NCBI GenBank assembly: GCA_018666775.1 | Contig: JABIXC010000007.1 | Location: forward strand, 316,015 to 380,014 | Length of the DNA: 64,000 nt | Source of the DNA: Rhodospirillales bacterium | GTDB lineage: Bacteria; Pseudomonadota; Alphaproteobacteria; SMXQ01 | Direction of reading: 5' to 3' | In this document: piece by piece, positions 1 through 64,000 of the stretch | How positions within the stretch are numbered: the first letter of the stretch is position 1 | Layout: each line of letters starts with the position of its first letter | The notes under the pieces: generated by a model | Database searches by the model: none | The model's input: the letters and a program-made list of their open reading frames with translations, nothing else | What the model was told of the DNA's origin: nothing | Position numbers and translations under genes: made by a program

Positions 1-1108
1 TCACATTCGCCGCATCATCCAGACCATGAATGGCCTTTTCAAAATAGTCCTCCAGGTTTTTGGCACGATCAAACAGGCCTTCTTTTTCATACACATCCAT
101 TGTTGCAAGGGCTGCGGCACAGGCCAGCGGATGACCAGAATAGGTGTAGCCGTGGAACAGCTCGATCATCGCCTCAGGCCCGGCCATAAAGGCATCATGG
201 ATGCCCTTGCGCACAAATACTGCGCCCATGGGAACCGCGCCATTGGTCAGGCCCTTGGCCGTTGTCATGATATCGGGGACGATGTTTAAACGGTCACACG
301 CAAAGCTTGCCCCCAAACGGCCATAGCCGGTGATGACCTCATCAAAGATCAGCAAAATTCCGTGGGCGTCACAAATTTCGCGGAGCCGTTCCAGATAACC
401 AACCGGTGGCATGATGGCGCCTGCTGACCCCGCCATGGGCTCAACAATGACAGCGGCAATGGTCGATGCATCATGAAGCGTGATCAGGCGCAAAAGATCA
501 TCGGCAAGATGGGCGCCCCATTGGGGTTGTCCTTTGGAAAAAGCCCCATGTTCAAGATTGTGGGTATGGGGCAGATAATCAACCCCGGACAAAAGTGGTC
601 CAAACTGTTTCCGGTTGTTGCCGATCCCGCCCACAGACATGCCGCCAAAATTGACCCCGTGATAGCCCTTTTCCCGGCTGATCAAACGGGTGCGTCGGCC
701 ATCCCCCCGGGCTTGGTGATAGCCGAGCGCGATCTTTAGCGCCGTATCCACGGCTTCGGACCCTGAATTGGTATAGAACACATGGTCCAGATCACCCGGT
801 GCCAGTGCCGCAAGGCGGCTTGCCAATTCGAACGCCTTGGGGTGGCCCATTTGGAAGGCCGTCGCGTAATCCAGTTCATGGGCCTGGGCCGCGATGGCAT
901 CGGCAATGTCATCGCGGCAATGCCCGGCATTGACACACCACAGCCCCGCCGTGCCATCAAGAATTTCCCGCCCGTCCGCCATGAAATAATGCATGTCCTT
1001 AGCCCTGGCCAAAAGCCTGGGGTCTGCCTTGAATTGGCGGTTTGCCGTGAACGGCATCCAGTACGATTCAAGATCATTGGGAACAGGAGTGGTCTTGTTT
1101 TCAGTCAT
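1..1108 (-). CDS. omega-amino acid:pyruvate aminotransferase (class III), 3' end outside window
   Basis: PLP-dependent class III aminotransferase, probably moving the amino group of a beta- or omega-amino acid such as beta-alanine or taurine to pyruvate, in the cytoplasm. The minus-strand reading begins ATG at 1108 (MTENKTTPVPNDLESYW) and runs off position 1, about 369 codons. Seen: the N-terminal WMPFTANRQFKADPRLL block typical of the omega-amino acid:pyruvate subfamily, a GLWCVNAGH segment, NSGSEAVDTALK at the PLP phosphate site, FDEVITGYGRLG, and the Schiff-base lysine in TTAKGLTNGAVPMG. The C-terminal domain is mostly missing. It is divergent from the gene at 1361 across 252 bp of AT-rich DNA. 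The family call is firm; the exact amine donor is inference. Confidence 0.88.
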   Translation of the reverse strand, partial: MTENKTTPVPNDLESYWMPFTANRQFKADPRLLARAKDMHYFMADGREILDGTAGLWCVNAGHCRDDIADAIAAQAHELDYATAFQMGHPKAFELASRLAALAPGDLDHVFYTNSGSEAVDTALKIALGYHQARGDGRRTRLISREKGYHGVNFGGMSVGGIGNNRKQFGPLLSGVDYLPHTHNLEHGAFSKGQPQWGAHLADDLLRLITLHDASTIAAVIVEPMAGSAGAIMPPVGYLERLREICDAHGILLIFDEVITGYGRLGASFACDRLNIVPDIMTTAKGLTNGAVPMGAVFVRKGIHDAFMAGPEAMIELFHGYTYSGHPLACAAALATMDVYEKEGLFDRAKNLEDYFEKAIHGLDDAANV

Positions 1109-1288
1109 TTCAGGCCCTTTTAAAAATGAATGCATTTTCCGAAAAACTACGGTGCCAAATGCCGAAATAGCATTTTTATAAAATAAATATTTTTAAAAAT
1201 TAATGGCAATATTTCTTATGTTTTTGTGAATAAACGACGAATCCCATTAACATGGTTAACAAACAATTTAGATAATTATTTAGCACTA

Positions 1289-1317
1289 TTGACGAAACGC
1301 TCACGAATTTTTAAATA
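1289..1317 (+). promoter_or_regulatory. candidate sigma70-type promoter
   Basis: TTGACG (1289-1294), a 17-bp spacer, then TAAATA (1312-1317), within the AT-rich divergent region 1109-1360. It would drive the small ORF at 1361 and perhaps the glycosyltransferase and thioesterase behind it. Nothing else was recognised in this intergenic stretch. Prediction from sequence only. Confidence 0.4.
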
Positions 1318-1360
1318 AATAACGTATAAAATTTTAGATAAATTTATTCAGGGTCGAAAT

Positions 1361-1789
1361 TTGCATTATTCCGGAATTCAATCATACACCGCAGGTGCTT
1401 GGAGCAGGGGCAATTTTGTTGCCGCCCAATCCTTGATACGCGATGCCGGTATCAAAAGCGCCCCTGCGCCAGAGCGGATTAGTGCCCCGGATCGGACCAG
1501 CCGCCATGGGTTCCAGCAACCTGTCCAGATAAAGAACACAGAAAAATCCAGTACAACCGCCTTGGTTGGCACCGATGCTGCCACTGAGAGTGCCACCCTC
1601 CCGGCACACATAGACCGAAACGCCGATGCCAGCTCCAGTTCTTTTCTGGCCCAGTTCATTGCACAAGAAGTTGATCCCGACCAGCAAGGCCTGGAACAGC
1701 ATCAGAACGGATCGCGGGCCTATATGGCGGCACGGGATTCCACCATGCAAATCCTGTCGCAATCAGCCGGTCTCGACATCTTTATCTAG
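1361..1789 (+). CDS. small uncharacterised protein, 142 aa
   Basis: No family recognised with certainty. The predicted product is a soluble, low-complexity, Ala/Ser/Thr-rich protein with no signal peptide or membrane segment. Its only conserved-looking portion is the C-terminal third (SSFLAQFIAQEVDPDQQ, then SRAYMAARDSTMQIL), which reminds me of short hypothetical proteins of Rhodospirillales; that resemblance is from memory. The start is TTG with a weak GGG-containing ribosome site, after a plausible promoter at 1289-1317. It lies 119 bp ahead of a glycosyltransferase on the same strand. An opposite-strand reading of almost the same span (1382-1762) is open but looks less protein-like. Confidence 0.5.
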   Translation: MHYSGIQSYTAGAWSRGNFVAAQSLIRDAGIKSAPAPERISAPDRTSRHGFQQPVQIKNTEKSSTTALVGTDAATESATLPAHIDRNADASSSSFLAQFIAQEVDPDQQGLEQHQNGSRAYMAARDSTMQILSQSAGLDIFI

Positions 1790-1908
1790 CCTGCATTTAT
1801 CGTCTTTTTTTAAATTATGCTTCCTGCCCTTTTTTGGCGCGGGCTGATCGGCTATAAGATCAGCACGAACACCCCTTCAACTTTCTGAAACAAAAGGGAC
1901 ACGCGTCC

Positions 1909-3069
1909 ATGGCAACACCGGAAGGCCCACGGGTTCTCTTCCTTGTTACTGAGGACTGGTATTTCTGTTCCCATCGTTTGCCTGTGGCCCGGGCCTTGCG
2001 CGATGCCGGTTTCAGGGTTGGGGTTGCGTGCCGGGTTGCAAACCATGGAGACACCATCCGGGGCGAAGGCTTCGAGCTGATTGAAATTCCCATGTCGCGC
2101 CGGTCCATCAATCCCTTCCACGCGTTGGCAACTATTTTCAGGATTATCCGGGCCTATAAAGATTTTCGGCCCGATATTGTTCATCAGGTCGCCCTGAAGC
2201 CTGCCATTCTGGGTTCTATTGCTGCGCGCTTTGCAGGCGTGCCGCGCGTCATTAACGCCATTGCCGGGCTTGGTTTTGTGTTCACATCAGACCGGCCCAA
2301 AGCGCGAATGCTGCGGCCAATCCTGCATTTGGCCTTTCGAGCACTTCTTGATCGCGATAATGGGCTGGTCATTGTCCAGAACCCCGATGATGGTGCCAGA
2401 CTGTCTGAAAGCGGGGCCGTGGACCCGAAACGAATTATCTTAATCCCCGGTTCCGGCGTTGATCTTGATCGGTTCCACCCTGCCCCTGAACCAAACGGAA
2501 CGGTGCGCGTCACCCTGGTTGCCCGCATGATCCGGGAAAAGGGCATTGATGACATGATCGAGGCCGCCCGAATTTTAAAGGACCGCAACATTGATGTTTC
2601 TGTCACCCTTGCCGGTGACCCGGACCCGGAAAATCCATCTTCCATCCCCACGGCCCAATTGGAAAAATGGCGCAGCGAAGGCATCATTGAATATCTGGGC
2701 CATGTTGAAAATGTCGCCCAATTATGGGCCGAAAGTCATATCGCCGTTCTGCCATCGTATTACGGCGAAGGCATCCCGCTGTCCTTGATTGAAGCCGCCG
2801 CAGCAGGGCTGCCCATGATCGCCGTTGATGGCCCGGGCCTACGAGAAGTGGTGATCCACGACAAAACCGGGCTTTTGATCCCGGCGCGCAACGCAAACGC
2901 CCTGGCTGAGGCCATCACTACCCTGGCCCAGGACAGTGATTTAAGAAAACGCATGGGCGATGGGGCCAGACAACACGCAGCAAAAACATTTGGCAGCGAG
3001 GCCATTGCTGTAAAAACATTGGGCGTTTACCGGACCCTTATGGGCGATCAATATCCCGAACAAAGGTAA
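1909..3069 (+). CDS. GT4 family glycosyltransferase
   Basis: Predicted retaining GT-B glycosyltransferase of family GT4, 386 aa, acting at the cytoplasmic face on a lipid- or glycan-linked acceptor. The N-terminal Rossmann domain begins PRVLFLVTEDWYFCSHRLP. The C-terminal nucleotide-sugar domain has VARMIREKGIDDMIEAA (about residue 204 on), YLGHVENVAQLWAESH, and the E-x7-E signature in YYGEGIPLSLIEAAAAGLP followed by GLREVV. The second half resembles enzymes that add the second sugar to undecaprenyl-diphosphate-linked saccharides. No other polysaccharide genes are nearby. It is followed 4 nt later by a thioesterase gene on the same strand, so the two are probably cotranscribed although the functional link is unclear. 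Acceptor and donor cannot be read from sequence. Confidence 0.88.
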   Translation: MATPEGPRVLFLVTEDWYFCSHRLPVARALRDAGFRVGVACRVANHGDTIRGEGFELIEIPMSRRSINPFHALATIFRIIRAYKDFRPDIVHQVALKPAILGSIAARFAGVPRVINAIAGLGFVFTSDRPKARMLRPILHLAFRALLDRDNGLVIVQNPDDGARLSESGAVDPKRIILIPGSGVDLDRFHPAPEPNGTVRVTLVARMIREKGIDDMIEAARILKDRNIDVSVTLAGDPDPENPSSIPTAQLEKWRSEGIIEYLGHVENVAQLWAESHIAVLPSYYGEGIPLSLIEAAAAGLPMIAVDGPGLREVVIHDKTGLLIPARNANALAEAITTLAQDSDLRKRMGDGARQHAAKTFGSEAIAVKTLGVYRTLMGDQYPEQR

Positions 3070-3073
3070 AAAA

Positions 3074-3442
3074 ATGATGGAATTTCACACACGCAAAGTT
3101 ATCACGCCGAAGGACCTTAATCCCCACGGAACCCTGTTTGGTGGCCGGGTTCTTGAATGGATCGATGAAGAAGCCTTTATCTTTGCCGCCTGCCAGCTTG
3201 ACCAGACGAAGCTGGTGACCAAGCTTATGTCGACGGTTAATTTTGTTTCATCGGCGAGCGTCGGTGACATCGTAGAGATCGGCTGTGAAACCCTTAAATT
3301 CGGCACATCGTCCATCACGGTAAAATGCTCTGTCCGCCAAAAATCGACCGGGCAAACCATCACCGATGTTGATGAAATTGTCTTTGTCTATGTTGGCGAT
3401 GACGGACGACCCACCCCCCATGGGGTGACAACACCGTCCTAA
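3074..3442 (+). CDS. acyl-CoA thioesterase, YciA-like hotdog fold
   Basis: 122-aa single-domain hotdog protein that should hydrolyse acyl-CoA thioesters in the cytoplasm. The segment PKDLNPHGTLFGGRVLEWID (about residues 12-31) is the conserved YciA/acyl-CoA hydrolase motif, with GGRVLEWID at the central helix and the acidic residue expected at the active site. VSSASVGDIVEIGCE follows. Length is normal for the short single-domain members. It starts with two consecutive ATG codons after GGTAAAAAA, 4 nt behind the glycosyltransferase stop. The end converges and overlaps slightly with the MFS gene on the other strand (stops at 3442 and 3439). Substrate chain length is unknown. Confidence 0.88.
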   Translation: MMEFHTRKVITPKDLNPHGTLFGGRVLEWIDEEAFIFAACQLDQTKLVTKLMSTVNFVSSASVGDIVEIGCETLKFGTSSITVKCSVRQKSTGQTITDVDEIVFVYVGDDGRPTPHGVTTPS

Positions 3443-4701
3443 ATATCGCGCCCTGAGGTGTGAATTTCGGGGTGTCGGGTCATGGTCCAGGCAACCATCA
3501 CCATAGCCAATACAGCGATCGCCCCCATCAGGTAAAAACTTTGTTCAATGCCGATAAATTCGGCCACCGCCCCCATCATGATCGGGGCACCTACCGATGT
3601 CACCCGGTTGGCCGTCGCGCGAAGCCCCATGACCTTGCCATGGGACTCCGTCCCTGCTGATTTCAGCATCAAGCTGATCACCAAAGGCTGATGAACCCCA
3701 TTCAGTGCCGTGCGCAGGGAAAGCACCACCGCCAACACCACAAAACTTCCAAACAACGGCGTTATGGCAATCAAGATCAGCGCCACAAACACCACTGACC
3801 ACAGCAACCAATAGGGCCGGAAAAACCGGGCCAGCGGTGCTGCCAAAAGAGAGCCCAGACTGGCCGAAAAAGAAGAAATGGCGATCAAAACCCCGATCAA
3901 GGTGCCCGAGATTCCCATCTGATTAAGCCAGACCACATAAAACGTGCCCTGAATGTTGTTTCCCATATGAACCATCATGCCGATGGCCGCCGTAATGGCC
4001 ACCGTGGGGATGGCCAACAGACGAAAGGCACTGGTGTAATCCGATAAATTTGGCACCAGTATTCGAAACACTGATTTTTTGGGCTCTGAAGGATCAACCA
4101 CGTCCCCTGCCCCCGAAGATTGCGCGCTATCTTGTCGGGTTAGCGCTGGCAGCATCAGCACCGAGATCACGGCGCCCATGCCCCACGCACTGGCAACCCC
4201 AAAGGCTGCGGATGGTCCCGCAATGTCCCAGGCGGCACCGACCAAAAGCGGGCCAACAATGTTGCCGACACGGCTGATGAAGGAAAGCCTGCCCGCATAG
4301 ATCGCACGGCCCTGCATCAGTTGCCCCACCAAAATTTGCGCGCCAAGCCACCCCATGGAATCGGCAATGCCCCACATCAACTGGAACACGATGATCGCCC
4401 AAACAAACGGCATGGTTGGATACAGCAGCGGCGTGATCAGGCCAAGAATGGCAAAGAACATCAAAACCCTTTTGGCCCCGATGCGATCCATCAACACACC
4501 AGTATGAATGGAATACAGCAACGGCAACACCGGTCGGCAGCCCAAAACAATCCCAAGAATGAACGGTGAAAGTTCAAGCTGCACCACCCATAACGGCACA
4601 ATGGTCATGGCCATAAAGTGCATGGTGGTTGAAAACATGCCAACGCCGTATACGGCGCATTGAACGCGCAGGGGAACCTGAGCGCTTTCAATCGACGACA
4701 T
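3439..4701 (-). CDS. MFS transporter
   Basis: 420-aa major facilitator superfamily permease with about twelve hydrophobic segments in two halves joined by a charged central loop (TRQDSAQSSGAGDVVDPSEP, about residues 190-209). Motif A-like residues sit in the loop after TM2 (HTGVLMDRIGAKRVLMF). It probably exports or imports a small solute across the inner membrane; the substrate cannot be deduced. It starts ATG at 4701 and is divergent from the cobalamin riboswitch/receptor unit. That makes a link to vitamin B12 possible, but nothing in the protein supports it. Confidence 0.85.
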   Translation of the reverse strand: MSSIESAQVPLRVQCAVYGVGMFSTTMHFMAMTIVPLWVVQLELSPFILGIVLGCRPVLPLLYSIHTGVLMDRIGAKRVLMFFAILGLITPLLYPTMPFVWAIIVFQLMWGIADSMGWLGAQILVGQLMQGRAIYAGRLSFISRVGNIVGPLLVGAAWDIAGPSAAFGVASAWGMGAVISVLMLPALTRQDSAQSSGAGDVVDPSEPKKSVFRILVPNLSDYTSAFRLLAIPTVAITAAIGMMVHMGNNIQGTFYVVWLNQMGISGTLIGVLIAISSFSASLGSLLAAPLARFFRPYWLLWSVVFVALILIAITPLFGSFVVLAVVLSLRTALNGVHQPLVISLMLKSAGTESHGKVMGLRATANRVTSVGAPIMMGAVAEFIGIEQSFYLMGAIAVLAMVMVAWTMTRHPEIHTSGRDI

Positions 4702-4808
4702 GTTTCAATTCCTTACTGCAAGAATTTTCTGGGAAATTTTTTCTGCATTCCATCTTACGCTTTTTCTGTCTCTAAAACGAAAATTTGGAGAGATTTTTCT
4801 ATTTAAAT

Positions 4809-4837
4809 TTGACTTGTCCCAGCGCGATGGGATACAG
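4809..4837 (+). promoter_or_regulatory. candidate promoter of the B12 riboswitch transcript
   Basis: TTGACT at 4809-4814 and ATACAG at 4832-4837 with a 17-bp spacer (GATACA at 4831 gives a 16-bp spacer). This would start transcription near 4845, just before the riboswitch P1 strand at 4860. Position relative to the riboswitch is the main support. Confidence 0.45.
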
Positions 4838-4857
4838 ATTTCGAACTTGCTTTTGGT

Positions 4858-5090
4858 TTCTATGGTGCTTTCGCACTGCAGATGAAATGGGAAGCCGGTG
4901 CATTTTCTTCTCAGAATATGTTTTGAAGAGAATAACCCCGGCACTGCCCCCGCAACGGTAAGTGAGTATGGAAACGGCATTTTGCCACTGTGTTTATGGG
5001 CTTTTTAGCCAAGAAAACATGGGAAGGCGTCGTTTTTTGGAAGGGTTTTCCCCCATCCGCTCACGAGTCCGGAGACCGGCCATAGCATGT
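4858..5090 (+). ncRNA. cobalamin (B12) riboswitch
   Basis: All the conserved cobalamin aptamer blocks are present in order: GGGAAGCCGGTG (about 4889-4900), CCCCGGCACTGCCCCCGCAA (the B12-box core, about 4935-4955), GGGAAGGCG, and AGTCCGGAGACCGGCC (about 5066-5081). The P1 helix closes between CTATGG at 4860-4865 and CCATAG at 5080-5085. It lies upstream of a TonB-dependent receptor and a BtuM-like transporter. When cobalamin binds it is expected to switch off both genes. The expression platform should lie within 5086-5217, close to the receptor's ribosome-binding site GGAAGGGGG at 5203-5212; whether it acts on translation or termination is not resolved. Confidence 0.95.
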
Positions 5091-5217
5091 TTGTAGGCAT
5101 TGCGGAGGGCGATGTCACGGCGCAAGGGCGGGGGTTCTCCGTTCCTGTTTCCGTCTTTTCCTCCACATGTCGTTTGTTAACACTATTTCGCGCGGGGCTG
5201 CGCGGAAGGGGGAATTT

Positions 5218-7062
5218 ATGAATACCTTACGCTTACGAATTTTGACGTTTTTGTTTTTGCCACTCATCACTATCCAACCTGCATCTTCTTCTGAACAAAC
5301 TGAGGCGGTTATTGTTACCGCCACACGCACGGCACAAACCGTTGATGATGCGCTTTCCGCTGTCACAATTATCACCCGCGATGATATTGAACGCCGCCAG
5401 GGACAATCGGTAGACGATGTCCTGCGCGGCATCGCAGGATTGAGCATTACCAACAATGGTGGCCCCGGCAAAGCATCCTCAATGCACCTGCGCGGTACCG
5501 AAGCCGATCATGTTCTGGTGCTGATCGACGGGGTAAAAATTGGCTCTGCAACGCTGGGCACGGCGGCCTTCCAAGACATTCCCTTAAGCCAGATTGACCG
5601 CATCGAAGTGGTTCGCGGCCCCGCATCCAGTCTTTATGGGTCCGAAGCCATTGGTGGGGTTATCCAGATTTTCACCAAAAAAGGCCGGGGCCCGACGCAA
5701 TATAATTTTGCCGCAGGATTTGGCAGCAACAACACCCAGACCACGTCCATCACGGCATCGGGCGGCGACAAGCGCCATTGGTTCAGCCTTGGTGCCAGCC
5801 GAACCGCCACAGACAGCTTTGATTCTTGCGACGGCAATACCGGGGGTGGCTGTTATGCCAATCAACCAGACGAAGATGGCTATCAAAATCTTTCAGGGTC
5901 AATCCGCACCGGATATCGGTTTCGCAACGGGGTTGAGGTCGAAGCCCATGGACTTCGGGCAGTCTCTGAAAATGAATTTGATGGATCATCCACCAATGAA
6001 AGCGAAAACATCCAGCAAGCCATCGGCGGGAACATAAAGTTTTCACCCATGAAGGCCTGGAAGTTGACCCTGATGGCAGGCCAAGCCCTGGATGCATCGG
6101 ATAATTTTCTGAACGGTGTTTACAAAAGCACCTTTGACACCACGCGCCAGACCGCCTCTATCCAGAATGATTTTTCTTTTCTATCGAACCACCTGTTCAC
6201 CCTTGGTGCAGATTTTCTGAACGATACCATCGACAGCACCACCAATTATGATGCCGCATCGCGCGACAACAGTGGTCTGTTCGGCCAGTATCAGGGGAAA
6301 TTTGGCAATCATGATGTGCAGTTTTCCCTGCGCGGTGACGACAATGAACAATTTGGCCGGGTTGGCACCGGGTCTGCACGGTGGGGGTATCTTTTGCGCA
6401 AAGACCTGAAACTCTTTGCTAGTTATGGCACCGCCTTCAAGGCACCGACCTTCAATAATCTTTATTATCCAAGCTATGGCAGTGCCAGCCTTAACCCCGA
6501 AAAATCCCGTTCCATGGAGCTTGGGCTTAAGGGTAAATCATCATGGGGAAATTGGGGGCTTAACGTCTATCAAACCGACATAGACCAGATGGTGGTTTAT
6601 GATTCAGATGTTTCCGGTCCAAACAACATTGATGCGGCACGCATTCGTGGGCTGGAAGCCACCCTGCAAGGAGCGCATCTTGGGTGGTCCTTTGATGTTG
6701 CCCTGTCACTGCTTGATCCTGAAAACCGGTCAACCGGATCCAACCGGGGCCATGAACTAGTGCGCCGTGCACGGCATATGCTGCGCCTTGATGCAGATCG
6801 CAATATTGGCAAATGGCGTATCGGGGGTACCTTCATGGCCGAAGGCGAACGCTATGACAATTTGACCAATACGCGTTCCATCCATGGCTATGCCACCATC
6901 GATTTGCGGGCAGAATATAAATTTATGAAAAACTGGCGCTTTCAGGGGCGCATTGAAAACCTGACTGACACGCAATACCAAACGGCCACCCATTATTTCC
7001 AACCCGGTAGAGGTTTCTTTGTAACGCTACGCTATAAATTCGGCCAAGGAGAAACGCCATGA
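5218..7062 (+). CDS. btuB: BtuB-like TonB-dependent vitamin B12 receptor
   Basis: Outer-membrane TonB-dependent receptor, 614 aa, predicted to import cobalamin. The start is ATG 5218, chosen over an upstream in-frame start at 5167 because it follows GGAAGGGGGA and gives a clean signal peptide (MNTLRLRILTFLFLPLITI, cut near SSS-EQ). The TonB box region is TEAVIVTATRTAQ. The plug domain follows (DDVLRGIAGLSITNNGGPGK, LRGTEADHVLVLIDGVKIG, VVRGPASSLYGSEAIGGVIQ), then the 22-strand barrel, ending in aromatic FFVTLRYKF as outer-membrane proteins do. The B12 riboswitch directly upstream and the BtuM-like gene overlapping its end support the substrate call. Length fits BtuB (about 600). Confidence 0.93.
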   Translation: MNTLRLRILTFLFLPLITIQPASSSEQTEAVIVTATRTAQTVDDALSAVTIITRDDIERRQGQSVDDVLRGIAGLSITNNGGPGKASSMHLRGTEADHVLVLIDGVKIGSATLGTAAFQDIPLSQIDRIEVVRGPASSLYGSEAIGGVIQIFTKKGRGPTQYNFAAGFGSNNTQTTSITASGGDKRHWFSLGASRTATDSFDSCDGNTGGGCYANQPDEDGYQNLSGSIRTGYRFRNGVEVEAHGLRAVSENEFDGSSTNESENIQQAIGGNIKFSPMKAWKLTLMAGQALDASDNFLNGVYKSTFDTTRQTASIQNDFSFLSNHLFTLGADFLNDTIDSTTNYDAASRDNSGLFGQYQGKFGNHDVQFSLRGDDNEQFGRVGTGSARWGYLLRKDLKLFASYGTAFKAPTFNNLYYPSYGSASLNPEKSRSMELGLKGKSSWGNWGLNVYQTDIDQMVVYDSDVSGPNNIDAARIRGLEATLQGAHLGWSFDVALSLLDPENRSTGSNRGHELVRRARHMLRLDADRNIGKWRIGGTFMAEGERYDNLTNTRSIHGYATIDLRAEYKFMKNWRFQGRIENLTDTQYQTATHYFQPGRGFFVTLRYKFGQGETP

Positions 7063-7664
7063 CCACGCCAAAGATACCGATGAGCCAGAAAACCATAGAG
7101 ACCCTGATTTTGGCATTTCTTGCCGCCTTCATGATCGCAACTCGCTTTCATCATTTTGGTGATGCGCTGCATTTGCCAGATGCCTCTCTGGCCATTTTTC
7201 TGGCCGCAGGCTTTTACCTGCGGCGCTGGAGATTGTTTATCCCCCTGATCGCCCTTGCTGGCATGATCGATTATCTGGCCATTAATATCGGTGGCGTCAG
7301 TGCCTGGTGCATAACGGCGGCTTACGTATTTCTGGTCCCAACCTATGCTGCCATGTGGCATGGCGGGGACTGGTTCAAACGCCACACCCAGATGCAGGGC
7401 CGGGTTTCGGGCTCTCGCCTGTTGGTGTTGGCCTTCGTTGTGTTCGTTGCAACATCAACCGCCTTTTTGATCTCCAATTACAGCTTCTATGCTTTTTCCG
7501 GGCGCTTTGCTGATATGACGCTGGCCCAATACACTGCCAGTGTTACCAAATACTACCTGCCCTATATGACCACCACGTTTGTCTATGTGGCTGTGGCTGC
7601 ACTGGTCCATGGGGCAATCAAAACGCTGGCTCGAAACCAAACGGAAAACGCGCATACGGCGTAG
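7059..7664 (+). CDS. btuM: BtuM-like cobalamin transporter (solitary ECF S-component type)
   Basis: 201-aa membrane protein with about six hydrophobic segments, whose ATG overlaps the end of btuB (7059-7062). Seen: RFHHFGDALHLPDASLAIF near residues 29-47, GMIDYLAINIGGVSAWC with cysteine at residue 84, then ITAAYVFLVP. Known from the family: BtuM proteins are B12-specific S-component-like proteins that work without an ECF energising module, and a conserved cysteine near position 80 binds the cobalt of base-off cobalamin. Cys84 here sits in the expected place. Riboswitch control and translational coupling to btuB fit. No BtuCDF or ECF genes are in the window. The exact subfamily assignment rests on motif memory, not alignment. 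Confidence 0.78.
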   Translation: MTTPKIPMSQKTIETLILAFLAAFMIATRFHHFGDALHLPDASLAIFLAAGFYLRRWRLFIPLIALAGMIDYLAINIGGVSAWCITAAYVFLVPTYAAMWHGGDWFKRHTQMQGRVSGSRLLVLAFVVFVATSTAFLISNYSFYAFSGRFADMTLAQYTASVTKYYLPYMTTTFVYVAVAALVHGAIKTLARNQTENAHTA

Positions 7665-7722
7665 AATTTCAACAACGGCCCACAATCAAAAACCCTCCAA
7701 CCATTTAATAAATAAGGATTAT

Positions 7723-7738
7723 TTTGACATTCGTCAAA
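7723..7738. promoter_or_regulatory. perfect palindrome, candidate operator upstream of the first cupin gene
   Basis: TTTGACATTCGTCAAA: two perfect 6-bp arms (TTTGAC/GTCAAA) around ATTC, 92 bp ahead of the cupin start at 7831 in the 166-bp gap after btuM. The TTGACA in its left half could also be a -35 box. Size and position suit a dimeric repressor or activator site; which regulator binds is unknown. Confidence 0.4.
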
Positions 7739-7830
7739 GGTGGTTCTCATTCTTTGAGTTTCCTATATCCTGTTGGGAAATCAACGCGCCTGAATAAATG
7801 TGCGCGACCTTATGGGAGAGGATGCCGCTA

Positions 7831-8907
7831 ATGGACGGCCAGAACGACAAGCTGCAAAAGCTGGAAGAGGCTATGAAGGCGTTTAACGTCTTTGGCCAAT
7901 GGCAGGTCGGGGCTAACCGCCCTGAAAATGTGGTCACCGGTCCCAATGGCCAGCGCATTGTCGAACCCTTGCCATCGGGGGTGCCCCATATCTGGCCATG
8001 GAAAGACCTTTACCCGTTTCTTGCCAGTTCACGCGAAGCACTGACCGACAGCTTCACCGCAAGACGAAGCTTGATTCTGACCAATCCGGGGCTTGGGCGC
8101 GGCACCACCCAGACAATTTTGGCCGGCATCCAATCCATCGGCCCCGGCGAAATTGCCTGGGCCCATCGCCACACCGTCACGGCATTGCGGTTTTGCATCG
8201 AAGGCAACAGGCGCGTTTTCACCGTCGTTGATGGCGATGCCTTGATCATGGAACCTTACGACCTGATTTTGACCCCGGGCCAATGCTGGCATGATCATCA
8301 CAACGAATCCGATCAACCCGCCGCATGGCTGGACGTTCTTGATGTGCCGTTGCTTTTGGCATTAAACCAGAATTTCTACGAAGAACTGGGCCCGGCCACC
8401 CAGGAACAAAACGATTCTCAAGCGCCAACATCGCCCCACCTTCGACCCGCATGGAAAACCACAAACACGTCGAGTGTGGGGGCATATCGCTATCCATGGG
8501 CCGAAACGCGCGCCCAACTGGATGCCATGGCTGACGGGGACACATCCCCCTATGACGGCGTTGCCCTTGAATACACCAATGCTCAGGGTGGGCCGACGCT
8601 GAAAACGCTTAGCTGTTGGGTGCAATTGCTGCCGCCAGGATTTAAGGGTAAACCCCACCGCCACAGTTCCAGCGCCGTCTATTTCGTGATCGGCGGCGAA
8701 GGGCGCACGGTTTTGGATGAACAAAACATGGCTTGGGAAAAACATGATAATTTTGTCATTCCCAACTGGACATGGCATGCCCATGAAAACAATTCCAAAA
8801 CGGAACCCGCCCTTTTGTTTTCCGTCAACGACACGCCCCTTTTACAGGCATTTGATTTTTACCGGGAAGAACCGGAAAATACACTCGCGCGCAACGCGCA
8901 TCCTTAA
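7831..8907 (+). CDS. gentisate 1,2-dioxygenase-like bicupin protein (cupin 1)
   Basis: 358-aa protein with two cupin barrels, related to gentisate, salicylate and 1-hydroxy-2-naphthoate 1,2-dioxygenases, which open aromatic rings with Fe(II) and O2 in the cytoplasm. First cupin: AWAHRHTVTALRFCIEG, with the two iron histidines, and WHDHHNE as the third-ligand region (about residues 108-160). Second cupin: KPHRHSSSAVYFVIGG and WTWHAHENN. ATG 7831 is preferred over ATG 7822 and the further upstream GTG, because GGGAGAGG at 7814-7821 abuts 7822 but is 9 nt from 7831. It is followed 17 nt later by an HDO-type gene; the same cupin-HDO pair recurs at 12747-14495. The true substrate is unknown. Confidence 0.82.
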   Translation: MDGQNDKLQKLEEAMKAFNVFGQWQVGANRPENVVTGPNGQRIVEPLPSGVPHIWPWKDLYPFLASSREALTDSFTARRSLILTNPGLGRGTTQTILAGIQSIGPGEIAWAHRHTVTALRFCIEGNRRVFTVVDGDALIMEPYDLILTPGQCWHDHHNESDQPAAWLDVLDVPLLLALNQNFYEELGPATQEQNDSQAPTSPHLRPAWKTTNTSSVGAYRYPWAETRAQLDAMADGDTSPYDGVALEYTNAQGGPTLKTLSCWVQLLPPGFKGKPHRHSSSAVYFVIGGEGRTVLDEQNMAWEKHDNFVIPNWTWHAHENNSKTEPALLFSVNDTPLLQAFDFYREEPENTLARNAHP

Positions 8908-8924
8908 CAGATAAGAGAGAGAAC

Positions 8925-9656
8925 ATGGCTACAAAAACAATCGACCCCAAGGCGTTCAAAGAACTTGAAAGCGAGCTGACGGAATTGGCCAATGACCAGT
9001 TCGAAAGCGATGCCTACAAGCGCATGCTGGCAGCGCCGTATACGTTAAAGGGAGCACAGCAATTTTTCATGCAGCACGCCATGTTCAACCTCAATCGTCG
9101 CGATTGCTGGGGCTATGTTCTGGCCAAATCGCCCCTGCCGGTTAAAAAGCTGGTCTGGGAACACGAAGAAGAAGAGCTTGATGGTGTGCCCCACCGGGGC
9201 GGGCTTAATCATTACGAACTGGCTGTTAAACAGGGCGAAGTGCTGGGTTTGACCCCTGAAGATTATTACAACGCGCCGGTCATGGATGGGACCTACACCT
9301 GTTCCATGGCCTGGGCACAACTGGCCCAATCCAGCTCATGGCTTGAATCTTGTGCAGCCTCTTCTGCCCTTGAATATTCCAATTCCGATGACATCATCCG
9401 GGAAGGGGCGCTTTCCAGACGCATGGGGGCCAAGCTTGAAAAAGACCTCGGCATTCCCATTCGCAAGCAAGATTCCAATGCCGAACACATGGTTGCCGAA
9501 TTGGAACACGCCCAGCTGCTTTTAAATGTTGCCAACATGTATGGCGACACGGAACTGGCCCGCGAGCAAATTGTCTCTGGCGCCAAACAAAGCTGGGCCA
9601 TTGATCGGGTCTTCCGCAATTTCCTTGGGGAACTTCTGGAAAAACACGCAGATTAG
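8925..9656 (+). CDS. heme-oxygenase-fold diiron oxidase-like protein (HDO 1)
   Basis: 243-aa all-helical protein of the TenA/PqqC/CADD superfamily. The metal-ligand set expected of HDO enzymes is visible: Glu81 or Glu84 in WEHEEEEL, His96, Glu150 in SALEYSNSD, and the His-x3-Glu-x2-His cluster at 188/192/195 (AEHMVAELEH). This matches in order and spacing what is known for CADD (E81, H88, E142, H174, D178, H181). PqqC and TenA themselves do not need such a set, so an oxidase is more likely. HDO enzymes do oxidative decarboxylation, N-oxygenation or C-C scission; the reaction here is unknown. It is translated with cupin 1 (ribosome site AGAGAGAGAAC). The stop lies 3 nt from the convergent VOC gene. 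Confidence 0.78.
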   Translation: MATKTIDPKAFKELESELTELANDQFESDAYKRMLAAPYTLKGAQQFFMQHAMFNLNRRDCWGYVLAKSPLPVKKLVWEHEEEELDGVPHRGGLNHYELAVKQGEVLGLTPEDYYNAPVMDGTYTCSMAWAQLAQSSSWLESCAASSALEYSNSDDIIREGALSRRMGAKLEKDLGIPIRKQDSNAEHMVAELEHAQLLLNVANMYGDTELAREQIVSGAKQSWAIDRVFRNFLGELLEKHAD

Positions 9657-9659
9657 GGT

Positions 9660-10082
9660 TTAGGCCCCGGTGCAATCCGTAATTTCGAGACCATTGCCAT
9701 CGGGATCGTGGAAATAGACGTGCCTGCCCGGAAATGAATTGTGCTGGGCATCGGGATTGTCGCGTTTGCCTTTGGCTTCCATCAGTTCAACCCCATGGGA
9801 TTCAAGGCACGTGACCGCCGCGTCATAGGCATCTGCATCAACGATAAACGCATGATGGAAAATGGTGTCGCCGGGGCCATTGGGCGGCACGTGGCGACCG
9901 GTTTGGGCCAACACAAAATACGAGCTCCCGGCCTGCATAAATGACATGGTGTGTTTTGAATTCTGGCGCAGCAATTCACAGCCTAGAACATCGCGATAAA
10001 AATCCGTCGCCGGATCCAGATTTTTCACACCAATGGTAATGTGCAAAATGCTTTTGGGTTGAATGCCTTGTGTGTCGGTCAT
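9660..10082 (-). CDS. VOC (glyoxalase/bleomycin-resistance/extradiol dioxygenase) family protein
   Basis: 140-aa vicinal-oxygen-chelate protein. Seen: SILHITIGVKNLDPATDFYR (first beta-alpha-beta-beta-beta unit with the first metal histidine), TIFHHAFIVDADAYDAAV (second unit), and the closing HVYFHDPDGNGLEI with the final Glu ligand. That is a full metal-binding complement for a single-chain dimeric VOC enzyme. It is the last gene of the minus-strand unit cupin 3, HDO 2, UbiD 1, cupin 2, VOC, so it may isomerise, hydrolyse or cleave a product of that pathway. Starts at ATG 10082, 22 nt after the cupin 2 stop. Confidence 0.85.
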   Translation of the reverse strand: MTDTQGIQPKSILHITIGVKNLDPATDFYRDVLGCELLRQNSKHTMSFMQAGSSYFVLAQTGRHVPPNGPGDTIFHHAFIVDADAYDAAVTCLESHGVELMEAKGKRDNPDAQHNSFPGRHVYFHDPDGNGLEITDCTGA

Positions 10083-10104
10083 CTGTTATCCCCCACTTAA
10101 AGGT

Positions 10105-11241
10105 TCAGGCTTTTGCCTTTGAATCATAAACTGATTCATCAATGTAATCGCCCATCCCTGATTTAGCCCCGTTTTTAGCCAATTCTTCCAGAAAAATGCC
10201 ATGAATGCGCGGGTCCTGATCTTCGTAATTAATCTGGCAACCGCCTTGCTGGATCGACACATCAACGCCCAAAAAGACATGGCGTTTTTCTTCCGTCAGC
10301 GGGTAACGCAAACTGCCCAGCGCAATGGGCATATAGCGCGCGGGCTCAGCGCCTGTATTAAAATGCTGATGGAACATCTGTCCGGGTGGCGCAAAGATAG
10401 TGCCGGGATGCCAATCAACCCGGGTGTAATCTGCATCCCCTTCGTACCAGAACAACGAATGGCCCTGGCCTTTCAAAAGCAAAACATGGAAATCCGGGCC
10501 GTGGCGATGGCCTTTTTTATACGTGCCCACCGGCATTTCTGAGGTGTGGACATGCATCACCCCATCGGCCAGCGCAAACCGCATGTTTGAACTGCGCGCG
10601 CCGCGCTGTTCCCAACCTTCTAATTTAAACCCGGCAACATCGGCCACAAAATTTGTTTCCCACATAAAGCGCCCGGGCTGGGTTTCGATGCGCCGACCTT
10701 CGCCTTCAAAATAACTGTCATCGCCCATGCGGCCCTTGAACACGCACGGGTTATCGAAAATGAATGCATCATCATGAAACATATTCATGACCGCCGTCAG
10801 GTTGTTGCCGGAAATCAGCCGCGCCTTTTCAGTGCCCGATCCATTGAAATGCTGGTAGCGCGCATTCAGCGGCAGGGCAAACAGGCTGTTTGGACCCCAT
10901 TCAAAAGAATGCTCTTTTCCCTCCACCTCTATGATCGTGCTGCCGTGGCCCGAAAGAACATAGATCACTTCTTCGTACAGATGTTTCTGGGGCATGCATT
11001 TGGCACCCGGTTTCAAATCGATCACAAAGATCGACATGAAATCACCCCGCCCAATCAGATGCACGAACGCCGCATCGGTATCCATCCGTGCCCAATGTCC
11101 GGTTTCGACCGTGTGCAAATCGACCCCGAATTCTTCGACAATTGGCACGCCTTCGCCTTTGGCCCATTCGAGATACGGGTCACGCAGAAATTCATCAGAC
11201 AGTTTCTGGCCCGGTGCCAGTTTTGAATCGGGGGCAATCAT
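10105..11241 (-). CDS. two-domain cupin protein (cupin 2)
   Basis: 378-aa protein with two cupin domains that belongs to a different branch from cupins 1, 3 and 4. First domain about residues 90-140 (KHLYEEVIYVLSGHGS, NARYQHFNGSG). Second about residues 255-310 (GHRHGPDFHVLLLKGQG with H-x-H plus later H, then GQMFHQHFNTG). It ends with an extension rich in charged residues. The ATG at 11241 shares bases with the UbiD 1 stop (ATGA, 11238-11241). This start is preferred over a longer in-frame reading because the overlap implies translational coupling with the decarboxylase. Probably a non-heme metal oxygenase or isomerase acting on the decarboxylated product; substrate unknown. Confidence 0.82.
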   Translation of the reverse strand: MIAPDSKLAPGQKLSDEFLRDPYLEWAKGEGVPIVEEFGVDLHTVETGHWARMDTDAAFVHLIGRGDFMSIFVIDLKPGAKCMPQKHLYEEVIYVLSGHGSTIIEVEGKEHSFEWGPNSLFALPLNARYQHFNGSGTEKARLISGNNLTAVMNMFHDDAFIFDNPCVFKGRMGDDSYFEGEGRRIETQPGRFMWETNFVADVAGFKLEGWEQRGARSSNMRFALADGVMHVHTSEMPVGTYKKGHRHGPDFHVLLLKGQGHSLFWYEGDADYTRVDWHPGTIFAPPGQMFHQHFNTGAEPARYMPIALGSLRYPLTEEKRHVFLGVDVSIQQGGCQINYEDQDPRIHGIFLEELAKNGAKSGMGDYIDESVYDSKAKA

Positions 11242-12713
11242 TTTTGCAAAAACTCCAGTGTTTCCGCCCATTTACTGCGGACTTCTTCAGCGTAATCGGG
11301 CGCAATGGCATTGACCTTTGGAAAATCATCTTTCCAGTGCCAGGGACGCACCGCATAGGCAATCATGCGCGATGTGGTGATGTCATCAATGGCGCGTTTT
11401 TCAGGCGACAGGGCCGGGTCAATATGTCCAGTCCAACATCCATCGATAATATCGGTCTGGGTATTGGGGTCCCAACGCGTGGCCATGGCCCACATCACTT
11501 CTGCTGGATTAGTGATATCAATATCATCATCCACCACAATCACCATGCGCGTCATATAAGCCCCCGGCCCACATCCCGCTGTGACCAGCCCCGCCATCTT
11601 GGCGTGGCCGGCATGCAATTGTTTGATGGACACAATCAAAATAAACCGTGATCCACCACCCGGCAGTTGCCACACGCCCTTGACCTCTGGCACGCCTGCG
11701 GCCTCAATCGCATCCCAGAGCGCTGCGACCCTTGGTATCTTGATTTGGCGCCCGGGATAATTGGGTTTTACCGGCGGCTGGCCAAGGATGATCAGATCAT
11801 CGCGGTGATAAATCGTTTTGACATGAAGAACCGGTTCCGGCCTTTCGTCTGATGCGTAATAACCGGGCCATTCCCCAAAGGGACCTTCGGTACGGGCGTC
11901 TTCTTCTGGTAGTGGCATGTAGCCTTCAAACACCAGCTCACCCTCGGCCGGCAGGGGCAGACCGGTAACCTGTCCAGGGACAACCTGTATAGGGCGCCCA
12001 ATGCGCCCACCAGCCATGGCATATTCTGTATCACCGGACTTTGCCGCAGCGGCAGCCGCCACACCCAAAATCGGGGCCTGGCCCACACAAACCGCCATGG
12101 GGCACGGTTTACCCATGGCCCACCATTTGCGCCGGATAACATCACCGTCTTTACCCGGTTCGATAAAGATGCTGAGCGTCGTTTTATCGGCCACCGACGT
12201 CCGGTAGGTGCCAAGGTTAACCCAATCGCTGTCGGGGTCTTTAACAATCACCATACATTCGGTGCCAATGTAATCTCCACCGTCTTCTCCATGCCAGCGC
12301 GGGGCCGGAAACTTGAGAACATCGACATCCTTCTCAGTCACAACATTTTCAAACAACGGGCCGGTCTTGACCATTTCAGGGGGGATCGGGCTGGATTTTT
12401 CCTTTGGCGTTGCCCGGTATGCCTTCACCGCATCAAGGGTAAGGTCGCCCACAATAAATTTTGCCGTGCGCACATTGGACAGGACGCGAAATTTCGGATC
12501 AAACCCCGGGATTTTATCAAACAACAAAACCGGGGGATAAAGATGCTCATTGCTCATCTCGAACAGGGCACCCATTTCACGGTCGGTACTGGCACCGGAA
12601 ACGTGTTCAAGCTCATCTGCTACCTCTGCTTGACGCAGAAACTCCCTGAGATCGGCCATGGCCTCATTTTTATTAATGCCGGAATTTCTTTCCGGTTCAG
12701 ATTTTTTTACCAA
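11238..12713 (-). CDS. UbiD family prenyl-FMN-dependent decarboxylase (UbiD 1)
   Basis: 491-aa reversible (de)carboxylase of the UbiD family, normally acting on aromatic, heteroaromatic or alpha,beta-unsaturated carboxylic acids with prenylated FMN, a metal and potassium. Seen: DSDWVNLGTYRT (Asn and Arg of the cofactor pocket), VIRRKWWAMGKPCP, the catalytic acid pair in TEGPFGEWPGYY, and DDDIDITNPAEVMWAMATR near the C-terminus. The start is TTG at 12713 after AGGAG; an internal ATG at codon 19 is the alternative. It is cotranscribed with HDO 2 upstream and coupled to cupin 2 downstream. It is a close paralogue of UbiD 2 at 14663. No UbiX prenyltransferase gene is in the window. Confidence 0.92.
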   Translation of the reverse strand: MVKKSEPERNSGINKNEAMADLREFLRQAEVADELEHVSGASTDREMGALFEMSNEHLYPPVLLFDKIPGFDPKFRVLSNVRTAKFIVGDLTLDAVKAYRATPKEKSSPIPPEMVKTGPLFENVVTEKDVDVLKFPAPRWHGEDGGDYIGTECMVIVKDPDSDWVNLGTYRTSVADKTTLSIFIEPGKDGDVIRRKWWAMGKPCPMAVCVGQAPILGVAAAAAAKSGDTEYAMAGGRIGRPIQVVPGQVTGLPLPAEGELVFEGYMPLPEEDARTEGPFGEWPGYYASDERPEPVLHVKTIYHRDDLIILGQPPVKPNYPGRQIKIPRVAALWDAIEAAGVPEVKGVWQLPGGGSRFILIVSIKQLHAGHAKMAGLVTAGCGPGAYMTRMVIVVDDDIDITNPAEVMWAMATRWDPNTQTDIIDGCWTGHIDPALSPEKRAIDDITTSRMIAYAVRPWHWKDDFPKVNAIAPDYAEEVRSKWAETLEFLQK

Positions 12714-12746
12714 CGTGTTTCTCCTGTTTACGCCACTTGTTTGAAA

Positions 12747-13469
12747 TCAAGATGCGGGCAATGCCGCCATCATGTCAGATAGAACCGTCTTCCACACCCG
12801 GTCAATAGCCCAGCTTTTACGCAACCCATCCAGAATTTGTTCCATGTCCTGCGCAGTGTGCATGTGATCTTCGGCAATTTCCATCAAGATATGGGCGTGT
12901 TTGACATCGGCCACGGCGTGTTCCGCATTGGATGCCTGCGCTTTTAGGGGAATGCCAAGATCACGGTTCATAATCTCGCCGATCCTGCGTGAATTGCTGC
13001 CATCTTTTAAAATTTCATCAGAATTAGATAGTTCAAGCGCCGCACATGCCGCCAACGATGTCAGCCATGGGCTTTGAGACGCCAGTTGAAGCCACGCATA
13101 ACTGCACGTCACAAGGCCATCACAGGGCGGCGTGGTGATAAAATCGTCTGGCGTTAAGCCCAGCAACCCGCCTTCCTTGACGCTGAGGGTGTAGTGATCA
13201 TCGATGCCATCTTCGGGGCGACCTTCCAGTTCATCACGTTCGTGATCCCAGATTTTCTTTTTCACATCCATCGGCGCCAAGGCCTGCGCATGGGCCCAGC
13301 AATCGCGCCGGTTCAGGGTCCAATGGGTGCGCTGGATGATGTAGGTTCTGGTGCGTTCTTTGGTGAATTTCAGGCTGTAAAGATGGGCATAACCGGACGA
13401 GCAGACCTGTTCATTGGCCATCATAAATGCCTGGGCTTGTAAATCCGCCAATTCATCTTTATCCGGCAT
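12747..13469 (-). CDS. heme-oxygenase-fold diiron oxidase-like protein (HDO 2)
   Basis: 240-aa paralogue of HDO 1. Shared blocks: FNLNRRDCWGY/WTLNRRDCWAH near residue 55, LGLTP-D near 105, LELSNSDEIL, and KSWAIDRVW at the end. The probable metal ligands are retained: Glu77 or Glu80 (DHERDELEG), His92, Glu146, His184, Asp188 and His191 (AEHAVADVKH). The second acid is Asp here and Glu in HDO 1. It lies between cupin 3 and UbiD 1 in one minus-strand unit (15 nt after cupin 3, 33 nt before UbiD 1). Repeated pairing with a gentisate-dioxygenase-like cupin and with UbiD suggests a role in the same aromatic-acid pathway. Reaction unknown. Confidence 0.78.
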   Translation of the reverse strand: MPDKDELADLQAQAFMMANEQVCSSGYAHLYSLKFTKERTRTYIIQRTHWTLNRRDCWAHAQALAPMDVKKKIWDHERDELEGRPEDGIDDHYTLSVKEGGLLGLTPDDFITTPPCDGLVTCSYAWLQLASQSPWLTSLAACAALELSNSDEILKDGSNSRRIGEIMNRDLGIPLKAQASNAEHAVADVKHAHILMEIAEDHMHTAQDMEQILDGLRKSWAIDRVWKTVLSDMMAALPAS

Positions 13470-13484
13470 TGATGCGCTCCTGAT

Positions 13485-14495
13485 CTACTTTCCAGCCCTT
13501 GGGGCCGGAATGGACTGACCGCCCAAATGTGACATTGTTTCTTCAAAAAACATACCCAGCGCTTTAAGCAGCGGGGTGTCATGCACTGAAAATAAAATGG
13601 CACCATCTCCATCAATACTATGGTGGTGATGGGCCCAATTGGGAATGCAAAAACTATCCCCTGCCCCCCAAAATAATTCCCTATCACCAATTTTGGTCCG
13701 CCCTGATCCCTTCACCACATGATAAACGGCGCTAGAGGTACGCCGGTTTGGCTTTGTTTCAAACCCCGGCTTCAACCATTGGGCCCAACAACTGAGCGTT
13801 GGCAGGACGGGCCCACCGGTGATGGGGCTCACATATTCCACAAATACCCCGTCATCCCCCTCGTCATCATCATGGCCAGCGTACAATTTTTTCTCCATGT
13901 CGGCCCAAGCGTAGCGCACCGATGGGGATTTTGGCACATCCAGAACGGGCTGGGTTTCATCGCCAAAGGCTTCGTAAAAGGGCTGGTTCAGTGCCAATAC
14001 CAAAGGCACATCCAGCACATCAAGCCACACAGCATTGCCGCCCGTCTCATTGTGGTGATCATGCCAGGCCCACCCCGGGGTCAGCACCAGATCATAATTT
14101 TCCATAGGCGCCGGTTCGCCATCCACCACTGTGTAAAGATCGCTGTTACCCTTGATGACAAACCGCAAGGCATTGATGGAATGGCGATGGGCCCAGGCCA
14201 CTTCGCCGGGGCGGATCATTTGCATGCCCATGGCAATGGTGTGGGTTGTGCCCCGGCGTTCCAGATCAGGGTTGGAAAACATCAGGCTGCGCCGTGCGGT
14301 AACGCTTTCTGGCATAACAATGCAGGCTTCTTCCAAAAGTGCCGATACATCATCCCAACGCCAAAGCCTGGCACCACCAGCAGGACGCGGGCCATCGGTC
14401 ACCTGCTGCAAAAACGCATCCGCCTTCCACTGGCCATAAATATTGGCCTTGGACAGTTTTTCATTAAACGCGGCCATTGCATCGTCTGTCGCCAT
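13485..14495 (-). CDS. gentisate 1,2-dioxygenase-like bicupin protein (cupin 3)
   Basis: 336-aa paralogue of cupin 1 with the same domain order. First cupin: AWAHRHSINALRFVIKG and WAWHDHHNETGG. Second cupin: KPNRRTSSAVYHVVKG with WAHHHHS. In the second barrel the H-x-H of the relatives has become N-R-R, so any metal should sit only in the first barrel, as in gentisate dioxygenases. ATG 14495 is chosen because GGAGGG (14505-14510) abuts the upstream ATG 14504 but is 9 nt from 14495, the same arrangement as in cupin 1. First gene of the unit cupin 3, HDO 2, UbiD 1, cupin 2, VOC. Divergent from UbiD 2. Confidence 0.82.
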   Translation of the reverse strand: MATDDAMAAFNEKLSKANIYGQWKADAFLQQVTDGPRPAGGARLWRWDDVSALLEEACIVMPESVTARRSLMFSNPDLERRGTTHTIAMGMQMIRPGEVAWAHRHSINALRFVIKGNSDLYTVVDGEPAPMENYDLVLTPGWAWHDHHNETGGNAVWLDVLDVPLVLALNQPFYEAFGDETQPVLDVPKSPSVRYAWADMEKKLYAGHDDDEGDDGVFVEYVSPITGGPVLPTLSCWAQWLKPGFETKPNRRTSSAVYHVVKGSGRTKIGDRELFWGAGDSFCIPNWAHHHHSIDGDGAILFSVHDTPLLKALGMFFEETMSHLGGQSIPAPRAGK

Positions 14496-14568
14496 GGCAC
14501 ACATCCCTCCGGCACCGGTTTATTCAAAAAATGAAATGCATTTTGATTTTTAATCTTGCATAATTGCC

Positions 14569-14594
14569 CCCCCTTGTCTATCCCTGACAGGGGG
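14569..14594. promoter_or_regulatory. inverted repeat in the divergent cupin 3 / UbiD 2 intergenic region
   Basis: CCCCCTTGTC (14569-14578) faces GACAGGGGG (14586-14594), complementary apart from one bulged T, with a TATCCCT loop. It lies midway in the 167-bp gap between two divergent catabolic operons, next to an AT-rich stretch (14520-14565) that includes AAATGCATTT. It could be a shared operator or an RNA hairpin in the leader of the UbiD 2 operon. Confidence 0.35.
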
Positions 14595-14662
14595 TAAAAC
14601 CCGCCAAAAGGGGCCAAAAACAAGGCAAAGACCCCGGCCAAGACAGGGAGAATGCCAGACCA

Positions 14663-16156
14663 ATGGCGAGCAAATCTAAAACGCCTGCGCCCAGTTCAGC
14701 GCGAGGCACCAACGACCAGCGCACGGCCGCCATCAGCGACCTGCGCGAATTTTTGCGCATTTCCGAAGAACGGGGTGAACTTCATGTCGTCTCAGGGGCC
14801 AATCCAGATCAGGAAATTGGTGCCCTTTATGAACTGAGTTTGGAAAACCCATATCCACCGGTTTTATTGTTCGAAGACATGGTCGGTTGTGATGCCAATT
14901 CGCGCATCATCATGAATGTCCGCGCATCCCGTTTAATGGTCGGCGATGTAAACATGGATGCGGTTCGCGAATACCGGGCCACCCGGGACAACCGCAAGGT
15001 CGAACCCATTGAACCCGAACTGGTCAAAACCGGCCCTGTTTTTGAAAATAGTATGGCCGGCGATGATGTCGATATCTTCCGCTTTCCCCGCCCCATCTGG
15101 CATGCCGAAGACGGCGGGGCATATCTTGGCACCGAATGTGTGGTTTTAATGCGCGACCCTGATTCTGATTGGGTCAATGTTGCCACCTACCGCACCCAGA
15201 TTCACGACAAGCGCACCATCACCGTGTTTACGGAACCCGGCAAACATGGCGATGTCATCCGACGCAAATATTGGGCCCGGGGTGAACATTGCCCCGTAGT
15301 CGTGTGCTTTGGACAGGCCCCGATTTTAGGCAGTGTCGCGCGCGTTGGCTATCCCCAGGGGGTGTCTGAACTGGCCATCGCCGGGGGCCAAATCGGTCGT
15401 GCCATCAAGATCGTCGAAGGCCCTCAAACCGGCATCCCGATCCCGGCCGATGCCGAAATTGCCTTTGAAGGCGTAATGCCACCGCCCGAAGAAGAAACCC
15501 GTGTTGAAGGCCCGTTTGGGGAATGGCCCGGATATTATTCTTCCGGAATGCGCCCCGAACCCGTGGTTCGGGTTGGGGCTATTTATCACCGCACCGATCC
15601 TATCATCATTGGCCAACCCCCGGTTCGCCCAACCTATCCCGGACGCCACACCCATATTGCCGGTTCTGCCGCCCTTTGGGATGCATTGGAAGCCGCAGGC
15701 GTGCCTGGCATTACCGGGGTTTGGAAAATGCCCGCAGGCGGCACCCGCTTTATCAATGTGGTTTCAATCAAGCAATTGCACGCAGGCCACGCCAAAATGG
15801 CCGGGTTGGTGGCAACCGGTGCGGGCCCTGCCGCCTTCATGGGACGGATGACCATCATCGTGGATGATGACATCGACATCACCAATCAGGCAGAAGTGAT
15901 GTGGGCCATGGCAACACGATGGGACCCCAAAACCCAGACCGATATTATTGACGGGTGTTGGTCTGGCTATCTTGACCCAACGATCGATCCCGTGAAACGG
16001 GAAGCTGGCAACATGACCAACAGCCGCATCATCATAAGTGCGGTCCGCCCATGGCACTGGAAAGATGATTTTCCGAAGGTCAATGCAATTTCCCCGGAAT
16101 ATGCCGCAGAAATTCGCAAAAAATGGAAAAACACTCTCAAATTTTTAAACGCCTAA
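14663..16156 (+). CDS. UbiD family prenyl-FMN-dependent decarboxylase (UbiD 2)
   Basis: 497-aa paralogue of UbiD 1, similar along its whole length (for example DLREFLR, YPPVLLFE, EDGGAYLGTEC, GDVIRRKYWARGEHCP). Cofactor-pocket residues are kept in DSDWVNVATYRT, and the catalytic acid pair in VEGPFGEWPGYY. The C-terminal DDDIDITNQAEVMWAMATRWDPKTQTD is nearly identical to UbiD 1. The N-terminal 25 residues are Ala/Ser/Thr-rich and specific to this copy. ATG 14663 follows AGGGAGA. First gene of the plus-strand unit UbiD 2, HDO 3, UbiD 3. Expected cytoplasmic, acting on an aromatic or heteroaromatic carboxylate. Confidence 0.92.
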   Translation: MASKSKTPAPSSARGTNDQRTAAISDLREFLRISEERGELHVVSGANPDQEIGALYELSLENPYPPVLLFEDMVGCDANSRIIMNVRASRLMVGDVNMDAVREYRATRDNRKVEPIEPELVKTGPVFENSMAGDDVDIFRFPRPIWHAEDGGAYLGTECVVLMRDPDSDWVNVATYRTQIHDKRTITVFTEPGKHGDVIRRKYWARGEHCPVVVCFGQAPILGSVARVGYPQGVSELAIAGGQIGRAIKIVEGPQTGIPIPADAEIAFEGVMPPPEEETRVEGPFGEWPGYYSSGMRPEPVVRVGAIYHRTDPIIIGQPPVRPTYPGRHTHIAGSAALWDALEAAGVPGITGVWKMPAGGTRFINVVSIKQLHAGHAKMAGLVATGAGPAAFMGRMTIIVDDDIDITNQAEVMWAMATRWDPKTQTDIIDGCWSGYLDPTIDPVKREAGNMTNSRIIISAVRPWHWKDDFPKVNAISPEYAAEIRKKWKNTLKFLNA

Positions 16157-16178
16157 AAAACCCAAAAAGGAAGAAAAC

Positions 16179-16928
16179 ATGACCATTTTTAAAATGCCGG
16201 AAAAAGAAATCGGCCCCTACCTCAATGATCTTGAGAAAAAAGTTTCTGATCATTGGCAAAACACCGTCGAACAAACGGCCTTCATGCAGGATTTGGTCAG
16301 CGGCAAACTTGATATGGAAACCCTCCAGCTTTTTTATACAAACTGGGGGGCCTTCGTGCCTGTCATCAATTCTTTGTACATGGTCCAGTTTCACAAGCAC
16401 CTTTCCTTCTTCGTTTCCAACGTTGACCTGATGGAAACCTATACCCACAAGGTGCTCGACGAATTTGGACATCCCTCACCTCCGGGGCACATTAAAATCC
16501 TACTTTCAACTGGCCAGGCCCTGGGTCTGACCAATGACCAAATCCTGACCCAGCCCATGCTGCCTGAAGCCCGCGGGTTGACGGATTTTCACCGCACCTT
16601 GGTCAATGACGGGAATTTTCAGGAATACTGGGCTTCAGTTTTATGGGAAGGCGCGTTTGGCCATTCCTGCCTGAAATGGTTTAACGCCCTGACCACCCAT
16701 TATGGGCTGACGGCCGAACAGGCGGATTATTTCCACAAGCACCATGAAGCCGATACCCAAGATCATCTGGGCCGCGAAGCCCATTCAGAGGTAACCAAAC
16801 ATATCCTCAACCGTCTGATGGTAGATGGGTTTGATGAACGTCCGGGATACCCATTTGAATATTGCGCCCTGACACCAGTGGATCTTTATTGTGCGATGCT
16901 TGATGGCGTCTATGCAAAGACCCACTAA
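16179..16928 (+). CDS. heme-oxygenase-fold iron-containing oxidase-like protein (HDO 3)
   Basis: 249-aa TenA/PqqC-superfamily protein, clearly more distant than HDO 1 and 2 are from each other. It shares the LGLT-D block near residue 118 and helices carrying likely ligands: Glu95 (KVLDEFGH), His104, Glu157 (VLWEGAFGH), and a histidine-rich cluster YFHKHHEADTQDH at 185-196. In that cluster His188-x3-Asp192 fits the family, but the last His is four residues on (196) rather than three. It lies 22 nt after UbiD 2 and 22 nt before UbiD 3, so HDO and UbiD genes are paired in both halves of the island. Function unknown; a diiron or monoiron oxidase is inferred. Confidence 0.72.
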   Translation: MTIFKMPEKEIGPYLNDLEKKVSDHWQNTVEQTAFMQDLVSGKLDMETLQLFYTNWGAFVPVINSLYMVQFHKHLSFFVSNVDLMETYTHKVLDEFGHPSPPGHIKILLSTGQALGLTNDQILTQPMLPEARGLTDFHRTLVNDGNFQEYWASVLWEGAFGHSCLKWFNALTTHYGLTAEQADYFHKHHEADTQDHLGREAHSEVTKHILNRLMVDGFDERPGYPFEYCALTPVDLYCAMLDGVYAKTH

Positions 16929-16950
16929 TTAAAAAATAAGGGAATAGCCC

Positions 16951-18546
16951 ATGGCCCGTTCGTACCAAAATTTAAGTGAATACATCCAGGTGCTCGATGA
17001 TGCAGAAAAGCTGGTGCGCGTCACAGTCCCGGTCAACAAAGACACGGAACTGCACCCCTTGGTCCGCCTCCAGTTCAGGGGGTTGCCTGAGGAAAAGCGT
17101 AAAGCCTTTCTGTTTGAAAATGTCTATGACAGCACGGGGCGAAAATATGACATTCCCGTTCTGGTCGCTGCCATGGCCGGGTCATCTGATATATACGCCT
17201 TGGGCATGGGCTGTCCAACCGAAGAAATTCCGGATCGTTGGCTCCAGGCCCTTGAATCACCGCTCGACCCCGTCACCGTAGAAAGCGGGCCGTGTCAGGA
17301 CGTGGTGATTAAAGGGGAACAGTTGGAAAAAGAAGGGCTTTCCCTTTTGCCCATTCCCATTTCAACGCCGGGGTTTGACAATGCACCCTATACCTCTGCC
17401 TCGCACTGGGTGACCAAACACCCCGAAACCGGCATGCATAATCTTGGTAATTATCGCGGCATGGTCAAAGCGCCAAACCGCATCGGTACCCTGCCTGCCA
17501 TGCTTGGCGTTGGCATGCGCGACCACATTGATGCCTGGCGCGAAGCCGGCCATGAGCGCCTGCCCGCCGCCGTGGTCATTGGTGCCCCACCGCACGTCAC
17601 CTATACCGCCGTGACCCGCATCCCCAATGACATGTGTGAATATGATGTTGCCGGTGCCATTGCCGGAAAACCGCTTGAGCTGGTGAAATGCCTTACCCAG
17701 GACCTGATGGTGCCCGCAGAGGCTGAGATTGTCATTGAAGGAACGGTGCCCGCCAGCGAAGTGGAAATGGAAGGCCCGTTTGGGGAATTTCCGGGCTATA
17801 TGGCACAGCGCGATTACAGTTTCTTTATGGACATCACCTGCATCACCATGCGCAAAAAACCCACATATTTAGCCATTCTGAGTCAGGTGCCGCCCAGTGA
17901 AAGCAGTAAAATGCGCCATATCGGGCGCGCAGCGGCGGCCAAAAAGTTTCTCCATGATAACGGGTTCGACAACGTCATCGATGTCAATTATCTGGAATGC
18001 ACCGGCTCTAACGCCTTGGTCGTGATCAAAATAAAGAAACGCGAAGCCGACGATGGCGCCAAAGCGCTGGACCTTTTGACCACCAAATTTATCGGCAAGA
18101 TCGCCGTGGCCGTTGATGAAGACATTGACATCACCAGCCTTGAAAACATCATGTGGGCCATTGCGTGGCGCAACCAGCCCTACCGCGATGTCAAAATTGT
18201 CGACACCCCCCTGTTGGCCCTGGACCCCTCGTTAGCACCACCGGGCGAATCCCGGGGGTTGGCAACGGACGCCGGCGCAATGCCGCGCAATACCAGTCTG
18301 ATGATTGATGCCACCATGGCATGGCCTTACCCACCCATTTCGCTCCCCAAACGCGAATACATGGAACGCGCCCAGGAACTATGGGCCGAGTTGCAACTGC
18401 CGGGGCTTGAATTACAAAACCCGTGGTATGGCTATTCGCTGGGTGCGTGGACCAAAGAGCTGGAAGAAGAAGCCCAGCTTGCGGTCGAAGGGCGGCACTA
18501 TGAAACCGGGGAAAAATTGCGCGGACGTCGCAAACGCATCGACTAA
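16951..18546 (+). CDS. UbiD family prenyl-FMN-dependent decarboxylase (UbiD 3)
   Basis: 531-aa UbiD-family enzyme from a different branch than UbiD 1 and 2. Seen: NLSEYIQVLDDAEKLVRV at the N-terminus, MHNLGNYRGM (cofactor-pocket Asn and Arg), EMEGPFGEFPGYM (catalytic acid pair), HIGRAAAAKKFLHDNGF, and DEDIDITSLENIMWAIAWR. The C-terminal 60 residues carry a mixed-charge tail ending RGRRKRID. The longer chain and N-terminus resemble UbiD/Fdc-type and 4-hydroxybenzoate or phthalate-type decarboxylases. Ribosome site AAGGGAATAG before ATG 16951. Last gene of its unit, converging on the IclR gene. Two UbiD types in one operon may mean two successive decarboxylations, or a heteromeric enzyme as known for some UbiD systems. 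Confidence 0.9.
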   Translation: MARSYQNLSEYIQVLDDAEKLVRVTVPVNKDTELHPLVRLQFRGLPEEKRKAFLFENVYDSTGRKYDIPVLVAAMAGSSDIYALGMGCPTEEIPDRWLQALESPLDPVTVESGPCQDVVIKGEQLEKEGLSLLPIPISTPGFDNAPYTSASHWVTKHPETGMHNLGNYRGMVKAPNRIGTLPAMLGVGMRDHIDAWREAGHERLPAAVVIGAPPHVTYTAVTRIPNDMCEYDVAGAIAGKPLELVKCLTQDLMVPAEAEIVIEGTVPASEVEMEGPFGEFPGYMAQRDYSFFMDITCITMRKKPTYLAILSQVPPSESSKMRHIGRAAAAKKFLHDNGFDNVIDVNYLECTGSNALVVIKIKKREADDGAKALDLLTTKFIGKIAVAVDEDIDITSLENIMWAIAWRNQPYRDVKIVDTPLLALDPSLAPPGESRGLATDAGAMPRNTSLMIDATMAWPYPPISLPKREYMERAQELWAELQLPGLELQNPWYGYSLGAWTKELEEEAQLAVEGRHYETGEKLRGRRKRID

Positions 18547-18561
18547 ATTAGAGCGACTAGA

Positions 18562-19407
18562 TCAAGATGCGATCGCAGCACTCGGGCTTGCGCCAAAACT
18601 GCCCGATACGTCGTCAGCCGCAGCCTTGAGCTTCTTTGCATATTGACTGTCTGTGCCTAAATCAACAACGCCTGCAACCCCGATAAGCGAAATTGCCATA
18701 ATGATTTCGCCATCAGAACCAAAAACCGGGGCCGCCACCCCAACAATGCCCAGCTCGCTCTCGCCGGTGTTATCGGCAACCCCGTCACGACGCACGCACG
18801 CGCGCAAGGTATCAACATCTTCTATCGTCAGGGTTTTTGATCCGCTGGCTTGATGGAGGGGCGCTGCAAGTTCAAGTTCCACCAGCGACTTGGTTTTTTC
18901 TTCTGGCAGATAACTGACAAAGACCTTCCCGCTGGCGGTGCGCAAAAGGGGTAATTTCCGCCCTTCTCTGATACGAACGGCGGTTCCCAATTCACCTTGT
19001 TCCCAGCGAATTACCATAGGGCCATCGGATGCCCAGACCACCAAAACAGAAACCAATCCGGTTTCCGCCGTTAGCTTGGTCAAAGCCTCCGTTCCCATCT
19101 TGACCGTATCCACACGCCCAAGCGCGGCCACCCCAAGGGTGACCAACAATGGGCCAAAATCATAGCGACTCGATGACGGGTCCTGGCGCACCGCACCAGC
19201 CTGAATCATGCCCGCCAGAAAACGGTGGGTGCGGCTTGCTGGCATCCTTGCGGCCTGTGCGATTTCACCCAACGTGCCCGGTCGCCCCATATCCGCCATG
19301 GCTTTGAGAATAAACAGGCCAATACCCACAGAACGATTGGCATTTTTGGGGGATCTGGGGTCTTCAAACCCTGCCGTGTACTCAGATATGGGGGAATGCT
19401 TTGTCAT
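18562..19407 (-). CDS. IclR family transcriptional regulator
   Basis: 281-aa IclR-type regulator. N-terminal winged helix-turn-helix about residues 25-90 (LGEIAQAARMPASRTHRFLA, recognition helix PASRTHRFL), followed by the GAF-like effector domain (LRTASGKVFVSYLPEEKTKSL, GVADNTGESELGIVGVAAPV). Such proteins usually sense aromatic acids or their degradation intermediates and control adjacent catabolic operons. It is the third gene of a probable unit with the flavoprotein at 20621 and cupin 4. It is well placed to control them and the divergent amidohydrolase operon through 21815-22022. It ends 15 nt from the convergent UbiD 3 stop. The effector is unknown. Confidence 0.9.
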   Translation of the reverse strand: MTKHSPISEYTAGFEDPRSPKNANRSVGIGLFILKAMADMGRPGTLGEIAQAARMPASRTHRFLAGMIQAGAVRQDPSSSRYDFGPLLVTLGVAALGRVDTVKMGTEALTKLTAETGLVSVLVVWASDGPMVIRWEQGELGTAVRIREGRKLPLLRTASGKVFVSYLPEEKTKSLVELELAAPLHQASGSKTLTIEDVDTLRACVRRDGVADNTGESELGIVGVAAPVFGSDGEIIMAISLIGVAGVVDLGTDSQYAKKLKAAADDVSGSFGASPSAAIAS

Positions 19408-19513
19408 TTTGTCTTATCCTGGGGGGTAGCGTTGCGTTTTGGTGTCCCGATCAAGCATACCCGATGCGCAGCTGATTCCAATAATCAAAATGCTATCTAT
19501 TGAAAATACCCGT

Positions 19514-20590
19514 TTAGTCAGGGGCGGCTTCTTCTCTGACTTCTTCTCTGTGGAACCCAAGAGACCGCATCACGGGTTCATCATTAATGGAAAACAGAAT
19601 GGCCGGTTTGTCTGATCCGTTTTCATGGGCGTGCCAGGTCCAAAGGGGGACCACGAAACTGTCCCCCTTTTTCCAGTCAAACCGCTGATCCCCGATAACG
19701 GTGGTCCCTTCACCTTCATACACGTGATAAATGGCCGCGTGGGTGTGTCTGTGAGCGCTATATTTTTTGCGCGCCGCCAACATTTGTATGTCACATCCCA
19801 CCGTCGGCAGGGTTGGGCCATCGGTCTCTGGATTGACGTAGTGCAAAAATGCGCCATCAACTGCATCCAGTTCATCCCCGCCTTCGGCCAAGCCATAAAG
19901 GGCGGCTTCGGTTTCTGCCCAGGGATAGCAATACGCAGCACGGGGTGCGGGCGGTTGGTCCTGTTTTCCGCCCACGGTGGCCGGGCGCAACGTGCCAAAG
20001 CGTTTAGAGGACCAACCCACATCGCGGGTCAGGTCTTGATGAGGGGATTGATGGGGTTCGCCAAAACCGATCTGGAAATGCACGATCAAGGGTGCCACTG
20101 CCCCATCCAGCCAGATGGTTGGAACTGATCCATTATTGATATGGTCATGCCAGCTCCAGTTTGGCGTGGTGATCAAGTCACCCCGGGTCATGAAAAACTT
20201 TTCCCCGTCCACCACCGTGCAGCCTTCACCATTGCCTTCCACCACGAAACGGACCGCATCCATGGTATGGCGATGACACGGGGCCATTTCGCCTGCCAAT
20301 ATCATTTGCGCCCCCAGCACCAGATTGGGGCTGGTCCCTAATTCAAGGTCCGGGTTTTGAAAACCGATAAACCGGCGGTGCGCTTCTTCGGGCGGAATAT
20401 GATCGACTGCTTCGAACAGGGTTTTATGAATGTCGTCCCAACCCCACAAAAATGGCTTATAACTGGGCGTTGGCTCCCGGTATCCCACCGTTCGCGATGG
20501 GATCATCCAATACCCGACCAGGTTTTTATCCCGCACGCCCTGATCAAAACCATCTCTGGATGCAGCACTATCTTTTTTCTTTCCAGCCAT
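19514..20590 (-). CDS. gentisate 1,2-dioxygenase-like bicupin protein (cupin 4)
   Basis: 358-aa bicupin protein of the gentisate dioxygenase-like family. First barrel: APCHRHTMDAVRFVVEG and WSWHDHINNG, giving the His-x-His plus His iron site. Second barrel: SAHRHTHAAIYHVYEG and WTWHAHENG, also with complete histidines. The N-terminus is Lys/Asp-rich (MAGKKKDSAASRDG). It lies between the acyl-CoA-dehydrogenase-like flavoprotein (stop 30 nt upstream) and the IclR gene, suggesting hydroxylation followed by ring cleavage: a flavin monooxygenase makes a dihydroxy aromatic and the cupin opens it. That order is inference. Confidence 0.82.
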   Translation of the reverse strand: MAGKKKDSAASRDGFDQGVRDKNLVGYWMIPSRTVGYREPTPSYKPFLWGWDDIHKTLFEAVDHIPPEEAHRRFIGFQNPDLELGTSPNLVLGAQMILAGEMAPCHRHTMDAVRFVVEGNGEGCTVVDGEKFFMTRGDLITTPNWSWHDHINNGSVPTIWLDGAVAPLIVHFQIGFGEPHQSPHQDLTRDVGWSSKRFGTLRPATVGGKQDQPPAPRAAYCYPWAETEAALYGLAEGGDELDAVDGAFLHYVNPETDGPTLPTVGCDIQMLAARKKYSAHRHTHAAIYHVYEGEGTTVIGDQRFDWKKGDSFVVPLWTWHAHENGSDKPAILFSINDEPVMRSLGFHREEVREEAAPD

Positions 20591-20620
20591 AAATTATGTC
20601 CTACCTTTAGCCATGCGGCC

Positions 20621-21814
20621 CTAAAATTGCCCGTGGGGATCAAGGCCCAGCGCATAACTGCCATACATGGTGGACCCCGCATCCCAGTTCAAACTGATGT
20701 GATGAGAGATGGCATGAATGTCGCGCCATGCACGCCCCACCCGATTGTCTTCATAGGTGCCGGTCACCCCCGTCACACTGTAAAGCCCATCAATCGCCCC
20801 CACACACAGCTTCAGAATATAGGAATGGGTCAATCGATTGCGCATGCGCATGTCCAGATCAACCGCGCCGCCACCATTGACCACATCGTTGGTTTTTTTC
20901 AGGTCGCGTAAAATCATCAGGCGCGCCGCATCATAGGCGGCCGTGGCTTCGGCCACCCGGGTCTGGACCCCGGCAAACCCCGCCATGGAACGCCCCCCCG
21001 CCATGGCCAGCGTTTTGCGGGTTTTATTAAGATCAATAAAATCATCAAGCGCGCCCTTCAAGGCCCCAAGAGCCGGGCCTGTGATCGCCGTGGGGATACA
21101 TGAAAACATCGGGATGCGGTAAAGCGGCCGGTCTTGCGCTTTGGCACCCGGGCTGGTCCCGGCCTTTGCATCTTCCAGATCAAGACGCCGGTGCGATGGC
21201 ACAAAGACATCCTTGCAGACAATCCGCTTGCTGCCCGTTGCAGAAAGGGCCGTGGTAAACCAGTCATCTTCGATTTTGTAATCCTTTGCTGGCACCAGAA
21301 CAAAGGCGATCACCGGTTTGTCCCCCCCGGCATCATCAGCAATGCGCACCCCAAGCAATGCCCATTGACCATGATCACAGCCGCTAGAAAAGGGCCATGA
21401 ACCGCTGATGCGCCACCCGCCATCAACGGCTTCGGCCTCCGTGATAGGCGAATAAGACCCAAAGGTGATGGCATTGGGGGCATCACCCCAGACATCCTCC
21501 TGGGCTTGCAGGGGGAAATTGGCCACCAGCCATTGGTGCATGATGGCAAGACCTGCGACCCAGGCTGTGGACGCACACCCCGCCCCAAGCACGCACGAAA
21601 TTTTCATCAGGCAGGAAAAATCGTATTCATACCCGCCAAACCGTTCTGGCTGCAGAATATGGAACAGGTCCGCTTCCCGAAGGGCTGCCATCACGTCTTT
21701 TGATACCATCCGCGCATCTTCGGCCGATGCCGCCTTTTCCCGCAACAAGGGTACCAATGCACGGGCGCGGTCCAGCAATTCATCTGGTGTTGGCTTTGGG
21801 TTTCCCCCAGTCAC
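20621..21814 (-). CDS. acyl-CoA dehydrogenase-fold flavoprotein, probable flavin-dependent monooxygenase
   Basis: 397-aa protein with the acyl-CoA dehydrogenase fold: N-terminal helical domain (ALREADLFHILQPERFGGYE, CASTAWVAGLAIMH), middle beta domain (GGWRISGSWPFSSGCDHGQW, TGSKRIVCKDVFVPSHRR) and C-terminal helical domain (GVTGTYEDNRVGRAWRDIHA). The A-STAW motif and the C-terminal RDIHAISHH pattern are those of two-component aromatic monooxygenases (HpaH-, HsaA-, DszC-like) rather than true acyl-CoA dehydrogenases. It would need a separate flavin reductase, and none is seen. GTG 21814 follows GGGGGA; an in-frame TTG at 21832 would add six residues. First gene before cupin 4 and iclR. Confidence 0.8.
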   Translation of the reverse strand: MTGGNPKPTPDELLDRARALVPLLREKAASAEDARMVSKDVMAALREADLFHILQPERFGGYEYDFSCLMKISCVLGAGCASTAWVAGLAIMHQWLVANFPLQAQEDVWGDAPNAITFGSYSPITEAEAVDGGWRISGSWPFSSGCDHGQWALLGVRIADDAGGDKPVIAFVLVPAKDYKIEDDWFTTALSATGSKRIVCKDVFVPSHRRLDLEDAKAGTSPGAKAQDRPLYRIPMFSCIPTAITGPALGALKGALDDFIDLNKTRKTLAMAGGRSMAGFAGVQTRVAEATAAYDAARLMILRDLKKTNDVVNGGGAVDLDMRMRNRLTHSYILKLCVGAIDGLYSVTGVTGTYEDNRVGRAWRDIHAISHHISLNWDAGSTMYGSYALGLDPHGQF

Positions 21815-21852
21815 GACATTTTCCCCCGGCAAAGCCCGTTTTTGGGCCGTTA

Positions 21853-21869
21853 TTGATTATTTAAATCAA
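21853..21869. promoter_or_regulatory. perfect inverted repeat in divergent promoter region, candidate IclR site
   Basis: TTGATT (21853-21858) and AATCAA (21864-21869) around ATTTA, in the 208-bp divergent region between the flavoprotein (start 21814) and the amidohydrolase (start 22023). An IclR regulator is encoded in the left operon, and IclR dimers bind short AT-rich palindromes, so this is a reasonable operator candidate. No direct evidence of binding. Confidence 0.35.
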
Positions 21870-22022
21870 TTTTACACGCTCAGGCGCAAAGTAGAATTGT
21901 TATCTGAAAAATGGACAAACCTGCCGCTTTCGCCACCCTTTAAAAATTGTCATAATAACGGGAATGATAAAAATAAATGCCAGACCCGATGAACCCTTAT
22001 GGTCTGGTCAGGGAGAGAAGCC

Positions 22023-23075
22023 ATGCCCACCATCGACGCCGATGCCCATGTGCTTGAGACGCCGGACACCTGGTCTTATATGTCAGAAGACGAGCAAGAG
22101 TTCCGTCCTCAGATTTTTACCCGGGACCCCAATGATGGGGCGCCGTACCGGGAAAACCAACGCCGTGATTACTGGAAGATCGGCGATCATTTCCAGACCA
22201 AAACCAATGTCGGCAGCGATGTCCCGGTTGAAGCCCGGGACATGGTGGATATAAAACGCAGGCTCGATCATATGAATGAGATCGGGGTGGATATTCAGGT
22301 GCTCTATCCCACCCTGTTTCTGCGCCCCGTGACCACGGAACACGATGTCGAATTGATGCTGGTCAAAAGCTATAACCGCTGGCTTGCCGATATCTGGAAA
22401 CAATCTGATAACCGCCTGCGCTGGGTTGCCATGCCGCCCCTGTTATCCATGATTGACCCGGGCAAGGTCCGGGCTGAACTGGAATTTTGCAAAGCCAATG
22501 GGGCCGTGGGTATTTTCATGCGGGGCTTTGAATGTGAAATGCTGGCAGGGCACCGATACTTCTTTCCCCTGTATGCAATGGCAGAAGAACTGGGGCTTGC
22601 CATCACCTTTCACGCGGGCAACAACAGTTTTGCCAATCACAATTCCTTTTCCCGCGATGCCGGCATGTTGATTTTCAAATTTCCGGTCATGGCGGCATTT
22701 CTGGATGTTCTGGTTCGGGGCATTCCGGAACGGTTCCCGAATTTACACTGGGCCTTTATCGAAGCCAGCGCCCAATGGGTGCCCTATATGCTGGGTGAAG
22801 CGAAAATGCGCATTGAACGCCAAGGCCGGCGCATGAGCGATCATATATTGGATGACAATCATTTTTTCATCACCACCCAGAAAAGCGATGACCTCAACTG
22901 GCTGCTGGAAGAACTGGGCAGTGATAATCTGGTTGTCGGCACCGATTATGGGCACAAGGATTCAGCAACAGAAGTCCAGGCCCTGAAACGCATGAGCGAA
23001 GATGGCAATATCCCGCCCGCCATTTTGAAATCCATTCTGGAGACCAACCCAAGCAGGCTTTACGCCCTTCAATAA
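22023..23075 (+). CDS. amidohydrolase family 2 (ACMSD-like) metal-dependent hydrolase or decarboxylase
   Basis: 350-aa TIM-barrel enzyme of the amidohydrolase-2 branch, which contains decarboxylases (ACMSD, gamma-resorcylate type) and hydrolases of ring-fission products. Seen: TIDADAHVLE at the N-terminus (metal residues after strand 1), GLAITFHAGNNSF (metal histidine), and NLVVGTDYGHKD (the C-terminal Asp needed for catalysis). ATG 22023 is used instead of an earlier in-frame start because GGGAGAGAAG sits just before it. First gene of a plus-strand pair with the flavoprotein at 23098 (22 nt gap). Probably decarboxylates or hydrolyses an intermediate; substrate unknown. Confidence 0.85.
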   Translation: MPTIDADAHVLETPDTWSYMSEDEQEFRPQIFTRDPNDGAPYRENQRRDYWKIGDHFQTKTNVGSDVPVEARDMVDIKRRLDHMNEIGVDIQVLYPTLFLRPVTTEHDVELMLVKSYNRWLADIWKQSDNRLRWVAMPPLLSMIDPGKVRAELEFCKANGAVGIFMRGFECEMLAGHRYFFPLYAMAEELGLAITFHAGNNSFANHNSFSRDAGMLIFKFPVMAAFLDVLVRGIPERFPNLHWAFIEASAQWVPYMLGEAKMRIERQGRRMSDHILDDNHFFITTQKSDDLNWLLEELGSDNLVVGTDYGHKDSATEVQALKRMSEDGNIPPAILKSILETNPSRLYALQ

Positions 23076-23097
23076 AAAATTAAAAAAGGAATTTTTC

Positions 23098-24285
23098 ATG
23101 AGTGACACTGCAAAAAACAAGCTGGACGGGGTTGATTGGCCAGAACGCGCGCGCGCGCTGGCCCCCATGATTGCGACCGCTTCTGATCAGACCGAAAGCG
23201 AAAGACGGGTGCCGCAAGCCGTGATGAAAGCGCTTCATGATCAAGGGCTGTTTCGCATGATGCAGCCAAAAAGCATCGGTGGCGGGGAATCCACCCCCAT
23301 GGAATTTATGAAAGTTTTGGAAATTGTTGCCGGTGCCGATGCCAGCACCGCATGGTGTCTTGGCCAGGGCCTTGGCTGTTCCACAGCGGCCGGTTTTGTG
23401 CCCCATGAAACCGCAAAAGAAATGTTTGAAACGCCGGGCATTCTGGCCTGGGGCCCACCCACGCCGGGGAACAAGGCCGTTTTATGCGATGGCGGCTACA
23501 AGGCAACCGGGCGCTGGCGGTTTGCCAGTGGTGCCCCCTATGCCACCTGGTTTGGCGGCCATTCCCCGGTTTTTGAAGCCGATGGTGAAACACCGGTAAA
23601 AGATGATGCGGGCAAACAGGTGATGCGCACCATGTTAATGCCAGCCAAAGATGTCACCCTGCACAATGTTTGGGACGTGATTGGCCTGCGCGGCACCGGC
23701 AGTGATGATTATGAAGTCAAAGACCTGTTTGTGCCCAACAGCCACACTACGTGGCGCAATTCACAACCAGACCGCGCCGAAGATGGCCCCCTGTACAGCG
23801 TGCCCCTGTTGACCATCTATGGTATGGGCTTTGCTGGCATCGCCCTGGGCATTGCGCGCGCCATGCTGGATGAATTCGTCCCCGTCGCCATGGCCAAAAC
23901 CGGCGCTGGTGCCAGCAGCGTGCTACGAGAAAACGGCGTCATCCAGTCTGGCCTTGGTCAGGCAGAAGCCAAAGTCCGGTCATCGCGTGCATTCTTGATA
24001 GAAATAATCGGTGAAACCTGGGACGTGTTTTCAGCAGGCCAGATGCCAAACATGGACCAACGCGCAAGGCTACGACTTTCCATATCCCACACCATCAATC
24101 AGGCACGCGAAGCGGTCGATTTTGTCTATCAGTCCATGGGCACCAATGCGATCTTTGAAAACGGCCCGTTTGAACGTCGTTTCCGCGATATGCACACGGT
24201 TTCTCAACAAGGACAGGGCCATGTCATCAATTATGAATTCGTCGGCCAAGCCTTCATGGGCATGGACCCGGGCCACAGAGTCTAA
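23098..24285 (+). CDS. acyl-CoA dehydrogenase-fold flavoprotein, probable flavin-dependent monooxygenase
   Basis: 395-aa member of the same broad family as the gene at 20621, but not a close copy. Seen: ALHDQGLFRMMQPKSIGGGE, GADASTAWCLGQGLG, ATGRWRFASGAPYATWFGG, LRGTGSDDYEVKDLFVPN, and the C-terminal RDMHTVSQQGQGHVINYE. These match two-component aromatic hydroxylases (oxygenase part) rather than CoA-thioester dehydrogenases: the usual acyl-CoA catalytic Glu region is not recognisable. It follows the amidohydrolase with a good ribosome site (AAAAAAGGAA). Two such oxygenases flanking one divergent promoter suggest two hydroxylation steps or two substrates. Confidence 0.8.
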   Translation: MSDTAKNKLDGVDWPERARALAPMIATASDQTESERRVPQAVMKALHDQGLFRMMQPKSIGGGESTPMEFMKVLEIVAGADASTAWCLGQGLGCSTAAGFVPHETAKEMFETPGILAWGPPTPGNKAVLCDGGYKATGRWRFASGAPYATWFGGHSPVFEADGETPVKDDAGKQVMRTMLMPAKDVTLHNVWDVIGLRGTGSDDYEVKDLFVPNSHTTWRNSQPDRAEDGPLYSVPLLTIYGMGFAGIALGIARAMLDEFVPVAMAKTGAGASSVLRENGVIQSGLGQAEAKVRSSRAFLIEIIGETWDVFSAGQMPNMDQRARLRLSISHTINQAREAVDFVYQSMGTNAIFENGPFERRFRDMHTVSQQGQGHVINYEFVGQAFMGMDPGHRV

Positions 24286-24306
24286 GCATGTCTAGAGCTG
24301 TCTAGA
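24281..24306 (+). repeat. three 10-nt tandem imperfect repeats at a stop codon
   Basis: TCTAAGCATG, TCTAGAGCTG, TCTAGA(CGAT) follow one another at 24281, 24291 and 24301. The first copy contains the TAA stop of the flavoprotein gene. The last two TCTAGA units are also palindromic. The repeat fills the 24-nt gap to the convergent CMD-family gene. Function unknown; compare the stop-codon repeats at 59431-59480. Confidence 0.5.
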
Positions 24307-24309
24307 CGA

Positions 24310-24900
24310 TCACGGAACCGGAAGGACGATGGCGCCGGGCTTCAATTGGGTATCAAACGCGCATAACAACGCGGCTGTCCCTGCATAATTGGCCATGATT
24401 GAAACCAGGTCGACCAATTTGGCCCGGCCAAAAACGGCCAGCGCACGGGCGTAGGTTTCCGAGCTGACCTTGTGATCGCCAAAAATTTCGCGACCCAGCA
24501 GGATCACCACGGCATCAACCTCGCTGAGCCCATCCACGGGTTTGCGGAACTTCACCACATCGATGGCTTCTTGGGACAAGCCCTGTCTCAACCCTTCGGG
24601 TTCATGGGCGGCCCATTCAAACTGGCTGTCGGCCTGACGGGCCGTAATCAAAATAGCCAGTTCCCGGCTGGATGTCTCAATGCCTGTTTCATTGCGCAGG
24701 TAATAGGTCAATTTTTTGCCATGTTGCGATAATTTTGGGCTGTGAAGCTTAATGCCACCCGGCCCCCACAATCCCGCCAGCGAATCAGTATCGGGACCGG
24801 CATAACGATCAAAAATTGCCAAAGCCTCGCCTTCAAGGTCTTCGCGTTTGGGCCAGGGCAATCTGCTGCCCGATTCTTTGTCTATGTCACTGGCGGTCAT
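24310..24900 (-). CDS. carboxymuconolactone decarboxylase-like (AhpD fold) protein
   Basis: 196-aa helical protein of the CMD/AhpD superfamily. Seen: TGIETSSRELAILITARQ, then QFEWAAHEPEGLRQGLS, the conserved E-W-x2-H block, about residues 85-120. The Cys-x2-Cys of peroxidase-type AhpD is absent, so a catabolic lactone decarboxylase or related role is more likely than peroxide reduction. Length is typical for the longer CMD members. ATG 24900 lacks an obvious ribosome site beyond GGAGG at 24911-24915. It is convergent with the flavoprotein at 23098 and divergent from the FMN dehydrogenase, both catabolic. Confidence 0.85.
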   Translation of the reverse strand: MTASDIDKESGSRLPWPKREDLEGEALAIFDRYAGPDTDSLAGLWGPGGIKLHSPKLSQHGKKLTYYLRNETGIETSSRELAILITARQADSQFEWAAHEPEGLRQGLSQEAIDVVKFRKPVDGLSEVDAVVILLGREIFGDHKVSSETYARALAVFGRAKLVDLVSIMANYAGTAALLCAFDTQLKPGAIVLPVP

Positions 24901-25024
24901 TTTTCTAAATCCTCCCTTTTTTAAATTACCCCTAGAATAGCGCGGTAATTTCCGTTCTTGAAGCCCATTCGTTACCGTGGCAGTTTGGGAGACACAAAAA
25001 AATATTATTAAGGGTGGAAATTCA

Positions 25025-26200
25025 ATGTCACGACTGGACCGATGCTACAATGTTGCCGATTTTCGCAAAGTTGCGCGCAAACGCCTGCCTAAGGGCGTTT
25101 TTGAATATTTGGACCGGGGCGCTGAAGACGAAGTTGCCCTTGCCGATAACCGCGAAGCATTCCGCCAATTAAAGCTTAGAACCAAATTCATGGTCGATTT
25201 GACCGACCGTGACATGGGGCTTGAGCTTTTGGGTAAACGCAGCGAATTGCCCATGATCATCGCGCCAACAGGCGTCGCGGGGCTGTGCTGGTATCAAGGT
25301 GAACTGGCCCTTGCCAAGGCCGCCGCCAAAGCCGGCATTCCATTCACCCTGGCAACCGGGTCCATCACATCCATGGAAACCATCGCCAAAGAAGCCGGCG
25401 GGCGGTTGTGGTTTCAGTTGTACATGTGGAAAGAACAAGACCTGTCATACGAAATGATCGCGCGCGCGCGCGATGCGGGCTTTGAAGGATTGGTGGTCAC
25501 CATTGATGGCGCACTTGGCAATAACCGCGAATACAACCGCCGCAATGGATTTACCATCCCCTTTACCATCACCCCCCGGTTTTTGGCCGATATGACCCTG
25601 CATCCTCAATGGCTGGTAGACACGATTTTTCGCTATCTTTTAACCACGGGCATGCCGCGACACGAAAACTATCCTGATAAATACAACCACCGTGTGACGT
25701 CTGGGAAAGGCGAATTAAGACCCCAACGCCACCACGCCATGAACTGGAAAGACATTGAGAAATTGCGCGAATTCTGGCCGGGCAAGCTGATCGTCAAGGG
25801 TGTTTTGCGTGAAGAAGATGCCCGCTTGGCCGTGGAACATGGGGCCGATGCCGTGGTGGTTTCCAACCATGGTGGGCGCGCACTGGATGCCGCCGCACCA
25901 ACCATGGACATCCTGCCCGAAGTGGTTGCCGCCGTTGGAAATAAAACGACCGTTATTCTGGATTCCGGCGTGCGCCGTGGCAGCGATATGGTCAAAGCGC
26001 TGGGCCTTGGTGCCGATGCGGTTTTGACGGGTCGTGCCACCCTGTATGGCATCTCGACCGGCGGAGAGGCGGGGGCCAGCAAAGTGATTTCCATATTGCG
26101 GTCAGAATTTGAAAAGACCATGGCCTATGTCGGCTGCCGACGCGTCGAAGAAGTCACCGACGACATCTTTTCAAAGATAAGCCTGAAGCGATATCAGTAG
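25025..26200 (+). CDS. FMN-dependent alpha-hydroxy acid dehydrogenase/oxidase
   Basis: 391-aa TIM-barrel flavoenzyme oxidising an (S)-2-hydroxy acid such as lactate, mandelate or glycolate to the 2-oxo acid. Seen: FEYLDRGAEDEVALADNR at the N-terminus, APTGVAGLCWYQGELALAK, WFQLYMWKEQD, the substrate segment NNREYNRRNGF, the catalytic base in VSNHGGRALDAAAP, and FMN-phosphate site ILDSGVRRGSDMVKALGLGADAVLTGR read as two blocks. ATG 25025 is preferred over 24977 because AGGGTGGA precedes it. Mandelate- or lactate-type assignment cannot be made from the motif alone. The nearby ThDP enzyme (34942) would be a logical partner if the product is an aryl 2-oxo acid; this is inference. Confidence 0.9.
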   Translation: MSRLDRCYNVADFRKVARKRLPKGVFEYLDRGAEDEVALADNREAFRQLKLRTKFMVDLTDRDMGLELLGKRSELPMIIAPTGVAGLCWYQGELALAKAAAKAGIPFTLATGSITSMETIAKEAGGRLWFQLYMWKEQDLSYEMIARARDAGFEGLVVTIDGALGNNREYNRRNGFTIPFTITPRFLADMTLHPQWLVDTIFRYLLTTGMPRHENYPDKYNHRVTSGKGELRPQRHHAMNWKDIEKLREFWPGKLIVKGVLREEDARLAVEHGADAVVVSNHGGRALDAAAPTMDILPEVVAAVGNKTTVILDSGVRRGSDMVKALGLGADAVLTGRATLYGISTGGEAGASKVISILRSEFEKTMAYVGCRRVEEVTDDIFSKISLKRYQ

Positions 26201-26223
26201 GAAAATCAATCCGTTACAGAAAT

Positions 26224-26622
26224 TCAGGACTGGGTAATTTCATCCACCCGGTCGGGATGGAAGGACACATAGCCCTTCATAAACCCGGCTTCGGGGTAAG
26301 GGTCTTCATAGGCCCAGAGGGCATTTTCTGACAGTTTTCCACCGGCCTTAATCGAGTAATAGCTGCAATGGCCCTTCCAGTGACAATGGCTGTGGGTGTC
26401 GGTGCGTTCCAATAAATCCTGACGCACATCTGCCACGGGCACGTAAAGAACCGGGGTGCGATCCGCTTCAAGCAGGAATTTTGCGCCACTGCTTTCAGCA
26501 ATGGTCTCACCGGAAAACGTCACCACAACGGAATGATCTCCCACATCATATTTCATGTGAAAATCGGGATTTTCTTCCCACTTGTTGCGGTACACCTTTT
26601 CCGGTTCACCCGTCATTTGCAT
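26224..26622 (-). CDS. DUF427 domain protein
   Basis: 132-aa single DUF427 domain, a small beta-rich fold of unsettled biochemical role. Typical features: VVVTFSGETIAESSGAKFLLE, PVLYVPVADVRQDLLERTD, and the HCHWKGHCSYYSI segment with a His/Cys/Trp cluster (about residues 76-90), then NALWAYEDPYPE. The ATG at 26622 follows AGGAAAGG and overlaps the molybdenum subunit stop region (gene end 26648), so it is the last gene of the FAD, FeS, Mo-subunit operon. ATG 26616 is an alternative. DUF427 proteins in catabolic clusters may have an accessory role; this is not established. Confidence 0.85.
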   Translation of the reverse strand: MQMTGEPEKVYRNKWEENPDFHMKYDVGDHSVVVTFSGETIAESSGAKFLLEADRTPVLYVPVADVRQDLLERTDTHSHCHWKGHCSYYSIKAGGKLSENALWAYEDPYPEAGFMKGYVSFHPDRVDEITQS

Positions 26623-26647
26623 TGGCCTTTCCTGATAGACAGAAACC

Positions 26648-28978
26648 CTATTCCGCTGCTGCCTTGGCTTGCGTTCCCTCAATCAATTTCAGAACCTTGG
26701 GCGGCGACATAGGCAGAGACCTGGGCCTGACCCCAATGGCACTGGCCACCGCATTGGCAACCGTTGCCAAGGTTGGCACCACCGGCACTTCGCCAACGCC
26801 CCGCAACCCATAGGGATGCTTCGGATTGGGTACTTCGATAATTTGGGTATCAATCATCGGCATATCAGACGCAACTGGAATACGATAATCCAGGAAGCCC
26901 GTATTATCCATATGGCCTTCCTTGGTGTAGATGTATTCCTCGTTCAACGCCCAGCCGATGCCCTGAACCGCACCGCCCTGGAACTGGCCTTCAACCTGTT
27001 TTGGATTGATGGCTTTGCCCGCATCTTCCACTACGGTATAGCGCAAGATTTTGACCAAACCGGTTTCACGATCCACATCCACATCGCAGAGATGAACCCC
27101 GAAGCCCGGCCCCGCACCGGTTGCGTTGATTTCCGCATGGCCCGCAATGGCACCACCCGTTTTGCCCGCATTTTTTGCGATATCAGCAATGGAAAGCGGT
27201 TCAAAATCACCGACATTGGTGCTTGCCGGGCGGACATAGCCATCTTCAAAAATGACGCTGTCTTCGGGCACATCCCATGTCACAGCGGCACGCTGGCACA
27301 GGACTTTGATGGCATTACGCGCAGCGCGCACAATGGCCATACCAGCCGAAAACGTCACGCGCGATCCAACGGTGGAATGGTTGTAACCCAAGGCCGATGT
27401 ATCGCCGATGATGGGGCGAACCTTTTCAAAGGGCACGCCCAGTTCTTCGGCTGCCATCATGGCAATTGAGCCCCGCGATCCTGCTACATCAGGATTGCCC
27501 AGCATCAGATTGATGGAACCATCGGGGGTGATGTTCAAAGATGCCGTGGTTTCACCGCCTCTGTTAAACCAGAACCCACAACCCACGCCTCTACCCTGAC
27601 CAGGCGCCAAGGGTGCTTTGTAATGGGGATGTATTTTAGCGGCTTCCAGCGTTTCCACAAAACCGATGGGGCCAAAGGTATCCCCATAAATCGTTGTGTA
27701 GCCTTCTACGGCTGCGTTTTTGAGGCGCAGATCAATGGGATCCATGCCCAGTTTTTCAGCCAATTCATCGACCACAGATTCAACACCAAAGACGATGGGC
27801 GGCACACAAGGCGCGCGGAATGCGCTTACCTTTGGCCGGTTTGAAACGACTTCAAACCCCCAGGCACGCACATTGGTCAGATCATAGCGCGTGAAAATTG
27901 CCTGCGGGGCATTGGTGTAGGCAGAGCCCGTGAAGGGGCCTGTTTGGAAATGCATTTCTGCTTCGGCAGCGGTGAATTTCCCGTCTTTGGTGACACCAAT
28001 TTTAATTCGGGAATGGGTGCCCGCCACGGGGCCAGTAGCGCGCAGAACTTCGGAACGGGTCAGGGAAATCTTCACCGGCCGGTTCGCCTTGCGCGACAAA
28101 ACAATCGCCAAAGGTTCACCATAAAGGGTGGTCTTTCCACCAAACCCGCCGCCGAGTTCCGTTGCCGTCACGCGGATGCGCGAAATATCCATCTTGAGCA
28201 TGGCCGCAAGGCGCGAACGATACACAAAATGCGCCTGGGTACAGGTCCATAATTCAACCTGTCCGTCTTCGGTGTAATTGGCAACACAGGATTGTGGTTC
28301 GATATAGCCCTGATGCATGGGTTTGGTATCAAATTCATGCTCGACGATGATATCGGCATCTTCGAAGCCTTTATCCACATCGCCCATGGCCCATTCTGCA
28401 CGTTCCAGAATGTTGCTCTGTTTATCCTTTGGCCAACCATCGATGCCCTTGGGCCGATTGTTAGGAAACAATATTGGCGCATCATCACTGGCCGCATCCA
28501 TCACATCGATGACATGGGGCAGGACTTCGTATTCAACCTTGATCAGCTTTAACGCCGCTTTGGCAATTTTTTCACTGGTAGCAGCAACGCCGGCAACCGC
28601 ATGGCCATCATAAAACACCTTTTCCCGTGCCATGGCGTTGTAGCTGCCATCGAATATGCCACCGGGGGGAAGTTCCGGAAAATCGTCACGGGTACAAACC
28701 GCTTTAACGCCCGGGAATTTTTCAGCCTCAGACGTATCGATGGATTTGATGATCGCATGGGCATGAGGGCTTCGCAGAATCTTGCCAACCAACATGCTCG
28801 GCAGATTAATATCGCTGCCAAATTTGGCGCGCCCGGTGACCTTATCCACCCCATCGGGTTTGATAGGGGATGTGCCAACGACTTTCAGTTTACGATCTGG
28901 GTCAAAGCCTAAATCGCTGAATTCTCCATTATCGCTGCCCAGGCTTGGACCGTGATCTTCATCTTTATCGACTGCCAT
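26648..28978 (-). CDS. xanthine dehydrogenase-family molybdenum hydroxylase, large (Mo-cofactor) subunit
   Basis: 776-aa molybdopterin-cytosine-dinucleotide-type large subunit (CoxL-like). Seen: VVGTSPIKPDGVDKVTGRAKF at the start (two overlapping blocks), SPHAHAIIKSID, LGGGFGGKTTLYGEPLAIVL, the active-site segment SAFRAPCVPP (about residues 393-402), and the catalytic Glu in RGVGEVPVVPTLA near the C-terminus. The active-site loop is neither the AYxCSFR of CO dehydrogenase nor AYRGAGR of form II, so the substrate is an N-heterocycle, aldehyde or acyl-CoA-like compound rather than CO. Follows the FeS subunit by 2 nt in the order FAD, FeS, Mo, DUF427. Confidence 0.93.
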   Translation of the reverse strand: MAVDKDEDHGPSLGSDNGEFSDLGFDPDRKLKVVGTSPIKPDGVDKVTGRAKFGSDINLPSMLVGKILRSPHAHAIIKSIDTSEAEKFPGVKAVCTRDDFPELPPGGIFDGSYNAMAREKVFYDGHAVAGVAATSEKIAKAALKLIKVEYEVLPHVIDVMDAASDDAPILFPNNRPKGIDGWPKDKQSNILERAEWAMGDVDKGFEDADIIVEHEFDTKPMHQGYIEPQSCVANYTEDGQVELWTCTQAHFVYRSRLAAMLKMDISRIRVTATELGGGFGGKTTLYGEPLAIVLSRKANRPVKISLTRSEVLRATGPVAGTHSRIKIGVTKDGKFTAAEAEMHFQTGPFTGSAYTNAPQAIFTRYDLTNVRAWGFEVVSNRPKVSAFRAPCVPPIVFGVESVVDELAEKLGMDPIDLRLKNAAVEGYTTIYGDTFGPIGFVETLEAAKIHPHYKAPLAPGQGRGVGCGFWFNRGGETTASLNITPDGSINLMLGNPDVAGSRGSIAMMAAEELGVPFEKVRPIIGDTSALGYNHSTVGSRVTFSAGMAIVRAARNAIKVLCQRAAVTWDVPEDSVIFEDGYVRPASTNVGDFEPLSIADIAKNAGKTGGAIAGHAEINATGAGPGFGVHLCDVDVDRETGLVKILRYTVVEDAGKAINPKQVEGQFQGGAVQGIGWALNEEYIYTKEGHMDNTGFLDYRIPVASDMPMIDTQIIEVPNPKHPYGLRGVGEVPVVPTLATVANAVASAIGVRPRSLPMSPPKVLKLIEGTQAKAAAE

Positions 28979-28980
28979 GA

Positions 28981-29457
28981 TTAACCCTTCCTCATTTCGG
29001 CGGCTGCTGCCTGAACCGAACGAATGACCTTGTCATAACCGGTGCACCGGCAGAGATTCCCTGCCAGCCAGAACCGAATTTCAATTTCCGTGGGATCGGG
29101 ATTGCGTTCCAAAAGCGCTTTGGCCGCGATCAGGATACCCGGCGTACAAATGCCGCATTGCAAACCGTTCAGTTCCAGAAAATTCTGCTGCAACGGGTGC
29201 AATTTTTCGCCGTCAGCAAGGCCTTCGATGGTCTCGATGGATTTTCCTTCGGCTTCAACACCCAACACCAGACAGGAACAAACCAGTGTCCCATCCAGAA
29301 CAACATTGCATGCTCCGCAATCGCCCGACGCACACCCTTCTTTGGTGCCTGTCAGAAACAATTCATCGCGAAGACAATCCAGTAGGGTCTGTTCCGTGTC
29401 GCATAGATATTCGTATTCATCACCATTGATGGTGGTGGTTACATGATTTCTTGCCAT
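28981..29457 (-). CDS. molybdenum hydroxylase [2Fe-2S] small subunit
   Basis: 158-aa CoxS-like subunit passing electrons from the Mo site to FAD. N-terminal plant-type ferredoxin domain: C-x4-C-x2-C in GCASGDCGACNVV (about residues 41-53) with the fourth Cys in LVCSCLVLG. C-terminal four-helix domain: C-x2-C in NGLQCGICTPGIL and the C-x-C pair in NLCRCTGYDKV. All eight cysteines expected for two clusters are present. The ATG shares bases with the stop of the FAD subunit (TAATG at 29455-29459), indicating translational coupling. Confidence 0.95.
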   Translation of the reverse strand: MARNHVTTTINGDEYEYLCDTEQTLLDCLRDELFLTGTKEGCASGDCGACNVVLDGTLVCSCLVLGVEAEGKSIETIEGLADGEKLHPLQQNFLELNGLQCGICTPGILIAAKALLERNPDPTEIEIRFWLAGNLCRCTGYDKVIRSVQAAAAEMRKG

Positions 29458-30326
29458 TAATTCTGCCTCGCTCTGTCTAATGCGACCTGGGCCACGCGCT
29501 TTGCCAGCACGCCACTCAGTTTAATTCGAAACTCTTTGGTCCCGCGTTTGTCATCGATGGGCTTGCTCGCTGCACTGGCAGCCGCCGCCAATGCCGCAAG
29601 GGCCGCATCATCCACTTTGGTGCCGATCAATGTATTGGCGGCTTCTTCAACCAAAAGGGCCCGCGCAGCAACCGCACCCAGCGCCACACGCGCCGCCGTA
29701 CAGGTGCCATCATCATCCAAAGTCAGGTTGATCCCGACACCCACAACGGCAATGTCCATTTCCGTGCGTGGCGTGAACCGCTGATAGCAATCCCCTGAAT
29801 GGGGTGGGCGTTTGGGGAAAAACAAGGATGTGACGAATTCGCCCTTTTCCAGTGCTGTCTTGCCCGGTGCAATGGCCACGTCTTCTGCGGGCAGTTCCCG
29901 CTGGCCCGATGGGCCAATGATGCTGGCCACGGCACCTGCAACCATCACCGCAGGCACACTGTCTGCACCGGGGGACGCATTACAAAGATTGCCGCCCAAG
30001 GTGGCCCGGCCCTTAACCTGGATTGAACCGATCAGCTTTGCGCCTTCGATGACACCCGGCCATGTTGTGCAAAAGGCTTCCACGTCCATCAATGCCATGA
30101 TGGGAACCGCAGCACCAACACGCCAGCCGCCGTTTTCTTCGGCTATCTGGGTCAGTTCGGGAATTTTTTTAAGATCGACCAGAAGGTCGGGCTCTATCAT
30201 ATCGGCATGCAATTGCACCAAAACATCGGTGCCCCCTGCCATGATCTTGGTTACCCCATCAGCCCCTGCCAGCAGCGCGACTGCTGCATCCAGGGTTTCC
30301 GGCGTTTCATAACGCAAATCATTCAT
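29457..30326 (-). CDS. molybdenum hydroxylase FAD-binding middle subunit
   Basis: 289-aa CoxM-like subunit. N-terminal FAD domain with KIMAGGTDVLVQLHADMIEP (the AGGTD phosphate-binding loop, about residues 30-50) and the second FAD motif TLGGNLCNASPGADSVP (about 113-129). C-terminal CO-dehydrogenase flavoprotein domain from about residue 180. ATG 30326 follows GGGAGAG at 30336-30342. First of the three enzyme subunits; the ABC importer gene on the same strand ends 182 nt upstream, so the transporter and enzyme may share a transcript. The 182-nt gap contains no gene I can support. Confidence 0.94.
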   Translation of the reverse strand: MNDLRYETPETLDAAVALLAGADGVTKIMAGGTDVLVQLHADMIEPDLLVDLKKIPELTQIAEENGGWRVGAAVPIMALMDVEAFCTTWPGVIEGAKLIGSIQVKGRATLGGNLCNASPGADSVPAVMVAGAVASIIGPSGQRELPAEDVAIAPGKTALEKGEFVTSLFFPKRPPHSGDCYQRFTPRTEMDIAVVGVGINLTLDDDGTCTAARVALGAVAARALLVEEAANTLIGTKVDDAALAALAAAASAASKPIDDKRGTKEFRIKLSGVLAKRVAQVALDRARQN

Positions 30327-30508
30327 CGTTTTATGCTCTCCCTCTTGCCCGTTGCTTCAGGCATTGCCTGCAGATCATGGTGCAGTTTGCAGATAAAAGC
30401 GATTCACTTTCAACCACAACACCCACCTTTTCCGGGAAAATACAGGGAATTTTGGATAGATAACAGGAAATTCGACGCCTTTCCCACACCTTGCACGATA
30501 TGCGTGTG

Positions 30509-32251
30509 CTAGCGGTCTTTCACACCCACCTGAAAGCCAAACCAGCGGGCAATCAGGGCAAGGCCTGCGGTCATGGCAACGATGAACAGGCTGATGATTC
30601 CAGCGACTTCTCTGGCCCCGCCCGTGGACGTGGTCATATATTCCAGCGCCAAAAGCGACAAGGTCACGGTATCCCGGCTGGCCAGCAAGATAACGCTGCC
30701 GGTTGAGCCGGCGGCAATGACAAAATTCAAAATCCCCATCAAAACCATCGTCGGCGCAATCAAGGGCAGCCAGATTCTGAAATAGGTATAAAACCACCCT
30801 GCCCCGGCCACACGGGCCGCCTCTTCCATATCATCGCCCATTTGTAAAAAGATGCTCTTGAACATCTGGATACTGGTCAGTTTTCCCTGAAGGATGACGA
30901 CAATGATCAATATCCAGATGGTGCCATAAAGCCAGCTGAGCCCTGCTGTTCCGGTAATGACCCAAAGCAGCCCAAGGCCTGACAAAATGCCCGGAATCCC
31001 GGCACTGGCCCAAAAAATGGTGTCGAGCAAGGCTTTGCCCGGCCAACGCCGCCGCACCAAAATATAGGCCACCATGGAAAACAGAAGGGGCGAGATGATC
31101 GCCGTCGCCATGGAAAGCGTGATCGTGGTCTGGAAGGCGCGGAAGAAAATCGGGTCCGTCAGCACCGTTTGCCAATGGCTTAACGTATAGGTGGGGGTGG
31201 CCTGAAAGAACCCGGCCCGCGTCATGAAACTGCCGCCCAAAAGCGTCAGCACAGGAACAATGGTCAGCAGCGCCACCATGAAGCAAATCAGCCAGAAAGC
31301 GGGTTTCTGGGCAGCGCCCATATGCACCAGCCCGGGTTTGTAATCCCCGCTGATGGTGGTGTATTGGCGCCGCGACATCAACCAGCGCTGCACTGGAATG
31401 ATCATCAAAATAATCAAAAGCGTCAAACTGGCTAGCGCCGTCGCTTCGCCATATGCCGGGGGTTCCACTTCGCGGATGTAATCAAACAGTTGGGTGGAAT
31501 AGACAAAAAACCGGATGGGGGTGCCCAGAATCTGTTCAATCTCGAACGTGTTAAACATGCGGACAAGGTTCAGCATGAAGACAACCACCATGGCAGGGAT
31601 CATCACGGGAAGGGTGATGCGGATCATTGTTCGGATGCGCCCGGCACCACTGACCCGTCCGGCTTCTTCCAGGGTCGCGTTCATATTGCGGAACGCCGGC
31701 GTTAACAGCATGACCTTTTGAGAAAGCGCATTGCCCATCAAATGGGCAAAGACAATGCCTTCGACGCTGTAGATATCGAACATTGGCCCCTTCAGGGAAA
31801 ACAGGTTCTTTGCCCAAACATTGATAAACCCAAAATATGGGTCCAGCAAAAGGGACCAGCCAATGGTCGTGGTGAGGGCGGGCAACATAAAGGACACCCA
31901 GAACATGAATTCAAGGCTACGGGAAAATGGAATGGGGGTGCGTGCCAGAACCCAGGCAATAATCACGGCCAACGGAAAACTGATGGACGTGTAACAGACA
32001 AAAACCAGAACCGTATTGTAAAGGCTTTCTAAAACATCCGGCTCTTTGAAGGCCGCGATCCAATTGGCAAAACTGAATTCATAGGTGCCAACGATATGAC
32101 CCGCGACATTAAAGCTCTGAATAAAAATCAGGATGACGGGATAGATAATGTAGAAACTGAAAAACAGGATCAAAAGAGACATGATGAAATGCCCCATCCC
32201 GATGGGGGGTTTTTTCACCATGTTTGGATCAGACGACTTCGAATCGGTCAC
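30509..32251 (-). CDS. ABC transporter permease, two fused permease domains (Fe(III)/FbpB type)
   Basis: 580-aa inner-membrane protein with about twelve hydrophobic segments, formed by two binding-protein-dependent permease domains in one chain as in FbpB. Each half carries the EAA loop: EEAGRVSGAGRIRTMIRITL (about residues 196-215) and EEAARVAGAGWFYTYFRIWL (about 475-494). It works with the binding protein at 32349 and the ATPase at 33553. The family carries ferric iron, thiamine, putrescine-like or phosphonate solutes. In this context, directly before a Mo hydroxylase, an organic substrate is also possible. GTG 32251 is the likely start; ATG at codon 11 is the alternative. Confidence 0.9.
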   Translation of the reverse strand: MTDSKSSDPNMVKKPPIGMGHFIMSLLILFFSFYIIYPVILIFIQSFNVAGHIVGTYEFSFANWIAAFKEPDVLESLYNTVLVFVCYTSISFPLAVIIAWVLARTPIPFSRSLEFMFWVSFMLPALTTTIGWSLLLDPYFGFINVWAKNLFSLKGPMFDIYSVEGIVFAHLMGNALSQKVMLLTPAFRNMNATLEEAGRVSGAGRIRTMIRITLPVMIPAMVVVFMLNLVRMFNTFEIEQILGTPIRFFVYSTQLFDYIREVEPPAYGEATALASLTLLIILMIIPVQRWLMSRRQYTTISGDYKPGLVHMGAAQKPAFWLICFMVALLTIVPVLTLLGGSFMTRAGFFQATPTYTLSHWQTVLTDPIFFRAFQTTITLSMATAIISPLLFSMVAYILVRRRWPGKALLDTIFWASAGIPGILSGLGLLWVITGTAGLSWLYGTIWILIIVVILQGKLTSIQMFKSIFLQMGDDMEEAARVAGAGWFYTYFRIWLPLIAPTMVLMGILNFVIAAGSTGSVILLASRDTVTLSLLALEYMTTSTGGAREVAGIISLFIVAMTAGLALIARWFGFQVGVKDR

Positions 32252-32348
32252 GTTCAGGGCTTTTCTAATTCAACGTACAAAAACTAACCCGGGACCTGTG
32301 CGCGATTGTCATCAGCAGGCCCCGGGTATCAATGTTTGTTGCGTCTTG

Positions 32349-33512
32349 TTATTTTTTTCTTTTCTTCCGGCCTTTTTTCATAATCTTGCGAAGCTTTTTC
32401 AACAGCTTCCTTTGATTATTGATAAATTTAGGATCGGAAAAGGCGACGTAGTATTTACGGTCTGGCCTGATCCAGTACTGTTTTGCAATCAGGTTCTTGT
32501 CCACATCCACGCGCATGGAATCCGATGTTTCACCCGTCTTGATAAAGATCGACTGACCTTCCTTGCTCAGCGCCCAGTTAATGAACAATTGAGCAGCCTT
32601 TGGATTGGCAGGTTTACTGACCGACATTATATTGGCAGCAGATGCGGAAAGAATTTCGCCCTCTTTCATAATCTGTGGCAGATAAGGTTTCACGGGGAAC
32701 CCTTCGCGGGCCAATTTCACCGACGGGTTATTGATGCCGAACATGCCAATGGCATACCGGCCAAGGGCCAACCATTCAGCACCTTGGCGCGAATCCCGGG
32801 TGATGGTCACATCCATTTCTGTGGCAAATTTCGTGAACCATTTTTCACCAATTTGCGGGTTCAGCAACATCGGCACGCTGCTCGCACCGGAACCGCGACG
32901 CGCCGGTGAACGGGCAACAATTTTGCCCTTCCATTTGGGCTTCAACAAATCCCAATAAGACTGGATTTCATCCACCTTCACCATGTTGGTGTTAATGGCG
33001 ATCACGTATGCGGGCGATGCGCCCCAGGTAAAAATATAACGGCCCTTTGGGTCGGTATAATGGTGTTTGCCCTGATACCAGCGCTTTGGATTTTTAACTT
33101 CTGGATCGATCAAAAGTTTATCCAACGGCTGAATCATCTTGTTGGGCAACAGGATGGATAGGCCGCTGTTGGCCCCCCCGATCCAGACATCGGCAGTGTA
33201 TTTGCCAGATTTTCGCTCGGCCAGAATACGGGCGGCATGCCTGCGGCTGCTGCCGGTTTGGGCATTGACCTTGATGCCATATTTTTTGGTAAATTCAGGC
33301 ATGATTTTGCGCAATTTACGCGGCATCTGGCCACCAAGGATCAGTTCCACCTTGCCTTCGCGTTTGGCGGCACGAACCAGCGCCTTCCATTCTGAACTTT
33401 GTGCAACCTGGGTATCTCTGACAGTTACGTCAGCCCCATAAACAACGGATGGCACGGCAACCAACGCCGCCAAAGCTGCCGGGGCCGCACTGATAAGAAT
33501 TTTTTTAAACAT
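32349..33512 (-). CDS. ABC transporter periplasmic substrate-binding protein (Fe(III)-type) with Lys/Arg-rich tail
   Basis: 387-aa secreted type-II binding protein. Signal peptide MFKKILISAAPAALAALVAV, cut near VYG-AD. Then EGKVELILGGQMPRKLR, TGSSRRHAARILAERKSG, ADVWIGGANSGLSIL and PANPKAAQLFINWALSKEGQ as in the Fe(III)/AfuA-type family. ATG 33512 is chosen because GGGAG precedes it by 8 nt and it begins a clean signal peptide; the longer reading to 33719 would add an unrelated N-terminus. The last 16 residues are almost all basic (KKLRKIMKKGRKKRKK), which is unusual for a periplasmic protein and echoed by two TctC proteins in this window. Ligand unknown. Confidence 0.9.
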   Translation of the reverse strand: MFKKILISAAPAALAALVAVPSVVYGADVTVRDTQVAQSSEWKALVRAAKREGKVELILGGQMPRKLRKIMPEFTKKYGIKVNAQTGSSRRHAARILAERKSGKYTADVWIGGANSGLSILLPNKMIQPLDKLLIDPEVKNPKRWYQGKHHYTDPKGRYIFTWGASPAYVIAINTNMVKVDEIQSYWDLLKPKWKGKIVARSPARRGSGASSVPMLLNPQIGEKWFTKFATEMDVTITRDSRQGAEWLALGRYAIGMFGINNPSVKLAREGFPVKPYLPQIMKEGEILSASAANIMSVSKPANPKAAQLFINWALSKEGQSIFIKTGETSDSMRVDVDKNLIAKQYWIRPDRKYYVAFSDPKFINNQRKLLKKLRKIMKKGRKKRKK

Positions 33513-33552
33513 CTTTTTTGCTCCCTTTTTCATTTCAATCAAAACAAGATTA

Positions 33553-34737
33553 TTAGGCTTCCTGCTCACTTTCTGAAACATCGGTTGACCAAATGCTGTG
33601 CCCATCGGGGCGCAGGGACAACCAAATTTTATCCTTTTCTTCCAACGGCTCGTGCCGTTCACCGTATAAAATAATGGTTCGCTGATCATCAACGGCAATT
33701 TGGTATTCAAACCGCTCACCTATAAACAACGCCGCCAGCACGGTTCCACCAATGCTGTTCGGTGGGACAACATCACCGGTATTGCGCGACAAGCTCACGT
33801 CTTCCGGACGCACCCCGACAAAGACGGATTTCCCATGGTCTTTGCCATTGGCGGACTGGGTGCCATCTGTGTGACAGGTCGGCCCAGTAACAACACAGTT
33901 TGGCCCGCCATCAATGCCGACCGTTATCTGTCCCTCACCCGTTTCAGAGCGCACCGTGCCCCTGAACAAAAGGGTTCTGCCCACAAAATCGCGTACAAAC
34001 TCATTGATGGGGGCTTCGTACAGCGTTCTGGGTGCCCCTTGTTGCTGCACCACCCCAAACTTCATCAGGGCAATATGGTCAGAAAGGCTGAGGGCTTCGA
34101 TCTGGTCATGGGTCACGAAAAGAACGGCAATGTTGAGGCGTTGCTGCAATTGGCGAACCTCCAGGCGCATCTGTTCGCGCAATTTTGCATCAAGGTTTGA
34201 AAAGGGTTCATCCAGCAAAAGAATGCGGGGTTCTGTCACCAATGCCCGGGCCAGCGCCACGCGCTGTTGTTGACCACCAGACAACAATGGCCCCGGGCGA
34301 TCTTCCATGCCGCCCATGCCCACAAGTTCCAATATCTTGGAAACCCGGGGACCAATTTCGGCCGCTGGAAATTTCTGTGCCTTTAGAGGAAACCCGACGT
34401 TTTCACCCACCGTCATATGGGGCCAGATGGCATAAGACTGGAACACCATGCCAAGATTGCGTTTATCGGGCGGCAGTGAAAAATTTTGATCCGTCAAGAC
34501 CACAGCCTTGCCGCCAAAATAGATGGACCCTTCATCGGGTTCTTCCAAACCGGCAACCATGCGAAGCGTTGTGCTTTTGCCGCACCCGCTCGGCCCTAAA
34601 AGGGTAAACATCTCTCCATCGGCGATTTCAAGGGAAAGCCCATCGACAGCTTTCTCCGAATTCCCGGGATAGGTTTTCGATAAATTAACGAGCCGGATTG
34701 CTGGCTCTGACCGGGATGGATTGTCCGCCACACTCAC
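33553..34737 (-). CDS. ABC transporter ATP-binding protein (Fe(III)/polyamine type, with TOBE domain)
   Basis: 394-aa ATPase energising the adjacent permease. Walker A LLGPSGCGKSTTLRM (about residues 47-61), Q-loop FQSYAIWPHMTVGENV, signature LSGGQQQRVALARAL, Walker B ILLLDEPFSNLDA, and switch histidine FVTHDQIEA. The C-terminal third is a TOBE-type regulatory domain (VGVRPEDVSLSRN). GTG at 34737 is the longest reading; a second GTG six nucleotides downstream has the better spacing from AAAGGTGA. First gene of the unit ATPase, binding protein, permease, preceded by the terminator at 34850-34880. Confidence 0.93.
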   Translation of the reverse strand: MSVADNPSRSEPAIRLVNLSKTYPGNSEKAVDGLSLEIADGEMFTLLGPSGCGKSTTLRMVAGLEEPDEGSIYFGGKAVVLTDQNFSLPPDKRNLGMVFQSYAIWPHMTVGENVGFPLKAQKFPAAEIGPRVSKILELVGMGGMEDRPGPLLSGGQQQRVALARALVTEPRILLLDEPFSNLDAKLREQMRLEVRQLQQRLNIAVLFVTHDQIEALSLSDHIALMKFGVVQQQGAPRTLYEAPINEFVRDFVGRTLLFRGTVRSETGEGQITVGIDGGPNCVVTGPTCHTDGTQSANGKDHGKSVFVGVRPEDVSLSRNTGDVVPPNSIGGTVLAALFIGERFEYQIAVDDQRTIILYGERHEPLEEKDKIWLSLRPDGHSIWSTDVSESEQEA

Positions 34738-34849
34738 CTTTTATGTCCTCACCTGTTTTAATCGTTTCGGCATTTTAGAGACCCCGCAAAGCCCCCATGC
34801 ACTTAAATGAAGCCTAACGGCTCACTCCCTTGCTTCCAAGGTAAATAAT

Positions 34850-34879
34850 GAAAAAGGGTGGGCCCGATCAGGCCCACCC
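34850..34879 (-). terminator. Rho-independent terminator after the ThDP-enzyme gene
   Basis: On the minus strand a 9-bp GC-rich stem (GGGTGGGCC at 34856-34864 pairs with GGCCCACCC at 34871-34879, loop CGATCA) is followed by TTTTT (34855-34851). It lies 63 nt downstream of the ThDP gene stop and separates that transcript from the ABC importer operon. Confidence 0.85.
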
Positions 34880-34941
34880 CCATAAATTTCCTATAATCCG
34901 GCCTTGTTCCCGGTTGCCCGGCACAGCCTTATTGATGTTTT

Positions 34942-36582
34942 TTAATACTGATAGCGTGAAAAATCGTATCCCTCTTTGGCAACAATCTCCAACAAGAAGG
35001 GTTGGCCTTTTTCGGTGGTATCAATGGCAGTTTTTATCGCCGATTGAATGTCATTTGGGCTATCGACCCGCCGGGATGCAACGTTCAGGCCTTCTGCCAC
35101 CTTGGAATAATTCCCACCAACATTCAGGGCATCATATTTGGCCGTGGACGTTTCCATGACACCGCGTTCGCACGCCATGACCGAGTTGTTAAACACCACC
35201 GTCAAAATGCCAATGCCATTGCGCGATGCGGTTTCAATATCCATCCCCGTCATGCCAAAGGAACAATCGCCCATCACATTAATGCAGAGTTTGTCCGGGT
35301 TGGCCAATTTCGCACCAAGGATCAGGCCAAGGCCATACCCCAACTGGGTGGATTTACCCCAACCCATGTAAGAGCCCGCCTGGGTGGTTTCCCAAAATGG
35401 TAAAAGCTGTTCGCGGGGGCTGCCTGATTCATGGGTGATGATCACATTGTCCCGATCAACAGCACGCATCAATTCACTGATCACCCGATACTGGTTGATG
35501 GGCACTTCATCGGATGAAAGATGGTCTGCCCATTCGGCCAGCCATTCTTTTTTGATGGCGGCGATTTCGTCTTTTAAGCCGGAAAGCGCACTACCGTCAT
35601 CGGCCTTTTTCTGACGCGCAATTTCTTCGATCAACGCATCAACCACCAATTCCGCATCCCCCATCAAACCAAGATCGGTGGGCATGTCTTTGTTGATGTC
35701 ACTAAAATCATTGGTCGAATGGATCAACGTCTTGCCATCGGGCAAAGGCGGCCCAAAGGATGTCCGGGTCAAGCTGGAACCAACCGCCATCACCAGATCG
35801 GCGCGTTTCATGAATTCCGCATACATTTTCGAGCGCGACCGCGTGGACCCACCAAGAGAAAGAGGGTGGTTATCGGGAACCGCACTTTTGCCGGGATTGG
35901 TGCACGCCACGGGGGCTGCGATCAATTCGGCCAGCGCCAATAATTTAGCACCGGCACCGGCATAAATAACGCCTTGTCCCGCCCAGAGGATCGGATTTTT
36001 GGCAGCCAACAGCATGGTTGCCGCCGTCTTTACCGATTCCGGGTCCGGGGCCGATCGCATCATTGGCACCGGGGTGTAATTAATGTCGCCATTATATTCC
36101 GCATCAAACACATCGGTCGGAATTTCCACCATGACGGGGCCACCCTTGCCCGAACGCATGGCCTGAAAGGCGCGGCGCATCAGGTCTGGCAATTCGCCAA
36201 CGGTGTGGGCCATGGCCGAATATTTGGTGACCGGGCGAAACACTTCGGCGGCACGAAAGGTTGGATTCACACTTTGGCGCGGACCCGGAAAACCGGCAGG
36301 GATAACCAATAAGGGCACATTTTCCGAATAGGCCTGAGCCACACCGGCGAAGGCATTTTCGATGCCCGGCCCATGCTGGGCGGCAAACACGCCGTTCTGG
36401 CGACCACGGCGCATGCGCGAAAATCCATCTGCCATGCCAACCCCAACCCGTTCCTGACGGCACAACACCGGGCGGATATCAATGGCCGCACAGGATTCGA
36501 TCAAAGGGTTGCGAGGATAACAGGCAAGAAATTCCGTGCCTTCGCGCTTAAGAATTTCGGCAACAACGTCAGCACCGTTCAT
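34942..36582 (-). CDS. thiamine diphosphate-dependent enzyme (acetolactate synthase/benzoylformate decarboxylase superfamily)
   Basis: 546-aa three-domain ThDP enzyme, cytoplasmic. The Pyr domain has the activating glutamate in VLCRQERVGVGMADGFSR (about residue 45). The central domain has NPILWAGQGVIYAGAGAKLL. The PP domain has the Mg-ThDP motif GDCSFGMTGMDIETASRNGI ending ILTVVFNN, where the usual GDG reads GDC. It probably decarboxylates a 2-oxo acid or joins two of them; the substrate is not deducible. Starts ATG 36582, 43 nt after the Rieske gene, and ends at a strong terminator. A ring-hydroxylating oxygenase and a ThDP enzyme as a two-gene unit is an uncommon pairing. Confidence 0.88.
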   Translation of the reverse strand: MNGADVVAEILKREGTEFLACYPRNPLIESCAAIDIRPVLCRQERVGVGMADGFSRMRRGRQNGVFAAQHGPGIENAFAGVAQAYSENVPLLVIPAGFPGPRQSVNPTFRAAEVFRPVTKYSAMAHTVGELPDLMRRAFQAMRSGKGGPVMVEIPTDVFDAEYNGDINYTPVPMMRSAPDPESVKTAATMLLAAKNPILWAGQGVIYAGAGAKLLALAELIAAPVACTNPGKSAVPDNHPLSLGGSTRSRSKMYAEFMKRADLVMAVGSSLTRTSFGPPLPDGKTLIHSTNDFSDINKDMPTDLGLMGDAELVVDALIEEIARQKKADDGSALSGLKDEIAAIKKEWLAEWADHLSSDEVPINQYRVISELMRAVDRDNVIITHESGSPREQLLPFWETTQAGSYMGWGKSTQLGYGLGLILGAKLANPDKLCINVMGDCSFGMTGMDIETASRNGIGILTVVFNNSVMACERGVMETSTAKYDALNVGGNYSKVAEGLNVASRRVDSPNDIQSAIKTAIDTTEKGQPFLLEIVAKEGYDFSRYQY

Positions 36583-36625
36583 AATGGTCTCTTTCTGATT
36601 AATGTAAGTTTTTTAACGGGCGCAA

Positions 36626-37861
36626 TCAGGCGTCGGCCCGAACACGGTCTTCTAATTGATTGATGAAGGGTTCTTCTTTGGGGGCTTCATATCGTGTTGA
36701 CCGCACCCGAAAGCTTTTAGGATCAGTGCCCGGCAAGGGCTTACCCGCTTCCATGTCCTTCAGGGTTTCCAGCAGCAAATGGCGAATTTTGGCAATGGCC
36801 GCATCACCGGGCAACAGATGCTCCATGGTCCGGTCTTCGATCGGCCCCATGGATTCCTGAACGGCACAATCCTGAATGCCCAGCCCTCGCATACCTGAAT
36901 AGGAGCCGCCACTGGCTTGGAGCTCGCGGTTGATCATGTAATCGTTTTCTTTGTTCATGGTGGCATGATCGGTGCCCGGGGTATTTTCCGTATGAATGCC
37001 CTTCCATGCCTTGGACCGGGCGACATCTTCGGGCACGAAATCACGGTCTGGATTGAAATCGATGCTGTAGAGCATGGTGTGTTCATCATCGATGGGCATC
37101 CACATATGGGCGGCATGGGGCACCGATGAGATAATTTTATGGAACGGCATCAACATCACATTGATGTTCCATAAATAATCATCGCCGCCCATGTCACGGC
37201 CGGTGCCAACGACAAACCCAAAATCCATGGGCACAACTTCGTAAACCGATGGCACGATGCGGCGGCTGGGCTCGGCAGAGCCGCCATGGAGGAAGGTGAG
37301 ATGCGGCGCATCAAAGCCGCCTTCCAGGCCCTGCAACCAATTGCATTCCTGAATATGGCGGGTGGGAAATTTTTGGGCAGGCCGCAGCTTTGCCCATTCC
37401 AGATCGGGAAATTCCGGCATATGTTCCGGCGGCCCCATATAGGCCCAGACCATGTCGCCGCGCTCAATACACGGATATGATTTGATTTTCAGCTGTTTCT
37501 TGACCGCATCGGTCTGGCCATCGGTGCTACCCGGTGGCAGGCAGGGCACGTCCGTGCAATCGCCATGAATGTCAAATTTGATGCCGTGATAGATACAGCG
37601 CAGCCCGCAATCTTCATTGCGGCCATAAAACATCGATGCGGTGCGATGGGGGCACTTTTCATCCAAAAGCCCGACATTGCCTTCGGTGTCGCGGAAAACC
37701 ACCAGATCTTCTGAGAGCAGTCGCGCCCGCACGGGCGCAGATCCCGGCTCTTTAATCTGGTCGGAAAACACCACCGGCACCCAATAGCGCCGGATCAAGT
37801 TGCCCATGGGCGTGCCCGGGCCAACGCGGGTCAACAATTCGTTTTCTTCTGCTGAAAGCAT
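36626..37861 (-). CDS. Rieske non-heme iron oxygenase, alpha subunit
   Basis: 411-aa aromatic-ring oxygenase of the phthalate-4,5-dioxygenase or O-demethylase branch. N-terminal Rieske domain: CPHRTASMFYGRNEDCGLRC begins the C-x-H-x16-17-C-x2-H site, whose second half is CIYHGIKFD (about residues 69-95). Catalytic domain: NWLQGLEGGFDAPHLTFLHG provides the bridging Asp and two iron histidines (about residues 168-187), with the later Asp not identified by eye. A reductase is needed and none is present in the window. ATG 37861 follows GGGAGAAGG. Starts the two-gene unit with the ThDP enzyme; divergent from the hydrolase at 38137. Confidence 0.92.
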   Translation of the reverse strand: MLSAEENELLTRVGPGTPMGNLIRRYWVPVVFSDQIKEPGSAPVRARLLSEDLVVFRDTEGNVGLLDEKCPHRTASMFYGRNEDCGLRCIYHGIKFDIHGDCTDVPCLPPGSTDGQTDAVKKQLKIKSYPCIERGDMVWAYMGPPEHMPEFPDLEWAKLRPAQKFPTRHIQECNWLQGLEGGFDAPHLTFLHGGSAEPSRRIVPSVYEVVPMDFGFVVGTGRDMGGDDYLWNINVMLMPFHKIISSVPHAAHMWMPIDDEHTMLYSIDFNPDRDFVPEDVARSKAWKGIHTENTPGTDHATMNKENDYMINRELQASGGSYSGMRGLGIQDCAVQESMGPIEDRTMEHLLPGDAAIAKIRHLLLETLKDMEAGKPLPGTDPKSFRVRSTRYEAPKEEPFINQLEDRVRADA

Positions 37862-38136
37862 AAACCTTCTCCCTTAACCGATCCCCTGATCGCCAGCCCC
37901 TTATGGGGCCTTGTTCATTGGCCCGGGTTATATCCCAAGGCATCCGGGCAATTCTAAATGATCTGGCGGGCCGGGCCAAACGATAATCCTGCCATATGCA
38001 ACGGGGCCTTTTATATGCTGCCCTCACCGGAATCTGGCTATAGTCCCTGCAAGCGGCGCTTAAAATAAGAATGAATGACAACATTGCGCCCCAAAATGGC
38101 AGGGTTTAAGCCCTGCCTTGAACAGGGAGAAATAAA

Positions 38137-39075
38137 ATGCTTCGCCATATCGTTGCCATTGCGGTTTTTGCCGCCAGTATTTCTGCGTTTGTATCCACGC
38201 CCACAAATGCCGCAGACAAGATGACCCTGCGCACCGTCACCGACGGGGTTTACATGATGGAAAATGGCCGTGGCTCGTCCAATTCAACCTTCGTTGTCAC
38301 CAAAGAAGGCGTTCTGGTTCTGGATTTTGATATCCGCACCGCCGATCAGGTTCTGGCCGCCATCCGCAAGAAAACAGACAAGCCGGTGCGCTATTTAGTG
38401 TCATCGCATTCCGCCGGCGACCATTCCACCGGGGCCATGCATTTTCAGGCCGACAAACCCATCTACATTGCCCATAAAAATCAGGTCCGCGACCTGTTCA
38501 TGCAGGAAGGCAAAGAATTTGCACGCCGCACCGAAGAACGCCAATCTTATAAAGGCAAAAAACTTGTTCGCCCGACATTGGGTTTTGAAAAATCCCTCAC
38601 CCTCTATATGGGCGGGCTTACCTTTCAAATTCGCCATGAAGGCCACGGCCATTCCACCGGCGACACCACCATCTATATTCCACAAAAGCGCGTCTTTCTT
38701 GCGGGCGATATTTTAGATACGGAAATTCATCCCGGCCAAGGCAGTTCGGGCGAAAGCTCCTATTCAAAGGTCAGTGGCTGGATCAAGATTATTGACAACA
38801 TCACCGCCCGCAACCTGCCCGTTGATACCTTTGTCCCGGGCCATGGTCCGGTTCATGTCAACCGGGGCATTGCGGACCTTCAGGAACAAAAGCGCTATTT
38901 CGTCGTCATGCGCAACGAAGTGGCAAAACGGATCAAACAGGGTAAATCCCCCAGCCAGATTTACCGCGAGCTCAAGAAAAACATGCCCAAAGAATTCGCC
39001 CACTACCGCCGCAGCTCACGGCTGCGCAACTTCATCAAACGGTTCTGGCACCAACTTCATGATCGCGGCCTTTAG
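38137..39075 (+). CDS. secreted metallo-beta-lactamase-fold hydrolase
   Basis: 312-aa exported MBL-fold protein. Signal peptide MLRHIVAIAVFAASISAFVS, cut near TNA-AD. The fold motifs are VLVLDFDIR, VSSHSAGDHSTGAM (the HxHxDH site with the first His replaced by Ser), GHGHSTGDTTIYIP, FLAGDILDTE, and VPGHGPVH. It resembles quinoprotein-relay or SoxH-type periplasmic hydrolases. The first-ligand change may reduce it to one metal. ATG 38137 follows GGGAGA. The 275-bp region before it (37862-38136) is a divergent promoter region with no gene recognised. The end overlaps the convergent SulP gene by 4 nt, with the two stops sharing TTAG. Confidence 0.88.
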   Translation: MLRHIVAIAVFAASISAFVSTPTNAADKMTLRTVTDGVYMMENGRGSSNSTFVVTKEGVLVLDFDIRTADQVLAAIRKKTDKPVRYLVSSHSAGDHSTGAMHFQADKPIYIAHKNQVRDLFMQEGKEFARRTEERQSYKGKKLVRPTLGFEKSLTLYMGGLTFQIRHEGHGHSTGDTTIYIPQKRVFLAGDILDTEIHPGQGSSGESSYSKVSGWIKIIDNITARNLPVDTFVPGHGPVHVNRGIADLQEQKRYFVVMRNEVAKRIKQGKSPSQIYRELKKNMPKEFAHYRRSSRLRNFIKRFWHQLHDRGL

Positions 39076-40694
39076 GCCGAATGCTCGGACAGCAAGGTTG
39101 CTGCGACTTCGATCGCTTTGAGGCGGGTTGGGACGATGTGTTCTGGGGGTAAGTTTTCCAAAACGCCTAGAGATTCAAGGGTTTTTTCGGCTGAACCTGA
39201 TAGCCCGGCAACAAGGCAGCCTACGTGTTCATGGGCGGCGGTCACCAACAAGGATTCAATGGCCAAGGCCGCACTGGTATCCACATGGGCGGCATGGGTG
39301 AAATCATAAATGATCACTTTGTGGCCTGCCCCGGCAATACCAACCCGCTGTGCCAGTTCACGGGCCGATGCGTAGGAAAACTGGCCCCGCAAGGTCACCA
39401 GACCAACCTGGCCTTCCAGTTTTTCAAATTCTGCCCGTTCCACGTCATCTAACCCGATGTCTTTTTCGCTCAGCGCAATCGCCGTCACGCCTTTTAATTC
39501 TTCGGTTTCCATCCAGCGCGCAGTGACAAAGCCTGCCAGAATTAACCCCGTTGCAACTGCCGTGATCAAATCCACAAAGACGGTTAAGCCAAAGGTGACA
39601 AACATCACCAGAATTTTATCCCGGGGCGCGCGATGGCCGCGTTTCAAATGCGCCCAATCAATGATGTCCCAACCGACCTTAAGCAGAATGCCCGCCAGAA
39701 CCGCATGGGGTATTTTCTCAGCCAGCGGGGCCAAGCCCATCACCAGTGCCAAAAGAATAAGGGCATGAATGGCGCCCGATAATTTGGTCGTGCCCCCGGC
39801 CCGCACATTGACCACGGTACGCATGGTCGCCCCGGCTCCGGGCAGGCCACCGATCAGGCCTGAAACCATATTGCCGATGCCCTGGCCAATCAGTTCCTTG
39901 TTGGAATTATGCCGGGTGCGGGTAATGGAATCGGCGACCAAAGACGTCAACAAACTGTCGATGGAACCCAGTAAGGCAAGGATCAACGCGGGCTGGATCA
40001 GGGTCATAAATTTATCGATGGGTATAAAATCGAGCTGGATATCGGGCAATCCCATGGGAACCATCCCGATCACCGGAGCCGCACCAAACCAGAAAACCCC
40101 CAGAACCGTGCCGATGATTAGCGCCGCCAAGGGCGGGGGAAGCATGGCACGCAATGGCTTTGGCCAGAAAATCATGATGCCAAGGGATATGCCGCCAAGC
40201 ATTAGCGCATCCCGGTTAAATGCAGACATTACGTCTGGAATGGCATTGATGGCACCAATGGTGCCCCCGGGTGCGGCGGGCAGGCCAAAAAATGGCAGGA
40301 TCTGGATCATGATGATGATCACCCCGATCCCTGACATGAAGCCTGACACCACCGAATAGGGCGTATAGGAAACGAACCGGCCAATGCGCAAGGCACCAAA
40401 CATGATCTGGATGATGCCGCTTAAGAAAACGATCATCAACGCTTCGGACAGGGCATTGGCATGTTCGGCAACAATAACCGCCATCACCACCGTCATGGGG
40501 CCCGTTGGCCCTGAAATCTGGGACGAGGTGCCACCAAAGACCGCGGCGAAAAAACCAACGGCAATGGCACCATATAGGCCAGCAATGGGCCCCAACCCAG
40601 AGGCCACACCAAAGGCCAGCGCCAAAGGCAAGGCCACCACAGCCGCCGTAACACCCCCGAAAATATCGCCGCGTATGGTCTTTAGATCAAACAA
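39072..40694 (-). CDS. SulP family anion transporter with STAS domain
   Basis: 540-aa inner-membrane anion carrier. It has ten to twelve hydrophobic segments beginning GDIFGGVTAAVVALPLALAF, followed by a cytoplasmic C-terminal STAS domain of about 110 residues (GQVGLVTLRGQFSYASAREL, VIIYDFTHAAHVDTSAALAI). Substrates in the family include sulfate, bicarbonate and dicarboxylates; the window does not say which. TTG 40694 is preferred because AAAGGGG lies 6 nt upstream; the longest reading begins at TTG 40718. It lies 86 nt downstream of the Mo-hydroxylase gene on the same strand. Confidence 0.9.
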   Translation of the reverse strand: MFDLKTIRGDIFGGVTAAVVALPLALAFGVASGLGPIAGLYGAIAVGFFAAVFGGTSSQISGPTGPMTVVMAVIVAEHANALSEALMIVFLSGIIQIMFGALRIGRFVSYTPYSVVSGFMSGIGVIIIMIQILPFFGLPAAPGGTIGAINAIPDVMSAFNRDALMLGGISLGIMIFWPKPLRAMLPPPLAALIIGTVLGVFWFGAAPVIGMVPMGLPDIQLDFIPIDKFMTLIQPALILALLGSIDSLLTSLVADSITRTRHNSNKELIGQGIGNMVSGLIGGLPGAGATMRTVVNVRAGGTTKLSGAIHALILLALVMGLAPLAEKIPHAVLAGILLKVGWDIIDWAHLKRGHRAPRDKILVMFVTFGLTVFVDLITAVATGLILAGFVTARWMETEELKGVTAIALSEKDIGLDDVERAEFEKLEGQVGLVTLRGQFSYASARELAQRVGIAGAGHKVIIYDFTHAAHVDTSAALAIESLLVTAAHEHVGCLVAGLSGSAEKTLESLGVLENLPPEHIVPTRLKAIEVAATLLSEHSA

Positions 40695-40780
40695 TAGAGG
40701 CCCCTTTAACCAGCACAAGATTGAGGGGTAAAAAACCCTGAACGACGCGACAAGTCAATTGTGTTGGACACCCCATAAGA

Positions 40781-43084
40781 TTATTCGCCCGCCTCCATAA
40801 CAGAACCATCCCTAATTGCAGCCCAGATGCGATAGGGCGTTGCTGGCATGGTGATGTCGGTGACCCCATGGAAAGACAGGGCATCCAGCACCGCATTGAT
40901 CACGGCGGCTGGCGCACCGGTGGTGCCGCCTTCGCCCGCACCCTTGACCCCCATCGAATTGGTGGGGCTGGGGGAATTATTGGCGATGGGTTTCAGGGAT
41001 GGCAGATCATTTGCCCGGGGCATGGCGTAATCGAGATATGACCCCGATAACATTTGCCCGGTTTTAGGATCGACAACGCTGCATTCCATCAGCCCCTGAC
41101 CAATGCCCTGAGCAATAGCGCCTTGGGATTGACCATCAACAATGGGTGGGTTGATGGCCACCCCCACATCATCAACGGCTGTAAACGCCACCACGATCAG
41201 GGCCCCGGTTTCCGGGTCGATCTCAACTTCACAAACATGACAGCCATTGGGAAAGGTCACCGCATCGGCGTGGGAACGATATTCGGCAAAAAACCGAGAC
41301 TGTTTTGCAATGTCGGCCAGCCCGATCTCTCGATCTCCGATCAAATAGCGCCCATGATCATAAATCACGTCTTCTTTGTTGGCCTGCAACAATAGCGCGG
41401 CGGCTTCGCGGCCCTGATCAATCAAACGACCACATGCCACCACCAGCGCTTCGCCGGCACGCACCATGGAACGCGATGCATTGGTGCCAACCCCATCGGC
41501 GATCACATCTGTGTCCGATGCGGCCACCACCACCTGGTCAACCCCGATGCCCAAATGATCGGCGGCAATTTGGGACAGGGATGTTTGATGGCCCTGGCCC
41601 TGATCGACGCAACCGGCACGAACTTCTGCCATGCCCGTTTCATCGATCTCAATGGCGGCATATTCCCCCGCCCCGCCACCGGCACCTTCTATGTAATTGC
41701 AAATCCCGATGCCACGCAGCAGGCCCGCGCGCGCAGATGTTTCACGGCGATCTGGAAAGCCATCCCAATTAGCCGCCTCCATGGCCTTTTCCATGTTGGA
41801 TACATAATTGCCGCTGTCATAAACCGCCCCCATGGGGGTTTCATATGGCATCAGATGGGATCGGATTAAATTTTTACGGCGCAATTCAATGCGGTCAAAT
41901 CCGGTTTCTTTTGCCGCCCGATCAACCAGACGCTCCATCACAAAAATAGCTTCCATCCGACCAACGCCCCGATAGGAACTGACCGGGACGGTGTTTGTGA
42001 ACACGCCCTTCAAAGCCATATAAACCGCCGGGGTCCGATACGTCCCGGGCAACATTCGCGCAAGGTTTCGCATCACCGAATACGGCCCATTGCCGGTGTG
42101 GCGCGCCCCCATATTGCTGTGTCCGGTGACACGCAATGCCAAAAATTTGCCCATGCCATCTTGGCCCAGCTCACCACGGAGAAAATTATCGCGGCCTTGC
42201 GTTGTGGTGACGAAATCTTCGGCCCGGGTGGCCGTCCATTTAATGGGGCGGGCAATTTCGCGCGCGGCCCACGCCAGAGCCAGATATTCAGGATAGATAA
42301 CGCTGCGTGCCCCGAAGGCACCGCCAACATCCAGCGACACCACCCGCACCCGATCCGCGCCCACCCCAAGGGCCTCTGCCAATTTATCGCGCAATCCATG
42401 GATGCCCTGACAGCCAACGTAAAGCTCAAACCGGCCCGATTGGCCATCATAATCGGCCATGGCTGCGCGGGGTTCCAGAAAACTGGGCACCACACGGGGG
42501 ATTTCAACATCCAAAATGGTGACGTGATCGCTGGCATCAAGGGCCCGGGATACGGCGTCCCCATCCCCTGAGCCCCAGTTATAACAGGTGTTCAATTTTG
42601 CCTCTGGCCACAATTGCGGCTGATCTGGTCGGTCGGCCTGATTGGCAATCGTGACCGGGATCAAGCTTTGATAATCAACGAAAATCGCCTCTGCCGCAGC
42701 GGTTGCCCCTTCAGGGCAGGTAGCAATCACCATGGCCACGGGTTCCCCCACATAACGGGCCCGGCCATTGGCCAACACATAATAGGGCGGATCAGCCATG
42801 GGAGAGCCATCAAGGCTGGGATACCCATCACCGCGCCCTGCAATGCCGGTGGAAATTTCAGCGCAGCCCTTCGATGCCATATCCTGAAAATCATATACCC
42901 CCAGGACGCCGGGCATTTTCAGGGCGGTTGTCTTGTTAATAGACAAAATGTCTGCATGGGCATGGGGGGAGCGAACAAATGCCCCATAGGCCTGATTGGG
43001 GCGGTTTATATCGTCGGTAAAGCAGCCGGCCCCCGTCAAAAGGCGTGGGTCTTCTTTGCGGCGAATGGATGCGCCTATCACCAT
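40781..43084 (-). CDS. orphan xanthine dehydrogenase-family molybdenum hydroxylase large subunit
   Basis: 767-aa CoxL-like subunit, a distant relative of the one at 26648. Seen: GASIRRKEDPRLLTGAG at the start, VRSPHAHADILSIN, VGGAFGARSVIYPEYLALAW, the active-site loop VSSYRGVGRMEAIF (form-II-like AYRGAGR), and the catalytic Glu in GVKGAGEGGTTGAPAAV. ATG 43084 follows GGAGAGA, giving the standard N-terminus. No FAD or FeS subunit gene is adjacent: SulP lies on one side and a TctC protein on the other. It must share subunits encoded elsewhere (for example at 28981-30326) or use another electron acceptor. Substrate unknown; CO oxidation is unlikely. Confidence 0.9.
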   Translation of the reverse strand: MVIGASIRRKEDPRLLTGAGCFTDDINRPNQAYGAFVRSPHAHADILSINKTTALKMPGVLGVYDFQDMASKGCAEISTGIAGRGDGYPSLDGSPMADPPYYVLANGRARYVGEPVAMVIATCPEGATAAAEAIFVDYQSLIPVTIANQADRPDQPQLWPEAKLNTCYNWGSGDGDAVSRALDASDHVTILDVEIPRVVPSFLEPRAAMADYDGQSGRFELYVGCQGIHGLRDKLAEALGVGADRVRVVSLDVGGAFGARSVIYPEYLALAWAAREIARPIKWTATRAEDFVTTTQGRDNFLRGELGQDGMGKFLALRVTGHSNMGARHTGNGPYSVMRNLARMLPGTYRTPAVYMALKGVFTNTVPVSSYRGVGRMEAIFVMERLVDRAAKETGFDRIELRRKNLIRSHLMPYETPMGAVYDSGNYVSNMEKAMEAANWDGFPDRRETSARAGLLRGIGICNYIEGAGGGAGEYAAIEIDETGMAEVRAGCVDQGQGHQTSLSQIAADHLGIGVDQVVVAASDTDVIADGVGTNASRSMVRAGEALVVACGRLIDQGREAAALLLQANKEDVIYDHGRYLIGDREIGLADIAKQSRFFAEYRSHADAVTFPNGCHVCEVEIDPETGALIVVAFTAVDDVGVAINPPIVDGQSQGAIAQGIGQGLMECSVVDPKTGQMLSGSYLDYAMPRANDLPSLKPIANNSPSPTNSMGVKGAGEGGTTGAPAAVINAVLDALSFHGVTDITMPATPYRIWAAIRDGSVMEAGE

Positions 43085-43130
43085 ATTCTCTCCAAATTGC
43101 ACGCATCAAGTATGATCACGTTCCCCATAA

Positions 43131-43157
43131 AAAGAAAGGCCCGGCAATAGCCGGGCC
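43131..43157 (-). terminator. Rho-independent terminator after the first TctC gene
   Basis: Perfect 8-bp stem GGCCCGGC (43138-43145) / GCCGGGCC (43150-43157) with AATA loop. In the minus direction it is followed by TTTCTTTTT. It lies 26 nt past the TctC stop at 43183 and just ahead of the orphan Mo-hydroxylase start. Confidence 0.88.
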
Positions 43158-43182
43158 CATCGAATTCAAGTTTGGTCTGTCC

Positions 43183-44433
43183 CTATTTGCAGGCGATTTT
43201 CTTTGCCCGGGAATTGGGGCCAAGATGGGTGATTTTGCACATCATGCCCGCCTTGATTTTTGACCTTTTGGATTTCTTTCCACCAATGCTCACCTTGGTC
43301 CGGCTTTTGCTGACCTTGATGGTGATGGATTTTCCCTTTTTCATGAACAGAACCCTGCGACCCTTGCGCTTGGTCCCTGTCACTTTGACAGTTTCGGTGA
43401 AACTGGGATTAAGCCTATTCAGCATCGCTTCGGTCTTCTTGACCGTAACGGGATCGGTTGCCGCCAAAGCCAACACCCTTTTTTCCTGCTCTTCGCCCGT
43501 CAAAGGTGAAACTTTCAGGCCTTGTTTCTTGGCCGCTGCGATAAATTTCGCATCCCCCATGGTGGCATCAAACGCACGACGCAGGGTATTCAGCCGGGTG
43601 CTGGAAATGCCCGGCGGGGCAACCGTTGGGCGACCGATTTCAATATTTGAAGAATAGAAGCTGAGGATTTTGCGCTGTTCATCGGTTTTGACATGTTCGA
43701 AAACCGACGGAATATTAGTGCCCGCAATTGGATTGGGCTCCAGATTAAACAAAACCCGCACCCTTCCGGATTTCAACCAATCTGGATGGCCCGCCTTGAA
43801 CGCACCATAACTTTGGCAAATGCCTTCCACTTCGCCCCGCTCCATGGCAAGGCTGACATCGGTGGCGCTTTTATAGCCCTCAATCAGTTTGAATTTCATG
43901 CCAAGCAAAGTGCGCAACACATTGGGTGTGGTCGAAACTGCGGTCCCGGCCCCGGCACCACCCATCAAGGCCTGATGGGTAAACAGGTCCGCACCCTTTT
44001 TAATCTTTGATTCCTTCATGACAATGCAGACCCTGTTGGACAGTTCCGGGCTGCCGATCCAGCGAAATTTGACCGGATCAAATTTAACTGCGGGATGATT
44101 CAAAAGTGCGCGCGTTGGCATGTTGCGGCTGATGGTGCCGATCACAGAACCATCTTTGGCCGCAATGTTAAAAAGATAATTGGACGCCTTGATATGGCCG
44201 GCACCGGGCATGTTTTTCGCAATGAAATTTGGTTTTCCCGGAATAAACCGGCCCATGTTGCGCCCGATCAAACGGGCCCATGCATCATAATTGCCCCCGG
44301 GCGAACTACCGATAATAAAGGTGATCGTTTTGTCTTTATAGAAATCTGCGTCACTGGCGGCCGATGCCGGGTTGGTCGACATGACGCCCGAAGCCAAGGC
44401 AATGGTAATAACTGAACAAAATAATTTATTCAT
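43183..44433 (-). CDS. TctC/Bug-type periplasmic binding protein with basic C-terminal domain (1)
   Basis: 416-aa secreted binding protein of the tripartite tricarboxylate transporter receptor family, which captures organic acids. Signal peptide MNKLFCSVITIALASGVMS, cut near ASA-AS. The family core includes KDKTITFIIGSSPGGNYDAW and NFIAKNMPGAGHIKASNYLF. About 65 residues at the C-terminus are extra: beta-rich, very Lys/Arg-rich, two cysteines, ending KKIACK. The same extension occurs on the TctC protein at 52330. No TctA/TctB membrane genes are nearby, as is usual for Bug proteins. It is divergent from the MmgE/PrpD operon and probably feeds it. Confidence 0.88.
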   Translation of the reverse strand: MNKLFCSVITIALASGVMSTNPASAASDADFYKDKTITFIIGSSPGGNYDAWARLIGRNMGRFIPGKPNFIAKNMPGAGHIKASNYLFNIAAKDGSVIGTISRNMPTRALLNHPAVKFDPVKFRWIGSPELSNRVCIVMKESKIKKGADLFTHQALMGGAGAGTAVSTTPNVLRTLLGMKFKLIEGYKSATDVSLAMERGEVEGICQSYGAFKAGHPDWLKSGRVRVLFNLEPNPIAGTNIPSVFEHVKTDEQRKILSFYSSNIEIGRPTVAPPGISSTRLNTLRRAFDATMGDAKFIAAAKKQGLKVSPLTGEEQEKRVLALAATDPVTVKKTEAMLNRLNPSFTETVKVTGTKRKGRRVLFMKKGKSITIKVSKSRTKVSIGGKKSKRSKIKAGMMCKITHLGPNSRAKKIACK

Positions 44434-44588
44434 GATTACGCCTCCCTATTTAGATCATCAGGGTTTTTCCCTGTTTTAAACCAAGCTGTAATTGGCGATT
44501 ATTAATGAAGAGCCTATCATCATGGTAGTTTCGTCGCAATGAACCCGGCAGACGGGCACAACGCATGGGTATCAACAGGGGAAATTCA

Positions 44589-45986
44589 ATGGCTGAACGC
44601 ACAACAATCAATGCCATGGCTGGGGCCATCGCTGCGTTTGATCCAAACAGTCTTTCGCCGGCGCTCATTGAACAGGCAAAACTTCTTTTGCTCGACACCC
44701 TAGGATGCGCGATTGCCGGGCGCAATGAACCAACATCCCTTGAGGTTCAGAAATCCGCCCTCAGCCTTGGTGGGGCGGAACAGGCATCGTTGATTGGAAG
44801 CGGCACAAAAACATCTTTCCTGAATGCCATCTTAATCAACGGCGTGATCATGCGCGTGCTGGACCTGAACGATTACACCATTGCCCAGGAAAAGGGCGAA
44901 CCCGCCATGGGCGGACATCCATCGGACAACATTCCCGTGGCACTGGCCGCAGGGGAATGGCAGGGAAAATCGGGGTATGACGTTCTGGCCACCATTGTGC
45001 TGGGCTATGAGCTGTATAACCGTTTTAAAAAAGTCATCACCCGGGCCGATCAATTTGATGGCACCAGCATATCGGGCATTGTTGCCGCCGCCATGACGGG
45101 GCACATAATGGGACAAGGCGCTGAGCCCCTATCCCATGCGCTGGCCTTTGGGGCGGCGCGCTGCATGGCCCCGCCCTTGATGCGCCGGGGCCAGATTTCT
45201 TCTGCCAAATCCCTGTCCAATGCGCTGACCGCGCAATCGGGGGCATTGTCTGCATTGCTGGCAAGCAATGGCGCAACGGGGCCGGTGGCCGTCCTTGATG
45301 AGGTTCAAGGCATTCGGCGGATGTTTGTGGATGATGCGGATATGGCATCTTTATCCGCACCCCTTACCAATCCGGGTGCCATCCTTGAAACCCACGTCAA
45401 AGCCTTCCCCTCCGTTGCCACCAGTCAGGCAGCCATCGGTGCCGCCATTCAGCTGCATGGGGATGGCCTTAACACAGCCAACATCGACACCATTGAAATG
45501 ATTATGGCAGACACATCGTATATGCGCGGCCACCAAACGGACCCCGGGCGATCAAACCCAAAATCCCGCCACGCAGCCGATCATTGTTTCCCGTTTCTGG
45601 TGGCAGCGGCCCTGAGTGATGGCGAATTAACGCCCCGATCTTTTGACAACCAACGCTGGGAAACACTGGAAATAAAATCCCTGATGTCGAAAATCACCAT
45701 GGGTGTGGATGGAACATTAAACACGCTGGCCCCTGACAGTTATCCCTGTCGCTTGACCGTCACCACAAAGGACGGCGCACAATTTGAAGCCCAGGTTCTT
45801 TATCCCCCGGGATTCTCCAAAGGCCACATCAATGCCCCCGACGTCATTGCCAAATTTGCCGCCGTCACCAAACCCACATCCAGCGAAACCTTGTGCGCTG
45901 AAATTCAAGACACGGTCATGGCATTGGATCGCGCACCGTCTCTCGATGTTTTGATGGCGAGCCTAGCGCAGGTCGGGGATGGCTAA
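44589..45986 (+). CDS. MmgE/PrpD family protein
   Basis: 465-aa member of the MmgE/PrpD superfamily (2-methylcitrate dehydratase, cis-aconitate decarboxylase, itaconate-related lyases). Typical features: LLLLDTLGCAIAGRNEPTSL (about residues 34-53), LNDYTIAQEKGEPAMGGHPSDN (read as two blocks; the HPSDN active-site loop near 117), and a C-terminal SRHAADHCFPFLVAAAL block with the conserved histidines. ATG 44589 follows GGGGAAA, and the 24 codons upstream are not needed. It heads a plus-strand unit with the flavoprotein at 46055 and the racemase-fold protein at 47567, suggesting breakdown of a branched or tricarboxylic acid. Confidence 0.9.
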   Translation: MAERTTINAMAGAIAAFDPNSLSPALIEQAKLLLLDTLGCAIAGRNEPTSLEVQKSALSLGGAEQASLIGSGTKTSFLNAILINGVIMRVLDLNDYTIAQEKGEPAMGGHPSDNIPVALAAGEWQGKSGYDVLATIVLGYELYNRFKKVITRADQFDGTSISGIVAAAMTGHIMGQGAEPLSHALAFGAARCMAPPLMRRGQISSAKSLSNALTAQSGALSALLASNGATGPVAVLDEVQGIRRMFVDDADMASLSAPLTNPGAILETHVKAFPSVATSQAAIGAAIQLHGDGLNTANIDTIEMIMADTSYMRGHQTDPGRSNPKSRHAADHCFPFLVAAALSDGELTPRSFDNQRWETLEIKSLMSKITMGVDGTLNTLAPDSYPCRLTVTTKDGAQFEAQVLYPPGFSKGHINAPDVIAKFAAVTKPTSSETLCAEIQDTVMALDRAPSLDVLMASLAQVGDG

Positions 45987-46054
45987 ATTCCCCTAGGCCC
46001 CCGACAGACTTCCTGTATGATTTATTCAAATAATAAAAATCTGGGGGGCATGTT

Positions 46055-47539
46055 TTGGGCAAGGATGAGATCTGTGACGTCATTATCATTGGCGGGGGCA
46101 GTACCGCGTTTGAAGCGGCTGTCTCGGCCCGGCAATCGGGTGCCGAACATGTGGTCATGCTTGAAAAAGCCCCCGAAGATGAATTTGGTGGCAATGCACG
46201 GTTTTCTCATACTGGATTTCGGTTTTGTCATCAGGGCCGCGATGAAATCAGGGATTTTATTCCCCAAATTGACCCCGATCTTTATGACCATATGGAGATC
46301 AAGCCCTACACAGAAGAAGAATTTATGGCAGACCTCAACCGCGTTACCCAGGGGTTGATCGACGAAGATCTTGCAAAAGTTTTGGCGGGGAAATCCAATG
46401 AGGCTGCCCATTGGGCCCTTGAAACCGGCATCAAATGGATTCCTGAAAAATACGCAACCGTCAATGGACGCCACCATTTTGAACCGGGCCGTGTGATCCA
46501 AACCCTGGGTGGGGGCAAGGGCCAATTGGATCAATGGCGCGATATTGCAACGCACTTAGGCATTGATATCCGGTTTGTTTCTCCGGTAACCGCAATCCAT
46601 GGCAATGCCAGACGCATTGACGGGGTCAGCGTGTCTGCACCGGATCGCGATTATGAATTATCGGCACAGGCCGTCATTGCCTGCGCCGGGGGCTTTCAGG
46701 CCAACCCTGAAATGCGCGCACGGTATCTTGGCGATAATGCAGACCTGCTCAAGGTCAGGGGCTCCAAACACGATACCGGCGAAGTCCTCAACATGATCAT
46801 GGCGATGGGTGCCAAAGTGACCGGCCATTGGCAGGGTGCGCACCAAACGCCCATTGATGCCGGTGCCCCCAAATTTGAAACGCCCGTGCGTGAAGACGGG
46901 CGCGGCAACACCATGAACCGGTATGATTATTGCCATGGCATTACGGTCAACACCCTGGGCCAGCGGTTTTTTGACGAAGGGGAAAGTTTTCATTCCTACA
47001 CCTATGCCAAAACTGGCCGCGCCGTGCGCGGGCAACCGGGCAATCTTGCGTATCAAATTTATGACCAAAAAGGCATTGCCATGTTCCGCCACGGTGCAAG
47101 TTTTCCGGGCACCTACGAAGAAACCAATACCATTGCGGAACTGGCCACCAAGACAGGGCTTAACCCTGAAATTTTAGCGGATACGGTTGATGCCTATAAC
47201 GACGCGGTGGCCGATGATGTCCCGTTCGATCCATCCAAACTGGATGGAAAATCTGCATTGGGCATCACGCCTGTTAAATCAAATTGGGCACAGAAAATAG
47301 ACGCACCCCCTTACCGCATCTATCCGGTATCGGGCGGCATCACCTTCACCTTTGGCGGCCTTGCCATCAACACACAATCAGAAGTGTTGAACACCTTTAA
47401 CCAGCCCATTGAAGGGCTTTATGCATCAGGGGATATCATCGGGTTGTTTTATCACAACTATCCATCCTGCACGGGCCAAACCCGGAACATCGTTTTCAGC
47501 CGCCTGGCCGGACAAAATGCGGCCGGGCGAACAAAATAA
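46055..47539 (+). CDS. FAD-dependent tricarballylate dehydrogenase-like flavoprotein
   Basis: 494-aa flavoprotein of the fumarate reductase/succinate dehydrogenase superfamily, closest by motif to tricarballylate dehydrogenase TcuA. N-terminal dinucleotide fold DVIIIGGGSTAFEAAVSARQ, then EDEFGGNARFSHTGFRF, AVIACAGGFQANPEM, and C-terminal PVSGGITFTFGGLAIN with GLYASGDIIGLFYHNYPSC. It should introduce a C=C bond into a polycarboxylic or related acid. The start is TTG at 46055 with a strong GGGGGG site 6 nt upstream; an out-of-frame ATG overlaps it. No TcuB iron-sulfur partner is present. It follows MmgE/PrpD by 68 nt. Confidence 0.88.
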   Translation: MGKDEICDVIIIGGGSTAFEAAVSARQSGAEHVVMLEKAPEDEFGGNARFSHTGFRFCHQGRDEIRDFIPQIDPDLYDHMEIKPYTEEEFMADLNRVTQGLIDEDLAKVLAGKSNEAAHWALETGIKWIPEKYATVNGRHHFEPGRVIQTLGGGKGQLDQWRDIATHLGIDIRFVSPVTAIHGNARRIDGVSVSAPDRDYELSAQAVIACAGGFQANPEMRARYLGDNADLLKVRGSKHDTGEVLNMIMAMGAKVTGHWQGAHQTPIDAGAPKFETPVREDGRGNTMNRYDYCHGITVNTLGQRFFDEGESFHSYTYAKTGRAVRGQPGNLAYQIYDQKGIAMFRHGASFPGTYEETNTIAELATKTGLNPEILADTVDAYNDAVADDVPFDPSKLDGKSALGITPVKSNWAQKIDAPPYRIYPVSGGITFTFGGLAINTQSEVLNTFNQPIEGLYASGDIIGLFYHNYPSCTGQTRNIVFSRLAGQNAAGRTK

Positions 47540-47566
47540 AAACCAACATCAAAAAAAGGAAAGATC

Positions 47567-48283
47567 ATGATCAGGGTTGCATATTGCATTGGGGAATACC
47601 CGGAAGCGGAACGCCGCCTGCGCGAAGAAACGGCATTGTCTTACGCATCCGAAGAGGTGGAAATTGGCATTTTACCGATTGAAGCCAGCCCGTATCAGGG
47701 TCTTGGGCCCGCAGAAATTCAAGGAGTCCACCCCCTGATGCACAAGGTTTACGTCCGCGCCGAGCGCGAAGGCTATGATGCCGTGGTGCCCCTTGGCATG
47801 TTGGACCTTGGCGTTGATGGGGGCCGCAGCCTTGTGGATATTCCCGTCATTGGGCCAGCCCAGGCGGCCCTTCATGTGGCGGCCATGGTTGGGGAACGGT
47901 TTGGCCTGATTTGTTATGAACAATCCGCCATTCAGCGCCACCGAAGCCAAATGAAAACCTATGGCATGGAAAGCTGGGTTGTGGATTATCGCACCGTGGC
48001 CATGCCCATCCGGAAAATGACAGAACATCGCGATGAAATGACGGAAATTTTCCTGCGCGAAGCCCGGTCTTTGATCAAGGATCAAGGCTGTGACGTCATC
48101 ATTCCCCATGGCATCAGCCAATGCCCGGTGCACATCAAGCCAGATTGGCTGTCAAAAGAACTGGGCGTGCCCGTCGTCGAAGGCATTGGTGCCCCCATCC
48201 GCATGGCCGCCCTTCTGGTCAGTCTAGACCTGTCGCAAAGCCGGGTACGCTGGCCCAAATCAAGCATGGCCAAAGACATGTAA
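47567..48283 (+). CDS. Asp/Glu racemase-fold protein lacking the canonical catalytic cysteines (1)
   Basis: 238-aa protein of the Asp/Glu/hydantoin racemase superfamily (also maleate isomerase and arylmalonate decarboxylase). The first conserved block reads VVPLGMLDLGVDGGRSLVDI, where the family normally has Cys before F/L-x-DPG. The second reads VIIPHGISQCPVHI, where the family has LGC. Neither catalytic cysteine is in place, although a shifted Cys follows the second block. It is therefore unlikely to be a two-cysteine racemase. Last gene of the MmgE/PrpD, flavoprotein unit (27 nt gap, ribosome site AAAAAAGGAAAG). Convergent with a second racemase-fold gene. Confidence 0.82.
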   Translation: MIRVAYCIGEYPEAERRLREETALSYASEEVEIGILPIEASPYQGLGPAEIQGVHPLMHKVYVRAEREGYDAVVPLGMLDLGVDGGRSLVDIPVIGPAQAALHVAAMVGERFGLICYEQSAIQRHRSQMKTYGMESWVVDYRTVAMPIRKMTEHRDEMTEIFLREARSLIKDQGCDVIIPHGISQCPVHIKPDWLSKELGVPVVEGIGAPIRMAALLVSLDLSQSRVRWPKSSMAKDM

Positions 48284-48303
48284 GTGCCCGCACTGTTATG
48301 GGA

Positions 48304-49071
48304 TTACGCTTTGGACGATAGATCGTCCGCTGTCAGATTGGCCCGTGGATAGGTCAGCGGACTGTGCTTAATACCAAGTGCCACACAGGTTTCGGCAAAT
48401 CGAATGGTAATGGATTTGGTGTTGAGCACGGGCACATTGGCCCCGGCCTCAAGGTCGGCGGGATCAACGATATAGGGGATGATCGCACCACCAAGGGGTA
48501 TGATGCATTCCGCACCGGTATCGGCCACAAGGCCTTTCATCACACCGATGGCGGTTTCTGTTATTTCATCCCTGCGCTCCTTGATATCGGAGCCGTAAAT
48601 GCCCACGGGGCGAATATCGGTGACCATTTGATCCATGCCGTAACTGCGCAAAAGCCGCCACGTATAGGGAACATGGGATGCCAGCGGCACGGTAATCCCG
48701 ATACGATCGGCCAATATGCTTGCCGCATGAATGGTGGTGCGCAACGGGCCAAGAACGGGGATATCAACCACCAACCGGCCGCCATCAACGCCGGGATCAA
48801 AGGTGTTGCTCTGGATCACGGCATCATAGCCATTTTCCGCAGCCCACATGGTTTTCCGGATCAACGCCGGCAGGTCCATCATGTGATCCAGGCCATTCAG
48901 CTTTTTCTGATCGCCAATAACCCCTTCAACGCCAGAGCCCGCGAAATCATCGGGGAAGCAAACCTCGACCGTGGTGCCATCAGATGCATACCCGTTCAAA
49001 AGCTTTTCAATCCCCGCAACATCGTAACTGGCAGCACTGCGCGGCGCCTTGTTCAAAAACATGATTTTCAT
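48304..49071 (-). CDS. Asp/Glu racemase-fold protein lacking the canonical catalytic cysteines (2)
   Basis: 255-aa member of the same superfamily as the gene at 47567, but distinct in sequence. Block one is VIQSNTFDPGVDGGRLVVDI: the DPG is kept but the residue before the Phe is Thr, not Cys. Block two is CIIPLGGAIIPYIVDP, with Gly in place of the second Cys. Both active-site cysteines are therefore absent. The chain starts MKIMFLNKAPRSAASYDVAG. It is convergent with racemase-fold protein 1 (stops 20 nt apart) and divergent from the acyl-CoA synthetase at 49186. The two may act on related intermediates or form a pair. Confidence 0.82.
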   Translation of the reverse strand: MKIMFLNKAPRSAASYDVAGIEKLLNGYASDGTTVEVCFPDDFAGSGVEGVIGDQKKLNGLDHMMDLPALIRKTMWAAENGYDAVIQSNTFDPGVDGGRLVVDIPVLGPLRTTIHAASILADRIGITVPLASHVPYTWRLLRSYGMDQMVTDIRPVGIYGSDIKERRDEITETAIGVMKGLVADTGAECIIPLGGAIIPYIVDPADLEAGANVPVLNTKSITIRFAETCVALGIKHSPLTYPRANLTADDLSSKA

Positions 49072-49185
49072 GTGCGATTTTTCCCCTGTTCCCCTGATGC
49101 ACCTGATTGTGTCATTATTTTTATCCCAAAGAAAGTCAGGCCATCTCTACAGAATTACAATCCCAGTCAAAACCAGTGAGGCACA

Positions 49186-51366
49186 ATGTCAAAAAGGATT
49201 AAGACCAAACCCGTCAGTGACGAAAATGTTGATGCGCTGTTTAATCCCAAAAATGTTGTCCTGATCGGCGCATCGGACCGGGCCGGAAGCTGGACCGCAC
49301 GGGTTTGGCGAAACCTTTCCCGGTACGGTTTCAAGGGCCCGGTCTATCCGGTAAACCCCGGGCGCGAAGAAATTTGGGATGTCGCCTGCTTTAAGGACGT
49401 TCAATCCCTGCCCGAAACACCTGATCATCTGGTTATTGTTGTGCCCGCAAAATTTGTGCCCGGTGTGTTGCGAGACGGCGCCCGGGCAGGCGCACGCAGC
49501 GCCACTATTTTTACCTCAGGGTTTGATGAAGCCGGCACCGATGAAAGCCGCAAACTTGGCGCTGAATTACGCGAGGCGATTGCAGAATCTGGTATGGCCG
49601 TGTCTGGGCCCAATTGTCTTGGCAACATTGGCGCTGCCCACAGTCTGGTGACCATGCCCGATGACCGTGCCCAAACCGTTGCCCGGGGGCCCATCGCCAT
49701 CGTCGGACAATCGGGGGGGCTTGCTATGGCCATGAAAAGAACCCTTGAAGATCGCGGTGCCGATACCGGCTATCTGGTGACCAGCGGCAATGAAACCGGC
49801 CTGACAACGGCGGATTACATCCGTTTTTTCACCAGAGATTCCGACACCAAAATCATTGTTTGTTATATGGAAGCCATTCATGACCGCGAAGGGTTTCTGG
49901 GGGCGTGTCGTGAGGCAAAGGCTGCGGGCAAACCGGTGGTGGTGATCAAACTTGGCACATCGGAAGATGGGCGGGGGGCAGCCATGGCCCATACCGGGGC
50001 GTTGGCCGGGGCGATTGAGGCCTTTGATGCCGTCGCCGGAGCCGCCGGGGCCATTCGGGTTGGCACCCTTGATGATGTGGTTGAGGTGGTTGAATATTTC
50101 CTTCATGCCAAATTACCAAAAGGCACCGGTCTTGGGGCTGTCACATTTTCAGGCGGTTTGCGCGGGTTGTTGCTCGATGGGGCGGAACGTAATGGCCTTA
50201 AATTTTCAGAATTGTCCTCCCCATCCCAATCAACCCTTGAAGGCATGATGGGCGCTGGCAGCGCCGTTGGGAATCCGCTGGATGGGGGCTTTGCCGTGCT
50301 CACCAATCAAGACACCTATTTAAAGGCCATTGATTTGATGTTGGCAGATCCCGGCGTTGATCTTTTGATCTTGCAAGAAGAATTGTTGCGCAACCCGGGA
50401 GCGGAGCGCAAAGAAAACAATTTGCGCAAAGTTGAAGCGCTGGCAGCCAAGGCCCAAAAGCCCATTGTTTATGTGTCCATGATTTCATATGGGCTCAATG
50501 ATTACAGCCGGACCTTGCGCCGAGACCTGCCCCATTTACCCTTTCTCCATGAAGTGGACAAAGCCATGCGGGCGCTGAAATCTGTCATCACATACGCGTC
50601 CACACCTGAGCTGCCTGTTACTGCGCGCAAGCCAACCAAAGAACAACTTGCCGCCATATCTGAGGTCCAGGCCATTGCCGCAGGCGCGACCGAACCCGTT
50701 GCTTTATCGGAACCTGCCTCAAAGGCACTTTTGTCGGCCTATGGGATTGCGGTTCCGCCTGAACACATTGTCGATAGCAGCGATGGTGCTGTCAGTGCCG
50801 CAAATAAAATCGGGTTTCCTGTGGTCTTAAAGGCCGTTTCGGCCAAACTGCCCCACAAAACCGAAGCCGGTGCGGTGATCCTTGATCTTGCATCCGAAGA
50901 CGCGGTCAAAGCTGCCTATGACACCATTTTCAAAAATGTAGAAAAGGCAGCCCCCGGCCTGGCGCTCGATGGCATCTTGGTTGGTCGCCAGATCACGGGC
51001 GGGCTAGAGACGGCGCTGGGCATCAGCAATGACCCAGAGGTCGGCCCCATTGTCATGTTTGGGTCTGGCGGTGTTGGGCTGGAACTTTATGGCGACGTTG
51101 CTTTTTCCGCGCCCCAATTGGATGCAGCCCTCGCGGATGCCCTGATATCAAAAACCAAGGCGGGCACCCTAATTGATGGATTTCGTGGCCAACCGGCTTA
51201 CGACCGCACCAGCCTGCGACAGGCCCTTATGGGGCTTGGGTCAATGGCACAGGATTTAATGGATGTTGTGGAAGGGGTTGATGTAAACCCCTTCGTCGTT
51301 TTACCCGGTTCAGGGGGTGGGTTTGCCCTTGATGGACTGATCATTATCCGTCCAATCAAGGGCTAA
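49186..51366 (+). CDS. NDP-forming acyl-CoA synthetase (acetate-CoA ligase family), fused subunits
   Basis: 726-aa enzyme that makes an acyl-CoA from acid, CoA and ATP with ADP and phosphate as products, through a phosphohistidine. N-terminal CoA-binding Rossmann domain: NVVLIGASDRAGSWTARVW, PVYPVNPGREEIW. Central ligase-CoA domains: VSGPNCLGNIGAAHS, IVGQSGGLAMAMKRTLEDRG, and the catalytic-His loop GAAMAHTGALAGAI (about residue 266). C-terminal ATP-grasp half from about residue 500: GFPVVLKAVSAKLPHKTEAG, GSGGVGLELYGDVAFS, VDVNPFVV. Full-length alpha-beta fusion. It could activate the organic acid handled by the neighbouring genes. Start ATG 49186. Confidence 0.92.
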   Translation: MSKRIKTKPVSDENVDALFNPKNVVLIGASDRAGSWTARVWRNLSRYGFKGPVYPVNPGREEIWDVACFKDVQSLPETPDHLVIVVPAKFVPGVLRDGARAGARSATIFTSGFDEAGTDESRKLGAELREAIAESGMAVSGPNCLGNIGAAHSLVTMPDDRAQTVARGPIAIVGQSGGLAMAMKRTLEDRGADTGYLVTSGNETGLTTADYIRFFTRDSDTKIIVCYMEAIHDREGFLGACREAKAAGKPVVVIKLGTSEDGRGAAMAHTGALAGAIEAFDAVAGAAGAIRVGTLDDVVEVVEYFLHAKLPKGTGLGAVTFSGGLRGLLLDGAERNGLKFSELSSPSQSTLEGMMGAGSAVGNPLDGGFAVLTNQDTYLKAIDLMLADPGVDLLILQEELLRNPGAERKENNLRKVEALAAKAQKPIVYVSMISYGLNDYSRTLRRDLPHLPFLHEVDKAMRALKSVITYASTPELPVTARKPTKEQLAAISEVQAIAAGATEPVALSEPASKALLSAYGIAVPPEHIVDSSDGAVSAANKIGFPVVLKAVSAKLPHKTEAGAVILDLASEDAVKAAYDTIFKNVEKAAPGLALDGILVGRQITGGLETALGISNDPEVGPIVMFGSGGVGLELYGDVAFSAPQLDAALADALISKTKAGTLIDGFRGQPAYDRTSLRQALMGLGSMAQDLMDVVEGVDVNPFVVLPGSGGGFALDGLIIIRPIKG

Positions 51367-51377
51367 AACACAACTGA

Positions 51378-51743
51378 TTAGCGGTTTAAAACATCATCGC
51401 GAACGCTGTTGGCAATGGCCGCTACTTCCGTGATATCTTCATCCTCAGCACCAAGTTCTTTCAAGGTGTCGCCCAGATGTTTAATCACCGTATCCACATG
51501 GGAATCATTCAAACCTTTTTCGACCAGGTGTTTATGACCTTCGCGCATATCCAGACCGGTGTAATGGTTGGGTCCACCCAAAACCATGGTCAGAAAAGCT
51601 TTCTGTTTGGCCGCTTGGCGAACCATGTCTGTGGATTCAAAAAATGGGCTGACCGTATCATCGGCCATCATTTTCTTGTAAAAAATATCGACGGCGGCTT
51701 CGACGGCATCGCGCCCGCCCAATCGTTCAAAAAGCGTGGCCAT
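51378..51743 (-). CDS. group 1 truncated haemoglobin
   Basis: 121-aa 2-on-2 globin, cytoplasmic, likely detoxifying NO or handling O2. Typical features: LFERLGGRDAVEAAVDIFYK at the N-terminus, MADDTVSPFFESTDM, the proximal histidine in REGHKHLVEKGL (F8), and VIKHLGDTLKELG. Gly-Gly pairs match group N (I). ATG 51743 follows GGAG at 51753-51756. It is divergent from an NsrR-like repressor across 88 bp with a strong inverted repeat, so it is probably NO-inducible. Confidence 0.92.
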   Translation of the reverse strand: MATLFERLGGRDAVEAAVDIFYKKMMADDTVSPFFESTDMVRQAAKQKAFLTMVLGGPNHYTGLDMREGHKHLVEKGLNDSHVDTVIKHLGDTLKELGAEDEDITEVAAIANSVRDDVLNR

Positions 51744-51769
51744 TAACGTATCTCCTTGGGGTTAAATTC

Positions 51770-51798
51770 TTATTGTTACATAAAGAATATAACAATAA
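51770..51798. promoter_or_regulatory. 29-bp inverted repeat, probable NsrR-like operator
   Basis: TTATTGTTA (51770-51778) and its exact complement TAACAATAA (51790-51798), separated by 11 bp. It lies between the truncated haemoglobin start (51743) and the regulator start (51832). Two AT-rich 9-bp arms with an 11-bp centre suit an Rrf2-family dimer. Position 27 bp from one start and 34 bp from the other allows repression of both genes. Confidence 0.75.
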
Positions 51799-51831
51799 AG
51801 TTCAAGGATTAAAAAAGGGTAAAGGCTGAAA

Positions 51832-52278
51832 ATGCGCCTGACACAATTCACCGATTACGCCCTGAGAACGTTGATTTATGCCGCTATCAAGGGCGAGCCT
51901 GTATCGCTTGATGCGATATCTGGGGCTTATGGCATATCGCGCAACCACCTCATCAAGGCGGTGAATACGTTAGAAAAAAATGGTTTCATCAACACCAAAC
52001 GCGGGCGCGGTGGCGGCATCACGCTGGCGCGGGCGCCTGAGGAAATAAATCTTTGGGATGTCGTGAAATGCACCGAACCATCCTTTGAAATTGTTGAATG
52101 TTTCAATGAAGAAAGAAACACCTGCCCCATTGCGGGCTGCTGTTCATTGGAAGGTATTTTAGGGAAGGCCACCCAGTCTTTTATCCAAGAAGTGGCCGCA
52201 CACAGCCTTGCCGATGTTGTTAAAAACAAACGCGCCCTTTTGGATGCCATGCATGAGGTTGCCAAAAGTAGCGCATAA
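51832..52278 (+). CDS. nsrR: Rrf2 family regulator, NsrR-like nitric oxide sensor
   Basis: 148-aa Rrf2-family iron-sulfur repressor. N-terminal winged helix MRLTQFTDYALRTLIYAA with helix-turn-helix ISRNHLIKAVNTLEKNGF and the wing KRGRGGGITLAR. Three cluster cysteines sit in ECFNEERNTCPIAGCC (about residues 93-108), spaced C-x7-C-x4-C or C-x7-C-x5-C, with IAGCCSLEGIL following as in NsrR. NsrR loses repression when NO destroys the [4Fe-4S] or [2Fe-2S] cluster. The divergent truncated haemoglobin and the inverted repeat at 51770-51798 support this. IscR would have a different C-x5-C-x5-C spacing and isc neighbours. Confidence 0.88.
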   Translation: MRLTQFTDYALRTLIYAAIKGEPVSLDAISGAYGISRNHLIKAVNTLEKNGFINTKRGRGGGITLARAPEEINLWDVVKCTEPSFEIVECFNEERNTCPIAGCCSLEGILGKATQSFIQEVAAHSLADVVKNKRALLDAMHEVAKSSA

Positions 52279-52305
52279 AAAAGCGGGCCCAATCGGGGCC
52301 CGCTT
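52276..52305 (-). terminator. hairpin terminator between convergent nsrR and TctC genes
   Basis: AAGCGGGCCC (52281-52290) pairs perfectly with GGGCCCGCTT (52296-52305), loop AATCG. In the minus direction the stem runs into TTTTTT, giving a Rho-independent terminator for the TctC gene at 52330. In the plus direction no T-run follows, so termination of nsrR is less certain. Confidence 0.82.
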
Positions 52306-52329
52306 AAGTCGCAATCATTTCAAATATTG

Positions 52330-53589
52330 CTATTTACAATCGATTTTTTTCGCTTCCATATTGGGTTTTGGCCAAGTGAACGTGCAGGTCATGCCTACCT
52401 TGATCTTTTTACGCTTGGTTTTTTTCCCATTAAGAAATACCGACGTCCGTGACCCAGAAACTTTGGCGGTCAATTTTTTGCCTTTATGGCTGATGGTGAT
52501 GCGCCGACCCCCCCGTTTAATTTTGGTAACCGGGCCATTATGACTGACCATTGGGACCTTAACATTGGTCAATGCGGTCAGCATTTTGATGATGCCCGGG
52601 GGCTGGTTAAGCATGGCAACAACCAGTTTTGTGGTGTCTTCCCCATTTGCCGCCTCGATCAAACGCTTTGACTTTTTCGCTTCTTCGATCAAATCCGGGC
52701 TTTTTGCAGATGCCATAAAGACAGCCCGAAGCGTTTTCAAGCGGTCCGGATTCATGTTTGGCGGGCCGGCAACAATGCGCGACAATTTGCCATACAGGGT
52801 CATCATCTTGGACAGGGTCTTTTGCTGTTCGGTCTTGGCAAGGTCGATGGCGTTGGGCACCGTCTTCATCATACTTTGGAATTGCAAACTATCGCCAAAC
52901 CGCAGAATAATTTTGGTCTGTCCCGCACGAACATACGTCATGCCAGAACTAAGCCCACCTGCCAGGGTGTCAATTTCACCCCGCAACATGCCAAGGGCAG
53001 ATTCCGGTCCTTGATACCCAGCAATAATGCGATACGGGATGCCATAGGATTCGCTGATCAGGAATGAATCATTCCACGAACCCGACCCAACACCAGAAGC
53101 AGACCACTTGATTTTACGTTTGGTGTTTAAGATATCATTCCAGGTTTGGTATTTGGAATTGTGCGCCACAGAAACCACGCGGACATCAGCAGCACCCTTG
53201 CCAATCCATGATAATTTGGACAAATCAAACCGCATGCCCTTAAGGCTCATGATTTGGGCATAGATCAATCCGGTTGTGAAATTACCGATGGTCAAACCAT
53301 TGGGTTTTGATGCCGCGATCAGATTGGCACCGATCACGTGTCCAGCACCCGGCCGGTTGATGGTGACAAATTTTGATCCAGGCAGTGCCCTTGACATATG
53401 GCGCGCAAACAAGCGCGCATAGAAATCATGGCCGCCACCGGGCCCGGTGGCGATAATCCATCTAACTGTTTTGTCCTTGTAATATGCTTTCCCGTCAGCC
53501 GCATCGGCCGTTCCGGTAAATGCCCCGGTAAAAACCAGCGCGCCCGCCATTAGGGTGCCAGTGGCCATTAACTTGTTTAACTGTTTCAT
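52330..53589 (-). CDS. TctC/Bug-type periplasmic binding protein with basic C-terminal domain (2)
   Basis: 419-aa secreted receptor of the tripartite tricarboxylate transporter family. Signal peptide MKQLNKLMATGTLMAGALVF, cut near ADA-AD. The core includes YYKDKTVRWIIATGPGGGHD and FVTINRPGAGHVIGANLIAA. The final ~65 residues form a Lys/Arg-rich, beta-strand-like extension with two cysteines, ending KKIDCK, similar to that of the TctC protein at 43183. ATG 53589 follows GGGAGA and gives the signal peptide. No TctA/B genes are adjacent; a FecR-domain gene lies upstream on the same strand, 120 nt away. The ligand is an unidentified small carboxylate. Confidence 0.88.
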   Translation of the reverse strand: MKQLNKLMATGTLMAGALVFTGAFTGTADAADGKAYYKDKTVRWIIATGPGGGHDFYARLFARHMSRALPGSKFVTINRPGAGHVIGANLIAASKPNGLTIGNFTTGLIYAQIMSLKGMRFDLSKLSWIGKGAADVRVVSVAHNSKYQTWNDILNTKRKIKWSASGVGSGSWNDSFLISESYGIPYRIIAGYQGPESALGMLRGEIDTLAGGLSSGMTYVRAGQTKIILRFGDSLQFQSMMKTVPNAIDLAKTEQQKTLSKMMTLYGKLSRIVAGPPNMNPDRLKTLRAVFMASAKSPDLIEEAKKSKRLIEAANGEDTTKLVVAMLNQPPGIIKMLTALTNVKVPMVSHNGPVTKIKRGGRRITISHKGKKLTAKVSGSRTSVFLNGKKTKRKKIKVGMTCTFTWPKPNMEAKKIDCK

Positions 53590-53709
53590 GATCAGGTCTC
53601 CCTTTAATTGTCTCCCAGATACAATTACTAACTGAAGCCATGCTTTTTTTTGAATACCAAAAGTGGAACACATCCCAGTTCCACCTACAAGACATCATCC
53701 AATGAAGTC

Positions 53710-54813
53710 TTATCTTTGATCCTTGATGCCGGATTTCATTTGCCAGTCTTTGGCCATGGAAGACACGTTTTTAGGCGGCAACCTATAGGGCTTTCCAGAT
53801 TTTGGGATCAAGCCAGATTGTCCCGCATCCAGCTTCAAAGGCTTGCCGCCTTTTAAGGGCCGGATATCAATGCCCCCGCTAAGGACTGATACCACCATGT
53901 CGCCATTGGCTTTCCCCTCAAACACAAAATCCGTGCCCCTGACAGACGTAACTGCCGTGGGTGTTCTGACCCGAAAACGGCGGCTATGGGTCTTTTTAAC
54001 CCATGCTTTGGTCATTCCAAAATATCGCCGGGCCTTTTTCTGTAACCCGTTGAAAACACTGTCTTTGGTGTTGGTTTTAAACCGGACATTGCCTTTTAAA
54101 TTGGCAATCATCAGATCGCCCTTTGTGGTGGAAACATTTAGGGATGTATTCATCCCCACCGACAGTTCTTCGCCGGTCAGGGTGTTTATTTTTAAATATG
54201 AATTCACCCCGGTCGTAATGGCATTGCCCTGAAACCCGATATTGACCGACAGTGACGCATCATCCAGATCAATCAAATCCACACGGACATCGCCATTTTT
54301 TTCCCGGGTAATAAAGGCTGGCAAATTTTGCAGAATTAATGCGGTTAGCTTTCGGGTGCACTGTTTCCCCGTGGTCGCAAACCCGAAACGGCACTTGCAA
54401 TTGACATATTCCTTGCCGCTCTTGCGCCCACGCCTGGTTTCAAATCCGCCCTTTTGACAACTCAAGCCCGATGCCGCCCTAACCCGATCATTGAAATGCT
54501 TTGCATCCTTGGAATAGGCCCCGATCTTTATAGTCAGACCACGCTGTTTGATACGACACGCACTGGCCGCAGATGATCCTTTATCAACACTGGCACAGCG
54601 GGCTGAAAACGCACTGATTTTGCGTTTAAGCGTTCCAAACCGTGTCTTCAACTGGGCGCGGTGCTGGGACAGTTCAGAATATCGCGGATAGGCAAAATGC
54701 TCTGGCACCGCCAATAGGGTTGGAACGGTCAACGCCGATGCCGATGGCATCACCGCAAACCCGAACAAAATCGAAAGCAGTCCCAGAGCCAGCCTCAGAG
54801 GGTATACTTTCAC
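53710..54813 (-). CDS. secreted FecR-domain protein
   Basis: 367-aa exported protein. Signal peptide MKVYPLRLALGLLSILFGFA, cut near ASA-LT. Residues about 30-165 are helical and basic with four or more cysteines (for example ARCASVDKGSSAASACR, VNCKCRFGFATTGKQC), a pattern suggesting disulfides. A FecR beta domain follows: LDDASLSVNIGFQGN, STTKGDLMIANLKGN, and TAVTSVRGTDFVFEGKANGD. It lacks the transmembrane anchor and the FecI/FecA partners of classical iron signalling, so it is more like structural FecR proteins of envelope clusters. It follows the coiled-coil gene by 13 nt; the two are probably one operon and may interact. Confidence 0.8.
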   Translation of the reverse strand: MKVYPLRLALGLLSILFGFAVMPSASALTVPTLLAVPEHFAYPRYSELSQHRAQLKTRFGTLKRKISAFSARCASVDKGSSAASACRIKQRGLTIKIGAYSKDAKHFNDRVRAASGLSCQKGGFETRRGRKSGKEYVNCKCRFGFATTGKQCTRKLTALILQNLPAFITREKNGDVRVDLIDLDDASLSVNIGFQGNAITTGVNSYLKINTLTGEELSVGMNTSLNVSTTKGDLMIANLKGNVRFKTNTKDSVFNGLQKKARRYFGMTKAWVKKTHSRRFRVRTPTAVTSVRGTDFVFEGKANGDMVVSVLSGGIDIRPLKGGKPLKLDAGQSGLIPKSGKPYRLPPKNVSSMAKDWQMKSGIKDQR

Positions 54814-54826
54814 AATGCGGTTCCCT

Positions 54827-56122
54827 TCACTTCACAGGTTTAGGAGGTGCCACTTTGGGCGTTGGTTTTTCTTCCAGTGTTAATGAGAAGGAATCTTTTT
54901 TTGCCTTCACCACATTAATTTTTGACTGGGCGCGGTCCTTTGCATCGCGGGCGCGCACCAAATCCACCTGAAGCTGGCCGGAATTACCCTTGCCCGATTG
55001 CAGCTTTTTCTTGATGGCATCGATTTTCTTCTGGGCTTTTTTGCGGCTGGCCTGATGGGTTTTTTGCCTGCGGTCCAGCTTTTGCCAACCCGCAGAATTG
55101 CGCACTTTTTCTGGAACCGCCCGGGGCTTCATGCCACGCCCGTCAACCACACCCCCACTCCCGGATTTACCCTTGGGATAGCGGACATCGCCACGATCAA
55201 AGACGCGGCCAGCCCCGAAAGCTGTGCCGGCATCAGAAGATGATTTTGCAGCCTTGGCCTGGCCCATGGCACCGCCTTCCTTTGCGGTGATGGCCCCGGG
55301 AATTTTTTTCGATCCAGGTGAGCGCCCGGGCTTTCCCTTTGCAAGAGGGCCGGATAATTTTCCCAGCTCTCCACCTCTGGCCTTCTTTGCAGCGGTCTTT
55401 GCGCGCCGCGCCTTACCCATCAAATTGGCCGTCTCGCCCCAGACTTTCTTTACATCCTTGAACCAAGCCTTGCGGGCAGATTTGTATTTTTTGGCATCCC
55501 GCTGAACGGCTTTCCAGCGCTGAACCGATTGTTTCTGCATTTTCGTATAGGTGGCCTTGGCGGCCTTAATTTGCGCATAGAGCTGTTTTTTGAGCTTTCT
55601 GTATTGCGCCGCCTGCACATTAAATGGCGCGACCAAGGTTTGGTTAAACGCATTCGATTTGGCATGGCACGAAGACAGCTGTTCTTTTGGTACCTTTGAC
55701 GGGCACAGCCCGCCTCTCGCACTTGTGACGCGAGCCCTCGCGCGGTCGAGCTTTGCGCCTGCGGCCTTTCGGGTCGCTCTTAATTTTTTAAGGGTTGCAT
55801 CGCGTTTCTGTTTGGCCGCTTTCACTTTTGCATAAAAAGGTGCCAAGGCATTGCAGGCCATCGATACCGGCCGGGCCTTGGCCGGGAACCCCCCGCCACG
55901 ACGTTTAAGGGCCACAACCTTTGAACGAAGGCCAGTGATGATTTTTTGCCGATCGGGCCCGGTCAAAGCCTTCTCTAGGCTTTGAATATTGCGCTCTATC
56001 AGCGCAAGTTGACCGATGCCCGTAGAAAGCTTGCAGCCAGCAGCAATACCGCTGGTTGGAAGCAGCACCATGGCTGTCAAAAGACCTATAAGCACAAGAC
56101 GCATATATCTAAATGGTGTCAT
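54827..56122 (-). CDS. secreted coiled-coil, Lys/Ala-rich protein of unknown function
   Basis: 431-aa protein with no recognised family. Signal peptide MTPFRYMRLVLIGLLTAMVL, with a possible signal-peptidase-II site at IAAGC (not a classical lipobox). Long heptad-like helices at about residues 30-260 (for example LRKLRATRKAAGAKLDRAR) are extremely Lys/Ala/Arg rich. A Gly/Pro-rich low-complexity linker follows (about 260-340), then a second coiled coil (QASRKKAQKKIDAIKKKLQ). The end is proline-rich (EEKPTPKVAPPKPVK). ATG 56122 is chosen because it begins the signal peptide. With the FecR protein downstream it may form an envelope-associated filament or scaffold; that is a guess. Confidence 0.68.
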   Translation of the reverse strand: MTPFRYMRLVLIGLLTAMVLLPTSGIAAGCKLSTGIGQLALIERNIQSLEKALTGPDRQKIITGLRSKVVALKRRGGGFPAKARPVSMACNALAPFYAKVKAAKQKRDATLKKLRATRKAAGAKLDRARARVTSARGGLCPSKVPKEQLSSCHAKSNAFNQTLVAPFNVQAAQYRKLKKQLYAQIKAAKATYTKMQKQSVQRWKAVQRDAKKYKSARKAWFKDVKKVWGETANLMGKARRAKTAAKKARGGELGKLSGPLAKGKPGRSPGSKKIPGAITAKEGGAMGQAKAAKSSSDAGTAFGAGRVFDRGDVRYPKGKSGSGGVVDGRGMKPRAVPEKVRNSAGWQKLDRRQKTHQASRKKAQKKIDAIKKKLQSGKGNSGQLQVDLVRARDAKDRAQSKINVVKAKKDSFSLTLEEKPTPKVAPPKPVK

Positions 56123-56371
56123 GGCCACCTCATCTGGTTCAGCATTTTTGAACCGTTCGGAAGCAAAACCCAAGCATACCCAAAGATGAGTTAAGCCCAC
56201 AGCAAAGCCTACCATATTCCATTAATGGTGTTAAGCCTGTGGGTATGACAGAAAATAGCCCAACAATTTAGACTGATAATGCCTCACATTACCCTCGCAA
56301 GACGGGGCAAGCTGATTTATCCTGACAGCCCTGCATCAGATTTAACCTTGATCAACTTTCGGGAACATTCC

Positions 56372-57247
56372 ATGCCTTATATAAAGATCCTTCTGTTGTG
56401 TTCTGTCATTGCCTTGCCATTTATCGGACCCTTTTCGACCCCGGCCAATGCTGAACCGTTCGTCTTTACCGCCATTCCCGATGAAAATACCGCGCGGCTG
56501 CGGCAACGCTTTGATCAGGTTGCTGCTTATCTTTCAAAGACATTAGGCGTTGAAACCAAATATGTTCCTGTTAAATCCTATGCCGCTGCCGTTGTCGCCT
56601 TTCGCAACAACCAGGTCCAAATGGCATGGTTCGGCGGCCTATCCGGTGTTCGCGCGCGGGCCCTTGTAAAAGGGTCCGAAGCCATCGCACAAGGGTTTGA
56701 AGACAAGGCGTTCGTCACCTATTTCATTGCCCACGCCAGCACGCGTTTAAAAATATCCAAAGCCTTTCCAAAAGCCATTGCGGGCAAAACCTTTACCTTT
56801 GGCTCCAAGGGCTCCACGTCTGGTCGTTTAATGCCGCAATATCACATCCTCAAAAATCTGCACGCAGCCCCCCATGCCATTTTTAAGAAAGTTGGCTTCA
56901 GCGGCAATCACTCTAAAACCATCGCCCTTGTCCAAACGGGTGCTTATCAGGTGGGCGCGGTTAATTTCAAGGTTTGGGAAAACGAATTGAAGGCCGGAAA
57001 AATCGACCTGTCAAAAGTTTCTATCATCTGGAAAACCCCACCCTATCCCGATTATCAATGGACCATCCGCGGCGATGTGGACAAACGCCTGAAACCCGGT
57101 TTCAAGAAAAAAGTGCGTGCAGCCCTGTTGTCCATGAAAGACCCGAAACTCCTTGCGGCTTTTCCCAGAAAAAGCTTTATCCCAGCAAAAAATTCTGACT
57201 ATCAGCCCATCTGGGATGTAGCGAAGCAAATCAAACTGATCGACTGA
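56372..57247 (+). CDS. PhnD-like periplasmic binding protein, probable selenium-oxyanion ABC receptor
   Basis: 291-aa secreted binding protein of the phosphate/phosphonate (PhnD) family. Signal peptide MPYIKILLLCSVIALPFIGP, cut near ANA-EP. Then AIPDENTARLRQRFDQVAAY, YVPVKSYAAAVVAFRNNQV, MAWFGGLSGVRARALVKGSE and TFGSKGSTSGRLMPQYHIL. A family known as putative selenate-transport binding proteins (TIGR04553, from memory) has this form and lies next to selD; the selD fusion downstream supports that reading over phosphonate. ATG 56372 follows CGGGAAC and opens the signal peptide; an earlier in-frame start at 56279 would hide it. First gene of a four-gene plus-strand unit. Confidence 0.85.
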   Translation: MPYIKILLLCSVIALPFIGPFSTPANAEPFVFTAIPDENTARLRQRFDQVAAYLSKTLGVETKYVPVKSYAAAVVAFRNNQVQMAWFGGLSGVRARALVKGSEAIAQGFEDKAFVTYFIAHASTRLKISKAFPKAIAGKTFTFGSKGSTSGRLMPQYHILKNLHAAPHAIFKKVGFSGNHSKTIALVQTGAYQVGAVNFKVWENELKAGKIDLSKVSIIWKTPPYPDYQWTIRGDVDKRLKPGFKKKVRAALLSMKDPKLLAAFPRKSFIPAKNSDYQPIWDVAKQIKLID

Positions 57248-57249
57248 AC

Positions 57250-57903
57250 GTGATTTTCAGCCTCAACAATGAAAATTTGGGATATGACGGCTGTGCCGTG
57301 CTGCGTGACATTTCCGTCACCATTTCAGCCGGTGAGCGGGTGGCACTGGTGGGGGAAAGCGGTTCTGGAAAAACCACTTTATTGTCTGTTCTGCAAACCC
57401 GCTACGATGAAAATACCGCCCTCATCCCCCAAAACCTTGGCCTTGTCCGTAGTTTAAGCGTCTTTCACAACATCTATATGGGGGCTCTGGCGCGCAACAA
57501 TACGGCCTACAATCTTTCAAATCTGGTTTGGCCCCGCAAACGCGAAGTGGCGCAAATCCGCCCCATTGCTGAAGGATTGGGCCTGGGCGATAAACTGTTT
57601 GAACGCGTTGGCACCCTTTCCGGCGGGCAACAACAGCGCGTCGCCATCTGCAGGGCACTGTTTCAAGGCGGTGAAGCGGTGCTGGGCGATGAGCCGGTAT
57701 CGGCAATCGACAATCATCAATCCCGCATTGTTCTGGACGCCCTGACAGAAAATTTTGAAACCGTTATTTTGGCCATGCATGACGTTGATTTGGCCCTTGA
57801 ATATTCGACGCGGATCGTCGGCATCAAAAATGGGGGCATCGCCCTTGATGAACCGACCGGGAACCTGACACGACCCGATCTTGATTTCCTGTATACGGAC
57901 TAG
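57250..57903 (+). CDS. PhnC-like ABC transporter ATP-binding protein (selenium importer)
   Basis: 217-aa ATPase. Walker A VGESGSGKTTLLSVL (about residues 35-49), Q-loop LIPQNLGLVRSLSVFHNI, signature LSGGQQQRVAICRAL, Walker B-equivalent EAVLGDEPVSAID, and H-loop ILAMHDVDLAL. Slightly shorter than typical PhnC. The Walker B region is unusual in having GDEP after AVL (the usual run is four hydrophobics then DEP). GTG 57250 starts 2 nt after the binding-protein stop, so coupling is likely. It should drive uptake through the fused permease at 57908. Confidence 0.9.
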   Translation: MIFSLNNENLGYDGCAVLRDISVTISAGERVALVGESGSGKTTLLSVLQTRYDENTALIPQNLGLVRSLSVFHNIYMGALARNNTAYNLSNLVWPRKREVAQIRPIAEGLGLGDKLFERVGTLSGGQQQRVAICRALFQGGEAVLGDEPVSAIDNHQSRIVLDALTENFETVILAMHDVDLALEYSTRIVGIKNGGIALDEPTGNLTRPDLDFLYTD

Positions 57904-57907
57904 GTTG

Positions 57908-59437
57908 ATGACAGCATCAAGCCTATCCAAGCCAACAGGCCCTGCCTATTCATCCTTGGTGAAAACCAGCATGGGCTTCGTTGCCGTTGCCATTGTCTGC
58001 CTGTTCTTTGCCGATGTTTCCATCACCACGCTCGACCCATGGTCAGAAATGAAGCGCATGGCATGGGGGGTGGTGACACCCGATTTCCCCGCCGTTATTG
58101 GCATGGGAACCGGGATTGTGATGATCATCGTGCAAACCATCGCCTTTGCCCTTTCGGGTGTTGCCCTTGGCGCCGTGGGCGGGTTTGCCCTTTCCCAGGT
58201 TTTTCATCTGGCCCCGGTTCGCTGGGTATGTGCGGGCGCGCGCGCCATCCATGAGCTGTTCTGGGCGTTGATTTTTTTGCAGATGCTGGGGCTCTCACCC
58301 CTGACCGGGGTGCTGGCCATCGCCATTCCCTATGCGGGCATCTGCGCCAAGGTTTATGCCGAAACCCTGGAAGAAGCAGAATTGCCGGCCCTTCAGGCCT
58401 TGCCAAAAGGCGTGGGCATTGTCTCCGCCTTTTTCTTTGCCCGCCTTCCCGATGTTTGGGTTCATCTAAAGACCTACACCAGCTACCGGTTTGAATGCGG
58501 GCTGCGGTCCGCCACGGTGTTGGGGTTTGTCGGGTTGCCGACCCTGGGCTTTCATCTGGAAACAGCGTTCAGCGAAGGTCATTATTCAATCGCTGCTGCT
58601 TTGTTGATCATTTTCTATGTTTTGATTGCCAGTTTGCGATTTTGGATGCGCCCAAAACTCGTTGGCTTTTATATCCTGGCTGCACCCTTCGCATTGGGGG
58701 GCGGCGCCGCCATCGATATAACCAACATAACCCGCTTTATAACCAACGATATTGTGCCCCTGCCCTTTCGCCAGGGGGGGCTTTTTGATGGCCAGACCTG
58801 GAGCCACATGGGGGACTGGCTTTGGACCATGCTGATGGATCAGGCGGTCCATGGCATGATTTCAACCCTGCTGCTGACCCAGATCGCCCTGATTGGCACG
58901 GGCATTTTGGCATTGGCCCTGTTTCCGCTGGTTTCCAAAAAATTCTTCGGGCCCTATGGCCGGGCCGTTGGCAATGGGTTCATGGTTATTCTGCGGTCCA
59001 CCCCGGAATTCATTCTGGCCTATATTTTCCTGCAGCTCTGGGGGCCATCCATGTTGCCAGCCATCGTTGCCCTGTCCCTTCACAATGGGGCCATCATTGG
59101 CCATCTGGTGGGCCGCTTCAGTGATGAAGTTCAAACCCGGCCAGACAGTCCGAAGGGCTTCAACCTGTATGGATATGAAATTTTACCAAGGGTTTATGGC
59201 CAATTTCTGGCATTTCTGTTCTACCGTTGGGAAGTGATCATGCGCGAAACTGCCATTATGGGGATACTGGGCATTGCCACTTTGGGATTCTTCATCGATT
59301 CTGCGCTGTCTGACATTCGCCTTGATCGGGCAATGTTTTTGATTGCGGTCACCGCAATCTTTAATATAGGCATCGATGCAGTTTCAAGGCGCATTCGGCG
59401 TAACCTGCGTTTAAGTACCCAGGCCGGCAGGGCCTAG
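57908..59437 (+). CDS. PhnE-like ABC permease, two permease domains fused
   Basis: 509-aa inner-membrane protein, about twice the length of PhnE, with two successive permease domains. Domain one (about residues 50-255) ends with the PhnE-type segment RSATVLGFVGLPTLGFHLET; its EAA-like loop is LEEAELPALQALPKGVG. Domain two (about 300-505) has RETAIMGILGIATLGFFIDS. Fusing both halves makes a heterodimer-like channel in one chain. ATG 57908 is 4 nt after the ATPase stop. The TAG stop at 59435-59437 lies inside the first of three 17-nt tandem repeats. Confidence 0.88.
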   Translation: MTASSLSKPTGPAYSSLVKTSMGFVAVAIVCLFFADVSITTLDPWSEMKRMAWGVVTPDFPAVIGMGTGIVMIIVQTIAFALSGVALGAVGGFALSQVFHLAPVRWVCAGARAIHELFWALIFLQMLGLSPLTGVLAIAIPYAGICAKVYAETLEEAELPALQALPKGVGIVSAFFFARLPDVWVHLKTYTSYRFECGLRSATVLGFVGLPTLGFHLETAFSEGHYSIAAALLIIFYVLIASLRFWMRPKLVGFYILAAPFALGGGAAIDITNITRFITNDIVPLPFRQGGLFDGQTWSHMGDWLWTMLMDQAVHGMISTLLLTQIALIGTGILALALFPLVSKKFFGPYGRAVGNGFMVILRSTPEFILAYIFLQLWGPSMLPAIVALSLHNGAIIGHLVGRFSDEVQTRPDSPKGFNLYGYEILPRVYGQFLAFLFYRWEVIMRETAIMGILGIATLGFFIDSALSDIRLDRAMFLIAVTAIFNIGIDAVSRRIRRNLRLSTQAGRA

Positions 59438-59480
59438 AGATTAGTCGGGCCTAGAAATTAGTTATGCCTAGGGATTAAAG
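59431..59480 (+). repeat. three 17-nt tandem imperfect repeats between the permease stop and selD
   Basis: The block GGCCTAGAGATTAGTC recurs with a period of exactly 17 nt: the CCTAG cores start at 59433, 59450 and 59467, followed by AGATTAG, AAATTAG and GGATTAA. Copy one contains the permease stop codon, and copy three runs into the selD ribosome site AAAGGAG. The repeats fill the 56-nt gap. Possible roles are a protein or RNA binding site regulating selD translation, or a recent slippage product. Confidence 0.8.
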
Positions 59481-59493
59481 GAGCGAACAAGAA

Positions 59494-61770
59494 ATGCAAT
59501 CTGGCCAACCTGCCATCATTAAAGACCTCGTCCTCATTGGCGGTGGCCACAGCCATGTGATTTTGCTCAAGAAATTTGCCATGAAGCCATTGCCCGGCAT
59601 TCGGTTGACGGTCATTGCCCGGGATCTGCACACACCCTATTCGGGCATGTTGCCGGGCTATGTTGCGGGACATTACGAATTTGATGACGTCCATATTGAC
59701 CTGCGCCCCTTGTGCCAATTGGCGGGGGCACGCCTGTATCATGACGAAGCGACCCTGCTGGACCTTAAAACCAAACAGGTGATCTGCAAAGATCGCCCGC
59801 CCGTCCCATACGATGTGCTGTCAATCAACATTGGTTCAACACCCAGCTTCAACAATGTGCCCGGTGCCGAACAATTCACCACGCCGGTTAAACCGATCAA
59901 CAATTTTGTCGACCGTTGGCATCAATTGTCAGAACGCGTCATGACCACACCCGGCCCTCACCGCATTGGTGTTGTGGGTGCAGGTGCGGGTGGTGTGGAA
60001 ATTCTGCTTTCCATGCAACATAGCCTTAGCCAGCGTTTGGCCGAACAAAACAAAGACCCCAATGATTTGAAATTCCATCTGATTTCCAAATCAGAGACCA
60101 TCTTGCCAAGCTTCGGCGCGGGCGTGCGCCAACCCTTTGAACGCCTCATGGCGGACCGGTCCATCCATGTCCATCAGGCTGCCAAAACTGAAAAAGTAAC
60201 GCCCAATGCCATCACGCTGGATAATGGCGACACGATAGAATTGGACGAAGTGCTCTGGGTTACTGCTGCCGGTGCGCCAAATTGGCTGCGCGAATCGGGG
60301 CTTGATGTCGATGATGCAGGCTTTATTCAGGTTAAAGACAGTTTGCAATCGACCTCTCATGGCGATGTTTTTGCCGCAGGTGACATTGCCGCTGTGGTCA
60401 ATCACCCCCGCCCAAAGGCCGGTGTCTTTGCGGTCCGCCAAGGCCCGCCGCTGACGGAAAACCTGCGCCGGGTTTTGGTCGGAAAACCAGCACGCGATTT
60501 TTCACCCCAGCGCGCCTTTCTGGTTTTAATCAGCACCGGGGATAAATGCGCCGTTGCTTCTAAATGGGGGTTATCTGCCAAAGGCCGATGGGTCTGGAAA
60601 TGGAAAGACTGGATTGATCGTCGTTTCATGAACAAATTCAACCTGTTACCAGAAATGATCGCAGAAAAAGTCCCGGCGCTCGACCCCGGCCTTGCCGATC
60701 AGCAAACCCTGAAAGACATTTCCGCCGTTGCCATGCGCTGTGGGGGTTGCGGTGCAAAAGTGGGTGCCAATGTTCTAAGCCGCGCTTTGGCCGAACTGGA
60801 ACCGCTGGAAAATGATGATGTTCTGGTTGGCCTGCATGCCCCCGATGATGCCGCCGTGGTTCAAATTCCCGAAGGCATGGTCGCCGTTCATACCGTCGAT
60901 TACTTTCGGGCCTTTATTGATGATGCCTATATCTTTGGCCAGGTTGCCGCCAACCATGCCTTAAGCGACATCTTTGCCATGGGGGCCACCCCCCAAACAG
61001 CGCTGGCCATTGCCACCGTTCCCTTTGGCATTGAATCAAAGGTCGAAACGACGCTCCGTGAAATGATGACCGGTGCCATGGATATCTTGAATGAAGCCGG
61101 GGCAACCTTGGTCGGGGGGCATACCAGCGAAGGCCCTGAATTGGCGTTGGGGTTTTCCGTCAACGGCCTTGCGGACCGCGAAAGCATTTTGCGCAAATCT
61201 GGCATGGTTCCGGGTGAAGTCTTGATTGTCACCAAGGCATTGGGAACCGGCACGCTGTTTGCCGCCGACATGCAGCAAAAAGCCAAGGGCCGATGGATTG
61301 ATGGGGCGCTTAAATCCATGGTCCAGTCGAACCAAAAAGCAGCACACTGCCTGTTTGATCATGGTGCCAGTGCCTGCACCGACATTACAGGGTTTGGATT
61401 GCTGGGCCATATGGTTGAAATGACCAAGGCATCCAATGTTGATGTAGAGGTTGACCTTGATGCCCTGCCCATTCTCGATGGTGCTCTTGATGCGGTGCGC
61501 CTTGGTATTTTAAGCTCGCTTCAGCCCGCCAATGTGCGCCTTCGCCGGGCCATCCGTAATCTTGATGATGCGCAAAAACACGAACGCTATCCTTTGTTAT
61601 TCGATCCCCAAACATCGGGTGGTTTGCTGGCCTCTATCCCTGCCAATCGCGCAGATGCCTGTATCAAAGCCCTGATCGATCTTGGCTACACCCGCTCCGT
61701 TATCATTGGTGAGGTGAAACCTGAAAGCGATGCGCTGGAACCGGTGACCCTTATTTCAAAACAGAATTAA
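59494..61770 (+). CDS. selD: FAD/NAD(P)-dependent oxidoreductase fused to selenide, water dikinase (SelD)
   Basis: 758-aa two-domain protein making selenophosphate from selenide and ATP. N-terminal ~380 residues: Ndh-like pyridine-nucleotide-disulfide reductase, with LVLIGGGHSHVILLKKFAMK, DLHTPYSGMLPGYVAG, VGAGAGGVEILLSM and VFAAGDIAAVV. This type of N-terminal domain is known specifically as a SelD fusion partner (TIGR03169, from memory). C-terminal SelD begins near residue 410: MRCGGCGAKVGANVLSRAL carries the catalytic Cys and Lys (Cys, not selenocysteine), then APDDAAVVQIPEG, HTVDYFRAFIDD, VGGHTSEGPELALGFSVNG and TDITGFGLLGH. AGGAG precedes ATG 59494. The 3' end overlaps senB by 20 nt on the opposite strand. 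The oxidoreductase half may reduce the selenium source. Confidence 0.95.
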   Translation: MQSGQPAIIKDLVLIGGGHSHVILLKKFAMKPLPGIRLTVIARDLHTPYSGMLPGYVAGHYEFDDVHIDLRPLCQLAGARLYHDEATLLDLKTKQVICKDRPPVPYDVLSINIGSTPSFNNVPGAEQFTTPVKPINNFVDRWHQLSERVMTTPGPHRIGVVGAGAGGVEILLSMQHSLSQRLAEQNKDPNDLKFHLISKSETILPSFGAGVRQPFERLMADRSIHVHQAAKTEKVTPNAITLDNGDTIELDEVLWVTAAGAPNWLRESGLDVDDAGFIQVKDSLQSTSHGDVFAAGDIAAVVNHPRPKAGVFAVRQGPPLTENLRRVLVGKPARDFSPQRAFLVLISTGDKCAVASKWGLSAKGRWVWKWKDWIDRRFMNKFNLLPEMIAEKVPALDPGLADQQTLKDISAVAMRCGGCGAKVGANVLSRALAELEPLENDDVLVGLHAPDDAAVVQIPEGMVAVHTVDYFRAFIDDAYIFGQVAANHALSDIFAMGATPQTALAIATVPFGIESKVETTLREMMTGAMDILNEAGATLVGGHTSEGPELALGFSVNGLADRESILRKSGMVPGEVLIVTKALGTGTLFAADMQQKAKGRWIDGALKSMVQSNQKAAHCLFDHGASACTDITGFGLLGHMVEMTKASNVDVEVDLDALPILDGALDAVRLGILSSLQPANVRLRRAIRNLDDAQKHERYPLLFDPQTSGGLLASIPANRADACIKALIDLGYTRSVIIGEVKPESDALEPVTLISKQN

Positions 61771-62707
61771 CAATCCGCTTTAAGGCGGCCCGTTCATGGC
61801 CGGGCTGGAACAGGGGTTTCAGTTTCCGGCCACACCGTTCCAGTGATTTAAGATACCGGGGATCAGATTCTGCGCGTTGCAAAAGCACCGCCAAGGCCGC
61901 TTCATCGCGAACCGGGTAAAGCCCCGGATAATCGCTACCTAAAAGACCAACATTGCCGTCAATATCACTGGCGATCACAGGCACATTGGCCGCAATGGCT
62001 TCGGAAACCACATTGGCCCCGCCTTCCTGATTGGAACTGATCACCATCAAATGGGTCTTTGCAAATTCGCGCCGCACCCGCCACCCGCCAACCTCTCCCA
62101 GCCAATGATAACGGGGGTTTATATCCATTTCTGACCGTGCTTGTTTGGCAAATTCAGGGGTGTGGGCCTTTCCCAAATGAATAACCCGAATCCTGGATGC
62201 CTCAGGCAATAATCTTGCGGCCCGTGCCGTCCGGAAGGGGTCTTTTTCATCGCGCAAATGGCCGATAACACAAATATCAAAATGGCGTTTGGCAGGCGTT
62301 CTGGCACCAGACAATGGCAAGGCCGATTGGCGAACCACATGAAGTTTGTGGCGCAGCCCTTTAGGTAATGCGTTGCCAATAAGATCATGAAGACAGATCA
62401 ACGCATCAGCCAGTTTCATGGACCGAAGCGTTGGTTCGGGGTGGGTTTTCAGGAACGTATTCACATCCGTTCCCCCAAGCCCCACCACCAATGGGCCGTG
62501 GGCATAGCGTTCGCGGTAGCGCAAAATCGCATCGGCACTGCGCCAGGCATGGATGGCAATCATGACATCCGCTACTTCACCCCTGTAATCAACATCGATG
62601 CGCACCTGATGGCCCAGTTCACGCAACATCCGCGCCCAACGAACGGCCGTGGTTCTGTTGCCATTTTTGGACTGTTTTTCAGCCGGCGTGACTATGCTAA
62701 TCTTCAT
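61751..62707 (-). CDS. senB: selenosugar synthase-like glycosyltransferase (SenB type)
   Basis: 318-aa GT-B protein of the family known as TIGR04348 (from memory), whose members in selenoneine clusters (SenB) attach selenium from selenophosphate to a UDP-sugar to form a selenosugar. Seen: MKISIVTPAEKQSKNGNRTT at the start, followed by AVRWARMLRELGHQVRID, AIHAWRSADAILRYRE, LGGTDVNTFLKTHPEPTLRS, VIGHLRDEKDPFRTARAARL and EGGANVVSEAIAANVPVIAS. The GNR-T-RW-LGH pattern is the hallmark. ATG 62707 follows AGGGA and removes a 12-residue upstream extension. It is convergent with selD and divergent from senA, with only 29 bp between the two start codons. Confidence 0.9.
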   Translation of the reverse strand: MKISIVTPAEKQSKNGNRTTAVRWARMLRELGHQVRIDVDYRGEVADVMIAIHAWRSADAILRYRERYAHGPLVVGLGGTDVNTFLKTHPEPTLRSMKLADALICLHDLIGNALPKGLRHKLHVVRQSALPLSGARTPAKRHFDICVIGHLRDEKDPFRTARAARLLPEASRIRVIHLGKAHTPEFAKQARSEMDINPRYHWLGEVGGWRVRREFAKTHLMVISSNQEGGANVVSEAIAANVPVIASDIDGNVGLLGSDYPGLYPVRDEAALAVLLQRAESDPRYLKSLERCGRKLKPLFQPGHERAALKRIVNSVLK

Positions 62708-62736
62708 GAACGTCCCTAACCAATGGTGGAATTTCC

Positions 62737-64000
62737 GTGACAACGCCTGTTAGTACCGCACATTTGATCGCGAACATGCAAGACGCCCGGAACCGGACCC
62801 TTGAACTGGTCGCTGACCTTGATGACCAACAATTGATGGGGCCTAAATTACCCACGGTTAATCCTTTGCGTTGGGAAATTGGCCATGTTGCCTTTTTCTA
62901 TGAATATTTCATCCTCAACCAGCTTTACGGGCAGGCGTCCATCTTAGGCGATCGTGCAACGAAGCTCTATGATTCCATTGCCATTGCCCATGAATTGCGA
63001 TGGGATTTGCCACTGCTGAGTCGGGAAGAAACGCTCAATTATTTGCAAACGGTCTTTGATCTGCTGGCAGACCGTCTGGATCAGGGCATGGCCAGCGAAC
63101 AAGACAGCTTCATCTATCAATTCGCCATCTTCCACGAAGACATGCACACAGAAGCTTTTCTCTGGGCACGCCAAACCCTCGGGCTTGCCACGCCTAATCT
63201 CGCCATTGCCGCTGATGTTTCAGACGAACGCGCAGTGGGGCCGCATTCTGGTTTTGCTAAAATTCCCGGAGGCACCTTCCCGCTGGGTGCATCTAAAGAC
63301 GCGCCCTTCTTGTTTGATAATGAAAAATGGGCGCATTCGGTAAAAATAGAGCCCTTTGAAATTGCCAAGGCGCCGGTGACAAATCAGGAATTTCAGGCCT
63401 TCGTCGATGATGGCGGATATGACCGGGAATCTTTTTGGGATAAAGATGGCTGGAAATGGCGCACAGATACCAAAGCCAAACACCCCGTCTATTGGGTGCC
63501 CGATGGGCATCATAAATGGCAGGTCCGGCGTTTCGATCAAACCTTTGCCCTGCCCCCCCATGAACCCGTGATTCACGTCAACTGGTTTGAGGCCAATGCC
63601 TATTGCCGTTGGGCCGGGGTACGGCTGCCCCGAGAATCCGAATGGGAAGCAGCCGCCCTTGGCGAAGCCGGGCCTGATGGCACCTTGGCCGCATCCAAAC
63701 GACGCTATCCCTGGGGGGCGCTCATCCCCGATCCTGCACTTGCCAATCTCGATGGACGGGCATTGGGGCCAATCGACGTGTCGGCACTGGGGGCTGGCGA
63801 CAGTGCGTTCGGGTGCCGCCAGATGCTCGGCAATGTTTGGGAATGGACGGATGATACGTTCAATGGCTTCCCGGATTTTGAAGCGGATGCCTACAAAGAA
63901 TATTCGGCCATGTTATTTGGCGACACCAAGGTGCTGCGCGGGGGTGCCTGGACCACCCGGGGCCGCATGATCCACGGCACGTATCGAAATTACTTTGAGC
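62737..64000 (+). CDS. senA: selenoneine synthase-like EgtB homologue (SenA type), 3' end outside window
   Basis: At least 421 residues of an EgtB/ergothioneine-synthase homologue. The N-terminal DinB-like domain carries the three-His iron site: EIGHVAFFYEYF (about residue 48) and FHEDMHTEAF (about 128-137). The FGE-sulfatase domain follows: KIPGGTFPLGASKDAP, VTNQEFQAFVDDGGYD, VNWFEANAYCRWAGVRLPRE, GNVWEWTDDTF and VLRGGAWTT. GTG 62737 is the only in-frame start after the stop at 62707-62709 with a ribosome site (GGTGGA, 6 nt). With senB and selD adjacent, it is assigned to the SenA branch, which joins hercynine to a selenosugar. Hercynine synthesis (EgtD) is not in the window. Confidence 0.9.
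   Translation, partial: MTTPVSTAHLIANMQDARNRTLELVADLDDQQLMGPKLPTVNPLRWEIGHVAFFYEYFILNQLYGQASILGDRATKLYDSIAIAHELRWDLPLLSREETLNYLQTVFDLLADRLDQGMASEQDSFIYQFAIFHEDMHTEAFLWARQTLGLATPNLAIAADVSDERAVGPHSGFAKIPGGTFPLGASKDAPFLFDNEKWAHSVKIEPFEIAKAPVTNQEFQAFVDDGGYDRESFWDKDGWKWRTDTKAKHPVYWVPDGHHKWQVRRFDQTFALPPHEPVIHVNWFEANAYCRWAGVRLPRESEWEAAALGEAGPDGTLAASKRRYPWGALIPDPALANLDGRALGPIDVSALGAGDSAFGCRQMLGNVWEWTDDTFNGFPDFEADAYKEYSAMLFGDTKVLRGGAWTTRGRMIHGTYRNYFE

Follow-up and report, generated by a model that had tools for sequence, protein, structure and literature searches.

When this stretch of 64,000 nucleotides from a Rhodospirillales bacterium (the window) was analysed, genes for UbiD-type decarboxylases, cupin dioxygenases and haem-oxygenase-like iron proteins of the Pfam family PF14518 (HDOs) were found to recur in it in shuffled order. 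This raises the question of whether the three enzyme types serve a common, undescribed route of aromatic-acid degradation, and at which step the HDOs would act.

Gene content and layout of the island

The island consists of three tight operons at 7798–18546 with ten intact ORFs, which are nine genes of the three enzyme types and a VOC gene (Table 1). The operons cupin1-HDO1 and UbiD2-HDO3-UbiD3 lie on the plus strand and cupin3-HDO2-UbiD1-cupin2-VOC on the minus strand. The genes within them are spaced by 16–34 bp, except that UbiD1 and cupin2, with the listed starts, overlap by 34 bp. In Pfam searches, the three UbiDs matched PF01977/UbiD_C, the cupins matched Cupin_2, and all three HDOs scored above the PF14518 cut-off. 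The content and order of the nine genes given in an earlier note on this DNA were confirmed. The extent of 7831–18546 proposed there was right in part: position 7831 (the in-frame M12 of cupin1) and 7798 are both possible starts, but the island continues beyond 18546. The division into three enzyme types also needed refinement. Cupin1 and cupin3 are of the gentisate type, whereas cupin2 is from another family of bicupins; the HDOs share PF14518 but fall into two subfamilies, HDO1/HDO2 and HDO3. No maleylpyruvate isomerase or hydrolase was recognised in the island.

Table 1. Genes of the island and its continuation, with the scores that support their names
Feature	Position	Strand	Evidence
cupin1, gentisate/salicylate 1,2-dioxygenase-type bicupin	7798..8907	+	TIGR02272 248 bits (cut-off 442); NF049978 257 bits (cut-off 650); Fe ligands and substrate residues kept
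HDO1, PF14518 haem-oxygenase-like iron protein	8925..9656	+	PF14518 39.1 bits; 18 bp 3' of cupin1; H-x3-E-x2-H motif
VOC-superfamily protein	9660..10082	-	PF00903 53 bits
cupin2, bicupin of other family	10105..11271	-	Cupin_2 39.5 bits; only 25 bits against NF049978
UbiD1, prFMN-type decarboxylase	11238..12713	-	PF01977 180 bits; NLGTYR and EGPFGEW motifs
HDO2, PF14518 haem-oxygenase-like iron protein	12747..13469	-	PF14518 40.7 bits; H183-x3-D187-x2-H190
cupin3, gentisate/salicylate 1,2-dioxygenase-type bicupin	13485..14504	-	NF049978 281 bits; TIGR02272 234 bits; PDB 2d40 E=9e-54
UbiD2, prFMN-type decarboxylase	14663..16156	+	PF01977 179 bits; best PDB relative 7pda E=2e-113
HDO3, second HDO subfamily (CADD/PqqC-like)	16179..16928	+	PF14518 31.7 bits; model pLDDT 91.8; CtCADD 1rcw Z 23.9, rmsd 2.2 over 212 residues
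UbiD3, prFMN-type decarboxylase	16951..18546	+	PF01977 189 bits; TIGR00148 248 bits, above cut-off
IclR-family regulator	18562..19407	-	64% homologue adjoins HDO3 in L073 and L074
cupin4, gentisate/salicylate 1,2-dioxygenase-type bicupin	19514..20590	-	NF049978 283 bits; TIGR02272 264 bits; PDB 3bu7 E=3e-63
HsaA-like flavin-dependent monooxygenase	20621..21832	-	NF045629 337 bits (cut-off 450)
Amidohydro_2 protein	21999..23075	+	PF04909 54 bits
Second HsaA-like flavin-dependent monooxygenase	23098..24285	+	NF045629 180 bits
CMD-like protein	beyond 18546, same island		name assigned by eye

Decarboxylases and ring-cleaving cupins

UbiD1–3 have the UbiD domain, with scores far above the PF01977 cut-offs, and keep the catalytic Arg/Glu motifs of the UbiD family (YR and EGPFGE). 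With TIGR00148 (cut-off 244.85 bits), UbiD3 was placed above the threshold at 247.6 bits, and UbiD1 (218) and UbiD2 (213) below it. The genome also encodes UbiX (274 bits against the family model, whose cut-off is 188).

The TIGR02272 scores of cupins 1, 3 and 4 were all below the cut-off, which counts against placing them in this gentisate 1,2-dioxygenase equivalog. The three Fe histidines are kept in these cupins and in nearly all homologues, and so are the equivalents of SDO Arg83, Arg127, His162, Trp172 and Asp174, which touch the substrate and its carboxylate (PMC11264262). By these residues, cupins 1, 3 and 4 fit the wider class of gentisate/salicylate-type ring-cleaving bicupins. If so, the substrate of ring cleavage should retain a carboxylate beside a hydroxyl or amino group, and an earlier-acting UbiD would have to take a different carboxyl group. 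Cupin2-type bicupins were observed repeatedly beside HDOs, as doublets and triplets.

Two subfamilies of HDO proteins

HDO1 and HDO2 are 42% identical in the alignment and form one subfamily, and HDO3 represents a separate, CADD/PqqC-like one. The high-confidence model of HDO3 exhibits the seven-helix HO fold, and its structural likeness decreases from CADD (Z 23.9) to PqqC (22.1) and a TenA homologue (20.7). The HDO2 model, made from three sequences, was too poor for a fold call (pLDDT 42), and the family assignment of HDO1 and HDO2 rests on their PF14518 scores. Over 14 HDO1/2 sequences, E, H, E and H-x3-[DE]-x2-H were invariant, and the C-terminal triad is spaced as in CADD, so that these proteins are predicted to carry the 3H/3C HDO ligand set. 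In HDO3, E95, H104, E157, H188 and D192 were invariant. An Asp/Glu was found at the place of CADD His181, with an invariant His directly after it (Asp195/His196); because of this replacement the metal site of HDO3 seems to be non-canonical, and it may bind two metals or one, or use a shifted ligand. A mononuclear HDO variant does exist, namely FlcD (PMC13108848). Against the CADD/4-aminobenzoate synthase model TIGR04305 (cut-off 200 bits), HDO3 scored 28.6 bits.

Linkage in the genome and family of the window

The genome of the window (2.41 Mb, 98% complete) contains 11 UbiDs and five PF14518 proteins. The chance that at least two of the five HDOs stand directly beside one of the 11 UbiDs among ∼2300 genes was calculated to be p ∼0.0008. 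The two remaining HDOs lie on contig C17 and adjoin cupin2-type triplets, and one of them also stands directly after a cupin3 homologue; each of the five HDOs of the genome therefore has a UbiD or a cupin, of the gentisate or the cupin2 type, as a direct neighbour.

Ten genomes from this family were found to encode 9–17 UbiDs each, compared with 0–5 in the other members of the class that were sampled. Most of the ten carry more than one copy of HDO1/2 homologues, and a single-copy HDO3 homologue with 71–77% identity was present in six. Gene maps of GC-rich relatives were drawn by homology first. HDO3 had a UbiD within 3.5 kb at all seven loci of the family, that of the window included, and the order UbiD2-HDO3-UbiD3-IclR was kept in another genus (L073, L074); orthologous loci within one family are, however, not independent counts. 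At 23 HDO1/2 loci of the family, the partners within 3.5 kb were a gentisate-type cupin in 14 cases, a cupin2-type cupin in 12 and a UbiD in 7. Even samples covering 398 genomes of the phylum of the window yielded no other HDO1/2 or HDO3 at strict cut-offs, and plasmid searches with HDO2 and HDO3 gave no match.

Linkage in a second, distant lineage

When 84,980 species genomes were scanned with HDO3, matches were obtained in six Alphaproteobacteria MAGs and in five MAGs named Deltaproteobacteria or Syntrophobacter (61–63% identity, all of one order); these names are those of NCBI and may differ from current taxonomy. HDO3 or a close paralogue was present in 13 of 35 genomes of this second order; among 297 genomes sampled from its phylum, 2 had HDO3. 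Given the latter count and the lack of further matches in the phylum of the window, the distribution was regarded as patchy. HDO3 shares a contig with a UbiD in all five MAGs, and a UbiD lies within 3.5 kb at five of seven HDO3 loci of the order. The gene arrangements differ from those of the window, and HDO3 stands directly before a gentisate-type cupin in L086 and L089.

Each of the five genomes encodes 25–123 UbiDs and 5–27 PF14518 proteins. Because UbiDs are so common there, the remaining PF14518 proteins in these genomes were used as a control, and proximity was counted from the DNA itself. A UbiD was found within 3.5 kb of 17 of the 37 window-type HDOs and of 3 of the 32 other PF14518 proteins (Fisher p=0.0008); for any UbiD or cupin partner, the counts were 24/37 and 5/32 (p=3e-5). 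In a held-out check with ten later loci from eight further genomes, five had a UbiD within 3.5 kb.

The earlier note had made its proposal depend on UbiD-HDO linkage recurring beyond this genome, and the linkage does recur, both in the family and in a distant lineage. Viewed as a genomic pattern, the proposal of an undescribed catabolic system for aromatic acids has good support.

Pairing of HDOs with gentisate-type cupins

Nineteen distinct adjacent pairs of a gentisate-type cupin and an HDO were collected, with the two genes mostly 4–53 bp apart or overlapping. The cupin precedes the HDO in 12/12 pairs of the family of the window and follows it in 7/7 pairs of the second lineage. These opposite orders suggest that the pairing was formed or rebuilt more than once, which in turn makes a functional tie more likely than simple inheritance. 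The protein distances of cupins and HDOs were correlated (r=0.84, permutation p=2e-4), although the pairs are related sequences and relatedness was uncorrected; within the family of the window alone r was also 0.84, with kinship uncorrected.

Proposed pathway and alternative explanations

We consider it probable, at roughly 0.6, that the island is a lineage-specific aerobic toolkit for carboxylated aromatic acids, in which the HDOs are pathway enzymes and the UbiDs trim extra carboxyls. The UbiDs, with prFMN supplied by the UbiX of the genome, would remove carboxyl groups, and the gentisate/salicylate-type bicupins would cleave the ring between the retained carboxylate and the ortho hydroxyl (or amino) group. 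The same pathways would include the HDOs as O2-dependent iron enzymes: HDO1 and HDO2 may act at the step adjoining ring cleavage, most likely by producing the substrate of the cupin through ring oxidation, and HDO3 may act next to the UbiD step. The earlier note took HDO to be a step linked to UbiD decarboxylation; this suits HDO3 better, because the primary tie of HDO1 and HDO2 is to the ring-cleaving cupin, and UbiD comes second. We infer that each operon would serve one pathway with this order of steps, with polycarboxylated aromatics as putative substrates and the HDOs as putative catalysts.

Some observations count against this toolkit. In the family of the window, 16 of the 23 HDO1/2 loci lack a UbiD within 3.5 kb, as do roughly half of the HDOs of the window type in the second lineage. 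A monooxygenase would usually need a reductase, and no dedicated one was found beside the HDOs. The Asp/Glu that replaces CADD His181 in HDO3 and the cupin scores below the gentisate dioxygenase cut-off weigh against it as well. In its favour, one more decarboxylase-like protein was found in clusters of the type HDO-cupin-Pht5-like-UbiD.

The adjacency of HDOs and cupins would be compatible with either order of steps, and the HDOs might instead act after ring cleavage, oxidising or cleaving the ring-opened product of the cupin, with UbiD acting later on an unsaturated acid. C–C cleavage and desaturation occur among known HDOs, UndA and FlcE for instance breaking C–C bonds (PMC13108848), and DHDPS-type aldolases adjoin some HDO clusters (L140, L150). 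However, HDO3 stands beside UbiD at several loci that have no gentisate-type cupin, which fits a step before cleavage better, and we regard the later step as unlikely. A role outside the pathway, in which the HDOs mature or protect O2-sensitive prFMN or Fe enzymes (e.g. by prFMN oxidation or O2 scavenging), would explain why one protein type lies beside two different enzyme types. It is improbable, since the two HDO subfamilies have partner types of their own and HDOs co-diverge with cupins, implying substrate-specific roles, and since HDO1/2 occur with cupins but no UbiD in L041, L052, L054 and L056.

Clustering might also be a by-product of genomes rich in UbiDs, oxygenases and catabolic islands, with no specific tie of the HDOs, and UbiDs do abound in both lineages (9–17 and 25–123 per genome). 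This too has little probability: the control set of PF14518 proteins showed near-chance UbiD proximity (3/32), and neither the tight spacing and lineage-specific order of the cupin and HDO genes nor the co-divergence of their products would be expected from it. TenA and NMT1/THI5 are thiamine-related families, and a signal-less NMT1/THI5-like protein, with ∼50% identity between the lineages, recurs among the neighbours; HDO3-type proteins could thus be TenA-like thiamine-salvage proteins with an incidental UbiD linkage. We consider this very improbable, because HDO3 retains most CADD metal ligands and is structurally nearer to CADD and PqqC than to the TenA homologue, its Cys at 164 is not conserved in paralogues, and no thiamine genes were recognised among the scanned neighbours.

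Returning to the HDOs as pathway enzymes, we tentatively raise the possibility, though the odds are somewhat against it, that they form a new catabolic class that oxidises or modifies aromatic rings, a diiron or mononuclear iron step coupling prFMN decarboxylation to gentisate-type cleavage of polycarboxylated aromatics in two distant lineages.

Relation to known systems

About a dozen HDOs have been characterised, which act in biosynthesis and mainly on fatty- or amino-acid substrates (PMC13108848, a 2026 review). Compared with superfamily members such as UndA, BesC, SznF, CADD/PabS, FlcD/FlcE, AetD and PolF, HDO3 has the same predicted fold and HDO1/2 a CADD-like ligand spacing; but the members in that review are biosynthetic, and the class is so far known only from the making of natural products or cofactors, whereas the HDOs of the island lie in putative aromatic-acid catabolic operons. 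A search of the literature outside subscription journals found no HDO-UbiD link and no relevant HDO-gentisate link. A large conserved HDO group tied to UbiD and gentisate-type dioxygenases would add a catabolic branch to the superfamily, and would give a testable route by which carboxyl-rich aromatic matter is broken down by uncultured bacteria.

The UbiDs share Pfam domains, YR and EGPFGE motifs and a UbiX in the genome with known UbiD/UbiX prFMN decarboxylases (VdcC, phenylphosphate carboxylase beta type, AroY, HmfF), but they reach no equivalog, have HDOs and gentisate-type cupins as neighbours, and belong to a family-wide expansion of paralogues. The gentisate-type cupins have the 3-His iron site and the substrate-contacting Arg, His, Trp and Asp of gentisate, salicylate and 5-aminosalicylate 1,2-dioxygenases; they differ in scoring below the equivalog cut-offs and in being paired with an HDO gene. 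Phthalate/gentisate clusters (pht5 4,5-dihydroxyphthalate decarboxylase; nag/mab gentisate-type pathways) likewise combine decarboxylation with ring cleavage of a carboxylated phenol, but the island has UbiD as decarboxylase, additional HDOs and no recognised maleylpyruvate isomerase or hydrolase. Pht5-like proteins are present in clusters related to the island, lying between a gentisate-type cupin and a UbiD in L137 and L164, and EutA-like proteins adjoin HDOs in L145, in L152 and on contig C17. Together with the NMT1/THI5-like protein, they are candidates for added decarboxylase-like functions.

Genes adjoining HDO and UbiD, and other features of the window

A signal-less NMT1/THI5-like protein was found by HDO/UbiD at locus L041 and at ∼20 further loci, with both lineages represented and an identity of ∼50% between the lineages. 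It is possible that this protein is a cytosolic enzyme instead of a binding protein. UbiD matches in G451–G455, the five genomes to which loci L086–L090 belong and members of one order of uncultured 'Deltaproteobacteria', numbered 25, 36, 42, 61 and 123 per genome, and PF14518 matches 5–27 per genome, all in MAGs taken as binned. The gene run at L040 belongs to the same genome as the window, and a EutA-like gene was also observed adjoining HDO at two other loci (L145 and L152).

Coordinates of the features
Feature	Location	Strand	Remarks
NMT1/THI5-like protein	L041 12194-13186		adjoins HDO/UbiD
Gene run	L040 6717-15208		HDO, three cupin2-type genes, EutA-like, MFS, Pht5-like gene, consecutive
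TctC-like and FbpA-like binding proteins	window 43183-44433, 52330-53673, 32349-33719	all (-)	
Candidate fusion ORF	window 59494-61770		NADH-dehydrogenase-like FAD domain, SelD-like domain; by eye

The TctC-like and FbpA-like binding proteins of the window carried C-terminal extensions rich in Lys/Arg, and a similar tail of ∼60 residues with Cys-Lys at the end was common to both TctC-like proteins. The candidate fusion ORF looks like an NADH-dehydrogenase-like FAD domain joined with a SelD-like domain.

Follow-up and report, generated by a model that had tools for sequence, protein, structure and literature searches.

The locus at positions 56372-64000 of the window, the 64,000-nucleotide stretch of DNA analysed here, is probably a selenium-utilisation island in which a selenium oxyanion would be imported, activated by a fused SelD, and split between selenoneine and selenocysteine. 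NCBIfam profile searches find a seven-part set, SBP-PhnC-PhnE-OxR-SelD-SenB-SenA, across these positions. Profile matches confirm every part that the first-pass annotation of this DNA had named, each where it had been placed, and uphold its reading of an expanded sen cluster, with an importer and an oxidoreductase-SelD fusion beside SenB and SenA.

Gene content of the locus

The importer genes lead the set on the forward strand. The substrate-binding protein (SBP; 56372..57247, +) is of the TIGR04553 type, with 364 bits against a cut-off of 250; its ORF spans 56279-57247, and the internal ATG at 56372 is likely the true start, from which the N-terminus looks signal-like when judged by eye. It is followed by a PhnC-like ABC ATPase (57250..57903, +), whose best model, TIGR02315, gives 154 bits (below the cut-off of 266), and by a double PhnE-like permease in one polypeptide (57908..59437, +; ORF opening at 57881), in which two TIGR01097 stretches are recognised at 190 bits, below the cut-off of 217. 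Downstream lies a fusion of an NDH-2-like flavoprotein to SelD (59494..61770, +). The selenosugar synthase SenB (61751..62707, -) reaches 399 bits with TIGR04348 (cut-off 300); its ORF opens at 62743, its likely start is the ATG at 62707, and its 3' end overlaps that of SelD by 20 bases. The selenoneine synthase SenA (62737..64000, +) is cut by the window end and has its stop 50 bases beyond it (C7:380064); with NF041186 it scores 441 bits as cut and 473 bits when whole, against a cut-off of 420. The check with TIGR04348, TIGR03169 and TIGR04553 that the first-pass annotation had suggested thus places SenB, the fusion and the SBP above their cut-offs.

The oxidoreductase-SelD fusion

The fusion consists of an NDH-2-like flavoprotein domain (about residues 1-385; TIGR03169, 507 bits, cut-off 310) and a SelD domain (about residues 414-758; TIGR00476, 309 bits, cut-off 125). 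The model TIGR04369, labelled 'fusion_not_SelD', gives 480 bits, below its cut-off of 700. In the VIA-align comparison, the top rows are YjlD (43.6), the Caldalkalibacillus NDH-2 (42.5) and SelD 2zod (35.2). The SelD domain carries the motif CGGCGAK at residues 416-422, where the unfused SelDs seen have G[CU]GCK; the motif was readable in 56 of 58 fused and 14 of 15 unfused SelDs. C416, C419 and Lys422 are invariant, but none of the Cys residues of the flavoprotein domain is.

SenB, SenA and the downstream genes

SenB retains N29, T32, K167 and E240, which correspond to N20, T23, K158 and E231 of the characterised SenB. In SenA, H50, H133 and H137 occupy what we take to be the iron-ligand positions of EgtB. 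A hercynine source, which the first-pass annotation had required of the genome and had suggested seeking in the downstream flank, is present in the genome but not in the flank: the only EgtD (TIGR03438, 380 bits, cut-off 291) is encoded on a separate contig, C10, so that the claim of a complete route in one locus does not hold. EgtB is likewise recognised by the SenA model, yet this model gives no second match at E 0.001 in the genome, which is 98.2% complete.

Within 6.4 kb past SenA lie selA (588 bits), selB (444 bits), tRNA-Sec (75.4 bits) and two selenoprotein candidates with an in-frame UGA, one deiodinase-like and one redoxin-like. SECIS-like folding after the UGA is weak in both: the deiodinase-like gene has z -2.19, equalled or bettered by 3 of 200 shuffles, and the redoxin-like gene z -1.14, equalled or bettered by 28 of 200. 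Selenoneine, with which the first-pass annotation had ended the route, therefore stands as the likely product but not as the sole output. A single SelD scores above cut-off in the genome, and it probably feeds both the selenoneine and the selenocysteine routes from a shared pool.

Recurrence among SenB loci

The ordered seven-part set occurs in 16 of 84 SenB loci, among them that of the window, and the arrangement is therefore not due to chance. L084, L087 and L098 have the same parts differently ordered, and in L082 they occur together with an OvsA-type enzyme. (Ten of 13 additional regions stand outside the 84-locus count: eight match contigs in L025-L104 by length, and L109 and L115, which match none, are uncounted.) SenA-like genes number 73 in these loci, those of L082 and L101 being OvsA-type, and SenB is adjacent to and divergent from the SenA-like gene in 72 of the 73 loci having one. 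SenB loci without a nearby SenA were considered as makers of a new product and rejected, as SenA exceeds the cut-off elsewhere in 8 of the 11 such genomes searched; one other has a cut SenA match, and L077 and L081 have none above cut-off.

egtD is found directly 3' of SenA, with overlapping open frames, in 9 of the 84 loci, four of which fall in the window's 12-row clade; selA is near SenB in 3 of 84. For a survey of EgtD and SelA, we took the genomes of 49 of the 84 loci (mostly those on longer contigs), added the window's own and left out L053, which gives 49 SenB genomes. EgtD exceeds its cut-off in 40 of these and SelA in 29, the window's genome being among both; the nine without EgtD above cut-off include one with a cut match.

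The importer and its predicted substrate

The phosphonate PhnD model TIGR03431 gives the SBP 143 bits, below its cut-off of 261. When an AlphaFold model of the SBP (mean pLDDT 86) was searched with Foldseek, the best E-values went to PhnD1 (7s6g, 5lq8, 5lq5), with PhnD1 and PtxB as the nearest folds; identity to PhnD1 is 39-41%. The phosphite contacts of PhnD1 are conserved and the first-shell pocket is the same, while K99, K or R177 and the loss of an Asp at 212 separate the window's SBP group from PhnD1. The imported substrate would be a selenium oxyanion, and selenite is the predicted ligand because the PhnD1 phosphite contacts are kept. A tetrahedral ligand such as selenate could fit as well, since solved PhnD1 holds phosphate in 7s6g and methylphosphonate in 5lq8; the phosphate of 7s6g makes a preference for selenite over selenate less certain.

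With PhnC counted, the importer is present in 33 of the 84 SenB loci, in several gene orders. In the class sample, TIGR04553 exceeds its cut-off in 7 of 10 SenB genomes, the importer being absent from the other three, versus 4 of 279 other genomes. The importer adjoins selA-selB without sen genes in L146, lies 6.4 kb from selA-selB in L143, has selD as a neighbour in L229, L232-L235 and L239, and stands beside SenB and a SelD fusion in L208, L210 and L212, whose genomes contain OvsA-type genes. In a phylum-wide sample of 33 TIGR04553 loci, drawn from genomes other than the window's own and covering at most 20 kb each, 19 have no selenium query gene, and some members may thus carry another substrate.

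Proposed pathway and alternative explanations

We propose that the ABC importer would take in a selenium oxyanion, most likely selenite, and that the fusion would receive reduced selenium, its NDH-2-like domain perhaps supplying or guarding electrons and its SelD part forming selenophosphate. SenB would then build a selenosugar, which SenA would join to hercynine from the EgtD encoded on C10, yielding selenoneine. The downstream SelA, SelB and tRNA-Sec would provide the selenocysteine of the selenoprotein candidates close by, of which there are at least two.

The combined indications of profiles, residues, phylogeny and the distant egtD make selenoneine the likely product: SenA appears to be of neither EgtB nor OvsA type, egtD is present, and a second EgtB-like match is missing. 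Were the enzyme instead an OvsA-type selenoxide synthase, the locus would make ovoselenol from histidine. Its best matches among solved chains do point that way, with OvsA 8ux5 (323 bits) and 8u41 (315 bits) ahead of EgtB 4x8b (279 bits) and SenA 8k5i (212 bits); 8ux5 would on our reading be an engineered variant, its residues being unlike those of 8u41 and of natural OvsA rows. OvsA is also nearer to the window's clade than Variovorax-type SenA is (92 in the first tree; 86/87 in the second, which holds 54 of 113 rows), and 16 alignment columns side with OvsA against 9 with SenA, although the SenA group has gaps at 9 of the 16 (the column comparison leaves aside the long-branched L161 and L166 and five rows whose position is uncertain). 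We nevertheless consider an OvsA identity very improbable and set it aside on the two trees and on three residues, the column comparison being undecided: the window enzyme has Y389, N418 and Y419, as in the SenA group, where OvsA has M, Q and A (derived here from natural rows, in 5 of 5 with letters at these columns), and it lies outside the closed OvsA clade (100/100) of the 54-row tree. The egtD genes adjoining SenA in four rows of its clade, and the egtD of its own genome, argue in the same direction. We give hardly any credence to the idea that SenA is an EgtB or OvoA, serving ergothioneine or ovothiol synthesis, and lies beside selenium genes by chance. The superfamily is shared, and the whole protein passes an EgtB-related signature model (80.7, cut-off 71), but it stays below the cut-offs of both the EgtB model TIGR03440 (334 bits, cut-off 360) and the OvoA model TIGR04344 (165 bits, cut-off 400) while passing that of SenA. 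Twelve columns are common to all three selenium-linked groups and absent in EgtB, SenA lies outside EgtB in both trees, the selenium-linked clade that holds it excluding EgtB with 100/98 in the second, and the divergent SenB neighbour is nearly constant. The EgtB homologue thus falls apart from ergothioneine and ovothiol enzymes, as the first-pass annotation had assumed.

As for uptake, the importer's cargo could be phosphite or some other reduced phosphorus compound, and its presence here could owe nothing to selenium, a reading with which the retained PhnD1 contacts, the PhnD1 and PtxB folds nearest by E-value and the phylum loci lacking selenium neighbours all agree. We judge it unlikely in view of the importer's recurrence in SenB loci in several orders, its enrichment in SenB genomes, its proximity elsewhere to selAB, selD, or SenB with the SelD fusion in OvsA-bearing genomes, and the substitutions at 99, 177 and 212. 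It is highly improbable that the locus is chiefly a selenocysteine island in which the sen genes are late arrivals or lie idle: the selenocysteine genes and selenoprotein candidates are indeed close by, but the core that recurs is importer, fusion, SenB and SenA, selA is rarely near SenB, and the key SenB and SenA-type residues are retained. A selenium-utilisation island serving both routes remains our preferred reading. Loci of this type offer a named candidate for a selenium importer with selenite as its predicted substrate, suggest selenoneine synthesis in many uncultured alpha- and gammaproteobacteria, and raise the prospect that one SelD may serve both selenoproteins and a small-molecule antioxidant.

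Comparison with known systems

The senABC cluster of Variovorax paradoxus (Kayrouz et al. 2022), as described in PMC9814287 and PMC10891094, shares with the window SenB, SenA, a SelD-type enzyme, and the predicted chemistry and product. The window's locus differs in the fusion of SelD to an NDH-2-like flavoprotein, in the attached ABC importer, in the divergent arrangement of SenB and SenA, in the placing of egtD elsewhere and in the selenocysteine genes downstream; its SenA forms a separate branch and retains some 55 residues, in one segment, that are missing in the solved SenA. OvsA, the ovoselenol synthase, is likewise a selenium-linked EgtB-like enzyme accompanied by SenB and SelD (L082, L101), but it forms its own closed clade with M/Q/A residues that the window's SenA lacks.

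Oxidoreductase-SelD fusions are already known, as is the 'putative selenate' label of TIGR04553. A 2008 paper (PMC2432076) describes fusions of an NADH oxidoreductase (COG1252) to SelD with the domain architecture seen here, and had proposed that the oxidoreductase supplies a reduced selenium compound to the fused SelD; the window's fusion is in addition tied to SenB and SenA. The importer-sen linkage, the branch point and the selenite prediction may be new, although figures of the 2022 selenoneine and 2024 ovoselenol papers may show parts of this. The SBP belongs to TIGR04553 by the curated cut-off, but its pocket suggests selenite rather than the selenate of the label, and it differs from the phosphite-binding PhnD1 and PtxB in K99, K177, the absence of Asp 212 and its genome neighbourhood.

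Reviews from 2022 (PMC9312934) and 2026 (PMC13188914) state that no specific or high-affinity selenium transporter has been identified, and a 2024 study (PMC11097638) reports five archaeal candidates tested without success and no such transporter identified in any organism. Against this background, we tentatively propose, giving the idea slightly less credence than its converse, that TIGR04553 proteins and their PhnC/PhnE-like partners form a dedicated high-affinity selenite importer, which would have arisen beside PhnD1 by reuse of a pocket for pyramidal XO3 anions, would feed selenocysteine, selenoneine and ovoselenol synthesis through the NDH-2-like/SelD fusion with its CGGC thiol pair, and among prokaryotes would be the first uptake system identified as specific for selenium.

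Gene content of the island

The host genome (2.41 Mb, 98.2% complete, 19 contigs) carries the window at C7:316015-380014, and profile searches identify an island of six genes that starts at window position 56372. The first encodes a periplasmic binding protein (SBP; TIGR04553, 364 bits, cut-off 250), followed by a PhnC-like ATPase and a permease ORF that matches PhnE in two stretches; the ATPase and permease both fall short of the phosphonate-specific cut-offs. The fourth gene encodes A2, a 758-residue fusion of an NDH-2-like oxidoreductase domain (OxR; TIGR03169, 507 bits, cut-off 310) and SelD (309 bits, cut-off 125). SenB is fifth, on the minus strand (399 bits, cut-off 300), and SenA is last, on the plus strand, ending 50 bases beyond the window (441 bits as cut by the window end, 473 whole, cut-off 420). 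SenB keeps N29, T32, K167 and E240 in alignment to the characterised enzyme, whose N, T, K and E residues proved important on mutagenesis (PMC10891094).

The first-pass annotation read this locus as a route from selenium uptake to selenoneine, for which the genome must provide hercynine. That source is present, as a single EgtD on contig C10 (380 bits, cut-off 291). Searched at E 0.001 with the SenA model, which picks up EgtB as well, the genome yields no match beyond SenA itself; together with the one EgtD, this makes SenA the sole visible user of EgtD-made hercynine. SelD also exceeds its cut-off in one copy only.

SenA groups with selenium-linked enzymes

The whole SenA protein misses the cut-offs of both the EgtB model (334 bits, cut-off 360) and the OvoA model (165 bits, cut-off 400). 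Since its best solved match is the ovoselenol synthase OvsA (323 and 315 bits), followed by EgtB (279) and SenA (212), we tested its identity against OvsA, using a quick tree of 113 rows and a careful tree of 54 of those rows rooted on EgtB. The careful tree contains a selenium-linked clade of 43 rows apart from EgtB (support 100/98), so that, together with the missed cut-offs, the EgtB homologue falls, as had been proposed, on the SenA side and not with ergothioneine or ovothiol enzymes. Within the selenium-linked clade, Variovorax-type SenA (99/95) and OvsA (100/100) each form a clade of their own, and the window belongs to a large SenB-linked clade; OvsA is placed nearer this last one with moderate support only (86/87). 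Twelve alignment columns are common to all selenium-linked groups, set against EgtB. At three columns OvsA reads M, Q and A in 5/5 natural rows with letters there, and OvsA-type L082 has the M, its remaining letters being cut. The window's SenA has Y389, N418 and Y419 at these columns, and most SenB-linked rows read Y and N. In four loci of the window's 12-row clade (L026, L028, L031, L038), egtD lies directly 3' of SenA with overlapping open frames. By bracketing within these sequences, the product of the locus is likely selenoneine.

The row nearest to OvsA is L121 (95/89), a SenA-like gene sharing a genome with OvsA-type L128. Both lie on one contig (G305:C4, the genome of L100, a gammaproteobacterial symbiont), where they flank a single unfused SelD with Cys, with egtD about 5 kb off. 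Judging from these genes, ovoselenol and selenoneine may both be produced in this symbiont, supplied by one SelD.

Conservation of the SenB locus

We compared 84 SenB loci, namely the best 80 among the matches listed in a SenB alignment search, the window's own locus and those from three other genomes; each part was counted through a search with one sequence and a fixed score limit, and many contigs are short. Among the matches listed, the importer parts occur in 33 (SBP), 33 (PhnC) and 37 (PhnE) of the 84 loci, OxR in 54, SelD in 59, EgtD in 9, SelA in 3, SelB in 2 and a SenA-like gene in 73, two of these OvsA-type. Where at least 7.5 kb is available on both flanks, the fractions are 22/39 for SBP and 30/39 for SelD. 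All seven parts stand in the window's order in 16/84 loci, and SBP, OxR, SelD, SenB and a SenA-like gene co-occur in any order in 20/84. Of the 73 loci with both SenB and a SenA-like gene, 72 have the two side by side in divergent orientation (all among the matches listed). Other gene orders are found in L082, L084, L087, L098 and L100, indicating that the linkage is more than inherited order. Importer and SenB-SenA also occur without a nearby fusion (L056, L064, L076, L089), and the oxidoreductase domain without SelD (L053, L050). SenB is present in 10/289 genomes of the class and 6/11 of the window's family.

Seven loci (L071, L073, L077, L079, L080, L081, L083) have SenB and the SelD fusion, and a right flank without SenA; all except L077 have the importer. 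ORFs that look amidohydrolase-like by eye take SenA's place in L071, L080 and L081, and some genomes of the group carry SenA elsewhere.

The oxidoreductase-SelD fusion

The AlphaFold model of the fusion has a mean pLDDT of 87.6 and a pTM of 0.88, with loop 416-425 under 50. Structural comparison shows its N-terminal domain to be NDH-2-like: a YjlD model scores Z 43.6, the NDH-2s of Caldalkalibacillus and Staphylococcus 41 to 43, other NDH-2s 35 to 37, and sulfide:quinone reductases 31 to 36. The SelD domain matches Aquifex and E. coli SelD at Z ~35. No cysteine of the N-terminal domain is invariant across 51 rows, the commonest occurring in 44, and we infer that this domain works without a disulfide. 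In 56/58 fused SelDs the motif (residues 416-422 of A2, window 60739-60759) is CGGCGAK, or CGGCGSK in a single case, whereas unfused SelDs read G[CU]GCK in 14/15, four of these with UGA there; the rest of both sets are unreadable. The second Cys thus lies before, not after, the catalytic Cys in fusions. We speculate that a thiol pair moved to the motif loop might couple the two domains.

In four SenB-SenA loci (L059, L090, L096, L099), SelD is unfused with UGA at the catalytic position (GGUGCK), so selenoneine synthesis in these loci would draw on a selenoprotein.

Distribution and predicted substrate of the importer

In the class sample, TIGR04553 exceeds its cut-off in 7/10 SenB genomes versus 4/279 others (Fisher p 1.2e-9, kinship ignored). 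Of those four, L146 has importer, selA and selB in a row, L143 has selA-selB 6.4 kb from the importer, L145 has neither arrangement, and L144 is cut by a contig end. TIGR04553 is found in 34/398 genomes of the phylum sample, and the 33 loci there, each at most 20 kb, include seven with SenB and SelD, six with SelD, one with SelA and 19 in which no selenium query matched. L208, L210 and L212 have the importer beside SenB and the fusion, in genomes that hold OvsA-type genes (L157-L159). With selAB, SenB-SenA, and SenB in OvsA-type genomes as neighbours, the importer accompanies three selenium outputs, though not always.

Selenite, an XO3 anion, is pyramidal and carries a lone pair in the place of phosphite's hydrogen; selenate has a tetrahedral shape. 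The nearest solved proteins to the SBP by sequence are PhnD1 of Synechococcus and Prochlorococcus (212 and 197 bits), also nearest by Foldseek E-value with TM-scores of only 0.61-0.71; by TM-score an HtxB variant ranks above them (0.68/0.80). A tree of 72 TIGR04553 rows splits into 53 with the window, joined by PhnD1 (96/85), and 19. In the 53, K99 and K or R177 predominate and Asp at 212 is absent throughout; all of the 19, which include SelD neighbours, have that Asp. Across 38 SBPs (33 from SenB loci among the matches listed, five from other class loci), Y101, F145, S179, T180, S181, H211, N229 and Y259 are conserved in all, and D68 (one gap) and D258 in 37. Among all 72, Y101, F145, S-T-S and H211 are invariant, D68 is kept in 70, N229 in 68, Y259 in 70 and D258 in 65, with N in the other seven, including L208, L210 and L212. 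These positions correspond to the phosphite contacts and cap residues given for Prochlorococcus PhnD1 in PMC5700983, which attributes the choice of phosphite over phosphate to a tyrosine cap under which a larger fourth substituent would not fit. The conserved phosphite pocket and the pyramidal shape of selenite lead us to predict selenite as the substrate. The substrate may instead be selenate, which may fit, given that PhnD1 was solved with phosphate (7s6g) and methylphosphonate (5lq8), or phosphite itself, whose pocket is the one conserved.

Selenocysteine genes beside the island

Downstream genes were located in L005, the window's own locus (C7:371015-391014; window position minus 55000). 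Directly 3' of SenA, overlapping its stop by 4 bases, is a malonyl-CoA-synthase-like ligase (L005:9047-10570, plus strand; 788 bits, cut-off 558). Its self-score is 1140 bits and the other 83 SenB loci reach at most 245 among the matches listed, which places it outside the recurrent unit; by this distribution, it is probably unrelated to selenium. About 1.6 kb past the window, a deiodinase-like gene with an in-frame UGA (L005:10567-11250 = C7:381581-382264, minus strand) scores 72.6 bits with Pfam T4_deiodinase and 141 with NCBIfam deiodinase_rel, under the cut-off of 250. Its UGA (GSYTUPPF) falls opposite the Cys of GSCTCPPF, the catalytic selenocysteine position, in the alignment to the solved type III deiodinase. 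Divergent from it and adjoining tRNA-Sec (L005:11930-12024; 75.4 bits, gathering 47) is an AhpC/TSA-redoxin-like gene (L005:11397-11873 = C7:382411-382887, plus strand) whose in-frame UGA forms part of a UxxC motif (FYRGHWUPYCRR). Hairpins 3' of both UGAs are weak evidence. Further downstream in L005 are selB (444 bits, cut-off 242) and selA (588 bits, cut-off 268); in the related L029 both lie on the opposite side of the importer. Among the matches listed, 49 SenB genomes, counting the window's, were searched for both genes: SelA exceeds its cut-off in 29 and EgtD in 40. From this gene content, the single SelD probably supplies both selenoneine and selenocysteine.

TctC-like binding proteins lie on both sides of the island (window 52330-53673, minus strand; L005:17401-18699, plus strand, the latter under the gathering score), with similar lysine-rich C-terminal extensions by eye, ending in Cys-Lys.

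Relation to known systems

The sen pathway, the fusion, the 'putative selenate' SBP model and the Sec genes are already known; the fusion appears in a 2008 survey, which proposes it as provider of the SelD substrate (PMC2432076). According to two reviews (PMC9312934, PMC13188914) and one experimental paper (PMC11097638), a specific selenium transport system has yet to be identified. The possibly new elements are the importer-fusion-SenB-SenA unit as a recurrent arrangement, the overlap of this unit with Sec and ovoselenol genes, and selenite as the predicted substrate.
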